A stretch of 44,090 bases of DNA, from the IMG/VR virus record IMGVR_UViG_3300043464_001173, positions 1 to 44,090 of that record, one strand, 5' to 3'. Under the pieces are notes generated by a model. That model did no database searches. It was not told where the DNA came from and saw nothing but the letters and a program-made list of their open reading frames with translations. Position numbers and translations under genes: made by a program. Positions 1 to 44,090 of this stretch are shown here, in pieces (position 1 is the first letter of the stretch; each line of letters opens with the position of its first letter). This DNA comes from a virus.

Positions 1-146
1 GCCCCTGCAGTTAAAGCAGCTGCAAGAGCAAGATATGTAGCATGCTCAGAATCAATAGATGACCTATTAATCACTGCATCAAGATTTAACTTAATGTCTT
101 TTGCATACTCTGGAAGGTTTTCCTTAAGCTGATCAACCCAAGACAT
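1..146 (-). CDS. ahpD: AhpD-like alkylhydroperoxidase, N-terminal fragment
   Basis: The reading frame starts at an ATG that overlaps the TAA of the upstream ahpC by one base (TAATG) and runs off the left edge. The 48 visible residues begin MSWVDQLKENLPEYAKDIKL and continue with a helical segment rich in Ala and Leu; this matches the N terminus of actinobacterial AhpD as I know it. AhpD recycles oxidised AhpC using lipoyl or thiol reductant through a C-x-x-C motif, which would lie outside the window. Gene order ahpC-ahpD is the usual actinobacterial arrangement and supports the call. Confidence 0.75.
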   Translation of the reverse strand, partial: MSWVDQLKENLPEYAKDIKLNLDAVINRSSIDSEHATYLALAAALTAG

Positions 147-682
147 TATAGAGTCTCTCCTCCAAGAGGTCTGTTGCATGCACAAAGCTCTCCTGTTTGT
201 AGTGCATCAAGCACACGAAGAGCTTCATCTGCATTACGACCAACATCAAGATTATTTACTGTAACGTGTTGAATAGTGTTTTCTGGATCAACAATAAATG
301 TTGCACGATATGTAACACCAGATGAATGATGGATACCAAGATCTCCAGCTAGCTGATGTGCTGTGTCTGCAAATGCCCATGAGTTTGTCTTTTTTAGATC
401 ATCATGTGCGTTACGCCATGCAACCTTACAGAACTCATTGTCAACTGAACCAGTCATAAGAACTGCATCACGATCATTAAAATCATTTACAAGTGCATCA
501 TATGCAACAATTTCCGTTGGACATACAAACGTAAAGTCTTTTGGATAGAACACAATAATCTTCCATTTGCCTGGAAAAGAATCTTGCGTTAGTACTTCAA
601 ATGAGGAATCGTCATATGTCAATGCCCCAGGCTTTACTCCAGTAACGGCAAAGTTACCAAGTTTTTCTCCTATAGTTTTCAT
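146..682 (-). CDS. ahpC: Alkyl hydroperoxide reductase AhpC (2-Cys peroxiredoxin)
   Basis: Peroxiredoxin of 178 residues. The peroxidatic cysteine is in the FVCPTEI motif near residue 54, after the FYPKDFTFVCP strand-helix typical of AhpC, and the resolving cysteine is in the C-terminal GELCACN near residue 168. It reduces H2O2, organic peroxides and peroxynitrite in the cytoplasm. An AAGGAG Shine-Dalgarno lies just upstream of the ATG. It is translationally coupled to ahpD. In a phage genome it is an auxiliary metabolic gene, probably taken from an actinobacterial host. Family assignment is firm; its role in infection is inference. Confidence 0.93.
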   Translation of the reverse strand: MKTIGEKLGNFAVTGVKPGALTYDDSSFEVLTQDSFPGKWKIIVFYPKDFTFVCPTEIVAYDALVNDFNDRDAVLMTGSVDNEFCKVAWRNAHDDLKKTNSWAFADTAHQLAGDLGIHHSSGVTYRATFIVDPENTIQHVTVNNLDVGRNADEALRVLDALQTGELCACNRPLGGETL

Positions 683-721
683 TTATTCTCCTTATATAAG
701 TAGATCATTTTATAGATCTCG

Positions 722-795
722 TGCACCAGGTAGGACTTGAACCTACGACGACCAAATTATGAGTTTGGGGCTCTAACCAACTGAGCTACTGGAGC
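722..795 (-). tRNA. tRNA-Met (CAT)
   Basis: The minus strand folds as a cloverleaf: acceptor GCTCCAG with CTGGTGC (one T-T mismatch), D arm GCTC/GAGC with the AGTTGGTTA loop, anticodon stem CCAAA/TTTGG with loop CTCATAA giving anticodon CAT, and T arm GTAGG-TTCAAGT-CCTAC. CCA is not encoded. Elongator Met is most likely; a CAT anticodon can also be tRNA-Ile2 with lysidine, which sequence alone does not settle. Confidence 0.9.
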
Positions 796-803
796 TAACA
801 CCA

Positions 804-908
804 TTATTCTTTGTCTTGTTTAATACCAAAAGTCATTACAATATATGATACTATATATCCTGTAACAAAAGCTGCTAATCCAAGAACAAGAGCTTCAACT
901 GTATTCAT
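804..908 (-). CDS. Small single-pass membrane protein, 34 aa
   Basis: Unrecognised protein of 34 residues starting MNTVEALVLGLAAFVTGYIV, with one hydrophobic helix over residues 4-26 and a charged tail KQDKE. Its ATG overlaps the stop of the upstream 79-residue membrane protein by four bases (ATGA), so the two are probably co-translated. It could be a holin-like or superinfection-exclusion peptide, but nothing in the sequence decides this. Confidence 0.65.
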   Translation of the reverse strand: MNTVEALVLGLAAFVTGYIVSYIVMTFGIKQDKE

Positions 909-1144
909 TTGTTTTCCTTTTCTAATTCTACTTCATCTCTACGCCAATGTATAAATGACTTAATATAAACTGCAGCATATGCAATAGCTGAGAATATAAA
1001 ACCATATTGTTTTGTAATTAATGCGTATGTTATCCAAAGGATTTCATTAAAGCAAAGAACAATCCATCCCCATATAGTTTTACGTCCAACAAAATAAATT
1101 CCTGCAACACCAATAACTGCTAGCACCCATGACCACCACATCAT
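905..1144 (-). CDS. Small multi-pass membrane protein, 79 aa
   Basis: Three hydrophobic stretches at about residues 3-20, 24-42 and 45-65, followed by a basic then acidic tail (HWRRDEVELEKENK). Short aromatic-rich membrane proteins of this layout are common in actinophages, and the spacing faintly recalls half of a PnuC/PQ-loop protein; I would not assign transport activity. It overlaps both neighbours by four bases, making a small three-gene operon with 804-908 and 1141-1368. Confidence 0.6.
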   Translation of the reverse strand: MMWWSWVLAVIGVAGIYFVGRKTIWGWIVLCFNEILWITYALITKQYGFIFSAIAYAAVYIKSFIHWRRDEVELEKENK

Positions 1145-1368
1145 TTAGCCAGCCTTTCATTTTGTCCTCTTGCAATTGCAGCACACACCTTAAATGCAGC
1201 CTTCGTTCTGCGACTCTTCATAAACCCTAACCCCTGCCATACAGGAACAGTAGCCTCAATATCTTGAGCAATCTGCTCTCTAATTTCTTTTACTGTAGTA
1301 ATGACAAGATCCATCACATAAGATTTTTGCTCATCATTTAACTCGCTGGTCCACCCATTTGTTTCCAT
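1141..1368 (-). CDS. Hypothetical protein, 75 aa
   Basis: Mostly helical protein with a basic C-terminal half (KSRRTKAAFKVCAAIARGQNERLAK). No family recognised. The promoter reads TTGCAA-N17-TATCAT followed after six bases (TAAGAT) by the ATG, so transcription should begin at or next to the start codon and the message is probably leaderless. First gene of the three-gene membrane-protein operon. Confidence 0.6.
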   Translation of the reverse strand: METNGWTSELNDEQKSYVMDLVITTVKEIREQIAQDIEATVPVWQGLGFMKSRRTKAAFKVCAAIARGQNERLAK

Positions 1369-1421
1369 ATCTTAATGATACCAGAAACCCAGCGGTATTG
1401 CAACTATGGTATGATTAGTCT

Positions 1422-1586
1422 ATGTATGAATGCGATCACTGGCTAATCCCTATAGTATACGGATACATGTATGGAGAAGTCATTGATAAAGTAGATAACA
1501 ATGAGGTTGTTTACGGTGGACCTAGAAAAGTTGCAGGCTCAGCTAAATGGTTCTGTAATAGATGCCTTGAAGATATTTATCTTTAA
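1422..1586 (+). CDS. Small zinc-ribbon-like protein, 54 aa
   Basis: Reads MYECDHWLIPIVYGYMYGE, then a GGP turn, and ends FCNRCLEDIYL. The IPIVYGY core and C-x2-C knuckle recall a family of small cysteine-rich proteins with an IPIVYGxP segment that I have seen in actinobacteria and phages; here the first knuckle keeps only one Cys plus His. Start chosen because TATGAT lies six bases before the ATG, a leaderless layout. It overlaps the convergent 36-residue gene by four bases at its 3' end. Confidence 0.6.
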   Translation: MYECDHWLIPIVYGYMYGEVIDKVDNNEVVYGGPRKVAGSAKWFCNRCLEDIYL

Positions 1587-1693
1587 TCAATCCTGTCTAA
1601 ATCTTCAAAGCTGTTAATCCCATATAGATTGATCATTTCTTCAACAGTAAACTCTAAGTCAAATTCTTTTTCAGTATCCACCTGTGCACTCAT
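1583..1693 (-). CDS. Hypothetical acidic protein, 36 aa
   Basis: Small acidic peptide (MSAQVDTEKEFDLEFTVEEM, then INLYGINSFEDLDRID). It could form a helical hairpin or bind a partner. It overlaps the upstream 68-residue gene by 23 bases and meets the 1422-1586 gene tail to tail. No family recognised; called on codon continuity and gene packing. Confidence 0.45.
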   Translation of the reverse strand: MSAQVDTEKEFDLEFTVEEMINLYGINSFEDLDRID

Positions 1694-1877
1694 TTCTTGT
1701 ATGATATAAACGAATCTTTGTCATAATTTTTCGGGATGGAGCATAAAGATCATCCTTACATGTTAAGCATCTATAAGACCATTCACCAGTAAAGAAGTCA
1801 TGTACATAGCCTTTGGCATTAGCATACTTCTTAGCTATGAAGTTTTGAAATGGGTCTGGTATTTCCATATTGATCAT
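1671..1877 (-). CDS. Hypothetical protein with one C-x2-C knuckle, 68 aa
   Basis: Contains WSYRCLTCKDDLY near residues 33-45, a single zinc-knuckle-like pair, and a further Cys near the C terminus (RNECTGGY) that might complete a site with a His. No family recognised. The start is set by a strong promoter: TTGACA-N17-TATACT, then six bases (TAATAT) and the ATG, so the mRNA is predicted to be leaderless. Confidence 0.6.
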   Translation of the reverse strand: MINMEIPDPFQNFIAKKYANAKGYVHDFFTGEWSYRCLTCKDDLYAPSRKIMTKIRLYHTRNECTGGY

Positions 1878-1883
1878 ATATTA

Positions 1884-1912
1884 AGTATACATCTATGTCT
1901 TGGTTATGTCAA
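1884..1912 (-). promoter_or_regulatory. Sigma70-type promoter, leaderless start
   Basis: Minus strand TTGACA (1912-1907), 17-base spacer, TATACT (1889-1884). The ATG of the 68-residue gene begins six bases after the -10 box. The -35 overlaps the last codon of the sulfotransferase gene upstream. Confidence 0.7.
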
Positions 1913-2574
1913 AACAGATTTTGTTCATCATGAACTTGTTTTATATGGTTATATAGATCTAAAGATATTTTATATAACTCTTGCTTCTCTACAAAAGACA
2001 TTACCTCTTGCTTAGTTTCACCATCATTACGTGGGATATTTAGCATAAGCCTTCTATGAGCCATAAAGTCTTTTATTTCATAAGCCTTTACTGGTATTGC
2101 AGAAACATTATATAAATTAAATACTTTATCTTCTAAGTATTTTATGTTGTTTTTAAATAGATCAAAGTCAAGAAAGGTTATCTTATCTTTCATCTTTAAT
2201 GCTTCTTGATGAAACCTATTATAGAATTTTATATCATTTTCAATAAATCTTATATCTAAGAAATGTACTTGCTGATAGATGTGCCAAGAGCTTATTGCTT
2301 CAAGCGGATGCCTAAATGGAACAAATGTATGTTCTCTTTCTTCAATGCTTTTTACAGTATGACGATTGAAGTTAATGTGAGCAAAATCATACATCTTAAA
2401 AAATGCATGATTAATAAATGTGTTTCCACTTCTTGGATATCCAGAAATAGTTAAAGCTTCTTGTAGCTTATAATTATCTAATTCTTCCCAAGCCTGTAAC
2501 GATTCATTCCAGTTCCATGTACCACTATCTGGTTGCAGATATGATTCAAATGCACCGTGAATAGGCTGTCTCAT
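1909..2574 (-). CDS. Sulfotransferase-like protein
   Basis: A 221-residue protein with the PAPS-binding P-loop variant SGYPRSGNTFI at residues 44-54 (5'-phosphosulfate loop) and a downstream FRHP segment like the 3'-phosphate-binding region (RxP) of sulfotransferases. Such enzymes move sulfate from PAPS to sugars, lipids or tyrosines. It lies with a glycosyltransferase, a nucleotidyltransferase and a second sulfotransferase-like gene at 6648, which suggests modification of a surface glycan or virion component. The acceptor cannot be predicted. Four-base overlap with the upstream gene. Confidence 0.78.
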   Translation of the reverse strand: MRQPIHGAFESYLQPDSGTWNWNESLQAWEELDNYKLQEALTISGYPRSGNTFINHAFFKMYDFAHINFNRHTVKSIEEREHTFVPFRHPLEAISSWHIYQQVHFLDIRFIENDIKFYNRFHQEALKMKDKITFLDFDLFKNNIKYLEDKVFNLYNVSAIPVKAYEIKDFMAHRRLMLNIPRNDGETKQEVMSFVEKQELYKISLDLYNHIKQVHDEQNLF

Positions 2575-2825
2575 TTTTTATTCCACTTGCTTGTATCAAT
2601 TGTATAGTATGTACCCCAACGCTCATATGGTTTATTAAGTGTAACCCAAACTTTGCTGTGGAATTTGAAACGGTATCCATAACTGCCCTGCTCATCTAAA
2701 TAAAAAGCTTTAAGCAAACTCCTAGTAGCAATATTACTACAGATATTACCAATCCATCTAAGAGGAAGTATCTTTGTCTTTTCTGTCTTTGTTATCTTGT
2801 TGAGGTACCCATCTGAGTTTGCCAT
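2571..2825 (-). CDS. Hypothetical protein, about 84 aa, start uncertain
   Basis: The ATG at 2825 (MANSDGYL) is my choice, but it overlaps the 44-residue gene 2758-2892 by 68 bases in another frame, so a later alternative start (for example TTG after an AGGAG at about residue 37) is possible. The C-terminal half, ending YERWGTYYTIDTSKWNKK, is rich in aromatic and basic residues and looks like a small beta domain. No family recognised. Confidence 0.45.
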   Translation of the reverse strand: MANSDGYLNKITKTEKTKILPLRWIGNICSNIATRSLLKAFYLDEQGSYGYRFKFHSKVWVTLNKPYERWGTYYTIDTSKWNKK

Positions 2826-2892
2826 CTTTATACTCCCTCTCATATCCCAAAGCTTTCCAGTCCATCTGCATAATTTTAGGTTCTTTTGGCAT
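2758..2892 (-). CDS. Hypothetical charged protein, 44 aa
   Basis: Reads MPKEPKIMQMDWKALGYERE and ends in a very polar tail (QQDNKDRKDKDTSS), probably disordered. The ATG follows directly after the TAA of a seven-codon leader ORF (2916-2893) that itself begins at the predicted transcription start, so expression is probably by coupled re-initiation. No family recognised. Confidence 0.5.
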   Translation of the reverse strand: MPKEPKIMQMDWKALGYEREYKDGKLRWVPQQDNKDRKDKDTSS

Positions 2893-2916
2893 TTACACAC
2901 CATTGCCTATACTCAT
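2893..2916 (-). CDS. Possible leaderless leader peptide MSIGNGV
   Basis: A seven-codon ORF (ATG AGT ATA GGC AAT GGT GTG TAA) starts six bases after a perfect -10 box and its stop abuts the ATG of the next gene with no gap. It could be a leader peptide, or simply the untranslated leader of 2758-2892. No peptide evidence. Confidence 0.35.
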   Translation of the reverse strand: MSIGNGV

Positions 2917-2922
2917 ATATTA

Positions 2923-2951
2923 ATTATATAGGCACTATGAGTGTATGTCAA
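2923..2951 (-). promoter_or_regulatory. Strong sigma70-type promoter
   Basis: Minus strand TTGACA (2951-2946), 17-base spacer, TATAAT (2928-2923): a perfect consensus promoter driving 2916-2571 and probably the sulfotransferase. Confidence 0.75.
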
Positions 2952-2954
2952 ATC

Positions 2955-3179
2955 CTATTGTTTGCCTTTAGTTTTTACCCAAGTACCTATCTTATTAATC
3001 TTAACTTTTTCTCTCAGTATTTCTGCAAAATCTGTTCCTATTTCAGATCCAAGATACTCTTCACCTGTTTCTAAATCAACAAGCTTCCATTTTTCTGGAC
3101 ACTTCGTGTGTATGATAAGATCAACTGGCTTTTCAAATGAATCTGCTTCTGACCCATTCTTAAGTATTCTTTTTTCCAT
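2955..3179 (-). CDS. Hypothetical protein, 74 aa
   Basis: Residues 18-45 (KPVDLIIHTKCPEKWKLVDL then ETGEEYLGSE) look like a small beta-hairpin domain; WKLVDLETGEEY is a motif common in small phage and cyanophage proteins of unknown role. The C terminus is basic. The ATG directly follows the TGA of the upstream oxygenase gene, so it is in the same operon (3959 down to 2955). Confidence 0.6.
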   Translation of the reverse strand: MEKRILKNGSEADSFEKPVDLIIHTKCPEKWKLVDLETGEEYLGSEIGTDFAEILREKVKINKIGTWVKTKGKQ

Positions 3180-3959
3180 TCAGCAGTCCTCATTGGTAGA
3201 AAGGTATTTACCATCTTCTCTATCCCAAGATCTTCCATATATAGTGTGTCTATTGCCATTTGTAACCTTAGTGACTCTATGCTCAAACTCTTTGTATATA
3301 GGAATATTGACCAACATACCAACTTCTGGCTTTATAACGTAATCTTTATTTTTAAATTCTAATATTCCACCATCAAAATTATCATTAATATAAACATTAA
3401 AGGAAGCTGATATTTTTCCATTACTATTGATTCTTTTTCCTTGTGTTTTTGAATTTTCTACAATAGTCGTTTGCTGATCTTCTGAGTCACTATCATCTCT
3501 TTCATAATGCCATGGCATTGCATAATCAATATCTTTTCTTCCAGTTTCTTGAAAAATTTGTTCATCAGGAACCTCAAAGAAAGACTGAAGGGCACCAGCT
3601 CCACCAAAATATTTAGGTACAACAGCCTCTATTCTTCTTTCTATGTGTTTAGTAGGTCCTCTGTCCTTCCATTTTGAATGCTCTGTAGGAACAAGCATGT
3701 TTCCATTCTCATCATAGTCTGGTATGTATCCTAAGAATTTATTTTTAGTGTTTCCACCATATGGAGACCTCATGGTGTTATACCAACCATCTGGATCGTT
3801 TGCTTCAGCATTTAGCCATTCTAATTCTGATGGTGTCAAAAAGTTTCTAATGACCCATAAATCTTTTTCTATATATTCTTTTCTTGGTTCCCAGATTTCT
3901 GATAGTTTATCTAAATCCATTTCAAGAAAAGCCTCATTGTTTAGTTTGGCATTATGCAT
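3180..3959 (-). CDS. 2OG-Fe(II) oxygenase, prolyl 4-hydroxylase-like
   Basis: A 259-residue protein with a double-stranded beta-helix signature. The iron site is probably WHYERDD (His and Glu, an HxE variant of HxD) at about residues 148-154, with the distal His in FEHRV and the 2OG-binding basic residue in NRHTIYGRSW. The strand INDNFDGGILEF matches the NDDYEGGE strand of the eight oxygenases at 25-33 kb. It hydroxylates or otherwise oxidises an unknown substrate using O2 and 2-oxoglutarate. It is grouped with the nucleotidyltransferase and glycosyltransferase genes upstream (five-base gap). Confidence 0.8.
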   Translation of the reverse strand: MHNAKLNNEAFLEMDLDKLSEIWEPRKEYIEKDLWVIRNFLTPSELEWLNAEANDPDGWYNTMRSPYGGNTKNKFLGYIPDYDENGNMLVPTEHSKWKDRGPTKHIERRIEAVVPKYFGGAGALQSFFEVPDEQIFQETGRKDIDYAMPWHYERDDSDSEDQQTTIVENSKTQGKRINSNGKISASFNVYINDNFDGGILEFKNKDYVIKPEVGMLVNIPIYKEFEHRVTKVTNGNRHTIYGRSWDREDGKYLSTNEDC

Positions 3960-3963
3960 TTTA

Positions 3964-4626
3964 TTAGTTGTCCATTTCTTTATATAGTTGTTTTAAACCT
4001 GAGAATGTACCTATGTCCATATACTTACCACCTGAACTTGATGATCTTATGTCTAGGTTCATATCTATCCATTCCTGTATCTGCTTCCCTGGATGTTCTA
4101 AATCTGGGTCTATATATCTTACCAGGTTTTTTCTAAATAACATGGTTCCCCACATGTGTGGATACTCACAATCAGAGGCCTTATCCATAGAGGCAACAAC
4201 CTTATTTCCAGACAATAGCACCTGACCAACCCTACCCTTAAGTTCATCACCACATTCCCATGTACCAACGACTAAATCTCCAGAAACACCCATCATTTCT
4301 TTATATATGTTTTTTTGAGTATTATAAATATAAGTATCTGGCATACCAACTAAAACTGTGTCATTATAATCTCCAACTAAAAACTTTACTGCGTGAGACA
4401 TTGTTGATGGTTCAAGAGCAAGAAGCTTAACATTCATGTTCATGTTTTGAATTATTGGTACCCACTCTGACTTAGTAGACACTCTAACTTCATCACAAAC
4501 TTCTAGCATTTGATCTACATGCCACTGCAGTAAAGATCTTTCATCTGAAATAGGTAAACAAAATTTTGGTATCCCACCTATTCGTGAAGCTTTGCCAGAT
4601 GCTGGAAGTACCCCTATTACAGCCAT
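3964..4626 (-). CDS. Sugar-phosphate nucleotidyltransferase-like protein
   Basis: A 220-residue GT-A-like nucleotidyltransferase. The N-terminal loop LPASGKASRIGGIPKFCLPI matches the GxGTRxxPxTxxxPK loop of GlmU/RfbA enzymes with the terminal PK kept; a metal-binding Asp is likely in GMPDTY near residue 97. Such enzymes make NDP-sugars from a sugar 1-phosphate and NTP. The start overlaps the upstream glycosyltransferase by ten bases, which suggests that one makes a donor and the other uses it. The nucleotide and sugar are unknown. Confidence 0.75.
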   Translation of the reverse strand: MAVIGVLPASGKASRIGGIPKFCLPISDERSLLQWHVDQMLEVCDEVRVSTKSEWVPIIQNMNMNVKLLALEPSTMSHAVKFLVGDYNDTVLVGMPDTYIYNTQKNIYKEMMGVSGDLVVGTWECGDELKGRVGQVLLSGNKVVASMDKASDCEYPHMWGTMLFRKNLVRYIDPDLEHPGKQIQEWIDMNLDIRSSSSGGKYMDIGTFSGLKQLYKEMDN

Positions 4627-5276
4627 TCTTGAGACCTTCTTCTATCTATATTCCACTCTCCCATAATTTCATGGTTTTGTGATTTTTTTAATTCCCAGTA
4701 CTCTTTGTTTTTTTGATATGTCTCATTAGATTTTTTAAAAAGTTCAGGGTCACTTAAAACAGTTTGTGCTGGTCCATATGGAACAGATATATCAACAGCT
4801 CTATGGAAAAATTCTAGTGGGTGTCCATTTTTTATTGCAATCCCAACTCTTTCTGCATAGTCACTATCTTCAAAAATATATGGGTAAAAGTATTCATCAA
4901 ATAGTCCTACTGTTCTTACAACATTCTCGCCAAGAGAAAAACAACTAAAACTTTCTGTTGTTGTTACCATTCTTGATTCACCGCTTATTTTATAAAGATG
5001 TTCCAGTGATCCTGGAAGCCAATGAGTATCTGCAGAAGAAAAGACCCAAAACTTTTCATGAGGATAAAGCTTGATAGTTAGGTTCCAAGAACCAGACATT
5101 CCGAGATTTGATGGTAGGTTTAAGACTCTTATGTTTAAGTCTTTTTTTTTTGGATGATATTCTTCTTTCCCATTATTTATTATTAGGATTTCTTTAATTG
5201 GAAAGTCTATTAGATTTAAGTTTTCATCCAATAAGTCATACCTATTCAACACTGGTATTGATAAGATTGGTATCAT
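4617..5276 (-). CDS. Glycosyltransferase family 2-like protein
   Basis: A 219-residue GT-A protein. Visible elements: the N-terminal strand IPILSIPVLNRYDLL, a donor loop with INNGKEE, NLGMSGSWN (residues 74-82) typical of GT2, the metal motif region SSADTHW in place of DxD, and the acceptor segment GLFDEYFYPYIFEDSDYAER with the catalytic ED. The start at 5276 was chosen over an upstream ATG because the TAA of the 41-residue zinc-finger gene overlaps it by one base (TAATG). It probably transfers a sugar to a surface or virion glycan. Confidence 0.8.
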   Translation of the reverse strand: MIPILSIPVLNRYDLLDENLNLIDFPIKEILIINNGKEEYHPKKKDLNIRVLNLPSNLGMSGSWNLTIKLYPHEKFWVFSSADTHWLPGSLEHLYKISGESRMVTTTESFSCFSLGENVVRTVGLFDEYFYPYIFEDSDYAERVGIAIKNGHPLEFFHRAVDISVPYGPAQTVLSDPELFKKSNETYQKNKEYWELKKSQNHEIMGEWNIDRRRSQEWL

Positions 5277-5401
5277 TAAGAAGATAATCCCATTTTTAAG
5301 TGATCCATGCATACGTCAGCAATAATGTAATTTTCATCATCCATAATTACATCAAAGTATGACGCATCCTTATCACAATAAAAGCATCGGCCTGGTTTCA
5401 T
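5276..5401 (-). CDS. Small zinc-binding protein, 41 aa
   Basis: Reads MKPGRCFYCDKDASYFDVIM and ends IIADVCMDHLKMGLSS. The pairs C-x2-C and C-x2-H fit a single zinc finger. The -10-like TATGAT lies six bases before the ATG, a leaderless layout. The stop overlaps the glycosyltransferase start. It shares a divergent control region, with a perfect palindrome, with the zinc-ribbon gene at 5451. Confidence 0.65.
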   Translation of the reverse strand: MKPGRCFYCDKDASYFDVIMDDENYIIADVCMDHLKMGLSS

Positions 5402-5414
5402 ATCTATATCATAC

Positions 5415-5428
5415 CATACCATGGTATG
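5415..5428. promoter_or_regulatory. 14-bp palindrome, likely operator
   Basis: CATACCATGGTATG is a perfect palindrome midway between two divergent leaderless starts (5401 minus, 5451 plus) and would overlap the promoter region of both. Repressor or activator unknown. Confidence 0.5.
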
Positions 5429-5450
5429 TCAAATATGATATAATCAATAA

Positions 5451-5630
5451 ATGCATAAGATATATAGGTGCCAGTGTGGTAATAACCTAACAGCATTGAC
5501 AGATAAGTATTTAATCTGTTCTGCATGCAACAGCACCTCTGATTTTGTAGAGATGTTTGATGAATCTAGTATTGATCCTAGCTTCTGTAATGATGAAGAT
5601 GGCAGCAAAGAAGGCATTTGTCCATGTTAG
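5451..5630 (+). CDS. Zinc-ribbon protein, 59 aa
   Basis: MHKIYRCQCGNNLTALTDKY then LICSACNSTSDF: C-x-C and C-x2-C knuckles about 15 residues apart form a rubredoxin-like zinc ribbon, followed by an acidic tail and a terminal CPC. TATAAT sits six bases before the ATG, so the message is probably leaderless. The TAG stop is followed in the same frame by 52 more sense codons, described separately. Confidence 0.65.
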   Translation: MHKIYRCQCGNNLTALTDKYLICSACNSTSDFVEMFDESSIDPSFCNDEDGSKEGICPC

Positions 5631-5789
5631 GTTTATATAGCACATTTAATCAATAAGAAATGTAACGTTATTGAGACTGCTGTAGCAAAAGAGCCAACTA
5701 GGGATCACTGCCATTGTAGAGCAGCTATATCACCATGTGGACATTCTATATCACACAGACTAGTAGATGCTTGTACTGGTCAACCATAA
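5631..5789 (+). other. In-frame open extension after the TAG of the zinc-ribbon gene
   Basis: Starting directly after the TAG at 5628-5630, the same frame stays open for 52 codons to TAA. It has no ATG, GTG or TTG. It contains Cys/His-rich stretches (KKCNV, DHCHCRAAISPCGHS) that look like protein. Possibilities are amber readthrough, a gene split by one nonsense mutation, or chance. Confidence 0.35.
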
Positions 5790-5807
5790 AATGAAAGGGT
5801 AAATAAA

Positions 5808-6626
5808 ATGATAAAGGTAGAACCAGTAGAGTTTCCTGGCATTGACGCTGTAGTTTCTAATATAGACTACTATAAAGATAAGCTTATATCTGATTCAGTA
5901 ATATGCTTTAGAAATGCCAACCTAACAGAGAAAGAGCACTTTGAGTTTGGTCGTAAGGTAGGTCAGGCTATTGGATGGTTTCATGCAGATGAAAGTAGCA
6001 AGTACGTAGAAAACCATGAGCGTAAGTCTGAAATAGTATCTGGGCCAGATGATGTAATAGTAGAGTGGCATGTTGAGCATACCTACTACACCAACCCAAT
6101 CGTTGCTGCGACCTGGAATATGTATAATTTTAAGACTAACCCAGAAAATGGAAAAACATATTTTGTAGATACAGGACTTGTCTTTGATATGCTTACAGAG
6201 CAAGAACAGCAATTTCTTCGTGATAGCATAATAACTGAACCAGACTTCATTAAGGATTCACAGGTAAAGTCTGGCTATCTTAGTTCAAGTACAAACCTTT
6301 CAGATCAGCACCCAATCATTGATAATCACTGGCTAACCAATAAGCCAATCATTAGATTTATGATCCTTCCAGAACCTCACATAGTTCCTTTGGTTTCCTA
6401 TAAGAATGAAGCTCCATCTCAAGAGTCTTTAGACTATTTTAAATCACTAATACGAAAAATAGAAAAGATTATTATGGAAAATGAGGATATCAGAATCGTT
6501 CATAACTGGCAACAGGGAGACTTGGTTATACCAGATCTATTCAAACTGGCTCATGCTGTGACTGGTGGATTCAAGCCAGAAGATAGAGAGTTTAGAGGAA
6601 TTTGGGCATACAGAAGTCTTTGTTGA
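5808..6626 (+). CDS. TauD/TfdA-like 2OG-Fe(II) dioxygenase
   Basis: A 272-residue protein. Iron ligands are likely in EWHVEHTYY (HxE variant of HxD, about residues 87-95) and LAHAVTGGF (distal His near 247), with the 2OG-binding Arg in EFRGIWAYR at the C terminus; the spacing of about 160 residues between the motifs is that of the TauD/TfdA family and differs from the P4H type. Substrates in that family are small sulfonates, amino acids or similar; here unknown. A Shine-Dalgarno (AAAGGG) lies before the ATG, so it is leadered, unlike its neighbours. Confidence 0.8.
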   Translation: MIKVEPVEFPGIDAVVSNIDYYKDKLISDSVICFRNANLTEKEHFEFGRKVGQAIGWFHADESSKYVENHERKSEIVSGPDDVIVEWHVEHTYYTNPIVAATWNMYNFKTNPENGKTYFVDTGLVFDMLTEQEQQFLRDSIITEPDFIKDSQVKSGYLSSSTNLSDQHPIIDNHWLTNKPIIRFMILPEPHIVPLVSYKNEAPSQESLDYFKSLIRKIEKIIMENEDIRIVHNWQQGDLVIPDLFKLAHAVTGGFKPEDREFRGIWAYRSLC

Positions 6627-6647
6627 GTTTGGTATATGTTGTAACAA

Positions 6648-7226
6648 TTATGAAATCGTTGCATACTCAGATATAAAATCTTCATATTCTTTGTTTATAT
6701 TCTTTATAGGATTGATGTTTTTTATTACTTCCTCAATATTAATCCTTATATCGTTTTTTGGACGTGGAATATGCCCATCATATCTATCATCCCACAGATT
6801 GCCTGAAAGCTTAGCATTTAAAAATCTGTCTTCATAATTGTCTAAAAGTTCAATATTAAAATATTTGGCTATGTTTTCAAAATGTTTTACTGTATCATTA
6901 ATCAATACATCAAACTTACCTATATATATATTTTCCTTATTTTTGATAGCATACTGCATGTATTCTCTGTAGATGTCTGCATTCTTGTAGTATCTACCAA
7001 TTATTTCGTCCTTATCTATTTTTGACTCAGGCCTTGACTCTTTCATTATTAAAGAAGCAATTGCATCTTCTGGTTTTCTAAAAATAGTAATGTTGTCTAT
7101 TTCCTTAACACCAAAAATTTCTGGCATATGGACAGCAGCTGTATAACGCTCAAAAAAATATTTACATACAGTAGCTTGATAGACATTTCCAGATCTTGGA
7201 AAAGAATTAAACACAACTTTATTCAC
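6648..7226 (-). CDS. Sulfotransferase-like protein, short
   Basis: A 192-residue protein opening with FNSFPRSGNVYQ, the same 5'-phosphosulfate loop as in the 1909-2574 gene, followed by FRKPEDAIAS which fits the 3'-phosphate region. It is short for the family (usually 220-300). It starts at GTG with an AAAGGGG Shine-Dalgarno upstream. It is convergent with the TauD-like gene. Probably PAPS-dependent; the acceptor is unknown. Confidence 0.7.
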   Translation of the reverse strand: MNKVVFNSFPRSGNVYQATVCKYFFERYTAAVHMPEIFGVKEIDNITIFRKPEDAIASLIMKESRPESKIDKDEIIGRYYKNADIYREYMQYAIKNKENIYIGKFDVLINDTVKHFENIAKYFNIELLDNYEDRFLNAKLSGNLWDDRYDGHIPRPKNDIRINIEEVIKNINPIKNINKEYEDFISEYATIS

Positions 7227-7330
7227 TACACACCCCTTTGCTCTTGCTTAACATTAACAGTATACCAACATTTTGGCTTTAGTTTAAGCTTTTAAGTTCG
7301 GCGGCGATATAGAGGTAGCAAACCTTTCAT

Positions 7331-7343
7331 GCCCCAAAGGGGC
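7331..7343 (-). terminator. GC hairpin after the basic-protein gene, weak terminator
   Basis: GCCCC-AAA-GGGGC forms a five-pair stem just past the stop of the 75-residue gene. There is no clear T-run on the minus strand, so function as a terminator is uncertain. Confidence 0.3.
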
Positions 7344-7344
7344 A

Positions 7345-7572
7345 CTATTGGTTAGTATCCTTAATATGCGAAACCTCCACTGGAAACTTATACTTAGTCT
7401 TATCAACAATAGCAGCAGACACCTTCCGTCCACCAACCTTCATAACAGGCTTAGACTTTGGAGGCTTACGACGACGGCCTTTTACCTTTCCCCTACTGCC
7501 ACCCCTACTACCCTTAGAAAATAGGTTTGGCTCATCCCTATCATTACGTGCTGGACAATTTGGTTTAACCAT
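7345..7572 (-). CDS. Highly basic protein, 75 aa
   Basis: Residues 21-45 hold a dense Arg/Lys/Gly tract (SRGGSRGKVKGRRRKPPKSK), followed by a small beta-like region. It may bind nucleic acid or virion DNA. No family recognised. Its ATG overlaps the stop of the upstream gene by one base (TAATG). Confidence 0.55.
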   Translation of the reverse strand: MVKPNCPARNDRDEPNLFSKGSRGGSRGKVKGRRRKPPKSKPVMKVGGRKVSAAIVDKTKYKFPVEVSHIKDTNQ

Positions 7573-7724
7573 TACTTATCTTTCTTAGCATTAGCCTTAG
7601 TCCAGTCAAGCTTTTGCTGACGCTCCATGGCACGGTAGATATCCATAGGAGGACATTCATTACACCAGTGATAACTAGTAAAGTAACGCTCTCCACGTTT
7701 ATGAGCACAAAGTGAACCCTTCAT
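7572..7724 (-). CDS. Small Cys/His protein, 50 aa
   Basis: MKGSLCAHKRGERYFTSYHW then CNECPPMDIYRAM: a C-x2-H and C-x2-C pair suggest one zinc site. The start at 7724 was chosen over an upstream in-frame ATG because an AAAGG Shine-Dalgarno lies nine bases before it. It is in an operon with the basic protein. Confidence 0.6.
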   Translation of the reverse strand: MKGSLCAHKRGERYFTSYHWCNECPPMDIYRAMERQQKLDWTKANAKKDK

Positions 7725-7783
7725 TGTAAAACCTTTCAATAGTAGTTGTTTGGACAGTTTAGGCTCATGTCCAGGAGTCATAA

Positions 7784-7936
7784 CTACATGTGTTCGTAAG
7801 GGTTGAAAGCGCTAAAGCCTTCTGGGTCATGCTTTGCAATAATATCTCGCATAGCCTGAATGCTTACTTCCGTACGTCCACCAGAGTGCTCTGGATAGAT
7901 CATTTCTGCTAGTAGTTCTTGTGTCATTGTTGTCAT
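7784..7936 (-). CDS. Hypothetical protein, 50 aa
   Basis: MTTMTQELLAEMIYPEHSGG followed by RTEVSIQAMRDIIAKHDPEG: a helical small protein. No family recognised. An AGGAG motif precedes the ATG. A promoter with TTGACA (7986-7981), a 17-base spacer and GACAAT (7963-7958) is visible on the minus strand. Confidence 0.55.
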   Translation of the reverse strand: MTTMTQELLAEMIYPEHSGGRTEVSIQAMRDIIAKHDPEGFSAFNPYEHM

Positions 7937-7957
7937 GTTTTTCTCCTTTTCATTCCA

Positions 7958-7998
7958 ATTGTCTCAGAAAAGCCAGGGTATGTCAAGGGTGCTATAAT
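7958..7998. promoter_or_regulatory. Divergent promoter region
   Basis: Minus strand: TTGACA-N17-GACAAT for the gene starting at 7936. Plus strand: TATAAT at 7993-7998, six bases before the ATG at 8005, with no evident -35. The two promoters overlap at the minus-strand -35. Confidence 0.55.
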
Positions 7999-8004
7999 AT
8001 TTAA

Positions 8005-8550
8005 ATGAGTGTACACAAGATAGACAATCTATTTACTGATAGCCAGATATCAGTTATTAAGAAAGTGCTTGATACAACAGAGATTAATAATGACACTACG
8101 CTTGGTAGAGTAGTTGGTACTATTCGTGTTGAGATAAATGAGATTCTTGGTACACTTCTTCAGGTTGCAAATGATATATCAGATAAGAGGCTTTCGCTAT
8201 CTAGCATGTCATATGCTTATTACGATGGCATTTATGGAGAACCTAACCTTCCACCACACATTGATCGTGATTCTATTGATATTATTATTGACTACCAACT
8301 AGAGTCCAATATTTCGTGGGACTTAGGAATAAACACAGAACTATACTCAGTAGAAGACAATAACGCTATAGCATTTAACCCTAATACAAACATACACTGG
8401 AGACCTCATAAAAGGTTTGAGGAGGGAGAGTATGTTAAGATGTTATTTTTTAGGTTTGTAGGACCTGATGCTGTCTCTAATTACTCCAATATGAAAATAG
8501 ATGAGTCTTTACTTGATCAGGTCAAGACACTCAGAGACTCTGGGCTATAG
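8005..8550 (+). CDS. 2OG-Fe(II) oxygenase-like protein
   Basis: A 181-residue protein with a compact beta-helix pattern: LPPHIDRDS (HxD, about residues 82-90), then about 45 residues to NIHWRPHKRF (candidate distal His) and EGEYVKMLFFRF (Lys for 2OG). This is the usual order for aspartyl/prolyl hydroxylase-like proteins, but the NDDYEGGE strand of the main array is absent. The start is leaderless (TATAAT-N6-ATG). Third oxygenase in the left half of the window. Confidence 0.6.
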   Translation: MSVHKIDNLFTDSQISVIKKVLDTTEINNDTTLGRVVGTIRVEINEILGTLLQVANDISDKRLSLSSMSYAYYDGIYGEPNLPPHIDRDSIDIIIDYQLESNISWDLGINTELYSVEDNNAIAFNPNTNIHWRPHKRFEEGEYVKMLFFRFVGPDAVSNYSNMKIDESLLDQVKTLRDSGL

Positions 8551-8577
8551 CCTAAGAGAGTGTACCGTTTTTTAAAG

Positions 8578-8769
8578 TTATCCACAGGCTAGACAGTAGT
8601 ATGGAGCTCTAAGATTATCCCTATGGGTGTAGATGGTTTGAGAGCACTTAACACATCTTATATGCACCATAGGACCTTCTTCTTTTACTGGTGTTTGGAT
8701 AGTAAAGGTTTTTGTATAGTATAACTTTGTGAGATACCAGGTTGTTAGTATTGAAATTATTGTTAGCAT
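8578..8769 (-). CDS. Membrane-anchored zinc-ribbon protein, 63 aa
   Basis: N-terminal hydrophobic helix (MLTIISILTTWYLTKLYY), a linker, then RCVKCSQTIYTHRDN and YYCLACG: two C-x2-C knuckles of a zinc ribbon, probably cytoplasmic. The start at 8769 was chosen because TATCAT lies six bases upstream, the leaderless layout used by neighbouring genes. The last codons overlap a TTATCCACA box. Confidence 0.6.
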   Translation of the reverse strand: MLTIISILTTWYLTKLYYTKTFTIQTPVKEEGPMVHIRCVKCSQTIYTHRDNLRAPYYCLACG

Positions 8770-8799
8770 ATATCCATGATAGCACACCAAGATGAACAG

Positions 8800-9200
8800 T
8801 TATCCACATGGTTTTATGCTTAAAATATCATAGTTATCCACAAGTTATCCACATATAAATCTTACTGATATTTTTTATATATGGTTTACATGTGGTTTGA
8901 TAATGTCTAATGGGTTATTGAGCTCTTATACAGATGGGGCCGTAATGTCCAGGGTGTTTTAAAGGGCCTGCCAAACCTTACCATCAAACCTTTCTTTTGT
9001 CAAACCTTACTTTGGGGCATGGATCATATCATACAAACCTCTATTTGTCAAACCTTTATAGCTTAAAAACCATATAAAAACCATATACAAAATCGTCCAA
9101 AATGTCCAATAATATTATATAAAGGTTTGATAATATTTAAAAATATATCAAAAACCAGGAGAAAAGGTTTGATATCGTAATGTCTTATATACTATAGGGA
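8800..9200. other. Gene-free AT-rich region with DnaA boxes and iterons, candidate origin
   Basis: No convincing ORF. Perfect DnaA boxes TTATCCACA lie at 8800-8808, 8834-8842 and 8845-8853, plus one at 8578-8586. From about 8980 to 9060 there are several TCAAACCTT copies; from 9122 onward the opposite orientation AAGGTTTGA occurs repeatedly and continues to 9570. ATCGTAATGTC repeats lie at about 9175, 9495 and 9530. The strongest AT-rich stretch is 9060-9160. Layout resembles an iteron-type replication origin. Confidence 0.5.
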
Positions 9201-9201
9201 T

Positions 9202-9426
9202 TTAGAATGGTAGTTGTTCTTGTATATACCGTCCCGCAGAATGAGTGACAGGATTATTAGTCACGCTTTGGACGGGGGACTTAGGAAAGAAACACTTAAG
9301 AGTTATAACACTATACAACATACCACATATAGCACCAAAGTCTTTATTGAAGGTTTCTATATCATGTGGTTGATCATGGCGATGAGATGAGTTCTTACTC
9401 ATTTGAGAAAAATGATCTCTTGGCAT
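9202..9426 (-). CDS. Hypothetical protein, 74 aa
   Basis: Begins MPRDHFSQMSKNSSHRHDQP, rich in His, with a hydrophobic middle (FGAICGMLYSVITLKCFF) that could be a short membrane segment. No family recognised. TATAAT-N6-ATG gives a leaderless start. It sits inside the iteron-rich region. Confidence 0.5.
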   Translation of the reverse strand: MPRDHFSQMSKNSSHRHDQPHDIETFNKDFGAICGMLYSVITLKCFFPKSPVQSVTNNPVTHSAGRYIQEQLPF

Positions 9427-9622
9427 AAAACCATTATAACATGGTTTGACAAATAAGGTTTGATAGGCTACAATATGGAAAATTTTTTGATCGTTCGTAA
9501 TGTCTAAATTAGGAGAAAATTTTTGAGCTGTCGTAATGTCCGAAAATGGGAAAGAAAAGGTTTGATCGTAATAAGGTTTTATGGTTTGGTTTTGTCGGGC
9601 CTTGCCAGGGCTTTTGTCAAGT
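9427..9622. repeat. Second iteron-rich intergenic stretch
   Basis: Contains AAGGTTTGAT at about 9449 and 9557, two TCGTAATGTC copies, and TTTTGTCGGGC at 9590-9600. No ORF of note. Confidence 0.45.
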
Positions 9623-9877
9623 CTAAATCATTTGTTTAAGGTTGGTGAACCCTACGTCCTTGACTTCCAAAAGCTCTAGCAAATCCTCAAATGTCTGCTC
9701 TACTATCTCCTGTGCCAATGGTGTTGACTCTACTATCCCCTCAAAAATAAAATGAGACATAGGCAAGCCAAGATCGTTGACCTCAATAAAATCATAGAAC
9801 ATTTCATTGTTGATGTGATTAATCCATAGGTCGTTAAGGATTTCGCATTTCTTAGAATAGTCTGTACTGGTGTGCAT
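9623..9877 (-). CDS. Hypothetical acidic protein, 84 aa
   Basis: Helical protein with a Glu/Leu-rich stretch (EQTFEDLLELLEVKDVG) near the C terminus. No family recognised. It overlaps the upstream gene 9852-10061 by 26 bases, which is long; both frames look real by composition. Confidence 0.55.
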   Translation of the reverse strand: MHTSTDYSKKCEILNDLWINHINNEMFYDFIEVNDLGLPMSHFIFEGIVESTPLAQEIVEQTFEDLLELLEVKDVGFTNLKQMI

Positions 9878-10061
9878 TGTATTTTTCCTCTCGTGTGTGT
9901 TCCGCTGAGTCTGTGATTGTGATTAAACGATTATAGATTACATTGGGTGCTGACTCTGCAAGGTATTGTCCCACTAAGTCAAGGTCAAGGCGAAGGTCTG
10001 CCAAGATGTTGGAAAGTTGGATTGCAACCTTTTCCTCTTTGGTGATTAGTTTTCGTCTCAT
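9852..10061 (-). CDS. Hypothetical helical protein, 69 aa
   Basis: MRRKLITKEEKVAIQLSNIL continues as amphipathic helix (ADLRLDLDLVGQYLAES). No family recognised. AAGGAG precedes the ATG and a TACAAT -10 element lies about 20 bases further upstream, so the transcript has a normal leader. Confidence 0.6.
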   Translation of the reverse strand: MRRKLITKEEKVAIQLSNILADLRLDLDLVGQYLAESAPNVIYNRLITITDSAEHTREEKYNAHQYRLF

Positions 10062-10093
10062 AGTTCTCCTTCACTCCATTGTATCAAAAATAA

Positions 10094-10129
10094 GGGGGGA
10101 GCGCAACCCACCACAAATCGCACTCCCCC
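10094..10129 (-). terminator. Strong stem-loop terminator
   Basis: Minus strand GGGGGAGTGCG pairs with CGCTCCCCC across a loop, followed by CTTATTTTTG. It follows the 117-residue gene and precedes the -10 of the next operon. Confidence 0.7.
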
Positions 10130-10143
10130 GTTGCAGCGTCTGC

Positions 10144-10497
10144 TTATACCGCTGCGTGCTCAGGTAAATATGCTTGGATAAAATTATCCCATTTGACAGG
10201 CACGGAATCAGTAACTGTCTTATTAACAAAATCAATGACCACTGTCTGCTCCCCCAGGTCCATGGAGCCCACGTTATTAATAGAATAAATACCAAAACCT
10301 GTTTCATCTAAAACGTTATGCTGAATAAGATAACTAATAATCATACGGGTGCCATATGATGAATCACTCCAGCGTGGCTTAGCATGTTCTAAAGCTTTGG
10401 CAATGTCAACTTCCCATCCATCCTGGCCCCAGTGACTGTACAGTACGACGCTTGAATCAGTACCGTCTTTAAATACAAAATTTATTCTTGCTCCCAT
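10144..10497 (-). CDS. Conserved phage protein, 117 aa
   Basis: Opens MGARINFVFKDGTDSSVVLY followed by SHWG, a signature I associate with a family of actinophage early proteins of unknown function. Residues 43-67 (WSDSSYGTRMIISYLIQ) look helical and the C-terminal half beta. AAGGAAACACC precedes the ATG. It is the last gene before the strong terminator at 10094-10129. Confidence 0.6.
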   Translation of the reverse strand: MGARINFVFKDGTDSSVVLYSHWGQDGWEVDIAKALEHAKPRWSDSSYGTRMIISYLIQHNVLDETGFGIYSINNVGSMDLGEQTVVIDFVNKTVTDSVPVKWDNFIQAYLPEHAAV

Positions 10498-10558
10498 GGT
10501 GTTTCCTTTTCTGTAGTAGTTTCTTCAATTGTATCAAATAACGTTAATTGTGTCCAGT

Positions 10559-10801
10559 TCATTCGTCGTCCTCGTCTGACTCTTTAAAGTCATCCCTGCA
10601 TGATGTGCACCACTTGCCTTCAGGGTGCTCTTTAGGATTAGACTCACAGTTCTCACAGTCTTGATCGTCAGTCTCAGTCTCTGCTTGTACCCTGACCCAT
10701 TCGCATAGTTCACCCTCGTGTACATCTGCAGTCAGTTCACTAATAGCATGAAACCATCCTTCATCAACGGCTAGTTCAATAAGATAAGTAGTCTTAGGCA
10801 T
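10559..10801 (-). CDS. Acidic zinc-ribbon protein, 80 aa
   Basis: The start at 10801 (MPKTTYLIELAVDEGWFHAI) replaces a longer ORF whose N-terminal part lies over the 231-residue gene. Residues 50-70 hold CENCESN and WCTSCRDD, two C-x2-C knuckles, and the tail is very acidic (KESDEDDE). It overlaps the upstream gene by eight bases. Confidence 0.6.
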   Translation of the reverse strand: MPKTTYLIELAVDEGWFHAISELTADVHEGELCEWVRVQAETETDDQDCENCESNPKEHPEGKWCTSCRDDFKESDEDDE

Positions 10802-11489
10802 GTTGGTCCTCATATCTAGTTTGGTGTAGTTCACACATGTCATTGCTCCAGCCACATAGAGGGCATGGATAGTCTCCACAGTCATCACAACCAGTGATTT
10901 CATTATCTAGGTAGGTACCGTCGCAATTACGGCACATGTTGTCATACTGTGACTCTGAGATAACTTTACCACGAAGCAGTTCACATTCGCCACCCCAGCC
11001 AGTCTCTTCTTCATATGATAAAGTAAATAATAAATCAGGGTACTGTTCAGAAAGAGTAAGCAATGCAGTCATAGGACGAGACCAAGCAGTCTCAAAGTTA
11101 TAGTAGACAACATGGTTCTCACCATTGACTGTATCTTCCATGTATGTATCAGGATTAGTCTCAAGAGATGAGACCGCTACATCCCACTTAGTTCCCCAGT
11201 TGCGAACATTCCAATCGTACCAATGGTCTGACTTAAACTTCATGGCCTCTTCAAAGTTATCATTCTTAGGCTGAGGACCGTCGTATGCTTCCATGTCAGT
11301 TGGTTTAATTATATTCCAGAATGCAAAGACAGGGTTTGGATATGTTACCTGTTGCTTTTCCATTTGCTGTGTCTTGACATTCCAGTTATCATGGACACGA
11401 ACGAATGGTGTATTCATCTGCTCCATTAACTTCTTTACAGAGTCAGGGCTACCTTCAATGGTCAGTCCGTTATATACCCAGTTTGGCAT
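10794..11489 (-). CDS. Api92/DUF1281-like ferredoxin-fold protein with C-terminal zinc ribbon
   Basis: A 231-residue protein. MPNWVYNGLTIEGSPDSVKK at the N terminus, FWNIIKPTD near residue 57 and WYDWNVRNWGTKWDV at 90-104 are the hallmark blocks of the Api92/YubB-type ferredoxin-like domain found in phages and plasmids; its function is unknown. Residues 180-215 add a Cys-rich region (CRNCDGTY, CDDCGDYPCPLCGW), probably one or two zinc ribbons, which is an extra module for this family. Confidence 0.75.
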   Translation of the reverse strand: MPNWVYNGLTIEGSPDSVKKLMEQMNTPFVRVHDNWNVKTQQMEKQQVTYPNPVFAFWNIIKPTDMEAYDGPQPKNDNFEEAMKFKSDHWYDWNVRNWGTKWDVAVSSLETNPDTYMEDTVNGENHVVYYNFETAWSRPMTALLTLSEQYPDLLFTLSYEEETGWGGECELLRGKVISESQYDNMCRNCDGTYLDNEITGCDDCGDYPCPLCGWSNDMCELHQTRYEDQHA

Positions 11490-11745
11490 GGTGGTCTCTT
11501 TCTATTTGTTGGCGGTCAATACTTAAATTATACGTCAAGGCATATAGATTTGTCAAGGCTTCCATGTACCCCTGTACATATTGATATCTAGGTCCGTCTT
11601 GTAACTCTGATAGATTATTTAGTTCTTCTTCGCAGTCCAGCATTTCTACCTTTAGGTGCCCATGCATAAGGTCAATCAAAGGGATAGAGATATCCTCTAA
11701 GCCCTTCTCAAGGTGCGGCGGTATGAAAGGATAATCCTTACTCAT
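11470..11745 (-). CDS. Hypothetical protein, 91 aa
   Basis: Helical protein; YQYVQGYMEALTNLYALTYN near residue 54 resembles the YxxGxxxAL helix seen in many small phage proteins. No family recognised. Twenty-base overlap with the downstream gene and eight-base overlap with the upstream one. Confidence 0.6.
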   Translation of the reverse strand: MSKDYPFIPPHLEKGLEDISIPLIDLMHGHLKVEMLDCEEELNNLSELQDGPRYQYVQGYMEALTNLYALTYNLSIDRQQIERDHHAKLGI

Positions 11746-11914
11746 CTATATACTCCAATAGGTGGTTACAGGTAGCAATGGCTCCTTCATAGTAAGCGTC
11801 TGACTCGTAGTACTCATCATCACTGATAGGAATATCATTGTTAGCGTCTTCAATGTCTTGCTCCAATGAGATTTTGTGAATATTTATATACTCTCTTAAT
11901 GTATTTAGGTCCAT
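11738..11914 (-). CDS. Hypothetical acidic protein, 58 aa
   Basis: MDLNTLREYINIHKISLEQD then a long acidic stretch, ending YYEGAIATCNHLLEYIDE. The YYEGAIATCNHLL helix resembles that of the 91-residue neighbour, so they may be related. The promoter is TTGTCA-N17-TATAAT-N6-ATG, so the gene is leaderless. Confidence 0.6.
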   Translation of the reverse strand: MDLNTLREYINIHKISLEQDIEDANNDIPISDDEYYESDAYYEGAIATCNHLLEYIDE

Positions 11915-11917
11915 ATA

Positions 11918-12109
11918 TTAATTATAGGGGTTGGTGTTGATTTTGACAACTTTTGGTGGTGTGATGTTAGTCACAGCCTCTACTGCAGTACGTGTTACCC
12001 AAGCTCCTCGCATACAGGTGCAAGATGCATTCTCTTCAGGAATTGCCAGGGTAGTGATCTCAATAAGAGCATCACAGTTAGTACAAACATAACTATACTT
12101 AGTCCACAT
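11918..12109 (-). CDS. Zinc-ribbon-like protein, 63 aa
   Basis: MWTKYSYVCTNCDALIEITT followed by NASCTCMRGAWVTR: C-x2-C and C-x-C pairs form a small zinc ribbon with a WxTR ending, a pattern common in actinophage early proteins. The start overlaps the stop of the upstream gene by one base (TAATG). Confidence 0.6.
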   Translation of the reverse strand: MWTKYSYVCTNCDALIEITTLAIPEENASCTCMRGAWVTRTAVEAVTNITPPKVVKINTNPYN

Positions 12110-12270
12110 TAGTCAAAGTACCCTTCTGCCCATAGGCCATTCATAAACTCTGTTACTTTAAATAAGTTATCATGTAGCCATGGGTCATCATCAGGATTAA
12201 CAGTAGTTAAAGCAGATTGAACAGCGCTAATCATTTCATCTAGATCTTCTTTACAATAGCCTAGCATCAT
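12109..12270 (-). CDS. Hypothetical acidic protein, 53 aa
   Basis: MMLGYCKEDLDEMISAVQSA then VNPDDDPWLHDNLFKVTEFM. A helical small protein; no family recognised. It overlaps the upstream gene by four bases and the downstream gene by one. Confidence 0.6.
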   Translation of the reverse strand: MMLGYCKEDLDEMISAVQSALTTVNPDDDPWLHDNLFKVTEFMNGLWAEGYFD

Positions 12271-12428
12271 TCCTCATCCCACCAGTATTTGACAATTGTG
12301 TTTAAGGTAGTGTGAATTGCACAATCACAATCCCCACCGTTCATGTTCTCCATGTATTCAAGATGTTGTTCATTATCCATGTACATCTCATTTACTAGTT
12401 CATCAATTGTTCTCATTGTTTGGGTCAT
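12267..12428 (-). CDS. Hypothetical protein, 53 aa
   Basis: MTQTMRTIDELVNEMYMDNE, then GGDCDCAIHTTLNTIVKYWW. No family recognised. The promoter is TTGATT-N17-TACAAT-N6-ATG, so it is leaderless and heads the operon that runs down to 11918. Confidence 0.6.
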   Translation of the reverse strand: MTQTMRTIDELVNEMYMDNEQHLEYMENMNGGDCDCAIHTTLNTIVKYWWDEE

Positions 12429-12549
12429 GTATTAATTGTACCCAAAAACTGGGAAATAATCAACTCTACCGTAATCAGAATTTCTGAGATTATTTATATA
12501 GTTTCTTAAATGTCCGTTTTGTCCAAATTTTGTCGGGCCCTTTTTCTTG

Positions 12550-12623
12550 CGATCTGTATGGGACTTGAACCCACGACCTCTACCGTGACAGGGTAGCGCT
12601 CTAACCAACTGAGCTAACAGACC
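12550..12623 (-). tRNA. tRNA-Asp (GTC)
   Basis: Acceptor GGTCTGT pairs with ACAGATC; D arm GCTC/GAGC with AGTTGGTTA; anticodon stem CTACC/GGTAG with loop CTGTCAC giving GTC; T arm GTGGG-TTCAAGT-CCCAT. CCA is not encoded. It lies directly after the 24-nt hairpin that follows the DUF932 gene and could be processed from that transcript. Confidence 0.92.
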
Positions 12624-12626
12624 ATT

Positions 12627-12650
12627 GAGCAGTTTTACATCATGCTCAGG
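12627..12650 (-). repeat. 24-nt hairpin element, copy A
   Basis: Plus-strand reading GAGCAG-TTTTACATCA-TGCTC-AGG. One of four 24-nt elements placed 8-20 bases after the stop of a minus-strand gene (others at 13855, 14894, 17591). The GAGCA/TGCTC stem is conserved. Confidence 0.6.
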
Positions 12651-12658
12651 ATTTTTTA

Positions 12659-13675
12659 TTATGCTAGTTGCATAACATTCTGCACAACTTTTAGCAAACG
12701 ATTTTTTTCTGCATTGATAGCAGGGTCAAAACCACTTGCAGATGCAAGGATAGATTCGTTAGAACCACCACGAGCAGAACGATACCAATCTAAACGCTCT
12801 GTTAGTGCATTGAAAGCACCCCATGCGTTACCAGCAATCATACCATTAAACTCGCCTGTGTAGATGTCATTGATAACATCAACCTTGTTTTCCCACTTCT
12901 TTAGTGCGCCCTTAGTGTCCTTGTCAGGCTGAGGGTATGCAGCAAGAATGATGTCGTTAAATTGCTTAGCACTGATTTCTTTTTCAATCATTGCCTTAGC
13001 CATGATGTCAAATGAATCCATGTAAGAGTTAGCCATGCCCAATGTCTGGCGTGCAATAGCGACCTTACCTTGTGCTGTCTGTGTGTGACGAATCTTGAAA
13101 GATTGCTTTACGCCACCCTTGCGCTTAGTTGTATTCAATGCAAGGTTAAGAGTGTTAGCGCACACAACACGAACAGGTGTAATGCTTGCTTGAATAGCGA
13201 TTGAGCCATCATGTGATGTGTTGATAAGTAAATAAGTCTTTACCTTATCTGCAACTCCGTTAGGGTCAAGGATTGTTTCACGCTCTAGTGCTAGTGCACC
13301 AAATACAACACGTCCACCCTTGATTGAGCCAGCGGTTTCCCATCGTCCACCACCATCTAGAATGTTGTCACCAAATGAAAATAAATCTTCATTCTGCATA
13401 ACATGGTAACGCTCACCTACGACACCAAGAATGTCTGTCTGTGAATTGTCTGTTGGGTTAGTACGCAATACGTACTGATAGTTTTTGTCGCTTGTTAAAT
13501 GTGATGGGGTTTCCAAATCTTCCAGACGAACATTCCAGCCGTTGAGGTTAGCAGCCTCTAACATTTGTGCTGTATTTTTTTCTTCTGTGAATACGGTACC
13601 CAATCCATGCCAAGCAGGTTGACGGAAAGATGCGAATGATGTTTTTCCGTTTTGTGTTTCTAGGTCATGTGCCAT
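12659..13675 (-). CDS. DUF932 phage/plasmid-like protein
   Basis: A 338-residue protein with the family's N-terminal PAWHGLGTVF at about residues 21-30, GERYHVMQNEDLFSFGDNIL near 89, and the C-terminal AWGAFNALTERLDWYRSARG. The family is widespread in phages and plasmids; some members are named LarA or TIGR03299, and no biochemical function is established that I know of. The start at 13675 was chosen over a 39-residue longer ORF because AGAAAGAAG precedes it and the TGTCAG promoter lies inside the longer version. It is expressed alone or with tRNA-Asp. Confidence 0.85.
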   Translation of the reverse strand: MAHDLETQNGKTSFASFRQPAWHGLGTVFTEEKNTAQMLEAANLNGWNVRLEDLETPSHLTSDKNYQYVLRTNPTDNSQTDILGVVGERYHVMQNEDLFSFGDNILDGGGRWETAGSIKGGRVVFGALALERETILDPNGVADKVKTYLLINTSHDGSIAIQASITPVRVVCANTLNLALNTTKRKGGVKQSFKIRHTQTAQGKVAIARQTLGMANSYMDSFDIMAKAMIEKEISAKQFNDIILAAYPQPDKDTKGALKKWENKVDVINDIYTGEFNGMIAGNAWGAFNALTERLDWYRSARGGSNESILASASGFDPAINAEKNRLLKVVQNVMQLA

Positions 13676-13706
13676 GAGTTTTCTTCTTTCTGTTGTTGTT
13701 AATACA

Positions 13707-13728
13707 ATCATACACGAATGGGCTGACA
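13707..13728 (-). promoter_or_regulatory. TGTCAG-N10-TANNNT promoter 1
   Basis: Minus strand TGTCAG (13728-13723), ten bases, TATGAT (13712-13707), about 30 bases upstream of the DUF932 start. A TTGCAT at the normal -35 position is also possible. Confidence 0.65.
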
Positions 13729-13794
13729 AATGCAAATCTAGATAGTTAAAAATGGGAGAAAATGGACATTTTTTTAATGTGTCGTAAATCATAG

Positions 13795-13810
13795 TGTGAG
13801 CTTGATCACA
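13795..13810. promoter_or_regulatory. CRP-like palindrome
   Basis: TGTGAgcttgaTCACA, a perfect TGTGA-N6-TCACA site, about 100 bases upstream of the predicted start of the DUF932 transcript. GCCCGAC follows at 13815-13821. Confidence 0.65.
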
Positions 13811-13854
13811 GCGTGCCCGACAAATTTTTATGCAACGGCATGAATAAAAATAAA

Positions 13855-13878
13855 GAGCAGTTTTAAAACGTGCTCAGG
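13855..13878 (-). repeat. 24-nt hairpin element, copy B
   Basis: GAGCAGTTTTAAAACGTGCTC plus AGG on the plus strand. On the minus strand the stem is followed by TTTATTTTTATT, so this copy can act as a terminator for the 13898-14314 gene. Confidence 0.6.
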
Positions 13879-13897
13879 TTTATTAGTAGACCCCCTA

Positions 13898-14314
13898 CTA
13901 AATATCTATACGGTCCACACTGGATGATAGGTACGCAACGCCTTCAGGATATGATACAGAATCAAAATCAATGTCATGAATTAAATTCTGTGCACTCTCT
14001 TCATCACGTGCATTAACTGTAACTGAATACATTACTGTAACTTCAAGTTCAAATTCTTTTGTTAACTCAAAGCCACAGATGCTAGCAATCTCTTCTGCAT
14101 CTGATTCTGTAATTTGTGCATTGTCAAGTGCCTCTAAGGTCCACTCTTGCATTTCATTACGCATACGGTTGCGCTCTGCAGCCTCACCATATGAGCGCTG
14201 AGTTACTGTTTGAATGTGTGATTCAAGATTAGCAATACGCTCTTTGTTTGATACTAATTGTGACTCAAGAAATTCTCGTGTCATGTAGTGTGTGTCTTTT
14301 GTTAGTTGGTCCAT
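13898..14314 (-). CDS. Hypothetical protein with coiled coil, 138 aa
   Basis: Residues 10-60 (REFLESQLVSNKERIANLES and on) are coiled-coil-like; residues 92-125 (ELTKEFELEVTVMYSVTVNA) form beta strands, then RDEESAQNLIHD, a pattern seen in phage proteins that carry one short sensor-like ferredoxin fold. The start at 14314 was chosen for its position after a TTGACT-N17-TACAAT promoter. No function known. Confidence 0.6.
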   Translation of the reverse strand: MDQLTKDTHYMTREFLESQLVSNKERIANLESHIQTVTQRSYGEAAERNRMRNEMQEWTLEALDNAQITESDAEEIASICGFELTKEFELEVTVMYSVTVNARDEESAQNLIHDIDFDSVSYPEGVAYLSSSVDRIDI

Positions 14315-14345
14315 TGGGGGCCTGCTTTCTGTTTGTTTGGTTAAT

Positions 14346-14383
14346 TTAATTGTACTAGATTTTGACGGGGGAGTCAAATACCC
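14346..14383 (-). promoter_or_regulatory. Sigma70-type promoter overlapping a GGGGGAG/CTCCCCC hairpin
   Basis: Minus strand TTGACT, 17-base spacer, TACAAT. The -35 and spacer lie in a hairpin (GGGGGAG and CTCCCCC) that also directly follows the stop of the 14404-14829 gene. Terminator and promoter seem to share the same DNA. Confidence 0.5.
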
Positions 14384-14403
14384 TCCCCCATCTCTCAATC
14401 TAA

Positions 14404-14829
14404 TTAGAGATAACGAGCAATAGCATTGTATGTAGAAGTATTAACTACTTCCTCATCTGTCATCTTGAGAATACGAATAGCGTTCTCAATTTCCTGCTTC
14501 TGCTCTAGGTAGGTATGACGACCCATTTGCTCAAACTCACGCTCAGGCTCTACTGGCAGACCTTCTTTAGATACTGTCAGGTCAAAGTCAATGTTGAGAG
14601 TGTTGTTCCAAGCACGATAGTTAGTACGGAAGTTTTCTGCCTTCTTGATGTTTGCTACTGCATACTCAACAAGTTCCTTCTGCCACTTCTCATAAGCCTT
14701 CTTATACTTTGCTTCGTTTGCTTCTTGTGAGGTGTAAGACTTTTCTAGTTCTGCTAGACGAGTTTCTAGTGCCTTGATTACCTTTGGTGTTGCGATTTTT
14801 ACTGAGATGGATTTCCCGTTTCTTGCCAT
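14404..14829 (-). CDS. Hypothetical coiled-coil phage protein, 141 aa
   Basis: Residues 16-60 form a long coiled coil (KVIKALETRLAELEKSYTSQ and on) and the C-terminal part (EIENAIRILKMTDEEVVNTS) is helical. I associate this layout with an actinophage early protein of unknown function. TTTCTTGCC precedes the start and promoter 2 lies about 35 bases upstream. Confidence 0.6.
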   Translation of the reverse strand: MARNGKSISVKIATPKVIKALETRLAELEKSYTSQEANEAKYKKAYEKWQKELVEYAVANIKKAENFRTNYRAWNNTLNIDFDLTVSKEGLPVEPEREFEQMGRHTYLEQKQEIENAIRILKMTDEEVVNTSTYNAIARYL

Positions 14830-14861
14830 GTGTTTTCTCTTTTCTTTTGGTGGTTGATTAT

Positions 14862-14883
14862 AGTATAGGGGGTTGGTCTGACA
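14862..14883 (-). promoter_or_regulatory. TGTCAG-N10-TANNNT promoter 2
   Basis: Minus strand TGTCAG (14883-14878), ten bases, TATACT (14867-14862), upstream of the 141-residue coiled-coil gene. Confidence 0.65.
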
Positions 14884-14893
14884 TTTTTAGTGT

Positions 14894-14917
14894 GAGCAGT
14901 TTAGAGTCATGCTCAGG
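14894..14917 (-). repeat. 24-nt hairpin element, copy C
   Basis: GAGCAGTTTAGAGTCATGCTC plus AGG. It lies 16 bases after the stop of the 14934-15101 gene and 10 bases before promoter 2, with no T-run on the minus strand. Confidence 0.6.
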
Positions 14918-14933
14918 ACATAGAACTAACTAA

Positions 14934-15101
14934 TTACGCATTAGCCTTCCATGTTGTCCAGCGTGTGTTGCCATTTACATCTAACTTCACACGAACTGTG
15001 TCCTTTGCAGTAGGTGAGATTTCAAGAATTGTTCCTGTTACCTTTGACTTCTGAGATGTGTAGAGGTCGCCTACCTTGTATGTGTTTGTTGCTACTGTCA
15101 T
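14934..15101 (-). CDS. Small beta-barrel-like protein, 55 aa
   Basis: MTVATNTYKVGDLYTSQKSK then VTGTILEISPTAKDTVRVKL: an SH3/KOW-like small barrel. It resembles the 69-residue protein at 17186-17395 (short beta protein with KLYTI..VGKTYRS..GVI). The start at 15101 was chosen for AAGGAG upstream. Its transcript begins near 15129 from promoter 3. Confidence 0.6.
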   Translation of the reverse strand: MTVATNTYKVGDLYTSQKSKVTGTILEISPTAKDTVRVKLDVNGNTRWTTWKANA

Positions 15102-15135
15102 GTTTTTTCTCCTTGTTAGTTTGTTGTATGTATTA

Positions 15136-15157
15136 AGTATAACATTTCCTACTGACA
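15136..15157 (-). promoter_or_regulatory. TGTCAG-N10-TANNNT promoter 3
   Basis: Minus strand TGTCAG (15157-15152), ten bases, TATACT (15141-15136). TTGAAA at 18 bases from the -10 is also present. Confidence 0.65.
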
Positions 15158-15206
15158 TTTTTCAACTCCATTTCTTGTATTTCTCATTATTTGAGACGCT
15201 TGCGGG

Positions 15207-15222
15207 TGTGATTTAGGTCACA
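15207..15222. promoter_or_regulatory. CRP-like palindrome
   Basis: TGTGAtttaggTCACA, perfect TGTGA-N6-TCACA, centred about 85 bases upstream of the start predicted from promoter 3. Confidence 0.65.
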
Positions 15223-15289
15223 TTATTGGGTTATCAAGAACAATAATAACCCTATTAGAGATAATAGAACGAACATGTCCATTTTGTCC

Positions 15290-16012
15290 TCATTTCTTAC
15301 TTGATGAGAATACGATGTCACTCTTAGAGTATACACACAATGAGCAAGAAACGCAAGCGGAACCCTTAGTAGAGATAAGTGGAATAGCCTTCTTATTCTC
15401 AGGACACTTAGCGCCTACCTTGCCAATCATCTCTTTCATGTCTGCCTGTCCTACTAAGAAATTCTTAGCAAGGTATGCAAGCTTTACGCCATGATCATTT
15501 TTCAGGGTAACGCCAATAGACTTATTCTCACTATCCGTAGAGTAATAGAGAGATAGATTAGGAATGTCTTTTAACATTACTGCTGCACTCTTCACACGTG
15601 TGTATACCCAGAACTGAATATCAGGATGATTAAGAATGACATGCTTCCATGCGAACGTATAAGTATCATTAAAGAAATCGCCGTCCCAGTGAATACGAAA
15701 TAGCATAGGTGCCTCACGCTTTACACAATCAGCCTTAAAATCTTTAATCATCTCTTCAAGCAATGCTTCAATCGTATCATGATCAGCGTCTTTAACTAAT
15801 TCCCAATTGTGCAATAAGTTTTTCTTTACTGTTGGGAAGACTTTTTCCAATTTGCCAGCATAACAAACACTCTCGCATACGCTAGTCGCTCCAGGGCATG
15901 AGTACGCCTTTCCTGCGGGGAGACCAAACGTGTTGGCGATACTTGCTTGTTTTCCATTAGGGGTGACGGCATTTGCTACTTTCCTATCTTTGCTTCTGAG
16001 TAATTTAGTCAT
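15290..16012 (-). CDS. GP88-like phage protein with cysteine clusters
   Basis: A 240-residue protein. The N-terminal half has AYSCPGATSVCESVCYAGK (residues 36-54), and the C-terminal part has ACVSCSLCVYSK (about 222-233), so seven or more cysteines could hold a metal or Fe-S centre. FRIHWDGDFFN at about 105-115 is a conserved core. The pattern matches the family of mycobacteriophage L5 gene product 88 as I remember it; its function is not established. An in-frame ATG is used and the upstream 46-residue gene ends six bases before it. Confidence 0.7.
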   Translation of the reverse strand: MTKLLRSKDRKVANAVTPNGKQASIANTFGLPAGKAYSCPGATSVCESVCYAGKLEKVFPTVKKNLLHNWELVKDADHDTIEALLEEMIKDFKADCVKREAPMLFRIHWDGDFFNDTYTFAWKHVILNHPDIQFWVYTRVKSAAVMLKDIPNLSLYYSTDSENKSIGVTLKNDHGVKLAYLAKNFLVGQADMKEMIGKVGAKCPENKKAIPLISTKGSACVSCSLCVYSKSDIVFSSSKK

Positions 16013-16017
16013 GGTGG

Positions 16018-16158
16018 CTACTCGCTTTCTTTACTTAATTTTAGCATTTGGGACTGACATTTTTTTCTATTGTATTTCTTTTTATTTGGGACAGCGGAGG
16101 CTGCATTAGAACGACGTAATTCCATTAATCGTCTTAATTCCTCAGCATTTTTCTTCAT
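16018..16158 (-). CDS. Hypothetical basic protein, 46 aa
   Basis: MKKNAEELRRLMELRRSNAA, then KKKYNRKKCQSQMLKLSKES. Very basic and helical; may bind nucleic acid. The promoter TTGATA-N17-TAAGAT-N6-ATG makes it leaderless. Promoter 4 for the GP88-like gene lies inside its coding region. Confidence 0.5.
   Translation of the reverse strand: MKKNAEELRRLMELRRSNAASAVPNKKKYNRKKCQSQMLKLSKESE
16038..16059 (-). promoter_or_regulatory. TGTCAG-N10-TANNNT promoter 4
   Basis: Minus strand TGTCAG (16059-16054), ten bases, TAAAAT (16043-16038), about 26 bases upstream of the GP88-like start. Confidence 0.6.
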
Positions 16159-16203
16159 GTAATAATCTTACCAGAAATGGGGAAAAATATCAACTTACGT
16201 AAT

Positions 16204-16219
16204 TGTGGCGTAGATCACA
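16204..16219. promoter_or_regulatory. CRP-like site, one mismatch
   Basis: TGTGGcgtagaTCACA, centred about 53 bases upstream of the leaderless start at 16158, followed at once by the GGGCC hairpin. Confidence 0.5.
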
Positions 16220-16238
16220 GGGCCGTCGGGCCCTTTTT
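16220..16238 (+). terminator. GGGCC-GTCG-GGCCC hairpin with T-run on plus strand
   Basis: The T-run (five T) follows the stem on the plus strand although genes on both sides are on the minus strand. It contains GTCGGGC. It may block antisense reading or be a protein site. Confidence 0.35.
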
Positions 16239-16470
16239 AGTCTAAGTAAACGTACCAATCAACTTCTTCATCAAATGCAAACTGAACAACTTCTGATTCA
16301 CCAAAATCATTTGTGATTTCAATGTCATAGTTATCTCCTGTTGAATCGCATTCAATAAAAGTTACTTCAACGATTTCATCATTGTAACTAATAAGATCGC
16401 CAATCTGCAATGCATCAACTTTCAATGCATCAGCTTTTACAAGTTCCATGTCATTTATTGTAGCACTCAT
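16237..16470 (-). CDS. Hypothetical acidic protein, 77 aa
   Basis: Residues 18-45 (VDALQIGDLISYNDEIVEVT) look like a small barrel with a GDLI turn, similar to small actinophage early proteins. No function known. One-base gap to the upstream gene. Confidence 0.6.
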   Translation of the reverse strand: MSATINDMELVKADALKVDALQIGDLISYNDEIVEVTFIECDSTGDNYDIEITNDFGESEVVQFAFDEEVDWYVYLD

Positions 16471-16791
16471 TTATTCTAACCCCAATCCTAATTCAAATCC
16501 TAAGTCTTCATCATAGTCTTCAACGTTTTCTGGCAACCATGCGTGTAGGTGGTGTTGCTCAATGATAGCCCAAACTGGTGCAGAGGTTAAGCCCTTGTAA
16601 GAAATACCATCTGGCATTTCAATAGTCTCGTCCCACTTATCCTCATGAGCAAAATCAATAGCCTGTATGCATACTGGCACCATGCTTAGTGGTACTGGTG
16701 GATAGTGATTACCTTGTAAGTGATAACCAATAGCCTGTTCAAGGCTTATGTCAATGTTTTCTGCTAAGTCTTGTGCAAAATTACTTCCCAT
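16471..16791 (-). CDS. Conserved actinophage-type protein, 106 aa
   Basis: YHLQGNHYPPVPLSMVPVCI near residue 24 is a distinctive block that I associate with conserved proteins of unknown function in actinophages. The C-terminal region is acidic (ENVEDYDEDLGFELGLGLE). The ATG overlaps the upstream stop by one base. Confidence 0.6.
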   Translation of the reverse strand: MGSNFAQDLAENIDISLEQAIGYHLQGNHYPPVPLSMVPVCIQAIDFAHEDKWDETIEMPDGISYKGLTSAPVWAIIEQHHLHAWLPENVEDYDEDLGFELGLGLE

Positions 16792-17006
16792 TATCGTGTT
16801 ACCACCAATCCTGTTGTGTAAAGAGTTTTTGTGTGCATCTTGCCACTAGGTTCTGACAAGTTAATTGTTGCGTATTCCTTAGCATCTCCACTATCAACAA
16901 ATTGCTGGAAAGTTTCAACGGCAGATAAAGCATCACTATAACGACCAATCCAAACAGGTGCAGAGGCAGAGTCATAGGTAGCGGTGACAGAGTATAGGTA
17001 TTCCAT
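16791..17006 (-). CDS. Hypothetical protein, 71 aa
   Basis: MEYLYSVTATYDSASAPVWI then RYSDALSAVETFQQFVDSGD: a small alpha/beta protein. One-base overlaps with both neighbours. No family recognised. Confidence 0.6.
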   Translation of the reverse strand: MEYLYSVTATYDSASAPVWIGRYSDALSAVETFQQFVDSGDAKEYATINLSEPSGKMHTKTLYTTGLVVTR

Positions 17007-17182
17007 TATGCGTTCTCCAATGTGTATTCGTTTAATTCATTACTAGCGTACCATGCGGTGTATTCATTGTAAAGCATGACACCCTTGTCACACTCACAAA
17101 ATTCTGAGTCGTATTCGCCATTAGTGCTACCCCAAAAGAGTACGCCCTCATCATAGCAATCCATGCAATCCCATGTATTCAT
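17006..17182 (-). CDS. Zinc-binding-like acidic protein, 58 aa
   Basis: MNTWDCMDCYDEGVLFWGST and SEFCECDKGVMLYN: C-x2-C and C-x-C pairs in an acidic background. Probably a small zinc ribbon. Three bases after the stop of the upstream gene at 17186. Confidence 0.6.
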   Translation of the reverse strand: MNTWDCMDCYDEGVLFWGSTNGEYDSEFCECDKGVMLYNEYTAWYASNELNEYTLENA

Positions 17183-17185
17183 TAT

Positions 17186-17395
17186 TTATTCTCCAATCTT
17201 TACTGCAACAGTAGCATAGCGGTCTGACAAATAGGAAGGCGTGTCAATCTGTACGACATACGCCTCAGTATTTTCTCCATACCAAATTCCTTCACGCTTT
17301 TCTGCGTGTGTGATTACACCCTCAAAGTGGCGGTTTCGTGAGCGATAAGTTTTTCCTACAAGTAGGTTTTCTATTGTGTATAGTTTAGTAGCCAT
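17186..17395 (-). CDS. Small beta protein, 69 aa
   Basis: MATKLYTIENLLVGKTYRSR followed by GVITHAEKREGIW: a short barrel-like protein that resembles the 55-residue protein at 14934. The start at 17395 was chosen for AAGAGGTTGCC upstream; promoter 5 is about 45 bases upstream. Heads the operon down to 16237. Confidence 0.6.
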   Translation of the reverse strand: MATKLYTIENLLVGKTYRSRNRHFEGVITHAEKREGIWYGENTEAYVVQIDTPSYLSDRYATVAVKIGE

Positions 17396-17439
17396 GTGGC
17401 AACCTCTTTCTTTTTGTTTAATTACTTTATTACTCTGTA

Positions 17440-17461
17440 ATCCTATCATGGCTGGCTGACA
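17440..17461 (-). promoter_or_regulatory. TGTCAG-N10-TANNNT promoter 5
   Basis: Minus strand TGTCAG (17461-17456), ten bases, TAGGAT (17445-17440). No canonical -35 is visible. Confidence 0.65.
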
Positions 17462-17510
17462 AAAATCTAATTACTGGCTAGTAAATCCAAATAGTGAGAC
17501 GCTCAATAAA

Positions 17511-17526
17511 TGTGAGAAAAATCACA
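17511..17526. promoter_or_regulatory. CRP-like palindrome
   Basis: TGTGAgaaaaaTCACA, perfect, about 85 bases upstream of the start predicted from promoter 5. A DnaA-type box TTATCCACA follows at 17538-17546 and GTCGGGC at 17565-17571. Confidence 0.65.
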
Positions 17527-17590
17527 ACCACGTAAAGTTATCCACAACAGCCTGTGGAAAACCTGTCGGGCAGCTTTTTTGAAAAAGATC

Positions 17591-17614
17591 AAGCAGTTTT
17601 AAAACTTGCTTAGG
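17591..17614 (-). repeat. 24-nt hairpin element, copy D
   Basis: AAGCAGTTTTAAAACTTGCTT plus AGG. The minus strand continues GATCTTTTTC, so it can act as the terminator of the 17624-17848 gene; the plus strand also has a T-run. Confidence 0.6.
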
Positions 17615-17623
17615 TTTTTTATT

Positions 17624-17848
17624 TTACAGGTTAGGATTGTATCTTGTTGATTGTTGCATGTGTGCAAACACATCTTGTTCATCTACCATGCAAGCAGAAT
17701 AAAACTTGTCCTCATCAAATCTAGGATTGTCAGAAGCAAACCACTCACTGAATTCAAAAACTAAATCTTGAAATTCTAGTGAATCAATTTTGTTGATAAA
17801 CTTATTTAGAATCTTTGCAGTTTCTACATAGTCTTTGCGTGTCATCAT
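17624..17848 (-). CDS. Hypothetical acidic protein, 74 aa
   Basis: MMTRKDYVETAKILNKFINK then FSEWFASDNPRFDEDKFYSA. The segment DNPRFDxxKF is common in small phage proteins from many hosts. No function known. One-base overlap with the upstream gene. Confidence 0.65.
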   Translation of the reverse strand: MMTRKDYVETAKILNKFINKIDSLEFQDLVFEFSEWFASDNPRFDEDKFYSACMVDEQDVFAHMQQSTRYNPNL

Positions 17849-18051
17849 TACTCTGCCACCTTTAGGATTGCATAGGACCCGCCTGCGTTAATTTCATCAA
17901 GGATAGGACCTAACTTTGGAGCGATTAACTCTTTCAACATTCCTTCAAGCATTGTTATTTGCATTTCATGAGGTAACGCTGACATTCTTGCAGTTACAGG
18001 GTGGCCCTCTGCAAACTCTGTGACGAACTTTAGATTGTGTTCAATTTTCAT
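17848..18051 (-). CDS. Hypothetical protein, 67 aa
   Basis: MKIEHNLKFVTEFAEGHPVT then ARMSALPHEMQITMLEGMLK. Helical second half. The start at 18051 overlaps the upstream stop by one base, which decides it against a longer ORF. Confidence 0.6.
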   Translation of the reverse strand: MKIEHNLKFVTEFAEGHPVTARMSALPHEMQITMLEGMLKELIAPKLGPILDEINAGGSYAILKVAE

Positions 18052-18236
18052 TATAGTGAAGCCTTTCCTCGTAGTGTTCCAGTAATTCCTAGAGTGTCGC
18101 AAGCGACTTTAACAGATACGCCAACAGGTAAAGTGTTAGGGTAAGTTGTGATGAATTGAGCAACAGCACCTTTTGAAGGTAGGCTGATTTTTTTTGTTGA
18201 ACCTGAAAAGGTTTCTAGTGTTACAGTGTATGACAT
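18051..18236 (-). CDS. Hypothetical protein, 61 aa
   Basis: MSYTVTLETFSGSTKKISLP then PVGVSVKVACDTLGITGTLR: a beta-rich small protein. The second ATG at 18236 has AAAGG ten bases upstream, better than the first. Transcribed from promoter 6 with 17848 and 17624. Confidence 0.6.
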   Translation of the reverse strand: MSYTVTLETFSGSTKKISLPSKGAVAQFITTYPNTLPVGVSVKVACDTLGITGTLRGKASL

Positions 18237-18268
18237 GGATGTCATCCTTTCGTTAAGTTGATAAGACT

Positions 18269-18290
18269 ATCTTATCTCATGGGGCTGACA
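18269..18290 (-). promoter_or_regulatory. TGTCAG-N10-TANNNT promoter 6
   Basis: Minus strand TGTCAG (18290-18285), ten bases, TAAGAT (18274-18269). No canonical -35. Confidence 0.65.
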
Positions 18291-18318
18291 AATCTTGGCA
18301 TTTATTCGCTAGGCTCAC

Positions 18319-18334
18319 TGTGATTTGCATCACA
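18319..18334. promoter_or_regulatory. CRP-like palindrome
   Basis: TGTGAtttgcaTCACA, perfect, centred about 64 bases upstream of the start predicted from promoter 6. Confidence 0.65.
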
Positions 18335-18494
18335 TTTATTTGCTAGGCTCACTGCCTGATTTATCTTTATTTAATTGTATAAGTAGAATACTACACTACA
18401 AAAGCCAAAAAGTCAAGACGACACGCCGTAAATTGGAGAAATAATCGTGTGACCTTAAACACATTATTCCTGAGAGTCAACTGAGAGTGCCCGA

Positions 18495-18530
18495 CAAAAA
18501 ATCGCAGCTTTTTATTTCTGCGATCTTTTT
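18495..18530. terminator. Bidirectional stem-loop terminator
   Basis: ATCGCAG (18501-18507) pairs with CTGCGAT (18518-18524); a T-run follows on both strands. It ends the operon of tiny genes 19278-18533. Confidence 0.75.
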
Positions 18531-18532
18531 TA

Positions 18533-18592
18533 TTAACTATGAATTGCAATTACAAAAGCAAAACAAGTTATTGCGATTAGAATAACTAACAT
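18533..18592 (-). CDS. 19-residue membrane peptide
   Basis: MLVILIAITCFAFVIAIHS, almost wholly hydrophobic. GGAGGAAAACTA precedes the ATG and the start overlaps the previous stop by one base (TAATG), the same coupling used by the three genes upstream, which is why I call such a short ORF. Confidence 0.5.
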   Translation of the reverse strand: MLVILIAITCFAFVIAIHS

Positions 18593-18738
18593 TAGTTTTC
18601 CTCCAATAATTCTAAAATCATTTGCAAATCTTTTTCATTTAGCAAAACTTGAGAAGCACCCCAAAGCCATGCAAGATAATTATCTCCATGCTTTTCTTTT
18701 GCAAGAGTAGCAATGTCTTTTGTTAAAACTTCGTTCAT
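18592..18738 (-). CDS. Hypothetical protein, 48 aa
   Basis: MNEVLTKDIATLAKEKHGDN then YLAWLWGASQVLLNEKDLQM. Helical. GGAG before the ATG; TAATG overlaps at both ends. No family recognised. Confidence 0.6.
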   Translation of the reverse strand: MNEVLTKDIATLAKEKHGDNYLAWLWGASQVLLNEKDLQMILELLEEN

Positions 18739-18902
18739 TAGTTATTCTCCTTGTATAAAAAGTCCCAAGCCTCACGGCATAACACAATTGATTTGCAATT
18801 GTCACAACAGATAACCCCATGAGGGTTAAGGTCTAAGTCATAGACATCAACCATTGTAGATGTAGCACCGCATACTGATGCTAAAGGTAAAAAAGTACTC
18901 AT
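18738..18902 (-). CDS. Cysteine-containing small protein, 54 aa
   Basis: MSTFLPLASVCGATSTMVDV then VICCDNCKSIVLCREAWDFL. C-x2-C plus nearby cysteines suggest a zinc site. TAATG overlap with both neighbours. Confidence 0.6.
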   Translation of the reverse strand: MSTFLPLASVCGATSTMVDVYDLDLNPHGVICCDNCKSIVLCREAWDFLYKENN

Positions 18903-19048
18903 TAGTTTTCTTCTTTCTCTAAAAGGTATTGATTATTAAGAGGGCGACTATTGCTAGAGAACATAGCCTCTATGCTAGCCTTATTTTTTTCTAATTGAGC
19001 AAGTCTTTTTTCTTGCTGCTCTTTAAGTATTCTGTTATAAGTATCCAT
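18902..19048 (-). CDS. Hypothetical coiled-coil protein, 48 aa
   Basis: MDTYNRILKEQQEKRLAQLE then KNKASIEAMFSSN: one amphipathic coiled-coil helix. GGAGTAATCGT precedes the ATG. Second gene of the operon headed by 19278. Confidence 0.6.
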   Translation of the reverse strand: MDTYNRILKEQQEKRLAQLEKNKASIEAMFSSNSRPLNNQYLLEKEEN

Positions 19049-19053
19049 TACGA

Positions 19054-19278
19054 TTACTCCCAACTTCTAGTTGTAGCGAACACCTGACGATTGCTAGGTG
19101 TGTAGTTTTCTAACTCTGTTAGAGAAACTTCTAGGATAGTACCTCTTTGAGATACTAGGTCTAAGTACTCATTAGCGTATACTTCGCTAGGTACTGTTAG
19201 AGAAACATTACCAAACTCTTTTGATAGAGGGTAGTTAGGATTAGAGTTATACTCTACTTTGTATTTTAGTGAAAACAT
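19054..19278 (-). CDS. Hypothetical beta-rich protein, 74 aa
   Basis: MFSLKYKVEYNSNPNYPLSK then PSEVYANEYLDLVSQRGTIL: an alpha/beta small protein resembling the 61-residue protein 18051-18236 in layout (beta, then an NxY helix). AAAGG lies before the ATG. Transcribed from promoter 7, heading an operon of five tiny genes down to 18533. Confidence 0.6.
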   Translation of the reverse strand: MFSLKYKVEYNSNPNYPLSKEFGNVSLTVPSEVYANEYLDLVSQRGTILEVSLTELENYTPSNRQVFATTRSWE

Positions 19279-19328
19279 TTTGTTTTCCTTTCTTAGTTAA
19301 AACCTTTTTAACTTTCTTTATACTAGTA

Positions 19329-19350
19329 AGTATAACAGGGGGGTCTGACA
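19329..19350 (-). promoter_or_regulatory. TGTCAG-N10-TANNNT promoter 7
   Basis: Minus strand TGTCAG (19350-19345), ten bases, TATACT (19334-19329). Heads the operon 19278-18533. Confidence 0.68.
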
Positions 19351-19383
19351 AATTGAGGGGTACAAAACGGACATTTAGGACAT

Positions 19384-19415
19384 TGTGACGTAGAACACAT
19401 GTGACGTACATCATG
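19384..19415. promoter_or_regulatory. Two adjacent CRP-like half-degenerate sites
   Basis: TGTGAcgtagaACACA (19384-19399) abuts TGTGAcgtacaTCATG (19400-19415), centred about 69 and 85 bases upstream of the minus-strand start. DnaA-type boxes TGTGGATAA follow at 19414-19422 and 19426-19434, then GTCGGGC at 19437-19443. Confidence 0.5.
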
Positions 19416-19445
19416 TGGATAAACCTGTGGATAAGTGTCGGGCAG

Positions 19446-19461
19446 TGTGAGCGACATCACA
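19446..19461. promoter_or_regulatory. CRP-like palindrome
   Basis: TGTGAgcgacaTCACA, perfect, centred about 65 bases upstream of the plus-strand start predicted from promoter 8. It lies between two divergent promoters of the same class. Confidence 0.65.
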
Positions 19462-19489
19462 TGCGACACGCCGTGTTCAGACTTGCATT

Positions 19490-19511
19490 TGTCAGGGTAG
19501 TGTGATAGTAT
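19490..19511 (+). promoter_or_regulatory. TGTCAG-N10-TANNNT promoter 8 (plus strand)
   Basis: TGTCAG (19490-19495), ten bases, TAGTAT (19506-19511), upstream of the gene at 19547. The only plus-strand member of the class. Confidence 0.65.
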
Positions 19512-19546
19512 TCTACTATAACAAACTAAAGAAAGGTGTTCATCAA

Positions 19547-19720
19547 ATGGATACACTAAACAGAGTAAGAGCAGAGCAACAGGCTCGCTATGCAGTAGAG
19601 CACGAGAAGGCTATGGAACGCTCACCATGGATTAGAGAGAGCGTGCAAGCCTATCGCAACGCTACACCAGAGCAGATTGCTGAGGTAGAAGCCTACCGCA
19701 AGCGTGTGTATGGCTGGTAG
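19547..19720 (+). CDS. Hypothetical helical protein, 57 aa
   Basis: MDTLNRVRAEQQARYAVEHE then NATPEQIAEVEAYRKRVYGW. Helical, charged; the ATPEQIAEVEAY segment is common in small phage proteins. The start at 19547 was chosen for AAAGGTG upstream. First gene of the rightward early operon. Confidence 0.6.
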   Translation: MDTLNRVRAEQQARYAVEHEKAMERSPWIRESVQAYRNATPEQIAEVEAYRKRVYGW

Positions 19721-19775
19721 TGTGACCAACACCACACGCTAAAAGCTTGACTTTTGTCCCTATCCCTACTAGTAT
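19721..19775 (+). promoter_or_regulatory. CRP-like site and sigma70-type promoter
   Basis: TGTGAccaacaCCACA (19721-19736) starts immediately after the previous stop; TTGACT (19747-19752), 17 bases, TAGTAT (19770-19775) follow. Confidence 0.45.
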
Positions 19776-19812
19776 TATCACTATAAACAAACTAACGAAA
19801 GAAGAACAGACA

Positions 19813-19986
19813 ATGACAATGACAATCACATACTCAATTTGGCAAGGCTCTAAACTACTAAGCATTGACAACATCGCACATGAGGTCAAGGCTATTGACC
19901 ATCTCATCGCATCACTCAACGATAGCGAACTAGGCAAGGTCAAGAAGTTCACTGCTAACATTCAAAAGATTGAGGCAGGTAAGTAA
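19813..19986 (+). CDS. Hypothetical protein, 57 aa
   Basis: MTMTITYSIWQGSKLLSIDN then HEVKAIDHLIASLNDSELGK. Beta then helix. The start at 19813 was chosen because ACGAAAGAAG lies upstream and the -10 lies within the longer ORF. Its stop abuts the next ATG. Confidence 0.6.
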   Translation: MTMTITYSIWQGSKLLSIDNIAHEVKAIDHLIASLNDSELGKVKKFTANIQKIEAGK

Positions 19987-20103
19987 ATGAATCCATTCAC
20001 TATGTTCATTGACTGGGTAGAGGATTACCCAGAAGCAGGAATGATTGCAGCCTTTATTGCTGTTGCTTTATGCACTATTGGCGGAATTGTGTGGGGTCAA
20101 TAA
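19987..20103 (+). CDS. Small membrane protein, 38 aa
   Basis: MNPFTMFIDWVEDYPEAGMI followed by a single hydrophobic helix (AAFIAVALCTIGGIVWGQ). The ATG directly follows the TAA of the previous gene. No family recognised. Confidence 0.6.
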   Translation: MNPFTMFIDWVEDYPEAGMIAAFIAVALCTIGGIVWGQ

Positions 20104-20205
20104 ATGACATCAGCAATGTACGCACACACATGCGAGGCGTGTGGGGATACTGGTATTATTATTTTTGATGAGGGTACTACACGCATAGACCCTTGCAAAT
20201 GCTAA
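20104..20205 (+). CDS. Small zinc-ribbon protein, 33 aa
   Basis: MTSAMYAHTCEACGDTGIII then DPCKC: C-x2-C and C-x-C pairs, a minimal DnaJ-like CxxCxxxG zinc unit. The ATG directly follows the previous stop. Confidence 0.6.
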   Translation: MTSAMYAHTCEACGDTGIIIFDEGTTRIDPCKC

Positions 20206-20408
20206 GAGGGTAGTACACCAAAAACAAAAGGTGGCACCCCAGCTAAATAAAAAGGTGGCACTACACTAGATTAAGATTGTGGGCATGCGAACAGTGTGCT
20301 CACTATTTTTTTCTATTTATTTTATTTTTTTCATGTATCATACAAAGCTACAAAATATTCAGATTTTTGGGGAATTGAAAATAGCATATTCTGTGCTATA
20401 ATAAAATC
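20206..20408. other. Intergenic region with GGTGGCAC repeat
   Basis: AAAGGTGGCAC occurs twice (about 20228 and 20259), and GGTGGCAC again at 25174. No ORF with support. It ends with the TATAAT (20397-20402) of the next leaderless gene. Confidence 0.35.
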
Positions 20409-20507
20409 ATGGAAGAAACACCAAAACCTGTGGCAATCCCAAGAGAGTACTTTTGCTGTGCTGGATGCACATGCGAAGATCCTCATCTTTCAAAGCCTCA
20501 GAAGTAA
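20409..20507 (+). CDS. Cysteine-rich peptide, 32 aa
   Basis: MEETPKPVAIPREYFCCAGC then TCEDPHL: four cysteines in a short stretch. TATAAT six bases before the ATG marks a leaderless start; this is the main support for a gene this short. Confidence 0.5.
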   Translation: MEETPKPVAIPREYFCCAGCTCEDPHLSKPQK

Positions 20508-20601
20508 TAATAATCTTATCAGTGTTTGACCCTTACATTGGGTGATTGCTTTGCATATTCAAAAATTAAAAAAATTTTCAGATTTGGTGTATAATAAAAA
20601 T

Positions 20602-20772
20602 ATGTCCATATTAGATAATCTAGAAAGCTTCTTAGAAAACGAAGAAAACCTGGCTTCAAAAATTTTTTCAGAAACGGTATGTCAAAATTGCTCTGAAAAA
20701 GAATCTACCCATATGCCTAATAAAGACAACATGGGTAGAGACAAGTTTTGGGAAGAAGTAAAAGAGGTTTAA
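20602..20772 (+). CDS. Hypothetical acidic protein, 56 aa
   Basis: MSILDNLESFLENEENLASK, then VCQNCSEKE with one C-x2-C. TATAAT-N6-ATG fixes the start at 20602 in place of an upstream ATG. It overlaps the convergent gene 20769 by four bases. Confidence 0.55.
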   Translation: MSILDNLESFLENEENLASKIFSETVCQNCSEKESTHMPNKDNMGRDKFWEEVKEV

Positions 20773-20978
20773 TCCTCTATCTTATATAATTCCCACATAC
20801 GTATATCTGTAACAGCTTTACGCATAGCTTCTGATTCTTTTTCATCAGCAGCCTCAACAACTAGATATATTTTACTAAAATCAACATCGCCAAGTGAAGT
20901 ATATACGTTCACTTTTGCATTATGTAGATAGGTAGCTTCAACCTCATCTTTAATTGTTGAATATGTATATTTTGTCAT
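20769..20978 (-). CDS. Hypothetical protein, 69 aa, paralogue of next gene
   Basis: MTKYTYSTIKDEVEATYLHN, then KIYLVVEAADEKESEAMRKA and WELYKIED. It shares layout with the 59-residue neighbour (Y-x-x-KDEV start, VVxA strand, DExxxxAM helix, W-x-L end), so the two are probably a tandem duplication. A small ferredoxin-like fold is plausible. TAATG overlap. Confidence 0.6.
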   Translation of the reverse strand: MTKYTYSTIKDEVEATYLHNAKVNVYTSLGDVDFSKIYLVVEAADEKESEAMRKAVTDIRMWELYKIED

Positions 20979-21157
20979 TATTCTTCAACGTGATCTAGCT
21001 GCCAGTTATTCATATTGATGTTGTGCATTGCAAGCTCAAAAGCTTGATCTTCTGTGTGTGCTGTAACAACAAGAACTACAGTGTCTGGCTTACCTAGAAG
21101 CTCAAGCTTAGTTCCTTCAATTACTTCATCTTTTAGATGGTAGTAGTGTTTACGCAA
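20978..21157 (-). CDS. Hypothetical protein, 59 aa, TTG start
   Basis: The frame has no N-terminal ATG; TTG at 21157 has AAGGAG ten bases upstream inside the previous gene and gives MRKHYYHLKDEVIEGTKLEL, then VLVVTAHTEDQAFELAMHNI and NWQLDHVEE. Paralogue of 20769-20978. It overlaps the upstream stop by eight bases. Confidence 0.6.
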   Translation of the reverse strand: MRKHYYHLKDEVIEGTKLELLGKPDTVVLVVTAHTEDQAFELAMHNINMNNWQLDHVEE

Positions 21158-21335
21158 TTAGGTTTTTCTCCTTCATCTTGACGTATAAGTTACCCATCAT
21201 AAAGACGAGTGACTGTTGGCTTTGCTCAATTGATTTCTCAATCTCTGCTGGATCCATTCCATTGTTTTGACATATAGCACGATTGTCTGCATTGAGACTA
21301 TCAACCATAAACGCAACTATTTCTTGATCATTCAT
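21150..21335 (-). CDS. Hypothetical helical protein, 61 aa
   Basis: MNDQEIVAFMVDSLNADNRA then DPAEIEKSIEQSQQSLVFMM. Helical; no family recognised. In a five-gene leftward operon (22141 to 20769). Confidence 0.55.
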   Translation of the reverse strand: MNDQEIVAFMVDSLNADNRAICQNNGMDPAEIEKSIEQSQQSLVFMMGNLYVKMKEKNLIA

Positions 21336-21341
21336 ATTGTA

Positions 21342-21539
21342 TCACCATTTCTGTATAGGACACGTGGCTTGTTCCAGTGTCGTCTTTAGTTTCATAAAAC
21401 ATCCACACTTTCTGCATGTCTGTGTTCTCTTACGAAAGAATTCACATCCAGTACAAATTTGTAGACGGTATGCTGCAAGCTCTTCTGGGCTTCTAGGAGA
21501 TCCGTTAAACAGATCCCAAGGACGAACATCGTCGCTCAC
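21342..21539 (-). CDS. Zinc-finger protein, 65 aa
   Basis: RPWDLFNGSPRSPEELAAYR leads into ICTGCEFFRKRTQTCRKCGC and ends ATCPIQKW. The C-x2-C, C-x2-C-x-C and CP motifs form a zinc unit found in small phage proteins of many families; role unknown. It overlaps the nuclease-like gene upstream by four bases. Confidence 0.7.
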   Translation of the reverse strand: MSDDVRPWDLFNGSPRSPEELAAYRLQICTGCEFFRKRTQTCRKCGCFMKLKTTLEQATCPIQKW

Positions 21540-22141
21540 AGTATCTCCAATTTTGTCGGTATACCAATGATATCACAAGATACCGTAGTCCACAACTGAT
21601 GAGACATAGTAGGACGTATAGTAGCTGACATACCTGGTATATCCATTACGTACTTATAACCTTTGCCATGCTTAGATTCTTTTCTTGACCAATGCTCAAA
21701 ACCATAATCTAATTTTGATGCTTCAAAGACAAATAGATGATATGTCTTGATCTCATTTTTTGACGGGATAGAGGACCAATCCTGGTCTGCTTTGGCTAAA
21801 CACACATAGTAATCAGCATGTGTAGAAGCAACAGACTCTACCATCTTCTCTAATGTCTCGTGTTTGCCAAGCCTAGACCCAGATATAACCAATGTAGCCT
21901 TCTCTGGATCATATCTTCCTGACTTGACAGATATACTCTCACCTGAGTCCAAAGTCATGTCTATACTGACGCTATGGCTTCTATCAGGCTTCCAGTCATT
22001 TGGCATACCGTTTTGATTTAGCACATCAGATACAAGCTCTTCTAAAAATTCACTTGTACAAGGTAAACGATATACAGAATGATGGATTGCTAATTTTGAT
22101 AGCAAACCACCAATGAGAGTATTTTTAATTTCATCAAGCAT
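21536..22141 (-). CDS. PD-(D/E)xK nuclease-like protein
   Basis: A 201-residue protein. Residues 58-76 (SVSIDMTLDSGESISVKSGR) match the core of a PD-(D/E)xK nuclease: an Asp in the first strand (SID) and a following strand with SxK (SVKSG); an N-terminal Glu (FLEELVSDVL) could be a further ligand. Restriction-type or recombination-type activity is possible. The call is by motif only. The promoter has TACAAT eight bases before the ATG. Confidence 0.5.
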   Translation of the reverse strand: MLDEIKNTLIGGLLSKLAIHHSVYRLPCTSEFLEELVSDVLNQNGMPNDWKPDRSHSVSIDMTLDSGESISVKSGRYDPEKATLVISGSRLGKHETLEKMVESVASTHADYYVCLAKADQDWSSIPSKNEIKTYHLFVFEASKLDYGFEHWSRKESKHGKGYKYVMDIPGMSATIRPTMSHQLWTTVSCDIIGIPTKLEIL

Positions 22142-22328
22142 AGAGTTCCATTGTATCAGACATGCTTGGATGGTGTCAATCCAGATGTGTCTGTGTAATG
22201 GTTTGATATCTCTATTTCGGCGACGACTTTAATGCAATTCATTTGCTGGCGAAACTTAAAGGCAGCACTTTGATTTTTTGTATCCACCCGCCGAACTTTA
22301 TCTTAAATAATGATATAATTATCTTATT

Positions 22329-22595
22329 ATGACAATTCAAGATTGGGCTTCGTTAATTGTAGCAATTCTTACAATTGTCTCATCACTTGGGCTTGCAATC
22401 AAGTGGCTTGTAAAACATTACTTGAGCGAACTTAAAACCAATGGTGGATCTTCGCTAAAAGATCAAATTAATAGGCTAGAGGATGCTTTAGAGGATCAAA
22501 GAGTTGATTCTATCCTGTCACGAGATCGTCAAGAAAAAAAACTTGACGAAATGTATAAAATTTTAATTGATCATATTGCTAAAACTAACAAATAA
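22329..22595 (+). CDS. Membrane-anchored coiled-coil protein, 88 aa
   Basis: Hydrophobic helix at residues 6-28 (WASLIVAILTIVSSLGLAIK and on), then a charged coiled coil (LKDQINRLEDALEDQRVDSI). Placement just before the tail genes and size would fit a holin-like or spanin-like role, but this is weak. TATAAT lies nine bases before the ATG, near-leaderless. Confidence 0.6.
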   Translation: MTIQDWASLIVAILTIVSSLGLAIKWLVKHYLSELKTNGGSSLKDQINRLEDALEDQRVDSILSRDRQEKKLDEMYKILIDHIAKTNK

Positions 22596-22915
22596 CCTAA
22601 TTTTCCTATTTTCCTTTATATATAATATATCTTTTAAAAACCTTGTTTAGATATACTTCTTTTCTTTATATATTTTAAGTATAGCATAAGGTTATTTCTA
22701 CTAATGTGTATAAAATGGACATTTGGTATATCAGTAATTATAACTTTTTGGTAACAATTCCAAATACCCTGGCCTTATAAAATTTTTATGTCTGAAATGT
22801 CCAAATTGTATATACTTAAATAAATAATGTTATACTTTAAGCCTGCTAGTACTCAGATTCTAACCCACCCCACTGCGTCTGAGTACTAGCTTTATTTAAT
22901 GGTATAATCAGTTAC
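22596..22915. other. Gene-free AT-rich region before the tail genes
   Basis: No ORF supported. GGACATTT-type sequences occur at 22708 and 22796. It ends in a promoter (TATACT 22830-22835), a long hairpin (22845-22890) and the TATAAT of the next gene. Confidence 0.5.
22845..22890 (+). ncRNA. Long hairpin, possible small RNA or attenuator
   Basis: GCTAGTACTCAGA (22845-22857) and TCTGAGTACTAGC (22878-22890) form a perfect 13-pair stem with a 20-base C-rich loop. TATACT ten bases upstream would place the transcript start close to the stem, and TTTATTT follows. It could be a short RNA, a terminator or an operator. Confidence 0.45.
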
Positions 22916-23317
22916 ATGTGTACCCCAGCAATAGAAAAATTAGGAGCAACTCCAGCTCACATCCAGTGGACCATTGTTCGTGGAGATTCGTCAAGCCTAG
23001 CAGTTCAATTTCTTGAAGATAATGAAGCCACTGGCTGGGATATAGAGGATTGGGACTTTGCAGCAACGGCCTATGACGTGTCTGGTGATTTTCTTGATGA
23101 GTTAACAGTTACAGTTTCTGGTCATACAGCAACAATTTTTGCATCAGCAGATCTAACAAAAAACTGGGGAACAAAATATACATCAATAGTTTCTGAACTT
23201 CCATTTGACCTACAGGCAACAATACCTGCTGGAGAAGATGATATAGAGCCAACTGTTTGGACTCCAGTACTTGGAACAATTTGTGTTCTAGGTGACGTAA
23301 CTCCTGGAGGTTTATAA
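22916..23317 (+). CDS. Tail-associated beta-sandwich protein (LtfC/BppU-like)
   Basis: A 133-residue protein: IQWTIVRGDSSSLAVQFLED near residue 17 and a repeated W-x-x-W-D pattern match the N-terminal domain of the 33810-34223 protein (NWTFVKGDTAAFKVYLTDDA), a fold seen in small tail or baseplate proteins of actinophages. TATAAT-N7-ATG makes it leaderless. It starts the tail module and overlaps the next ATG by one base. Confidence 0.6.
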   Translation: MCTPAIEKLGATPAHIQWTIVRGDSSSLAVQFLEDNEATGWDIEDWDFAATAYDVSGDFLDELTVTVSGHTATIFASADLTKNWGTKYTSIVSELPFDLQATIPAGEDDIEPTVWTPVLGTICVLGDVTPGGL

Positions 23318-23403
23318 TGCCTGTCGTTAAAGTTGAGGTATCTCAAGTAAACCTTCCACCAGTTATTAAAATTGGTAAAAAGGTTTTTAAGGTAAAGAAA
23401 TAG
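23317..23403 (+). CDS. Basic peptide, 28 aa
   Basis: MPVVKVEVSQVNLPPVIKIG then KKVFKVKK. TAATG coupling to the upstream tail gene and ten bases before the collagen-like gene. No family recognised. Confidence 0.5.
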   Translation: MPVVKVEVSQVNLPPVIKIGKKVFKVKK

Positions 23404-23412
23404 AGTGGTTCC

Positions 23413-24123
23413 ATGGCAACAAGCATGGATTTTCCAGGTAAGTCTAAAAAATATTCTGACAACATAAATAACTCTTATCAGCTTGAGCAACAAGTATCTT
23501 TTATAGCAGTTCCAGGTCCGCAAGGAGAACAAGGACCAAAGGGCGATAAAGGAGAGACTGGACCAGAAGGTAAGCAGGGACCTCAAGGAGATGCTGGAAG
23601 GCCTGGAAAAGATGGTAAGGACGGAAAACCAGGAGAAAGCAGTCTGTCACCATCAGGACAAAGAACTGGTTGGGCACTATACACAAATAAAAATCAAAAA
23701 GATATCACGTTGGGTGCCACTAAAGGAAATGATGGTTGGGTTAGATTTAACTTTGATTGCAAGGGTAAAAATAATGAGTTATACCTTCCAGAAAATAACG
23801 TTTCTTTATATAATGCAGAATCTCAAAAAATAAACCTAAAATCTTTAAAGGTTGGTTCAATAATAACGGTTCGTTATGATATTATTTTGACAACATTTAG
23901 TAATAATACAGAGGTTTGGTTTAGAACCTACATTCCAGAATCAGACTCTGGCCCAACCAGCTTTGGCGCAAACCTTAAATATCAGTTTTCCTATGACCTA
24001 TCACTAGAGCATACTTTTGCTATAGAAAGTGATATAATGAGAAATTACGGGGCATTCCCTCAAATCCTAACAGATAACGATGCTTCAATGGTCGTAAAAT
24101 CTATGTATATATTTGTTAGATAA
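23413..24123 (+). CDS. Collagen-like tail protein
   Basis: A 236-residue protein. Residues 36-78 contain about 14 unbroken Gly-X-Y triplets (PGPQGEQGPKGDKGETGPEG and on), with charged Lys-Gly-Asp/Glu triplets typical of phage collagen-like stalks, then a globular beta-rich C-terminal domain of about 145 residues that is likely the receptor-binding or trimerisation part. It probably forms a trimeric fibre. Prolines in X and Y positions are candidate substrates for the hydroxylase-like genes downstream; this is inference. Confidence 0.85.
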   Translation: MATSMDFPGKSKKYSDNINNSYQLEQQVSFIAVPGPQGEQGPKGDKGETGPEGKQGPQGDAGRPGKDGKDGKPGESSLSPSGQRTGWALYTNKNQKDITLGATKGNDGWVRFNFDCKGKNNELYLPENNVSLYNAESQKINLKSLKVGSIITVRYDIILTTFSNNTEVWFRTYIPESDSGPTSFGANLKYQFSYDLSLEHTFAIESDIMRNYGAFPQILTDNDASMVVKSMYIFVR

Positions 24124-24163
24124 AATATCAAAAACTGTATAATCTTATGGTACAATTACTGCT

Positions 24164-25120
24164 ATGAGCTCACAAAATACTGGTACCACCGATTCATCAA
24201 AGAAGTCAAAGCCGAATGCACCAACTATTGGCACAGGTACAGATCAGGGCACTGGACGCACATATGACAATGGACAGGTTTCTGTATCTTTTACAGCTCC
24301 ATCATTTAATGGTAAGTCCCCTATTTTAGATTATACTGTAACTTCATCTGGCGGACAAACAGCAACTGGATCATCTTCACCAATCGTTATAACAGGATTA
24401 TCAACAGATGGAACTCCAGCAAATTACACTTTTACTGTTACTGCAAGAAATGCAATAGGAACATCTGATGCTTCTGCTGCAACTTCTGCAGTTGTTCCAA
24501 CATCTAAGCCAAACGCTCCAACAATTGGAACAGCATCTGGTGGAACTTCTGGTGTTGTATCAGTTACATTTACAGCTCCAAACAGTGGAAACTCACCTAT
24601 AACAGGATATACTGTAACATCTTCTTCTACTAAAACACAAAATGGTTCATCTTCACCAATTACAATTACAGAAACAGCAGCAGGAACATATACTTATAGA
24701 GTTACTGCAACTAACAATAATGGAGTATCTGATTTCTCTCAACCATCTAACTCTGTTGTTTCTACATTTGGTCCGTTCTTCCCACCATTCTTTCCATTCT
24801 TTCCATTCTTCCCGCCATTTTTCCCTCCATTCTTCCCGCCATTTTTCCCACCATTCTTCCCGCCGTTCTTCCCATTCTTCCCACCATTCTTCCCACCTTT
24901 CTTCCCGTTCTTCCCATTCTTCCCGTTCTTCCCACCGTTCTTCCCGTTCTTCCCATTCTTCCCGTTCTTCCCACCGTTCTTCCCGTACTTCCCATTCTTC
25001 CCATTCTTCCCACCGTTCTTCCCGTACTTCCCATTCTTCCCATTCTTCCCTCCATACTTCCCAAGTTTTGGACCAGCTGCACCGTACTTCCCATACTTCA
25101 CTTTACCTGGTGTCTGGTAA
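24164..25120 (+). CDS. FN3-domain protein with long Phe-Phe-Pro repeat tail
   Basis: A 318-residue protein. Residues 18-113 and 114-200 are two fibronectin type III domains (VSVSFTAPSFNGKSPILDYT; VSVTFTAPNSGNSPITGYTV). From about residue 203 to 300 the chain is a near-regular FFP/FFPP/YFP repeat with almost no other residue, ending PYFPYFTLPGVW. Such a sequence is very hydrophobic with rigid proline kinks. It could anchor the protein in a lipid or in the virion, or form a stiff rod. TACAAT-N7-ATG makes it leaderless. Confidence 0.85.
   Translation: MSSQNTGTTDSSKKSKPNAPTIGTGTDQGTGRTYDNGQVSVSFTAPSFNGKSPILDYTVTSSGGQTATGSSSPIVITGLSTDGTPANYTFTVTARNAIGTSDASAATSAVVPTSKPNAPTIGTASGGTSGVVSVTFTAPNSGNSPITGYTVTSSSTKTQNGSSSPITITETAAGTYTYRVTATNNNGVSDFSQPSNSVVSTFGPFFPPFFPFFPFFPPFFPPFFPPFFPPFFPPFFPFFPPFFPPFFPFFPFFPFFPPFFPFFPFFPFFPPFFPYFPFFPFFPPFFPYFPFFPFFPPYFPSFGPAAPYFPYFTLPGVW
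24771..25100 (+). repeat. TTCTTCCC-type DNA repeat coding Phe-Phe-Pro
   Basis: Tandem nine- and twelve-base units of TTCTTCCCN type. The minus strand and another plus frame are also open over this region because of the repeat, giving false ORFs. Confidence 0.9.
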
Positions 25121-25140
25121 GAATCAGATAATACAAAATT

Positions 25141-25164
25141 AGCCAACATAGTTTGGCTTTTTTT
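25141..25164 (+). terminator. Stem-loop terminator
   Basis: AGCCAA-CATAGT-TTGGCT followed by eight T. It ends the collagen/FN3 transcript and separates it from the oxygenase array. Confidence 0.8.
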
Positions 25165-25270
25165 GTTTTATAGGGGTGGCACTCATATTATTTTAAAATA
25201 ATGTTTTTCTATATTGTTTGGTTGAAATTTAAATCAAGATGGTGTATAATGAATAAAAAAGGAGATTTTA

Positions 25271-25984
25271 ATGGAATTTTATGATGAAAACGAAAACCCT
25301 TGGTTTACAAAAGATAGATCTGAAACAGCATTAAATAGGGTTGCTGCAAAAACTATAGACAATGGCATTCTAGTAGAGAATCCAGGACTTGGTTTAAATG
25401 TTTACAGAAATGTTTTTTCATTAGAAGACTCTAAAAGATATATTGATATTCTTGAGTCAAACCTAAGCGGTAATAAAAAATATAGATGGTCAGAAGCACA
25501 AGTAACAAATTCTTCTACACCTATAAAAAGAGCAAGAGACTGTGTTGATTTTAGATTTAAGCAAGAAAATTTAGGACCAAGAGATGAGCATAACTCTGAG
25601 CTTATTGATCTACATCAAGAAATATATGAGAAGCTAAAGTATTGTATTGATGACTACGCAAAATATTGGGGAATCAATGTTGTATATTATGAAGCATTTA
25701 ATTTTGTAAAATATGAAGGAGAAGGAAAACACTTCAACATTCATGCAGACCATGGACCAGCATATAACGCAACAGTTTCTGCAGTTATTTATATTAACGA
25801 TGATTATGAAGGCGGAGAAATTCAGTTCCCAAGACTAGATGGATATACGCTTACTCCAAAGGTAGGAGATATTGCAATATTCCCATCAAACTATATTTAT
25901 GAGCATGCATCATTACCAATGAGGTCTGGAACAAAATATTGTGTTGTTATAATGACTGATATTAATGAGCTAGGTCACAAGTAA
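25271..25984 (+). CDS. 2OG-Fe(II) oxygenase 1, P4H-like
   Basis: A 237-residue protein. Iron ligands likely in NIHADHG (HxD) and IYEHASLP; 2OG-binding Lys in RSGTKYCVV. The strand INDDYEGGEIQF and the turn TPKVGDIAIFPSNY are those of prolyl 4-hydroxylase-like enzymes. Closest in the window to oxygenase 2 (26769). GTATAAT and AAAGGAG precede the ATG, so it has a normal leader and is the first gene of the array. It overlaps the next start by one base (TAATG). Confidence 0.9.
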   Translation: MEFYDENENPWFTKDRSETALNRVAAKTIDNGILVENPGLGLNVYRNVFSLEDSKRYIDILESNLSGNKKYRWSEAQVTNSSTPIKRARDCVDFRFKQENLGPRDEHNSELIDLHQEIYEKLKYCIDDYAKYWGINVVYYEAFNFVKYEGEGKHFNIHADHGPAYNATVSAVIYINDDYEGGEIQFPRLDGYTLTPKVGDIAIFPSNYIYEHASLPMRSGTKYCVVIMTDINELGHK

Positions 25985-26760
25985 TGACAATCAAAGAAAA
26001 TATTGCAAAGTTTACAGCATACAGACCGTGGATAACCAAGGATAGTCCTTCTGTTCCATCTCCAACACAATCTGTTATTCCTCAATGGTATAAAGATGCA
26101 GATAGATTTGCTAAGAATGCAGTTGGAGAATATTACAAAGCGCCAAAAGAAGTTTGTCCTTTTCCTAAAGAGGGAACAACTGATGACTATGGAAAAATTC
26201 CTACATGGAAAGCATGTCCAGCAATAATGGATGCATTTTCAACAGGCTATGTTCTTAAGACTCCATGTGATCTTACTTTTTTTAAAACAGCTGGTGGTTC
26301 AATAGATGTAAGAATAGATGATGCACGCCATAAAGATTTTTGTAGCAAAAGACTTGCTATGCCACAATTTGAGCACCCAAAAGGTTTTTATAGGGATCAT
26401 TTTGCCTGGTATCCAGATTGGGGCTTAGAGCTACCAGAAGGATATAGTGCATTGTTTATGACACCTATGAATCGTTTTGACTTACCATTCATGAATACCA
26501 CTGGAATTGTTGACAACGATAGTGTTCATCTTCTTGGAACATTTCCATTTTTTATTGCAGAAGGTTGGGAAGGAACTATTCCAGCAGGAACTCCATACGT
26601 TCAGATCCTTCCATTTAAAAGAGAAGATTGGTCACATGATATTAGTTTTATAGGGTCAACAGAGATATATGATAGAATGATGAAGAATGCTAACTTTTAT
26701 AGACAGCCTGACGGTGGAGTTTATAAGAATAAAGTTTGGTCTAGAAGAGAATATAAATAG
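25984..26760 (+). CDS. DUF6065-like protein 1
   Basis: A 258-residue protein of unknown function. VIPQWYKDADRF near residue 32, KACPAIMDAFSTGYVLKTPC at 77-96, and IPAGTPYVQILPF near 211-223 are blocks seen in a phage and marine-bacterial family that I recall as DUF6065. It resembles the 27425 protein in these blocks. It lies between two oxygenases with one-base and eight-base spacings, so it is probably part of the same pathway. Confidence 0.6.
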   Translation: MTIKENIAKFTAYRPWITKDSPSVPSPTQSVIPQWYKDADRFAKNAVGEYYKAPKEVCPFPKEGTTDDYGKIPTWKACPAIMDAFSTGYVLKTPCDLTFFKTAGGSIDVRIDDARHKDFCSKRLAMPQFEHPKGFYRDHFAWYPDWGLELPEGYSALFMTPMNRFDLPFMNTTGIVDNDSVHLLGTFPFFIAEGWEGTIPAGTPYVQILPFKREDWSHDISFIGSTEIYDRMMKNANFYRQPDGGVYKNKVWSRREYK

Positions 26761-26768
26761 GGGGAAAC

Positions 26769-27425
26769 ATGAAAACTTGGACAGAAAAAGTAAACCTTGG
26801 AAACGGAATTGTATGTTACAAGGGTGTAATCAACAAAGATATTGATGTTATTAATAGGATTGAGGCAGTAGTAAAGCCTTTGGGAGAAAAGGATCAGTTT
26901 ACATGGCAGCCAGCATATGTTGGTTATCAACAACTAATTCCTGACTACAGAGACTGCGTAGACTTTAAATATAAAAAGTCAGACATTGAGTTAAACACTA
27001 GTCCAGACTCAATTAAGCTACAAGAGTTATGGCAAGACCTTTATGATGTTAAATCTGCAGCAGTTGATGACTATAGAAAAGACTATAACATCATGGACCT
27101 AAAGTATTGGGAAGCGTTTAACTTTATTAAGTATGGTCCAGGACAACATTTCCAAGAGCACCATGATCATGGCTTCTCTTATAACTGTACAGTATCATTG
27201 GTTGCTTATCCAAATGATGATTATGAGGGTGGAGAGCTATACTTTAGACTTCAAAACTTATCAATTAAGCCAGATGCAGGAGACTTGTACATATTCCCAT
27301 CTAACTACATGTATCCACACCGTGCAATGCCAGTAACATCTGGAACAAAGTACTCTATTGTTACAATGTTAGATTATAACAAGAAGTTCCATACACCAGA
27401 AATGTATACTGAGGATAATCGGTAA
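26769..27425 (+). CDS. 2OG-Fe(II) oxygenase 2, P4H-like
   Basis: A 218-residue protein. HHDHGF contains HxD; the distal His is in YPHRAMP; the Lys in TSGTKYSIV binds 2OG. PNDDYEGGELYF and KPDAGDLYIFPSNY match oxygenase 1 closely, so the two are recent paralogues. GGGGGAAAC precedes the ATG. One-base overlap with the next gene. Confidence 0.9.
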   Translation: MKTWTEKVNLGNGIVCYKGVINKDIDVINRIEAVVKPLGEKDQFTWQPAYVGYQQLIPDYRDCVDFKYKKSDIELNTSPDSIKLQELWQDLYDVKSAAVDDYRKDYNIMDLKYWEAFNFIKYGPGQHFQEHHDHGFSYNCTVSLVAYPNDDYEGGELYFRLQNLSIKPDAGDLYIFPSNYMYPHRAMPVTSGTKYSIVTMLDYNKKFHTPEMYTEDNR

Positions 27426-28153
27426 TGCTTAATATTTCTGTTGAAAGATTTCCAGATTCAAAAATTGTTATTTCTCCAATGTCAATTAAAAGAGATTGGA
27501 TGGATGTAACACCAGAAAAGCATGCATACAGATGCTTTCCTGTTACTCAAGCAAATATGATTGGGTGGAATCTTTCATGCAAGGAAGACATTAAGTTTAT
27601 TTGGAACGGCATAAATGATACAAACTCAGACAATGTTACAATCTTAGAGGGTAACAATTTCACTTATACTGGAAGAGGTCAGTCCACTGTGAGTATTAAT
27701 ACAGGATTAACCTTCAGGTCTGAACAAAATGTTAGTATGTTTACTATCAATCCAGTAAACTACTTTAATGATGATTTTGAAACTATGTCTTCATTAATAA
27801 GCACATCTTGGCTAGACACTGGCTTTCCTTTAGCAATTAAAGCACGGTCTGCCAATAAAGAAATTACTATAAAAGCAGGAACCCCTATTGCAACACTAGT
27901 TCCAGTTTCTTTAAGTGCTATGGATAATACATCAATTCAAATCTTTGATTATTCCGACCCAGAAAGAAAAAGAGAAAAGGCACATCAGTCTTACGGAGAG
28001 GCAGCTCAAGTAATTAACAAGTCTGGAGAGTGGACTGACTGGTATAGAGATGCGGTTAATGAAAAAGGCGAAAGCGTTGGATCACATGAGACTAAGGTTT
28101 TACGTCTTTCAGTTACAGATAATACACAAAATAAGGGAAATGGTATAATCTAA
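27425..28153 (+). CDS. DUF6065-like protein 2
   Basis: A 242-residue protein. YRCFPVTQANMIGWNLSCKE at about 35-54 and IKAGTPIATLVPV at about 149-161 are characteristic blocks of the DUF6065 family as I recall it. It is a distant paralogue of 25984-26760. The C-terminal 60 residues are charged and helical (DPERKREKAHQSYGEAAQ). Function unknown; always beside oxygenases here. Confidence 0.65.
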   Translation: MLNISVERFPDSKIVISPMSIKRDWMDVTPEKHAYRCFPVTQANMIGWNLSCKEDIKFIWNGINDTNSDNVTILEGNNFTYTGRGQSTVSINTGLTFRSEQNVSMFTINPVNYFNDDFETMSSLISTSWLDTGFPLAIKARSANKEITIKAGTPIATLVPVSLSAMDNTSIQIFDYSDPERKREKAHQSYGEAAQVINKSGEWTDWYRDAVNEKGESVGSHETKVLRLSVTDNTQNKGNGII

Positions 28154-28155
28154 TT

Positions 28156-28830
28156 ATGGAAAACATAAATGCTTCTGTTGTAGTTAGAAAGCCTTCATTG
28201 ACCCCATCTGGCTGGTTTGGCAGTGGAAAAGAGATGATTGTTGAACTAGAAAACTTTATGACTCAAGAAGAAATGGACTTTTTAGAAAAGTCTGCAAAGT
28301 CTATAACAGTTTGGGATGTAACAGAAAGTCACGTAAATGAAAACGGTACTGTGGTATATGACTCAGACTATTGGAAAGACAGAGTTGCAACACAGCCAAG
28401 CTTAGACAAGAATGATCCAAACATCTCACCAGTCATCGCTGGACTATTTCAAAGATTACAACCAATCGTAGAAGATTTTTATAAGGTAAAGGTTATACCA
28501 ACTGGAACTACTATTGTAAAGTGGCTTCCAGGACAATTCCAAAAGCCTCATGCTGACAAAGAATTACATGAAGGGCCAGATGCTGGACTTCCAAATGATT
28601 TTCCAAACTATGACCTATCTAGTTTATTTTATTTAAATGATGACTATGAAGGAGGAGAGTTATACTTTCCAAATCAAGGTGTTCAATTTAAGCCTAAAAA
28701 GGGTGCAGCCTACTTCTTCCCTGGAGACATGAACTATATTCATGGTGTAACAGAAATTAAAAGTGGACTTAGATTTACCTGCCCATTTTTCTGGGAGATA
28801 ACAGAGCATACTGGAGATAGAAAACCTTAA
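28156..28830 (+). CDS. 2OG-Fe(II) oxygenase 3, P4H-like
   Basis: A 224-residue protein. KPHADKE (HxD), IHGVTEIKSGLRF (distal His and 2OG-binding Arg), LNDDYEGGELYF and KPKKGAAYFFPGD. TATAAT lies six bases before the ATG although the gene sits within the array, so an internal leaderless promoter is likely. Confidence 0.9.
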   Translation: MENINASVVVRKPSLTPSGWFGSGKEMIVELENFMTQEEMDFLEKSAKSITVWDVTESHVNENGTVVYDSDYWKDRVATQPSLDKNDPNISPVIAGLFQRLQPIVEDFYKVKVIPTGTTIVKWLPGQFQKPHADKELHEGPDAGLPNDFPNYDLSSLFYLNDDYEGGELYFPNQGVQFKPKKGAAYFFPGDMNYIHGVTEIKSGLRFTCPFFWEITEHTGDRKP

Positions 28831-28831
28831 T

Positions 28832-29701
28832 ATGAGTACAAATCTTGAGGCTATAGAAATCTATCCACATATTCTTGTTTATAAGAACATGTTTAAAGAT
28901 ATCTCAAAGTCTTACAAGGTATTAACTGATTCTTTAGTAGAGTCAGAAGACAGGCTTTTTAGTAATTGGACAAAATGGTCTATTTTTGGTGACTATCTAA
29001 ATCCAATATTTCCTGGAATGATTTTGGATGATAAGTATGCTGGTTTGAAAAATATTGAAACAAGCACACAAACTCAAGAAGACCAGAAAAACTTTGTCAT
29101 GGAAATGATGGAAAATTTTTATTTAGTTACTGAAGACTATATAAAAAGATATAATGTTGATGTAGATTTTGATGCAGCCTCTGTAGACGAAAGTGGAAAC
29201 ACTGTACCAACCTGGAGATGGGCAGGCGGAACAATAGGAAAATATCATATAAGTAATGAAACAGAGCAACATGGAATGAGATATCACTCAGACTATATGA
29301 GAGAGCAAGGAAGTGCTCCAGGATATAAGTTCATAATTACATGTACAATTTACTTTAATGATGACTATGAGGGAGGAGAGGTTGATTTTGCTATGGGTGA
29401 TAAACTTGTTAAGTATAAGCCAGTTGCAGGCGATCTTTTAGTTTTTCCATCAGGACATCCAGACTACCTTACAGAAGACGGTAAGCCATACCTACATGGT
29501 GTTATGCCATCTTATAACAATCATAAATTTTTATCAAGAATGTATTGGCAAAAATATCAAAAAGGCACGGATGAATGGTATGCAAAAGAAAAGGAATTTG
29601 GTAAAGAATCTTGGTACGCCATGCAGCCAGAACTAGAAGAACAGTTTAGAAGAGATAATCCACAAAGACATATTATAGAAGGAGCGGTAAGAGTAAAATG
29701 A
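28832..29701 (+). CDS. 2OG-Fe(II) oxygenase 4, P4H-like
   Basis: A 289-residue protein, the longest of the array. RYHSDYM (HxD), YLHGVMPSYNNHKFLSRMYW (distal His and a basic residue), FNDDYEGGEVDF, KPVAGDLLVFPSG. An extended helical C terminus ends with a basic stretch. The ATG begins right after the previous TAA and the stop overlaps the next ATG by four bases. Confidence 0.88.
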   Translation: MSTNLEAIEIYPHILVYKNMFKDISKSYKVLTDSLVESEDRLFSNWTKWSIFGDYLNPIFPGMILDDKYAGLKNIETSTQTQEDQKNFVMEMMENFYLVTEDYIKRYNVDVDFDAASVDESGNTVPTWRWAGGTIGKYHISNETEQHGMRYHSDYMREQGSAPGYKFIITCTIYFNDDYEGGEVDFAMGDKLVKYKPVAGDLLVFPSGHPDYLTEDGKPYLHGVMPSYNNHKFLSRMYWQKYQKGTDEWYAKEKEFGKESWYAMQPELEEQFRRDNPQRHIIEGAVRVK

Positions 29702-30447
29702 ACCTAAACAATAAGCATAGGCTTACAAAAGACATTGTTGTTTATGAAAACTTTATCAGTGATGAAGACTGCAAAAAAATGATTCAGGCACTAGACGCTC
29801 AAGCAGACAATGGAGCAATTACATGGATGCCTATTTCTTTTTATGAGTCATACTCTTCTGTACTGCCACAAGACAATGACCAAGAAGTAGTTGATGCTGG
29901 ACTATCTCCAACTATTTTTTCAGATATTGAAAACAAGATGCCAGAGGCAATTGCATCAGTCCATGATGTTGACCCTAAGATAATTTCAAAAATTGGATAC
30001 CACACTCAAAAGTGGGAGCCAGGAGCATATGCAAGACTACACTCTGATAACACAGACGAGAAGGGTAATTCTGGAGCATTTACAAGAAGTAGATATGCTG
30101 GTTTCTTATACTTAAACGATGACTTTGAGGGTGGTCTTTTAAGGTTCCCAGCCCAGAATATAGAAATTCAACCAAAGACTGGTATGCTTGCCGTTTTTGA
30201 CGGGGGATTTAACAATATGCACGAGGTATCACTTATTACTAAGGGTGTAAGATATACAATAGGATCATTCTGGGATGATAGAGAAGAAGATGCATACCCA
30301 CAAGAACTAAGAGATGCTTGGGCAGAAGAAATGAAAGAAACAAGAGCAAAGCAAGAGGTTGAAAGAGCAGAGTGGCAAGAGCTGCTTAAGCAGGGGTGGA
30401 AGCTAGATAAAGATGGAAACAAATACAAGCCAGAGGAGGGAATCTAG
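29698..30447 (+). CDS. 2OG-Fe(II) oxygenase 5, P4H-like
   Basis: A 249-residue protein. ARLHSDNTD (HxD), MHEVSLITKGVRYTI (distal His, Arg), LNDDFEGGLLRF. The C-terminal 55 residues form a highly charged helix (EEMKETRAKQEVERAEWQEL) that might contact a partner. Confidence 0.88.
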   Translation: MNLNNKHRLTKDIVVYENFISDEDCKKMIQALDAQADNGAITWMPISFYESYSSVLPQDNDQEVVDAGLSPTIFSDIENKMPEAIASVHDVDPKIISKIGYHTQKWEPGAYARLHSDNTDEKGNSGAFTRSRYAGFLYLNDDFEGGLLRFPAQNIEIQPKTGMLAVFDGGFNNMHEVSLITKGVRYTIGSFWDDREEDAYPQELRDAWAEEMKETRAKQEVERAEWQELLKQGWKLDKDGNKYKPEEGI

Positions 30448-30448
30448 T

Positions 30449-31108
30449 ATGTCCGCATATCTTTCAAAAGAGCTAGAAGAGTTTGGTATAGAGTTTAATG
30501 AAATAACAAAGGATGTTATTTTGATAGAAAACTTTGTATCTGAAGAAGAGTTATCAGAATACATGAAAATTATTAACAATACTCCAGAAGAAGATTGGCA
30601 TATAGAATATACAAAAAATCTTAAAAGATTCTGTATGGAAAAGTTTGGAAGAGATGATGTTGATAATCTTGTTGCAGAAGGAAAATTTGAAATAACGCAG
30701 GGTTGGGCAGATAAAAATTTAGTTATTGGTGGAACAGAGATTTATCGTAAAGTTTATCGCAGATTGGCAGATATTGTACATTATTCAGATCCAACTCTAG
30801 AGCTTAGCGGATTAGCAACACTGCAAAGAATGCAAACTGGTGTTGAGCTGAAGGCTCATACAGACCAAGATACAGATCCATCAATCAGATATGCAACCAT
30901 ACTTTATCTTAATGATGAATATGTTGACGGAGAGCTATTCTTTGAGAAATTTGACTTTACGATAAAGCCAAAAAAGGGATCTTTAATAATATTCCCAGGA
31001 ACTAGCGACTTCCATCACGGAGTAGTTCCAGTAGGAGACGGTCCAATAAGATATGTTCTGGTTGGATTTGTTAAAGAAAAAAACTTTTATGAGAAAAATA
31101 AGTACTAA
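30449..31108 (+). CDS. 2OG-Fe(II) oxygenase 6, P4H-like
   Basis: A 219-residue protein. KAHTDQD (HxD), DFHHGVVPVGDGPIRYVLV (His, Arg), LNDEYVDGELFF. The start at 30449 was chosen over an upstream ATG because GAGGAGGG lies just before it. Confidence 0.88.
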   Translation: MSAYLSKELEEFGIEFNEITKDVILIENFVSEEELSEYMKIINNTPEEDWHIEYTKNLKRFCMEKFGRDDVDNLVAEGKFEITQGWADKNLVIGGTEIYRKVYRRLADIVHYSDPTLELSGLATLQRMQTGVELKAHTDQDTDPSIRYATILYLNDEYVDGELFFEKFDFTIKPKKGSLIIFPGTSDFHHGVVPVGDGPIRYVLVGFVKEKNFYEKNKY

Positions 31109-31114
31109 GGAGAT

Positions 31115-31849
31115 ATGATGAATAAAGAGATTCTAGATCCAAAAGTTTATTACTATACTGATGCAATTGATAATTTTGATAAGTTTCAGCAGACGCTCCT
31201 GGAGCTAGATGAACTAGAATCTTCTAATGACTTTAATGTTAATGTTTGGGATAACTGGACATCTTCTAATGATAAAACTTTTATTTATGGACAAACTAAA
31301 ACATTTGATCTATCAGCAATTGAACAAATAAAGGGTGAGGTTGGAGAAAAAAGCAAATATATTTATGATGCCGTAATGACAACATTTACTAATATATGCA
31401 AGGACTATGCATCATCTTTAGGAGATTTTGACGAGCCAAGACTATTTCCAACATTTAACATTAAAAAATACAACTCTGGAATGGGTATGGGTGCACATTT
31501 TGATCAGTTAGATGGAGATCAAACACTAAGATATTCGCTTGTTATGTATTTAAATGATGACTGTGAAGGCGGAGAGATTTCTTTTCAGTTAAAAGATTAT
31601 GATGGTGGGTGGACTAGTTCTGATGGATGGGTGCGTGGCGCACCAGCTGTTGATTTAGACTACGATGTAGCAGTTGCTGATAAATCAATAGATTTTGGTG
31701 TTAAACCAAAAGCAAACAGTGTAATAATATTTCCAGCATCAGCACCATATTTTCACACAGCCCATGTTGTAAAGTCTGGACATAAGTATATGGTTCCTGG
31801 ACACTGGATTCACAACAACATGAGTCTTAATCGCAACGAAAGTATGTAA
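31115..31849 (+). CDS. 2OG-Fe(II) oxygenase 7, P4H-like
   Basis: A 244-residue protein. GAHFDQL (HxD), YFHTAHVVKSGHKYMV (His, Lys), LNDDCEGGEISF. About 45 extra residues (DYDGGWTSSDGWVRGAPAVD and on) are inserted between the NDD strand and the distal His, unlike its neighbours. AAGGAGATATG precedes the start; a second in-frame ATG follows at once. Confidence 0.88.
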   Translation: MMNKEILDPKVYYYTDAIDNFDKFQQTLLELDELESSNDFNVNVWDNWTSSNDKTFIYGQTKTFDLSAIEQIKGEVGEKSKYIYDAVMTTFTNICKDYASSLGDFDEPRLFPTFNIKKYNSGMGMGAHFDQLDGDQTLRYSLVMYLNDDCEGGEISFQLKDYDGGWTSSDGWVRGAPAVDLDYDVAVADKSIDFGVKPKANSVIIFPASAPYFHTAHVVKSGHKYMVPGHWIHNNMSLNRNESM

Positions 31850-32518
31850 GTGAAGACTGCTATTGTAACAGGGGCAAGCAAAGGTGTTGGTCGTGCAACA
31901 GTTAAGTTGTTGTCTCAAAATGGGTATCATGTTATAGCTGTATCAAGAAATTTATCTAAGATGTCAGACTTAGTTTCAGATAATGTTGAAATTTACCAGT
32001 TAGATATAACTGACTCTAAGCAGATAGAAGACTTTGCTGAAAAATATAAAGATATATCTTTAGATCTTTTAGTAAATAATGCTGGTGGTGGTGCAAGTCC
32101 AACAATGATAATAAACGAAACTCCAGCAAATTTTAGAACAGCGTATGACATTAATGTAACAGGACCAATGTATCTTTCTCAGCTGTTTGTTACAGCAATG
32201 AAAAAATCTCAATCTCCAACTATCATATTCATTAGCTCTTTAGGTGGAAAAGTACCATACCGTTCTGGTGGTAACTACATCAACGCCAAAAGAGGCCAAA
32301 TGGCTCTTGTAGATACAATGCGTCTAGAGTTTCCAGCCTATAATATTAAGATAACAGAAATTTGTCCAGGAACTATTGATACTCAAGAAGAAAAGCGGGA
32401 TAGTGCAATAACTGCAGAAGATATGGCAGAGTGTATTCGCTGGGTGTCTGAGTTGCCAAGTCACGTAAACATTAATCACATTGAACTTAACCATATTCAT
32501 AGCAGTAAGTTTGGATAA
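31850..32518 (+). CDS. Short-chain dehydrogenase/reductase
   Basis: A 222-residue SDR: cofactor motif TGASKGVGRA (residues 7-16), an NNAGG segment near 76, catalytic Ser in FISSLGG and the Y-x-x-x-K pair in NYINAKRG. The Arg in VSRNL suggests NADP preference. GTG start directly after the previous stop. It may reduce or oxidise the hydroxylated product, or make a donor; the substrate is unknown. Confidence 0.85.
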   Translation: MKTAIVTGASKGVGRATVKLLSQNGYHVIAVSRNLSKMSDLVSDNVEIYQLDITDSKQIEDFAEKYKDISLDLLVNNAGGGASPTMIINETPANFRTAYDINVTGPMYLSQLFVTAMKKSQSPTIIFISSLGGKVPYRSGGNYINAKRGQMALVDTMRLEFPAYNIKITEICPGTIDTQEEKRDSAITAEDMAECIRWVSELPSHVNINHIELNHIHSSKFG

Positions 32519-32519
32519 A

Positions 32520-33098
32520 ATGAAGTATGACTTTATAATCAATAAGCTTGCTGAAGATGTTTATGAGATTGAAAACTTTTTAAGTCAAGATGAACTAAAT
32601 AGTATTTTGGAAGTTATAGAGAATGAACCATCAACAAGCTGGTTTGACACAAATCACATATCAAATACTAAAGACTTTTGGTATGGTAAAAGCTTGTTTT
32701 TATCTGATCATTACGATTTATGCAATAGGATTGTTTTTGACAAGGTTAAAAATATATTTTCTTCATATTTTTATTGTGAAACAGAGTTAAAAATATCTAG
32801 ATTTAAAAAGGATGATCAAATTAAGGCTCATCGTGATAATGATACAACACCAGCAGGCTACTATTTAGGTTATGGTTTGGTAATTTATTATAATGATGAC
32901 TATCTTGGAGGAGAAATTGACTATCCAGAGCTTGGTATCACTATAAAGCCAAAGGCAGGTTCAGCATTACTCCACGGAGGAGAAATCCTGCATGGCTCTT
33001 TGCCAGTTTTAAGTGATTCTACAAGATACTTTTCAACAGTATTTATGAGGGGTAACGATGAATACCCAACAACGCTCAATAAAGATCTTCCTTTTTAG
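32520..33098 (+). CDS. 2OG-Fe(II) oxygenase 8, P4H-like
   Basis: A 192-residue protein, the shortest of the array. KAHRDND (HxD), LHGSLPVLSDSTRYFSTV (distal His, Arg), YNDDYLGGEIDY. The start at 32520 follows the SDR stop by one base (TAAAATG). It ends by overlapping the convergent lysozyme-like gene by four bases. Confidence 0.88.
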   Translation: MKYDFIINKLAEDVYEIENFLSQDELNSILEVIENEPSTSWFDTNHISNTKDFWYGKSLFLSDHYDLCNRIVFDKVKNIFSSYFYCETELKISRFKKDDQIKAHRDNDTTPAGYYLGYGLVIYYNDDYLGGEIDYPELGITIKPKAGSALLHGGEILHGSLPVLSDSTRYFSTVFMRGNDEYPTTLNKDLPF

Positions 33099-33667
33099 AT
33101 TGGAAACTTCTTCATCCAAACTTTAGTCTTTGGCGTAATGCCATGCCAAGCAGACCAGTTCTTTCCACCATTACTCATATGATATGCAACCTGTGCATTA
33201 ATGACAGGGTTTAAAAGCTCACTGTTAAAGTTGAGCCCAAATTTATCTTGACGACCTTCTTTTAGCATTCCAAGCATATTGATCTGGAAGATACCATAAG
33301 AATTGTCTCCAGTCTTTACATTGCCATTGAAAGCAAGTGGTCGTCCATTAGACTCCTTCTTGGCTACAGCCCAAGCCTTGACTAGGCCTTCACCACGAAA
33401 ACCAACGGCATGCAAAAGCTCCTTTAGCTGACGATCTGTAAGGCTAACAGCATCTTGATATTTATATAGAACATCTAGGTTCTTTTTTACTGCTACCAAA
33501 CTTTTAGGCTTAGAAACCAAAAAAACCGCCTTGGCGGTTGAAGGTTCAGCTAAAGCTGGTTTACTCAGATTATTTTCAGTACTTAAAGCGTTAGCTGCAT
33601 TACTTAGTGGTGCAATAAGCCCAAGTGCAGCAAGGATTCCAATCCAAATCTTTTTATCTCTTCTCAT
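33095..33667 (-). CDS. Secreted lytic transglycosylase/lysozyme-like protein
   Basis: A 190-residue protein with a signal peptide (MRRDKKIWIGILAALGLIAP, Ala-rich cleavage region near 24-28). The SLT-like core has AVAKKESNGRPLAF with the probable catalytic Glu, and NSYGIFQINMLGM; the C-terminal YHMSNGGKNWSAWHG is the usual end of this domain. It cleaves peptidoglycan. A secreted form on the opposite strand inside the late block could be a lysis or entry enzyme. AGGAGG precedes the ATG. Confidence 0.8.
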   Translation of the reverse strand: MRRDKKIWIGILAALGLIAPLSNAANALSTENNLSKPALAEPSTAKAVFLVSKPKSLVAVKKNLDVLYKYQDAVSLTDRQLKELLHAVGFRGEGLVKAWAVAKKESNGRPLAFNGNVKTGDNSYGIFQINMLGMLKEGRQDKFGLNFNSELLNPVINAQVAYHMSNGGKNWSAWHGITPKTKVWMKKFPI

Positions 33668-33694
33668 AATAATAACCTCCTAGAGACTAAAGAT

Positions 33695-33710
33695 GCTACC
33701 AGTTGGTAGC
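33695..33710. promoter_or_regulatory. Inverted repeat in the leader of the lysozyme-like gene
   Basis: GCTACCA-GT-TGGTAGC between a TATACT -10 and the AGGAGG. Hairpin or operator. Confidence 0.4.
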
Positions 33711-33809
33711 ACTATCTAAGTATAACATGAAATTGACCCAAAAGGCAAGTTTTTGTAATATTTTTTTAAATTATTTTATTTGTTGTTTTCATCGTGGTAT
33801 AATATAAAA

Positions 33810-34223
33810 ATGGCTACATTCAGAGGACAAGCATCTACATACGACATTGGTGAAAGACCACCATTCGTAAACTGGACTTTTGTTAAGGGCGACACAGCAG
33901 CTTTTAAGGTTTATTTAACTGATGATGCTAAAGTTCCTTTGGTTATCCCTGACTGGAACATTTCTATGCAGATTAAGCGTCCTACTACAAACCCAGTAGT
34001 TCCTGGAGAAATAACAGATACAGCAACACTTATTTACACATTAACACCAATTCAAGATGCAGATGACCTTGTTGGAGAGTTTACTGTTTCTTTGACAGCA
34101 TCACAAACAGCTAATCTTCAAACCAATGATATTTTTGATATTGAGGTTTCACTTGATCAGGATGCAATAGTTTGGACGGTAGCTCAAGGCAAACTCATTG
34201 TCCTTGAGGATGTAACTGCATAA
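33810..34223 (+). CDS. Tail-associated beta-sandwich protein (LtfC/BppU-like)
   Basis: A 137-residue protein. FVNWTFVKGDTAAFKVYLTD followed by WNISMQIKR matches the 22916-23317 protein and the small tail domain of actinophages. The start at 33810 was chosen because TATAAT lies six bases upstream (leaderless). The stop overlaps the next ATG. Confidence 0.65.
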   Translation: MATFRGQASTYDIGERPPFVNWTFVKGDTAAFKVYLTDDAKVPLVIPDWNISMQIKRPTTNPVVPGEITDTATLIYTLTPIQDADDLVGEFTVSLTASQTANLQTNDIFDIEVSLDQDAIVWTVAQGKLIVLEDVTA

Positions 34224-34447
34224 TGGCTACTGTTAAGATATATGAAGACAGGCCAGTATTTACAAAAAGAATTGAGCAAGACTTTGCAATTAGAGCAAGT
34301 ATTAGTGCTCCAAGCAAAAATGTAGTTATAAACTCTACACTACCTTTTAGAATTAGACTAACAGCAATTCGCATTGAAGCAGGTGGAGCAAGTGCTGTTC
34401 CTCCAATTCCGCTTCAAATTATTGGCTACAGTAATTATATACTTTAA
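34223..34447 (+). CDS. Hypothetical protein, 74 aa
   Basis: MATVKIYEDRPVFTKRIEQD then VINSTLPFRIRLTAIRIEAG. Beta-rich; perhaps a small tail component given the place between tail genes. No family recognised. Confidence 0.6.
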   Translation: MATVKIYEDRPVFTKRIEQDFAIRASISAPSKNVVINSTLPFRIRLTAIRIEAGGASAVPPIPLQIIGYSNYIL

Positions 34448-34470
34448 TATAAATATGCTATAATAAGCAT

Positions 34471-34917
34471 ATGTCCAGACTACCACTTAGCTCAATAAAG
34501 TCAACATTTCAAACAGGAGATCGTCCTACACAGACAGATTATGAGAACCTGATTGATACTACAGCTGCTCAGTCAACAGACTTAGGATCGTCTGGAAACA
34601 ATGAGAACACTATTTCAGATATTCAGAATGCAACAGTTATTGATAACTTTGATGCAACTGTTTGGCGAATGGTCAAGTACTTAGTCTCCATAAAGAAGAC
34701 AACAAATGGAGATAACAAGTTTTATGCAACAGAAATGACAATACTTGTTGATGGAGACGGTGTTTCCGTTAGCGAGTATGGAACAATAGACAACGATGGG
34801 AACATTGGCACCATTAGTGTCTCTAGGGTGGCGAATACAGTAAATCTTTCTGTAACGCCAGCAGTGGGTATTACGCCTATAACCGTACGATTTGCTCGTA
34901 TGGGTTTAAAGGCTTAA
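34471..34917 (+). CDS. Putative tail protein, 148 aa
   Basis: MSRLPLSSIKSTFQTGDRPT is followed by a beta-rich segment with repeated T/V/S strands. The C-terminal half (TVWRMVKYLVSIKKTTNGDN and on) resembles the C-terminal domain of the 34936 fibre (residues 600-682: EFLVKTAYSTHTEISKVLLT), so it may be a shared adhesin or trimerisation domain. Leaderless (TATAAT-N6-ATG). Confidence 0.6.
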   Translation: MSRLPLSSIKSTFQTGDRPTQTDYENLIDTTAAQSTDLGSSGNNENTISDIQNATVIDNFDATVWRMVKYLVSIKKTTNGDNKFYATEMTILVDGDGVSVSEYGTIDNDGNIGTISVSRVANTVNLSVTPAVGITPITVRFARMGLKA

Positions 34918-34935
34918 CCAACAAGGAGATAAAAA

Positions 34936-36984
34936 ATGGCAACAGTAAATAAAGACTTTAAGGTAAAGAATGGGCTGATTGTTGAAGGCACAACTGCCAG
35001 GGTCAACAATTTTGACATTCTTACAAAGAAGCAAGCAGATCAAGACTACATTGTTAGTCTTATTGGTGGAACAGCAACATCTGCTAACACTGCAGACACA
35101 GTTGTAAAGCGTGACGGTTCAGGAAACTTTGCTGCTGGAACAATCACAGCAAACCTAACTGGTAACGTAACAGGTAACGTAACTGGTAATGTAACTGGTA
35201 CAGTTTCAGATATTTCAAACCATAACACAGATGACCTAACTGAAGGAACTACAAATAAATACTTTGCAACAGGTCTAGTTGATAACCACCTATCAGGTGG
35301 AGATGGAATTTCATACTCATCAGGAACAATTTCTGCAGACCTTGGAACAGGTCTTGAAATTACAAGTGGTCAAATTGTTGTAGATCGTGACACAGTTGAT
35401 ACTTGGTACGATGCAGCAGGTTCAGCAAGCACAGTTGCTGGAAACCTTACAACACACCAAACAGCAACAACTGGTATCCATGGTGTAACTGGTAATGTTG
35501 TTGGAACATCTGATACACAGTCACTTTCAAATAAGACAATTTCTTATGCAGACAACACAATCACAGTTCAGGTTGCAAATGTTTCAGACCTAACTGCATC
35601 TGCAGCAGAACTTAATCTTCTTGACGGAGTAACTGCAACAACTGCAGAACTTAACCTTCTTGATGGAGTAACTGCAACAACTACTGAGTTGAACTATGTA
35701 GACGGAGTAACATCTGGTATTCAGGGTCAACTTGATGACAAGGCACCACTTGCATCCCCATCACTAACTGGAACTCCGTTGGCTCCAACAGCAGCACCAG
35801 GAACAAACAATACTCAAATTGCAACAACAGCATATGCTGATGCAGCAGTAGCAGCAATTGTGGATGGTGCCCCTGCTCTTCTTAATACACTTAATGAATT
35901 AGCAGCAGCAATTAATGATGATGAAAACTTCGCTTCAACACTTACCACACTAGCAGGAGAAAAGGTAGCCAAGGCTGGCGATACAATGACTGGACTTCTT
36001 GTCCTTTCAGCAGATCCATCAGCAAACCTTGGAGCAGCAACAAAGCAATATGTTGATGCAGCCGAATCAGATGCAGTAACATCAGCAAATTCTTACACAG
36101 ATGGCCGTGAGACAGCAATTACAACTGCTTACCAGTCATACGCTGATATAGCAGAACAAGATGCAAAAGACTACGCAGACGACTTGATCAATGATGCCTC
36201 ATCTTCTTCAGCAGAAGTTTGGTCAGCATATAAGACAGGCACAGAAATTGGTCTTGCACAAGCAGCAGCAATTGCACACGCAGATGCTCTTGATACAGAT
36301 GATGTAGCAGAGGGTACAGAAAACCTTTACTTCACAAACCAGAGAGCAATTGACGCTGTAGGTGGAACAATTACAAGTGCAATTAATGCACTTGATACAG
36401 ATGATATTGAAGAAGGAACAGAAAACCTTTATCATACATCATCTCGTGCTAAGTCAGCAGCAGCAGAACTTCTTGTAGCTGCAACTAAGACAAACATTAC
36501 AATTACAGGAACAGGTGCAGGACTTACTATCACCGCAGAAAACGGTGTAGCAGATTCTACAACTACTGATCTTGCAGAAGGAACAAACCTTTACTTCACA
36601 AATGCTCGTGCAGTAGCTGCTCTTGAAGCAGTTGTTCCTAACTTCACTGAAGTAGATATTAACTCACTTGCAACACAGGTAGCTGCAACAGTATCTGTAC
36701 CAACAGCAAGCTCTAATAACGTAGCATACTCTTTTGCTAAGGCAGACTATCGCTCAGCAGAGTTCTTGGTAAAGACTGCTTACTCAACTCACACAGAAAT
36801 ATCAAAGGTACTTTTGACACTTGATACTTCTGATAACATTGCAATAACAGAGTACGGAACAATCGGAACAAATGGTACAGCAATGACTATCTCAGCAGAC
36901 ATTGACGGATCAAATGTACGACTTCTAGTAACTACTGCTAATAATACTTCAACAATTACGGTTGTTGGAACACTACTGAAGTAA
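34936..36984 (+). CDS. Tail fibre protein with modular repeats, 682 aa
   Basis: N-terminal module MATVNKDFKVKNGLIVEGTT also starts the 37005 protein. It is followed by VTGNVTGNVTG tandems, then three copies of an AELNLLDGVTATT block, a DGAPALLNTLNELAAAI block, LYFTNARA/LYFTNQRA blocks typical of phage tail fibres, and a C-terminal beta domain. It probably forms a trimeric host-recognition fibre. AAGGAG before ATG. Confidence 0.85.
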   Translation: MATVNKDFKVKNGLIVEGTTARVNNFDILTKKQADQDYIVSLIGGTATSANTADTVVKRDGSGNFAAGTITANLTGNVTGNVTGNVTGTVSDISNHNTDDLTEGTTNKYFATGLVDNHLSGGDGISYSSGTISADLGTGLEITSGQIVVDRDTVDTWYDAAGSASTVAGNLTTHQTATTGIHGVTGNVVGTSDTQSLSNKTISYADNTITVQVANVSDLTASAAELNLLDGVTATTAELNLLDGVTATTTELNYVDGVTSGIQGQLDDKAPLASPSLTGTPLAPTAAPGTNNTQIATTAYADAAVAAIVDGAPALLNTLNELAAAINDDENFASTLTTLAGEKVAKAGDTMTGLLVLSADPSANLGAATKQYVDAAESDAVTSANSYTDGRETAITTAYQSYADIAEQDAKDYADDLINDASSSSAEVWSAYKTGTEIGLAQAAAIAHADALDTDDVAEGTENLYFTNQRAIDAVGGTITSAINALDTDDIEEGTENLYHTSSRAKSAAAELLVAATKTNITITGTGAGLTITAENGVADSTTTDLAEGTNLYFTNARAVAALEAVVPNFTEVDINSLATQVAATVSVPTASSNNVAYSFAKADYRSAEFLVKTAYSTHTEISKVLLTLDTSDNIAITEYGTIGTNGTAMTISADIDGSNVRLLVTTANNTSTITVVGTLLK

Positions 36985-37004
36985 TCTAACAAAGGAGAAG
37001 CCAA

Positions 37005-37463
37005 GTGTCAACGGTTAATAAGGATTTTAAAGTAAAAAACGGGTTAATCGTTGGCCTTGGTGCATCCTTTGGAGGTGTGGTTAGTGTTGCAACTCCAACA
37101 CTTGCAAACCACGCTGCAACCAAGGAATATGTTGATAACCTAACGGGTGCACCATCTATTCCAGTATCAGATGATGCTCCATCATCTCCTACAAATGGAG
37201 ATTTGTGGTTTGATAGTGTAACTGAACGAGTTCATGTTTATTATAGTGGTGAATGGTTAGCAATTGCAACATTGGCTGACTCAGAAGTTTTGCAGGATCA
37301 CATCCACGATACTGCAATTGACGGTACTGGTTTAATTGTCAGTACTTTTGTTTCTGGTGGGTCTTACGACGAACCTGGTGTTCTAGTAAGTGCTGGCAGT
37401 TATAATACCAACTCATGGGAAAGTACATGGGATGGCGGAACACCAATAGATAATTTTAATTAA
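37005..37463 (+). CDS. Short tail fibre-like protein, 152 aa
   Basis: GTG start with AAAGGAG upstream. The first 16 residues (STVNKDFKVKNGLIVG) match the N terminus of the 682-residue fibre, then VSVATPTLANHAATKEYVDN, a linker common to fibre genes, and a C-terminal WESTWDGGTPIDNFN. Probably an accessory fibre or a truncated copy. Confidence 0.7.
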   Translation: MSTVNKDFKVKNGLIVGLGASFGGVVSVATPTLANHAATKEYVDNLTGAPSIPVSDDAPSSPTNGDLWFDSVTERVHVYYSGEWLAIATLADSEVLQDHIHDTAIDGTGLIVSTFVSGGSYDEPGVLVSAGSYNTNSWESTWDGGTPIDNFN

Positions 37464-37506
37464 TTATCTGATATAATACTATTACATCACCCTAAGGAGA
37501 TTTTAA

Positions 37507-40230
37507 ATGGCAACAAGAATGCAACAGCGTAGAGGTACCGCAGCTCAGTGGGTCTCTACAAATGGTGGGGACGGTCCAGTACTTAACGCTGGCGAAATTG
37601 GCTTTGAAATAGACAACAATAGATTTAAGATTGGTGATGGCGTAAATCACTGGGTAGATCTTCCTTACTTTGCTAACAATGATGCAATTTCTGACCTTAT
37701 TGACGGAGCACCACAACTATTAGATACCCTTAATGAGCTAGCTGCAGCGATTGGTGATGACCCAGCTTTCTTTACAACAGTAGCAACAAATCTTTCAAAC
37801 CACCAATCAGACACAACAAATATTCACGGTATTGCCGATACTTCAGCACTTGCCTTAACATCAACCGTAAACTCAGGCTTAGCACTTAAGGCACCACTTG
37901 AGTCTCCAACATTTACAGGTACCGTTTCAGGTATCACTAAGTCTATGGTAGGACTAGGATCTGTAGACAACACTTCAGACTCTGCTAAGCCTATTTCAAC
38001 TGCAACACAAGATGCTCTAGATCTAAAGGCTCCACTTGCAAATCCAACATTTACTGGTACTGTATCAGGTGTTACAAAATCAATGGTTGGACTTTCAAAT
38101 GTTGATAATACATCAGATGCTAACAAGCAGATTTCAACAGCAACTCAACAAGCTTTGGATCTAAAGGCTCCAATTGATTCCCCTACTTTTGCAGGAACAG
38201 TATCAGGTATAACAAAGGCAATGGTTGGTCTTGCTAATGTAACAAATACAGCAGATGCTGACAAGCCAGTTTCAACTGCTACACAAACAGCACTTGACCT
38301 AAAGGCTGATATTGAATCCCCTACGTTTACAGGAAGTGTAATTATTCCTGATCTTACAGTAAGTAATGACCTTGTAGTTGAAGGTGACTTAACTGTAAAT
38401 GGAACTAACTTTGCAGCAAGTGCAACATCAATTACCATTGAAGACAATATGGTACAACTTGCACATCAAAATGCAGCAAATACGGTAGACCTAGGTATTG
38501 TTGTATCTTACAACGACGGTACAGGAAAGCACGCAGGTATCGTTAGAGACGTATCTGAATCTAAGTGGAAGCTATTTAAGGATGTATCTACAGAACCATC
38601 AACTGTAGTGGCTTTTGGTGAAGGTTCACTTGATGCTCTTGCAGTAGGTGCACTTGAGGCAACATCACTTACAGTAGGAGATGTTTCAAATACAGAAATT
38701 GGATACCTTGAAGGTCTTACAGGATCAATTCAAGAACAACTTTCTTCAAAGCTTGGAGCTACAGCTGCAGGTTTTATATATGCACCAATTGCTTCACCTA
38801 CCTTTACAGGAACAGTTTCTGGAGTTACAAAAGCGATGGTAGGACTTGGAAATGTTGACAATACTTCAGATGCAAATAAGCCAACATCAACAGCTGTTCA
38901 GGCTGAGCTTGATCTAAAGCTTGATATTACAGATGCAGAATCAACCTATGCACCTCTTGAGTCACCAACATTTACAGGCACTGTTGCTGGAATTACAAAG
39001 GCAATGGTTGGCCTTGGTGATGTAGATAACACAAGCGATGCTGATAAGGAAATTTCTACACTGACACAAGCAGCCCTTGATCTTAAGGCACCAAGTGAGT
39101 CACCAACATTTACTGGTACAGTAACTCTTCCAGCTAACACTATTTCACAATCTATGATGAATGATAGCTCAGTAGGAACTGCTGAACTTCAAAATCTAGC
39201 GGTAACAGCTGAAAAGCTTGCTGCTGATTCAGTTACAAATGAGAAGCTAAATGGTTCAATTGAATGGACAAAGCTACAGGTATCTTCAACAGTTTCTGCT
39301 ACAGAGCTTGGATATGTTGATGGTGTTACATCTAGCATTCAGGATCAATTAGACGATAAGGCTCCTATTGATTCTCCTACATTTACAGGATCAGTCTCTG
39401 GTATAACCAAGTCTATGGTTGGTCTAGGAAATGTTGATAACACAGCAGACCTTGATAAGCCAATCTCTGATGATACACAGACTGCTTTGGATGCTAAGCT
39501 TGCTTCTGCAACTGCAGCTTCAACATACGCACCAATCGCTAACCCAACATTTACAGGCACTGTTTCTGGTATAACTAAGGCTATGGTTGGTCTAACCAAT
39601 GTCAATGACACATCAGATGCAGATAAGCCAGTCTCAACTGCACAGGCTACAGCAATTGCAACTGCTAAGTCAGAAGCAATCGCAGATGCAACAGCACAGG
39701 TAAATGCAGTAATTGCATCAGCCCCAGCAGCACTTAACACACTTGACGAACTGGCAGCAGCACTTGGTGACGATGCAAACTTCGCAACAACAGTGACAAC
39801 TAGTCTTGCAGCAAAGGCACCACTTGCCTCACCAACATTCACTGGAACAGTAACAGTTGCAGCAAATGGAGTTGCGTTTACAGACGGTACACAAACAAAG
39901 GCTGGCGTTCCATCACTTACAACTACAACAACTACAATCTCAGGAGCTTACAACCTTTCAACAGGTGGACTTACTCTTCGTGATCAGCTGGTTCAAATCT
40001 CAGGCGCACATACAGTTACAGTTCCAACAAATGCAACAACCGCATTCCCAGTAGGAACATCAATAAGTTTCTGGCAATCATCTGGAGCAGGTGGAGCAAG
40101 CTTTGCAGCAGCTGCTGGAGTAACGATATATGCAACTCCAGGAGCAATTCTAAGAGCTCTATATTCATCAGCAACACTTACCAAAGTAACAACAGATGCT
40201 TGGCTACTTATTGGAGACTTAAAAGCATAG
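37507..40230 (+). CDS. Large tail fibre protein, 907 aa
   Basis: N-terminal domain MATRMQQRRGTAAQWVSTNG is the phage fibre/hyaluronidase-like attachment module (residues 1-60 with FKIGDG). The body holds seven full and three partial copies of a unit of about 46 residues (APLESPTFTGTVSGITKSMV and on to ALDLK), and DGAPQLLDTLNELAAAIGDD blocks shared with the 682-residue fibre. The C-terminal 130 residues are a beta-rich receptor-binding-like domain. AAGGAG before ATG. Confidence 0.88.
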   Translation: MATRMQQRRGTAAQWVSTNGGDGPVLNAGEIGFEIDNNRFKIGDGVNHWVDLPYFANNDAISDLIDGAPQLLDTLNELAAAIGDDPAFFTTVATNLSNHQSDTTNIHGIADTSALALTSTVNSGLALKAPLESPTFTGTVSGITKSMVGLGSVDNTSDSAKPISTATQDALDLKAPLANPTFTGTVSGVTKSMVGLSNVDNTSDANKQISTATQQALDLKAPIDSPTFAGTVSGITKAMVGLANVTNTADADKPVSTATQTALDLKADIESPTFTGSVIIPDLTVSNDLVVEGDLTVNGTNFAASATSITIEDNMVQLAHQNAANTVDLGIVVSYNDGTGKHAGIVRDVSESKWKLFKDVSTEPSTVVAFGEGSLDALAVGALEATSLTVGDVSNTEIGYLEGLTGSIQEQLSSKLGATAAGFIYAPIASPTFTGTVSGVTKAMVGLGNVDNTSDANKPTSTAVQAELDLKLDITDAESTYAPLESPTFTGTVAGITKAMVGLGDVDNTSDADKEISTLTQAALDLKAPSESPTFTGTVTLPANTISQSMMNDSSVGTAELQNLAVTAEKLAADSVTNEKLNGSIEWTKLQVSSTVSATELGYVDGVTSSIQDQLDDKAPIDSPTFTGSVSGITKSMVGLGNVDNTADLDKPISDDTQTALDAKLASATAASTYAPIANPTFTGTVSGITKAMVGLTNVNDTSDADKPVSTAQATAIATAKSEAIADATAQVNAVIASAPAALNTLDELAAALGDDANFATTVTTSLAAKAPLASPTFTGTVTVAANGVAFTDGTQTKAGVPSLTTTTTTISGAYNLSTGGLTLRDQLVQISGAHTVTVPTNATTAFPVGTSISFWQSSGAGGASFAAAAGVTIYATPGAILRALYSSATLTKVTTDAWLLIGDLKA

Positions 40231-40272
40231 TACTTATAAAAAAATAGAGTGCTAACTCTATACTAAAGATTT

Positions 40273-40303
40273 ACACGCTCTCTATGAGCGTGTTTTTCTT
40301 TTT
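40273..40303 (+). terminator. Stem-loop terminator after the fibre operon
   Basis: ACACGCTC-TCTAT-GAGCGTGT followed by TTTTCTTTTT. It ends the fibre transcript. Confidence 0.85.
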
Positions 40304-40378
40304 AAAGTATGTTATACTTAGGTACTACTTCAGAAAACATGAAGTACTCATATAATTTTACTTTGAAAGGTATATAAA
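40304..40378 (+). promoter_or_regulatory. Promoter and leader of the ribonucleotide reductase gene
   Basis: TATACT lies near 40312, then an inverted repeat TACTACTTCA-GAAAACA-TGAAGTACT, a second TATAAT near 40352, and GAAAGG eight or so bases before the ATG. No B12 riboswitch is recognisable; the leader is too short. Confidence 0.5.
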
Positions 40379-42412
40379 ATGTCAGAAAGTGTATTTTCAT
40401 TTCGTTTGTCAGATGAGTTTGTAAATAAATATCAGTTAATTCCAGCACCATTTGGATTCTCAGATGCAGGGTCTAACTCGCTAGGAGAGATCACATTTAT
40501 TCGCACATATTCTCGTGTCAAAGAAGATGGAACTAAAGAACGCTGGCATGAGGTTTGTCGCCGTGTAATTGAGGGTATGTATTCAGTACAAAAAAATCAT
40601 GCTAAAGATAATCGTCTACCATGGAATGATAACAAAGCACAGAAGTCTGCACAAGAAGCCTTTCAAAGAATGTTTGAATTAAAGTGGACTCCACCAGGTC
40701 GTGGTCTTTGGGCATTTGGTACACCTATGACTATGGAGAAGCGTAACTCTGCATCACTTCAAAATTGTGCAATGGTGTCTACAAGAGACCTTGATCGTAA
40801 TGATCCTGGTGCATTATTTGCTTGGGTAATGGATGCATTAATGTTGGGTATTGGGGTTGGATTTGATACCCTTGGACAAGATAAGCAGATGCCTATCTAT
40901 GCACCAACAGAACCAGCATCAACTTATGATATTCCTGATACTCGTGAAGGATGGGTTGAATCAGTTCGTCTTTTGATTAACTCATTCCTGCGCCAGAATC
41001 AATCAATTCAGCTTTTCAACTATGACCTTATCCGTCCTCTAGGTGCTCCTATTAAGGGTTTTGGAGGGGTTGCAAGCGGTCCAGCACCACTTATTGATCT
41101 CCATACACGTATTCGCAATGTAATTGGCTCTAGAGCAGGAGAAATTCTTGATAGCCGTGCCATTGTAGATATTGTAAATCTTATTGGTACTTGTGTTGTT
41201 TCTGGTAATGTTCGTCGTTCTGCTACCCTTGCACTTGGCACACCAGAAGACCATGGTTTTATTAATTTAAAGAATCCAGAAGTATTTCCAGAGCGTAACT
41301 CATATGATCCAGAAAAGCCAGGTTGGGCATGGATGTCAAATAACTCTATTGCAGCAACAGTTGGAACAAAATATGAAGACTATGTAGATTTAATTGCGGA
41401 CAACGGAGAACCAGGATTTATATGGCTTGATGTTGCTCGTGATTATGGCCGTCTTGCGGACGCACCTGATTATAAAGATGCACGTATTATGGGCTTCAAC
41501 CCTTGTGCGGAGCAGCCATTAGAGTCATACGAACTTTGTACACTTGTAGAGGTGCACTTAAATCGTCATGAATCCAAGGAGGACTTCCTCAAGACGTTGA
41601 AGTTTGCATACCTTTACGGAAAGACTGTAACTCTTATGCCTACACATTGGCAGCAGACAAACGGTATTATGCAAAGAAACCGTCGTATTGGTACATCATT
41701 GACAGGTATTGCATCATTTGCAGATACATATGGTCTTCCAACAACTCGTGAATGGATGGACGAAGGATATAAAAAGATTCGCCATTATGATCACAAGTAC
41801 TCAGAGTGGCTATGTGTGCGTGAATCAGTTCGTGTAACAACAGTTAAGCCATCAGGATCTGTATCACTTCTTTCTGGTGCAACACCTGGTGTTCACTGGG
41901 GACCTGGTGGAGAGTTCTACCTTCGTGCAATTCGTTTTGGAAACACTGATCCAATGCTTCATCTTTTCAAAGCTGCAGGGTATAAAATTGAAGCAGACCT
42001 AGTATCAGCAAATACCTCAGTAGTATACTTCCCAGTTGCATCAGGACATAAGCGTGCTGAGAAGCAGGTAAGCTTGTTTGAGAAGATTGGTTTGGCAGCA
42101 ACAGCTCAGAAGTACTGGTCAGACAATGGTGTTTCTGTAACACTCTCATTTGACAAAGAAACAGAAAAGCAGTTTGTAGCTCCAGCACTCAACATGTATG
42201 AGGGACAGCTTAAGGCAGTCTCATTCCTTCCAATGGGCAATAAGACATATCCTCAGCAACCGTACACTGAGATTTCTAGAGAAGAATACAACGCATATGT
42301 AGGAACAATTGGCAAGATTGATTGGTCTGCTATTTATGATGGTGTAGAGAATCTTGAGGCTGAGGGTGAAGCATATTGCTCAACTGATGCTTGTGAGATT
42401 AAGCTGTATTAA
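40379..42412 (+). CDS. nrdJ: Class II (adenosylcobalamin-dependent) ribonucleoside-triphosphate reductase
   Basis: A 677-residue monomeric RTPR. The first active-site Cys is in the LQNCAMVST region (residue about 122), the radical-site motif NPCAEQPLESYELC at about 379-392 holds the catalytic Asn-x-Cys-x-Glu, a CVVSGNVRRSA block at about 270, and the C-terminal redox pair is in CSTDACEIKLY. TVKPSGSVSLLSGATPGVHW is a family signature. It makes dNTPs from NTPs and needs coenzyme B12 from the host. It feeds phage replication, but here lies between fibre and portal genes. Confidence 0.93.
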   Translation: MSESVFSFRLSDEFVNKYQLIPAPFGFSDAGSNSLGEITFIRTYSRVKEDGTKERWHEVCRRVIEGMYSVQKNHAKDNRLPWNDNKAQKSAQEAFQRMFELKWTPPGRGLWAFGTPMTMEKRNSASLQNCAMVSTRDLDRNDPGALFAWVMDALMLGIGVGFDTLGQDKQMPIYAPTEPASTYDIPDTREGWVESVRLLINSFLRQNQSIQLFNYDLIRPLGAPIKGFGGVASGPAPLIDLHTRIRNVIGSRAGEILDSRAIVDIVNLIGTCVVSGNVRRSATLALGTPEDHGFINLKNPEVFPERNSYDPEKPGWAWMSNNSIAATVGTKYEDYVDLIADNGEPGFIWLDVARDYGRLADAPDYKDARIMGFNPCAEQPLESYELCTLVEVHLNRHESKEDFLKTLKFAYLYGKTVTLMPTHWQQTNGIMQRNRRIGTSLTGIASFADTYGLPTTREWMDEGYKKIRHYDHKYSEWLCVRESVRVTTVKPSGSVSLLSGATPGVHWGPGGEFYLRAIRFGNTDPMLHLFKAAGYKIEADLVSANTSVVYFPVASGHKRAEKQVSLFEKIGLAATAQKYWSDNGVSVTLSFDKETEKQFVAPALNMYEGQLKAVSFLPMGNKTYPQQPYTEISREEYNAYVGTIGKIDWSAIYDGVENLEAEGEAYCSTDACEIKLY

Positions 42413-42459
42413 TGGTAACTAGTGGTACACATTAGCATCATTATGGTATACTTGTGGTT

Positions 42460-42870
42460 ATGAGTAATACAAATAATCCACTAATTAATCCAAACACTGG
42501 TTTACCAATTGTTGGAAACGTACGCAAAAAGGTCATTGAGAAGAACTACGACTGGGGACTCTATGTCTACAAAAAGGCAAATGGTCGTTGGTTTACTGAT
42601 GGTAACGGAAATGTGCTTAACATTGAATCTATGCGTAGTGATATTTCAAAGATATCTGAGTTAAAAAGTGCAGCAAAGCACTACGGAGATCCAGGGGATG
42701 GAGAAGCAATCTTTGTACCTGGACTTACACGTATTTCAGAAGACGAGCACTCAGAGCAACTGGATCGTATGGTCAATGGTTTAATCCCATCTAAGAATGA
42801 CCTAGGTGCTTGGAAAGCTGCAAAGGATACACTCAATACACATGGAAGAGAAGCGTACGAAAATGGATAA
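42460..42870 (+). CDS. Hypothetical protein upstream of portal, 136 aa
   Basis: MSNTNNPLINPNTGLPIVGN then NYDWGLYVYKKANGRWFTDG. Alpha/beta protein; small proteins in this place in other phages are often structural or of unknown role. TATACT-N7-ATG gives a leaderless start at 42460, against the upstream GTG. It overlaps the portal ATG by eight bases. Confidence 0.6.
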   Translation: MSNTNNPLINPNTGLPIVGNVRKKVIEKNYDWGLYVYKKANGRWFTDGNGNVLNIESMRSDISKISELKSAAKHYGDPGDGEAIFVPGLTRISEDEHSEQLDRMVNGLIPSKNDLGAWKAAKDTLNTHGREAYENG

Positions 42871-44090
42871 TAACGAGTATCAGTATATCTCTGCAAGTTT
42901 AAACACGCAAGATGAAAAAGAAAATGTTTTTAGAGACCAAGACCCATTTAACAAGTCATGGGAAATGCTAAAAGACTTCTCTGGACTAGAACAAAACTTT
43001 CGCCGTAGAACAGCAAGAAACCTTAATAAGTTTGCAGATGTAAATAATGCAGGATATCTAGATTCTGCAAATGTTACACCATCAGGTGTAGATGCTTCAT
43101 CAAAGCAGATTAATCCTGGAACGGTATACAGAAATGGTTACGGACTATTTGACGTAATTACTCCTCCATATAATCTATATGAACTTGCAAATTTTTATGA
43201 TACATCTTTTGCTAACCACGCTGCTATTGATGCAAAGGTTGCAAACATTGTTGGACTTGGATATTCATTTGAACCAACAGATCGTACTATGCTTTCTTTT
43301 GAGGGTAAAGAACAAAGCGCTACCGATAAAGCACGTAAGCGTATGGAAAGAATGAAGCTTGAGATGCGTGACTGGCTAGAAAACCTTAATGATGATGATT
43401 CATTTACTAAGACAATGGAAAAAGTTTACACAGATGTTGAGTCCACTGGAAATGGATACCTTGAAATAGGTCGTACAGTAAATGGAGATATTGGCTATGT
43501 TGGTCATATACCATCAACAACAATTCGTGTACGCCGTTTGCGTGATGGATACATGCAGATCATTGCACAAAAGATTGTTTACTTTAGAAACTTTGGTGCA
43601 ACCAACCCTAATCCAGTTACAGAAGACCCACGGCCAAATGAGATTATTCATATCAAGGAGTATTCTCCACTAAACACTTTCTATGGAATTCCTGATATTA
43701 TTGCAGCACTTCCTTCACTTATTGGTGATCAGCTTGCATCACAATATAATATTGACTACTTTGAGAACAAAGCTGTTCCAAGATATGTCGTAACCCTAAA
43801 GGGCGCAAAGCTTTCTGGAGAAGCAGAGGACAAGATGTTCCGCTTTTTGCAGACAGGCCTCAAGGCACAGTCTCACAGAACTCTTTACATCCCACTTCCT
43901 GGAGATACTGACCAGAATAAGGTTGAGTTTAAGATGGAGCCAATTGAGAATGGTATTCAAGATGGTTCATTTAAGGAGTACCGAAAGCAAAATCGTGACG
44001 ATATTCTTGTTGCTCATCAGGTGCCAATTTCAAAACTTGGCGGTACTGACTCAGCAGCAATCGCAGCATCAATTGCACAAGATAGAACAT
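42863..44090 (+). CDS. Portal protein (PBSX/HK97-type), 3' end missing
   Basis: The frame runs off the right edge after 409 codons. Visible: FDVITPPYNLYELANFYDTS near residue 93; MEKVYTDVESTGNGYLEIGR near 187; EIIHIKEYSPLNTFYGIPDI near 254, the typical portal clip/wing block; ALPSLIGDQLASQYNIDYFE; and PISKLGGTDSAAIAASIAQD near the edge. The portal ring lets DNA enter and leave the capsid. It begins the morphogenesis module, which continues outside the window. Confidence 0.88.
   Translation, partial: MDNNEYQYISASLNTQDEKENVFRDQDPFNKSWEMLKDFSGLEQNFRRRTARNLNKFADVNNAGYLDSANVTPSGVDASSKQINPGTVYRNGYGLFDVITPPYNLYELANFYDTSFANHAAIDAKVANIVGLGYSFEPTDRTMLSFEGKEQSATDKARKRMERMKLEMRDWLENLNDDDSFTKTMEKVYTDVESTGNGYLEIGRTVNGDIGYVGHIPSTTIRVRRLRDGYMQIIAQKIVYFRNFGATNPNPVTEDPRPNEIIHIKEYSPLNTFYGIPDIIAALPSLIGDQLASQYNIDYFENKAVPRYVVTLKGAKLSGEAEDKMFRFLQTGLKAQSHRTLYIPLPGDTDQNKVEFKMEPIENGIQDGSFKEYRKQNRDDILVAHQVPISKLGGTDSAAIAASIAQDRT

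What the first reader, a model, noticed from the sequence alone, without database searches (positions are those of the whole stretch)
25271..33098. Operon-like array of eight prolyl-hydroxylase-like 2OG/Fe(II) oxygenases with two DUF6065-like proteins and an SDR
Eleven consecutive plus-strand genes with gaps or overlaps of only a few bases; eight keep HxD, a distal His and a 2OG-binding Arg/Lys plus an NDDYEGGE-like strand (varied as INDDYEGGE, LNDEYVDGE, YNDDYLGGE). One or two such genes are known in phages; eight different intact ones in tandem suggest a multi-step or multi-substrate oxidation pathway. Copy divergence (insertion in 7, extended tails in 4 and 5) argues for different substrates and against simple amplification.
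Basis: partly seen in the sequence, partly recalled or inferred. Interest (0 to 1): 0.92.

Follow-up and report, generated by a model that had tools for sequence, protein, structure and literature searches.

The report
Phage hydroxylase operon beside repeat-tailed adhesin
A widespread group of lake bacteriophages carries a conserved operon of five to eleven different prolyl-hydroxylase-like enzymes that is almost always found with a tail-fibre-like protein ending in a phenylalanine-proline repeat, so the enzymes probably modify that repeat, which would give phage 2OG oxygenases a concrete, testable target.

Summary
In detail: eleven tightly packed plus-strand genes (25271-33098), eight of them 2OG-Fe(II) oxygenases with intact HxD...H and Lys/Arg. 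The array is syntenic, with 5-11 oxygenases, in more than 100 freshwater viral contigs. Its catalytic residues are essentially invariant and it is under strong purifying selection, with eight old lineages. The nearest known fold is peptidyl-prolyl hydroxylase (viral vCPH, B. anthracis P4H). Directly upstream lies a fibronectin-III protein with a (F/Y)(F/Y)P(P) repeat tail ("FFP"). FFP is present in 41/41 array loci with enough upstream DNA. An independent FFP-pattern search found oxygenases just downstream in 50/54 loci. Among relatives of the fn3 protein, those with F/Y/P-dense tails have oxygenases nearby in 18/20 loci, and those with other tails in 0/12. The collagen-like and DUF6065-like genes do not track the array this way. 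FFP repeats also occur inside giant tail proteins elsewhere in some of these genomes. DUF6065 has a dUTPase-like fold. Best explanation: a phage operon that hydroxylates prolines (perhaps aromatics) in the repeats of tail adhesins. The substrate is inferred, not shown. Multi-2OG phages are already known (24 in S-SCSM1), so the count alone is not new.

The parts
23413..24123 (+). Collagen-like (Gly-X-Y) tail protein; context, kept in array-less relatives, so not specifically tied to the array
   Evidence: PF01391 4.1e-8; present in 24/25 array-less loci
24164..25120 (+). fn3-domain protein with C-terminal (F/Y)(F/Y)P(P) repeat tail ('FFP'); candidate substrate, probable tail adhesin
   Evidence: fn3 4e-12; repeat DNA 24773-25062; linkage
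25141..25158 (+). terminator-like stem-loop with T run after the FFP gene; similar stems with paired substitutions seen in relatives
25222..25250 (+). promoter-like site TTGAAA-17-TATAAT 20 nt before ox1
   Evidence: 11/12 match; sites >=10/12 in 17 of 59 relatives' upstream regions vs 2.9 expected
25271..25984 (+). ox1, P4H-like 2OG-Fe(II) oxygenase
   Evidence: PF13640 2.7e-11; HAD/H/K
25984..26760 (+). D1, DUF6065-related protein with dUTPase-like (beta-clip) predicted fold
   Evidence: phrog_7084 3.4e-33; AF2 pLDDT 89; Foldseek top 50 all dUTPase/dCTP deaminase
26769..27425 (+). ox2, P4H-like oxygenase, closest paralogue of ox1 (42 % identity)
   Evidence: PF13640 1.9e-14; HHD/H/K
27425..28153 (+). 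D2, DUF6065 protein
   Evidence: PF19541 4.7e-31; homologous to D1
28156..28830 (+). ox3, most constrained P4H-like oxygenase
   Evidence: PF13640 3.9e-9; dN/dS 0.02-0.04; AF2 pLDDT 91; top PDB hit vCPH 5c5t
28832..29701 (+). ox4, P4H-like oxygenase with long C-terminus; facultative in relatives
   Evidence: PF13640 6.2e-9; HSD/H/K
29698..30447 (+). ox5, P4H-like oxygenase with charged C-terminal extension
   Evidence: PF13640 8.6e-9; HSD/H/R
30449..31108 (+). ox6, P4H-like oxygenase (ORF could also start at 30413)
   Evidence: PF13640 4.5e-12; HTD/H/R
31115..31849 (+). ox7, P4H-like oxygenase with insertion between strands
   Evidence: PF13640 1.1e-9; HFD/H/K
31850..32518 (+). short-chain dehydrogenase/reductase, usual last or next-to-last gene of the array
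   Evidence: PF00106 1.1e-40
32520..33098 (+). ox8, P4H-like oxygenase; facultative in relatives
   Evidence: PF13640 1.4e-5, 26.4 bits, just below cut-off; HRD/H/R; start codon
33095..33667 (-). SLT lysozyme-like gene bounding the variable slot
   Evidence: PF18896 1.2e-16; same boundary in array-less relatives
33780..40230 (+). tail-fibre-like genes next to the cassette (147, 74, 148, 682, 152 and 907 aa)
   Evidence: ORFs; synteny

Best explanation
The locus is a phage cassette that makes and then oxidises a tail adhesin. The fn3 protein at 24164-25120 ends in a long repeat of Phe/Tyr-Phe/Tyr-Pro(-Pro). The operon downstream encodes eight diverged prolyl-hydroxylase-type 2OG-Fe(II) oxygenases that hydroxylate this repeat: prolines most likely, aromatic residues possibly, with different enzymes taking different positions or successive steps. 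They would also act on FFP modules inside giant tail proteins elsewhere in some of these genomes. Hydroxylation would make an otherwise insoluble Phe-Pro tail soluble, extended and adhesive, or prepare it for further decoration. The two DUF6065 proteins (dUTPase-like fold) are likely non-catalytic adhesin-associated helpers. The SDR may act on the oxidised residues or have a separate role. Shown: conserved intact array, prolyl-hydroxylase fold, tight genetic coupling to F/P-repeat tails, placement in the tail-fibre region. Inferred: enzymatic activity, the FFP tail as substrate, residue specificity, presence in virions, roles of DUF6065 and SDR.
For: Synteny [FFP-fn3]-ox1-D1-ox2-D2-ox3-(ox4)-ox5-ox6-ox7-SDR-(ox8) across >100 contigs. 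FFP upstream in 41/41 array loci with room; the independent FFP-pattern probe gives oxygenases within 3.5 kb in 50/54, and 3 of the 4 exceptions carry arrays elsewhere on the contig. Anchored on a neutral 148-aa tail gene: FFP and array together 12, neither 24, mismatches 7, Fisher p 1.3e-5. Most mismatches are contig or flank ends, and one is a variant FFPPGFFAPP repeat. fn3 homologues: F/Y/P-dense tails 18/20 loci with oxygenases, Gly-rich, Cys-rich or other tails 0/12, p 4e-7. Portal-anchored panel: 7/7 array contigs have FFP, 14 have neither. ox3 model's best solved matches are peptidyl-prolyl hydroxylases, and so are the best sequence-profile matches. Catalytic residues invariant. dN/dS 0.02-0.29. 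FFP modules inside 1383-1807-aa tail proteins.
Against: No activity or virion data. Related phages are not independent: the portal tree shows mainly two clades, with one clear joint switch (G021). Oxygenase number does not correlate with Pro content of the repeat (rho 0.11, p 0.53). Contigs G011, G012 and G014 have FFP but 0-1 oxygenase; these are fragments whose variable slot probably lies past the contig end. Lower-proline FSFTPFG-type repeats go with 0-1 oxygenase.
Confidence: 0.6

Rival explanations
1. The oxygenases modify the collagen-like Gly-X-Y protein encoded two genes upstream, as collagen prolyl/lysyl hydroxylases do, and the FFP protein is a bystander.
For: Collagen-like gene adjacent in the window; nearest solved relatives include B. 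anthracis P4H, P3H1 and LH3 and PBCV-1 vCPH.
Against: The collagen-like gene is kept in 24/25 array-less relatives, including L383-L385 where the array slot holds other genes, and it is separated from the array in many loci, whereas FFP is gained and lost with the array.
Confidence: 0.12
2. A host-directed or small-molecule system: the enzymes hydroxylate host proteins (B. anthracis P4H modifies EF-Tu), free amino acids or surface metabolites, or shift 2-oxoglutarate levels during infection; the SDR and accessory GPx and glycosyltransferase genes belong to that pathway.
For: SDR in the array; GPx-like and glycosyltransferase genes in relatives' arrays; published guesses for cyanophage 2OG genes are metabolic or DNA repair (PMC9602691, PMC9146016); PDB 5v7y is among the top hits.
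Against: Does not explain the tight coupling to F/P-dense tails or location in the tail-fibre region.
Confidence: 0.15
3. Linkage only: FFP adhesin and array are independent cargo of one hypervariable slot and travel together by recombination.
For: The slot between the collagen-like gene and the SLT gene swaps content between relatives; the number of independent events is small.
Against: The FFP+array unit occurs at two positions, before or after the tail-fibre genes, and still together; FFP motifs also occur in separate giant tail proteins of array-bearing phages; fn3 homologues in the same region without F/P-rich tails have no oxygenases.
Confidence: 0.1
4. DNA or RNA base oxidation (Tet/JBP-like or AlkB-like) by some of the enzymes.
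For: Weak sub-threshold Tet_JBP matches for ox3 and ox8; some cyanophage 2OG genes sit beside DenV.
Against: PF13640 and structural matches are to peptidyl-prolyl hydroxylases; no DNA-modification genes in the array.
Confidence: 0.03

Closest known systems
PBCV-1 viral collagen prolyl hydroxylase (vCPH; PDB 5c5t, 5c5u)
   Same: Virus-encoded, single-domain prolyl-hydroxylase fold; best structural match of ox3
   Different: Algal virus enzyme; here 5-11 diverged paralogues in a phage operon beside an F/P-repeat adhesin; sequence identity about 18 %
Bacillus anthracis prolyl 4-hydroxylase (3itq, 5hv0, 5iax, 5v7y)
   Same: Bacterial single-domain P4H; best sequence-profile match of the array family
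   Different: Single cellular enzyme; no array and no FFP partner
2OG-Fe(II) oxygenase sets of T4-like cyanophages (S-SCSM1, 24 genes; S-SZBM1, nine)
   Same: Many diverged PF13640-type genes in one phage; in S-SCSM1 a block of four (SSCSM1_240-243) directly precedes tail-fibre genes and three more follow
   Different: Mostly scattered or mixed Pfam families; no conserved ox1-ox8/DUF6065/SDR order or FFP repeat was seen; function uninvestigated according to the paper
Mimivirus-type lysyl hydroxylase/glucosyltransferase with viral collagens (from general knowledge and PDB 6ax6)
   Same: Virus that encodes both a repeat structural protein and its hydroxylase
   Different: Lys on Gly-X-Y collagen, fused glycosyltransferase, giant virus
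DUF6065 (PF19541) / phrog_7084
   Same: D2 is a member; D1 is a relative
   Different: No function is described for the family; here the fold is predicted to be dUTPase-like

Membership tests
PF13640 / prolyl-4-hydroxylase-like 2OG-Fe(II) oxygenases | Profile match above the curated cut-off | tested here: met
   Seven of eight above 27 bits; ox8 26.4 bits, just below
PF13640 / prolyl-4-hydroxylase-like 2OG-Fe(II) oxygenases | HxD...H iron triad and 2OG-binding Lys/Arg | tested here: met
   All eight, and 13-121 unique orthologues per group
PF13640 / prolyl-4-hydroxylase-like 2OG-Fe(II) oxygenases | Double-stranded beta-helix fold of the prolyl-hydroxylase type | tested here: met
   ox3 model pLDDT 91; 566 PDB matches at E<=0.001, the listed top ones mostly prolyl hydroxylases. 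Only ox3 was modelled
PF13640 / prolyl-4-hydroxylase-like 2OG-Fe(II) oxygenases | Hydroxylation of peptidyl proline | not testable with these tools
   Needs biochemistry
Animal collagen P4H (C-P4H) | Separate peptide-substrate-binding domain and PDI beta subunit | tested here: not met
   ORFs are 192-289 aa with one catalytic domain only; no PDI gene in the array
DUF6065 (PF19541) | Profile match above gathering score | tested here: met
   D2 108.5 vs 26.6 bits; D1 has no direct hit but is related by profile-profile comparison
dUTPase / dCTP deaminase | Fold | tested here: inconclusive
   D1's top 50 PDB matches are all of this fold but E about 2e-3 to 2e-2 and TM low; viral library also gives dUTPases after unnamed phage proteins
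dUTPase / dCTP deaminase | Five catalytic motifs | tested here: inconclusive
   By eye only: a GIVDNDxV string with two invariant Asp resembles motif 3 but lacks the usual Tyr; other motifs not recognised
Short-chain dehydrogenase/reductase | PF00106 match | tested here: met
   1.1e-40

The most novel reading that the evidence does not exclude
These phages make a heavily hydroxylated Phe/Tyr-Pro adhesin (hydroxyproline, possibly hydroxylated aromatics as in mussel adhesives or extensins) with a dedicated multi-enzyme maturation operon. It would be the first bacteriophage system in which several different oxygenases post-translationally build a tail fibre, possibly followed by glycosylation in relatives.
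Probability: 0.35. Interest if true: 0.93.

Novelty: new variant of a known kind. Interest (0 to 1): 0.8.

Why it matters
2OG-Fe(II) oxygenases are common in aquatic phages, yet a study of the phage with 24 of them says their viral functions have not been specifically investigated (PMC9602691), and published guesses are metabolic or DNA repair. This locus ties a conserved oxygenase operon to one candidate substrate through a natural experiment: adhesin tails swap together with the enzymes. If confirmed, phages modify their own tail adhesins oxidatively, a new layer of host-recognition diversity and a source of compact prolyl hydroxylases of different specificity.

Tried and rejected
1) Collagen-like protein as main substrate: rejected as the leading option because it persists without the array. 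2) 'More enzymes for longer repeats': no correlation. 3) DUF6065 as an array-specific partner: not specific; also beside Gly-rich and FSFVPF-type proteins without arrays. 4) Decay or recent amplification: rejected. 5) Close relatives among GenBank phages: none by megablast or for D2 by tblastn. 6) Whether the giant tail protein's homologue loses FFP in array-less genomes: its neighbour gene could not be found there, so untestable. 7) Literature: no paper mentions DUF6065; no phage prolyl-hydroxylase/tail-fibre paper found; open-access text only.
Full report
OBSERVATION. The window is one whole IMG/VR record of 44,090 bases, a fragment. Eleven tightly packed plus-strand genes lie at 25271-33098. 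Eight match PF13640 and phrog_61 and keep HxD, the distal His and the 2OG-binding Lys/Arg. One is DUF6065, one its distant relative, one an SDR. A terminator-like stem and a promoter-like site sit between the upstream gene and ox1. Promoter-like sites are enriched at this place in relatives: 17 of 59 upstream regions against 2.9 expected.

CONSERVATION. Searches with D2 and ox2 each met about 550-600 or more IMG/VR stretches. Gene calling on the best loci shows the same order, ox1-D1-ox2-D2-ox3-(ox4)-ox5-ox6-ox7-SDR-(ox8), in over 100 contigs, with 5-11 oxygenases in arrays seen whole and up to 14 oxygenase matches per record. Catalytic residues are all but invariant in 13-121 unique orthologues per group. 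dN/dS against four relatives is 0.02-0.29 for the oxygenases, with ox3 the most constrained; in a few pairs synonymous sites are saturated. In a tree of 185 sequences the eight groups need 10 label changes (minimum 7, shuffled mean 127), so the paralogues are older than the radiation of these phages; deep joins are uncertain because of long branches. Extra ox4- and ox7-like copies show later duplication.

WHO. The portal protein is about 45 % identical to that of Streptomyces BE-type phages of about 131 kb, so an actinobacterial host is plausible; it is not shown. No close GenBank phage exists.

ENZYME TYPE. A family profile hits bacterial P4H first (B. anthracis), then P3H1, PKHD enzymes, LH3 and EGLN1. 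The ox3 AlphaFold2 model (pLDDT 91) matches PBCV-1 vCPH best, then a PKHD-type oxygenase, B. anthracis P4H, P3H1, Chlamydomonas P4H and PHD2. These are mostly protein hydroxylases, many acting on proline-rich or collagen-like peptides.

THE MISSED NEIGHBOUR. The gene before ox1 (24164-25120) encodes fn3 domains followed by about 100 residues built of FFP and FFPP units. Proline codons in the tail are mixed (CCA, CCG, CCT), although the DNA is repetitive and Phe is nearly always TTC. Homologues in relatives have different fn3 parts but the same kind of tail.

LINKAGE TESTS. (i) In 41/41 deduplicated array loci with room, an FFP protein lies within 2.5 kb upstream. (ii) Probing IMG/VR with a degenerate FFPPFFPFFP DNA pattern, blind to enzymes, gave oxygenases within 3.5 kb downstream in 50/54 loci; three of the four exceptions have arrays elsewhere on the contig. 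(iii) Anchored on portal, 24 contigs: 7 with at least 7 oxygenases, all with FFP; 14 with neither; 3 with FFP but 0-1 oxygenase. Those 3 are fragments whose variable slot probably lies past the contig end (inferred from the portal position). Fisher p 0.00035, but the portal tree is mainly two clades, with one array+FFP genome inside the negative clade. (iv) Anchored on the 148-aa tail gene, 43 loci: FFP+array 12, neither 24, array without FFP 6, FFP without array 1 (p 1.3e-5). Of the six, three have FFP just outside the fetched DNA, one starts at the contig end, one has a variant FFPPGFFAPP repeat, and one has only weak oxygenase hits. (v) Among homologues of the fn3 protein, loci with F/Y/P-dense tails have oxygenases in 18/20; loci with Gly-rich, Cys-rich or other tails in 0/12 (p 4e-7). 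Low-proline FSFTPFG-type repeats go with 0-1 oxygenase. Counts in (i)-(v) overlap and share ancestry, so the p-values overstate independence.

ANATOMY OF THE SLOT. In array-less relatives the collagen-like gene, the SLT gene and the tail-fibre genes remain. The slot between the collagen-like and SLT genes holds other genes, including in two of the three relatives examined a Gly-rich tail-tip-like protein and a DUF6065-like gene. The FFP+array unit may lie before or after the tail-fibre genes. FFP modules also sit inside 1383-, 1561- and 1807-aa proteins beside a large conserved tail-region gene. The FFP protein is therefore probably a variable adhesin, and the enzymes travel with one type of tail.

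HELPERS. The D1 model (pLDDT 89) resembles dUTPases/dCTP deaminases: all 50 listed PDB matches, E about 0.002-0.02. DUF6065-like genes occur in 16/25 array-less loci and alone in some Gammaproteobacteria and Bradyrhizobium genomes, so they are not dedicated to hydroxylation; an adhesin-associated or binding role is a guess. Accessory GPx-like and glycosyltransferase genes occur in relatives' arrays, compatible with further decoration but unproven.

COMPARISON. Multi-2OG phages are known: S-SCSM1 has 24 and S-SZBM1 nine, of unknown function (PMC9602691, PMC9146016). In S-SCSM1 a block of four 2OG genes precedes two tail-fibre genes and three more follow. The short tail fibre SSCSM1_245 carries a low-complexity Arg/Gln/Pro/Phe-rich repeat. 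Other cyanophage 2OG genes lie in other contexts. The conserved operon plus FFP coupling is, as far as these searches reach, undescribed.

VERDICT. The most likely function is oxidative maturation of an F/P-repeat tail adhesin, at 0.6. Activity, substrate and virion location remain inferred.

Noticed in passing
window 3180-3959 (-): A ninth, divergent 2OG-like gene (PF13640 25.2 bits, sub-threshold), next to NTP-transferase and glycosyltransferase genes; HxD not clear in the alignment, possibly HxE.
   Followed up: partly
window 5808-6626 (+): TauD-type 2OG dioxygenase (PF02668 6e-19).
   Followed up: no
window 146-682 (-): Peroxiredoxin-like gene; relatives carry a GPx-like gene inside the oxygenase array (L143:12078-12851).
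   Followed up: partly
L069:6423-7745, L074, L423:15461-16825, L443, L463, L533: Several F/P-repeat adhesins end in a Hint/intein-like domain, suggesting self-cleavage or ligation at the repeat's C-terminal side.
   Followed up: partly
L039, L063, L085, L419, L473 (FFP protein C-termini): Recurrent C-terminal motif SS(K/E/A/R)RFKHSI..V.., resembling the start of a peptidase S74 chaperone but truncated.
   Followed up: no
L289:751-1902, L454:9159-10727, L463:14895-16253: fn3 proteins with a different aromatic repeat (FSFVPF / FSFTPFGV) plus Hint-like domain; 0-1 oxygenase nearby, DUF6065-like genes beside two of them.
   Followed up: partly
L548:13880-15145 (Synechococcus phage S-SCSM1, SSCSM1_245): Short tail fibre with an RQPRSFRQPR-type repeat lying between two blocks of 2OG oxygenase genes in a cultured phage; possible testable analogue.
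   Followed up: partly
L280, L285, L289: Short contigs in Chitinophagaceae and Microbacteriaceae MAGs carry these phage genes (L280 has FFP plus array); probably mis-binned phage sequence.
   Followed up: no
window 40379-42412 (+): Adenosylcobalamin-dependent (class II) ribonucleoside-triphosphate reductase, strongly conserved next to the tail-fibre module.
   Followed up: no
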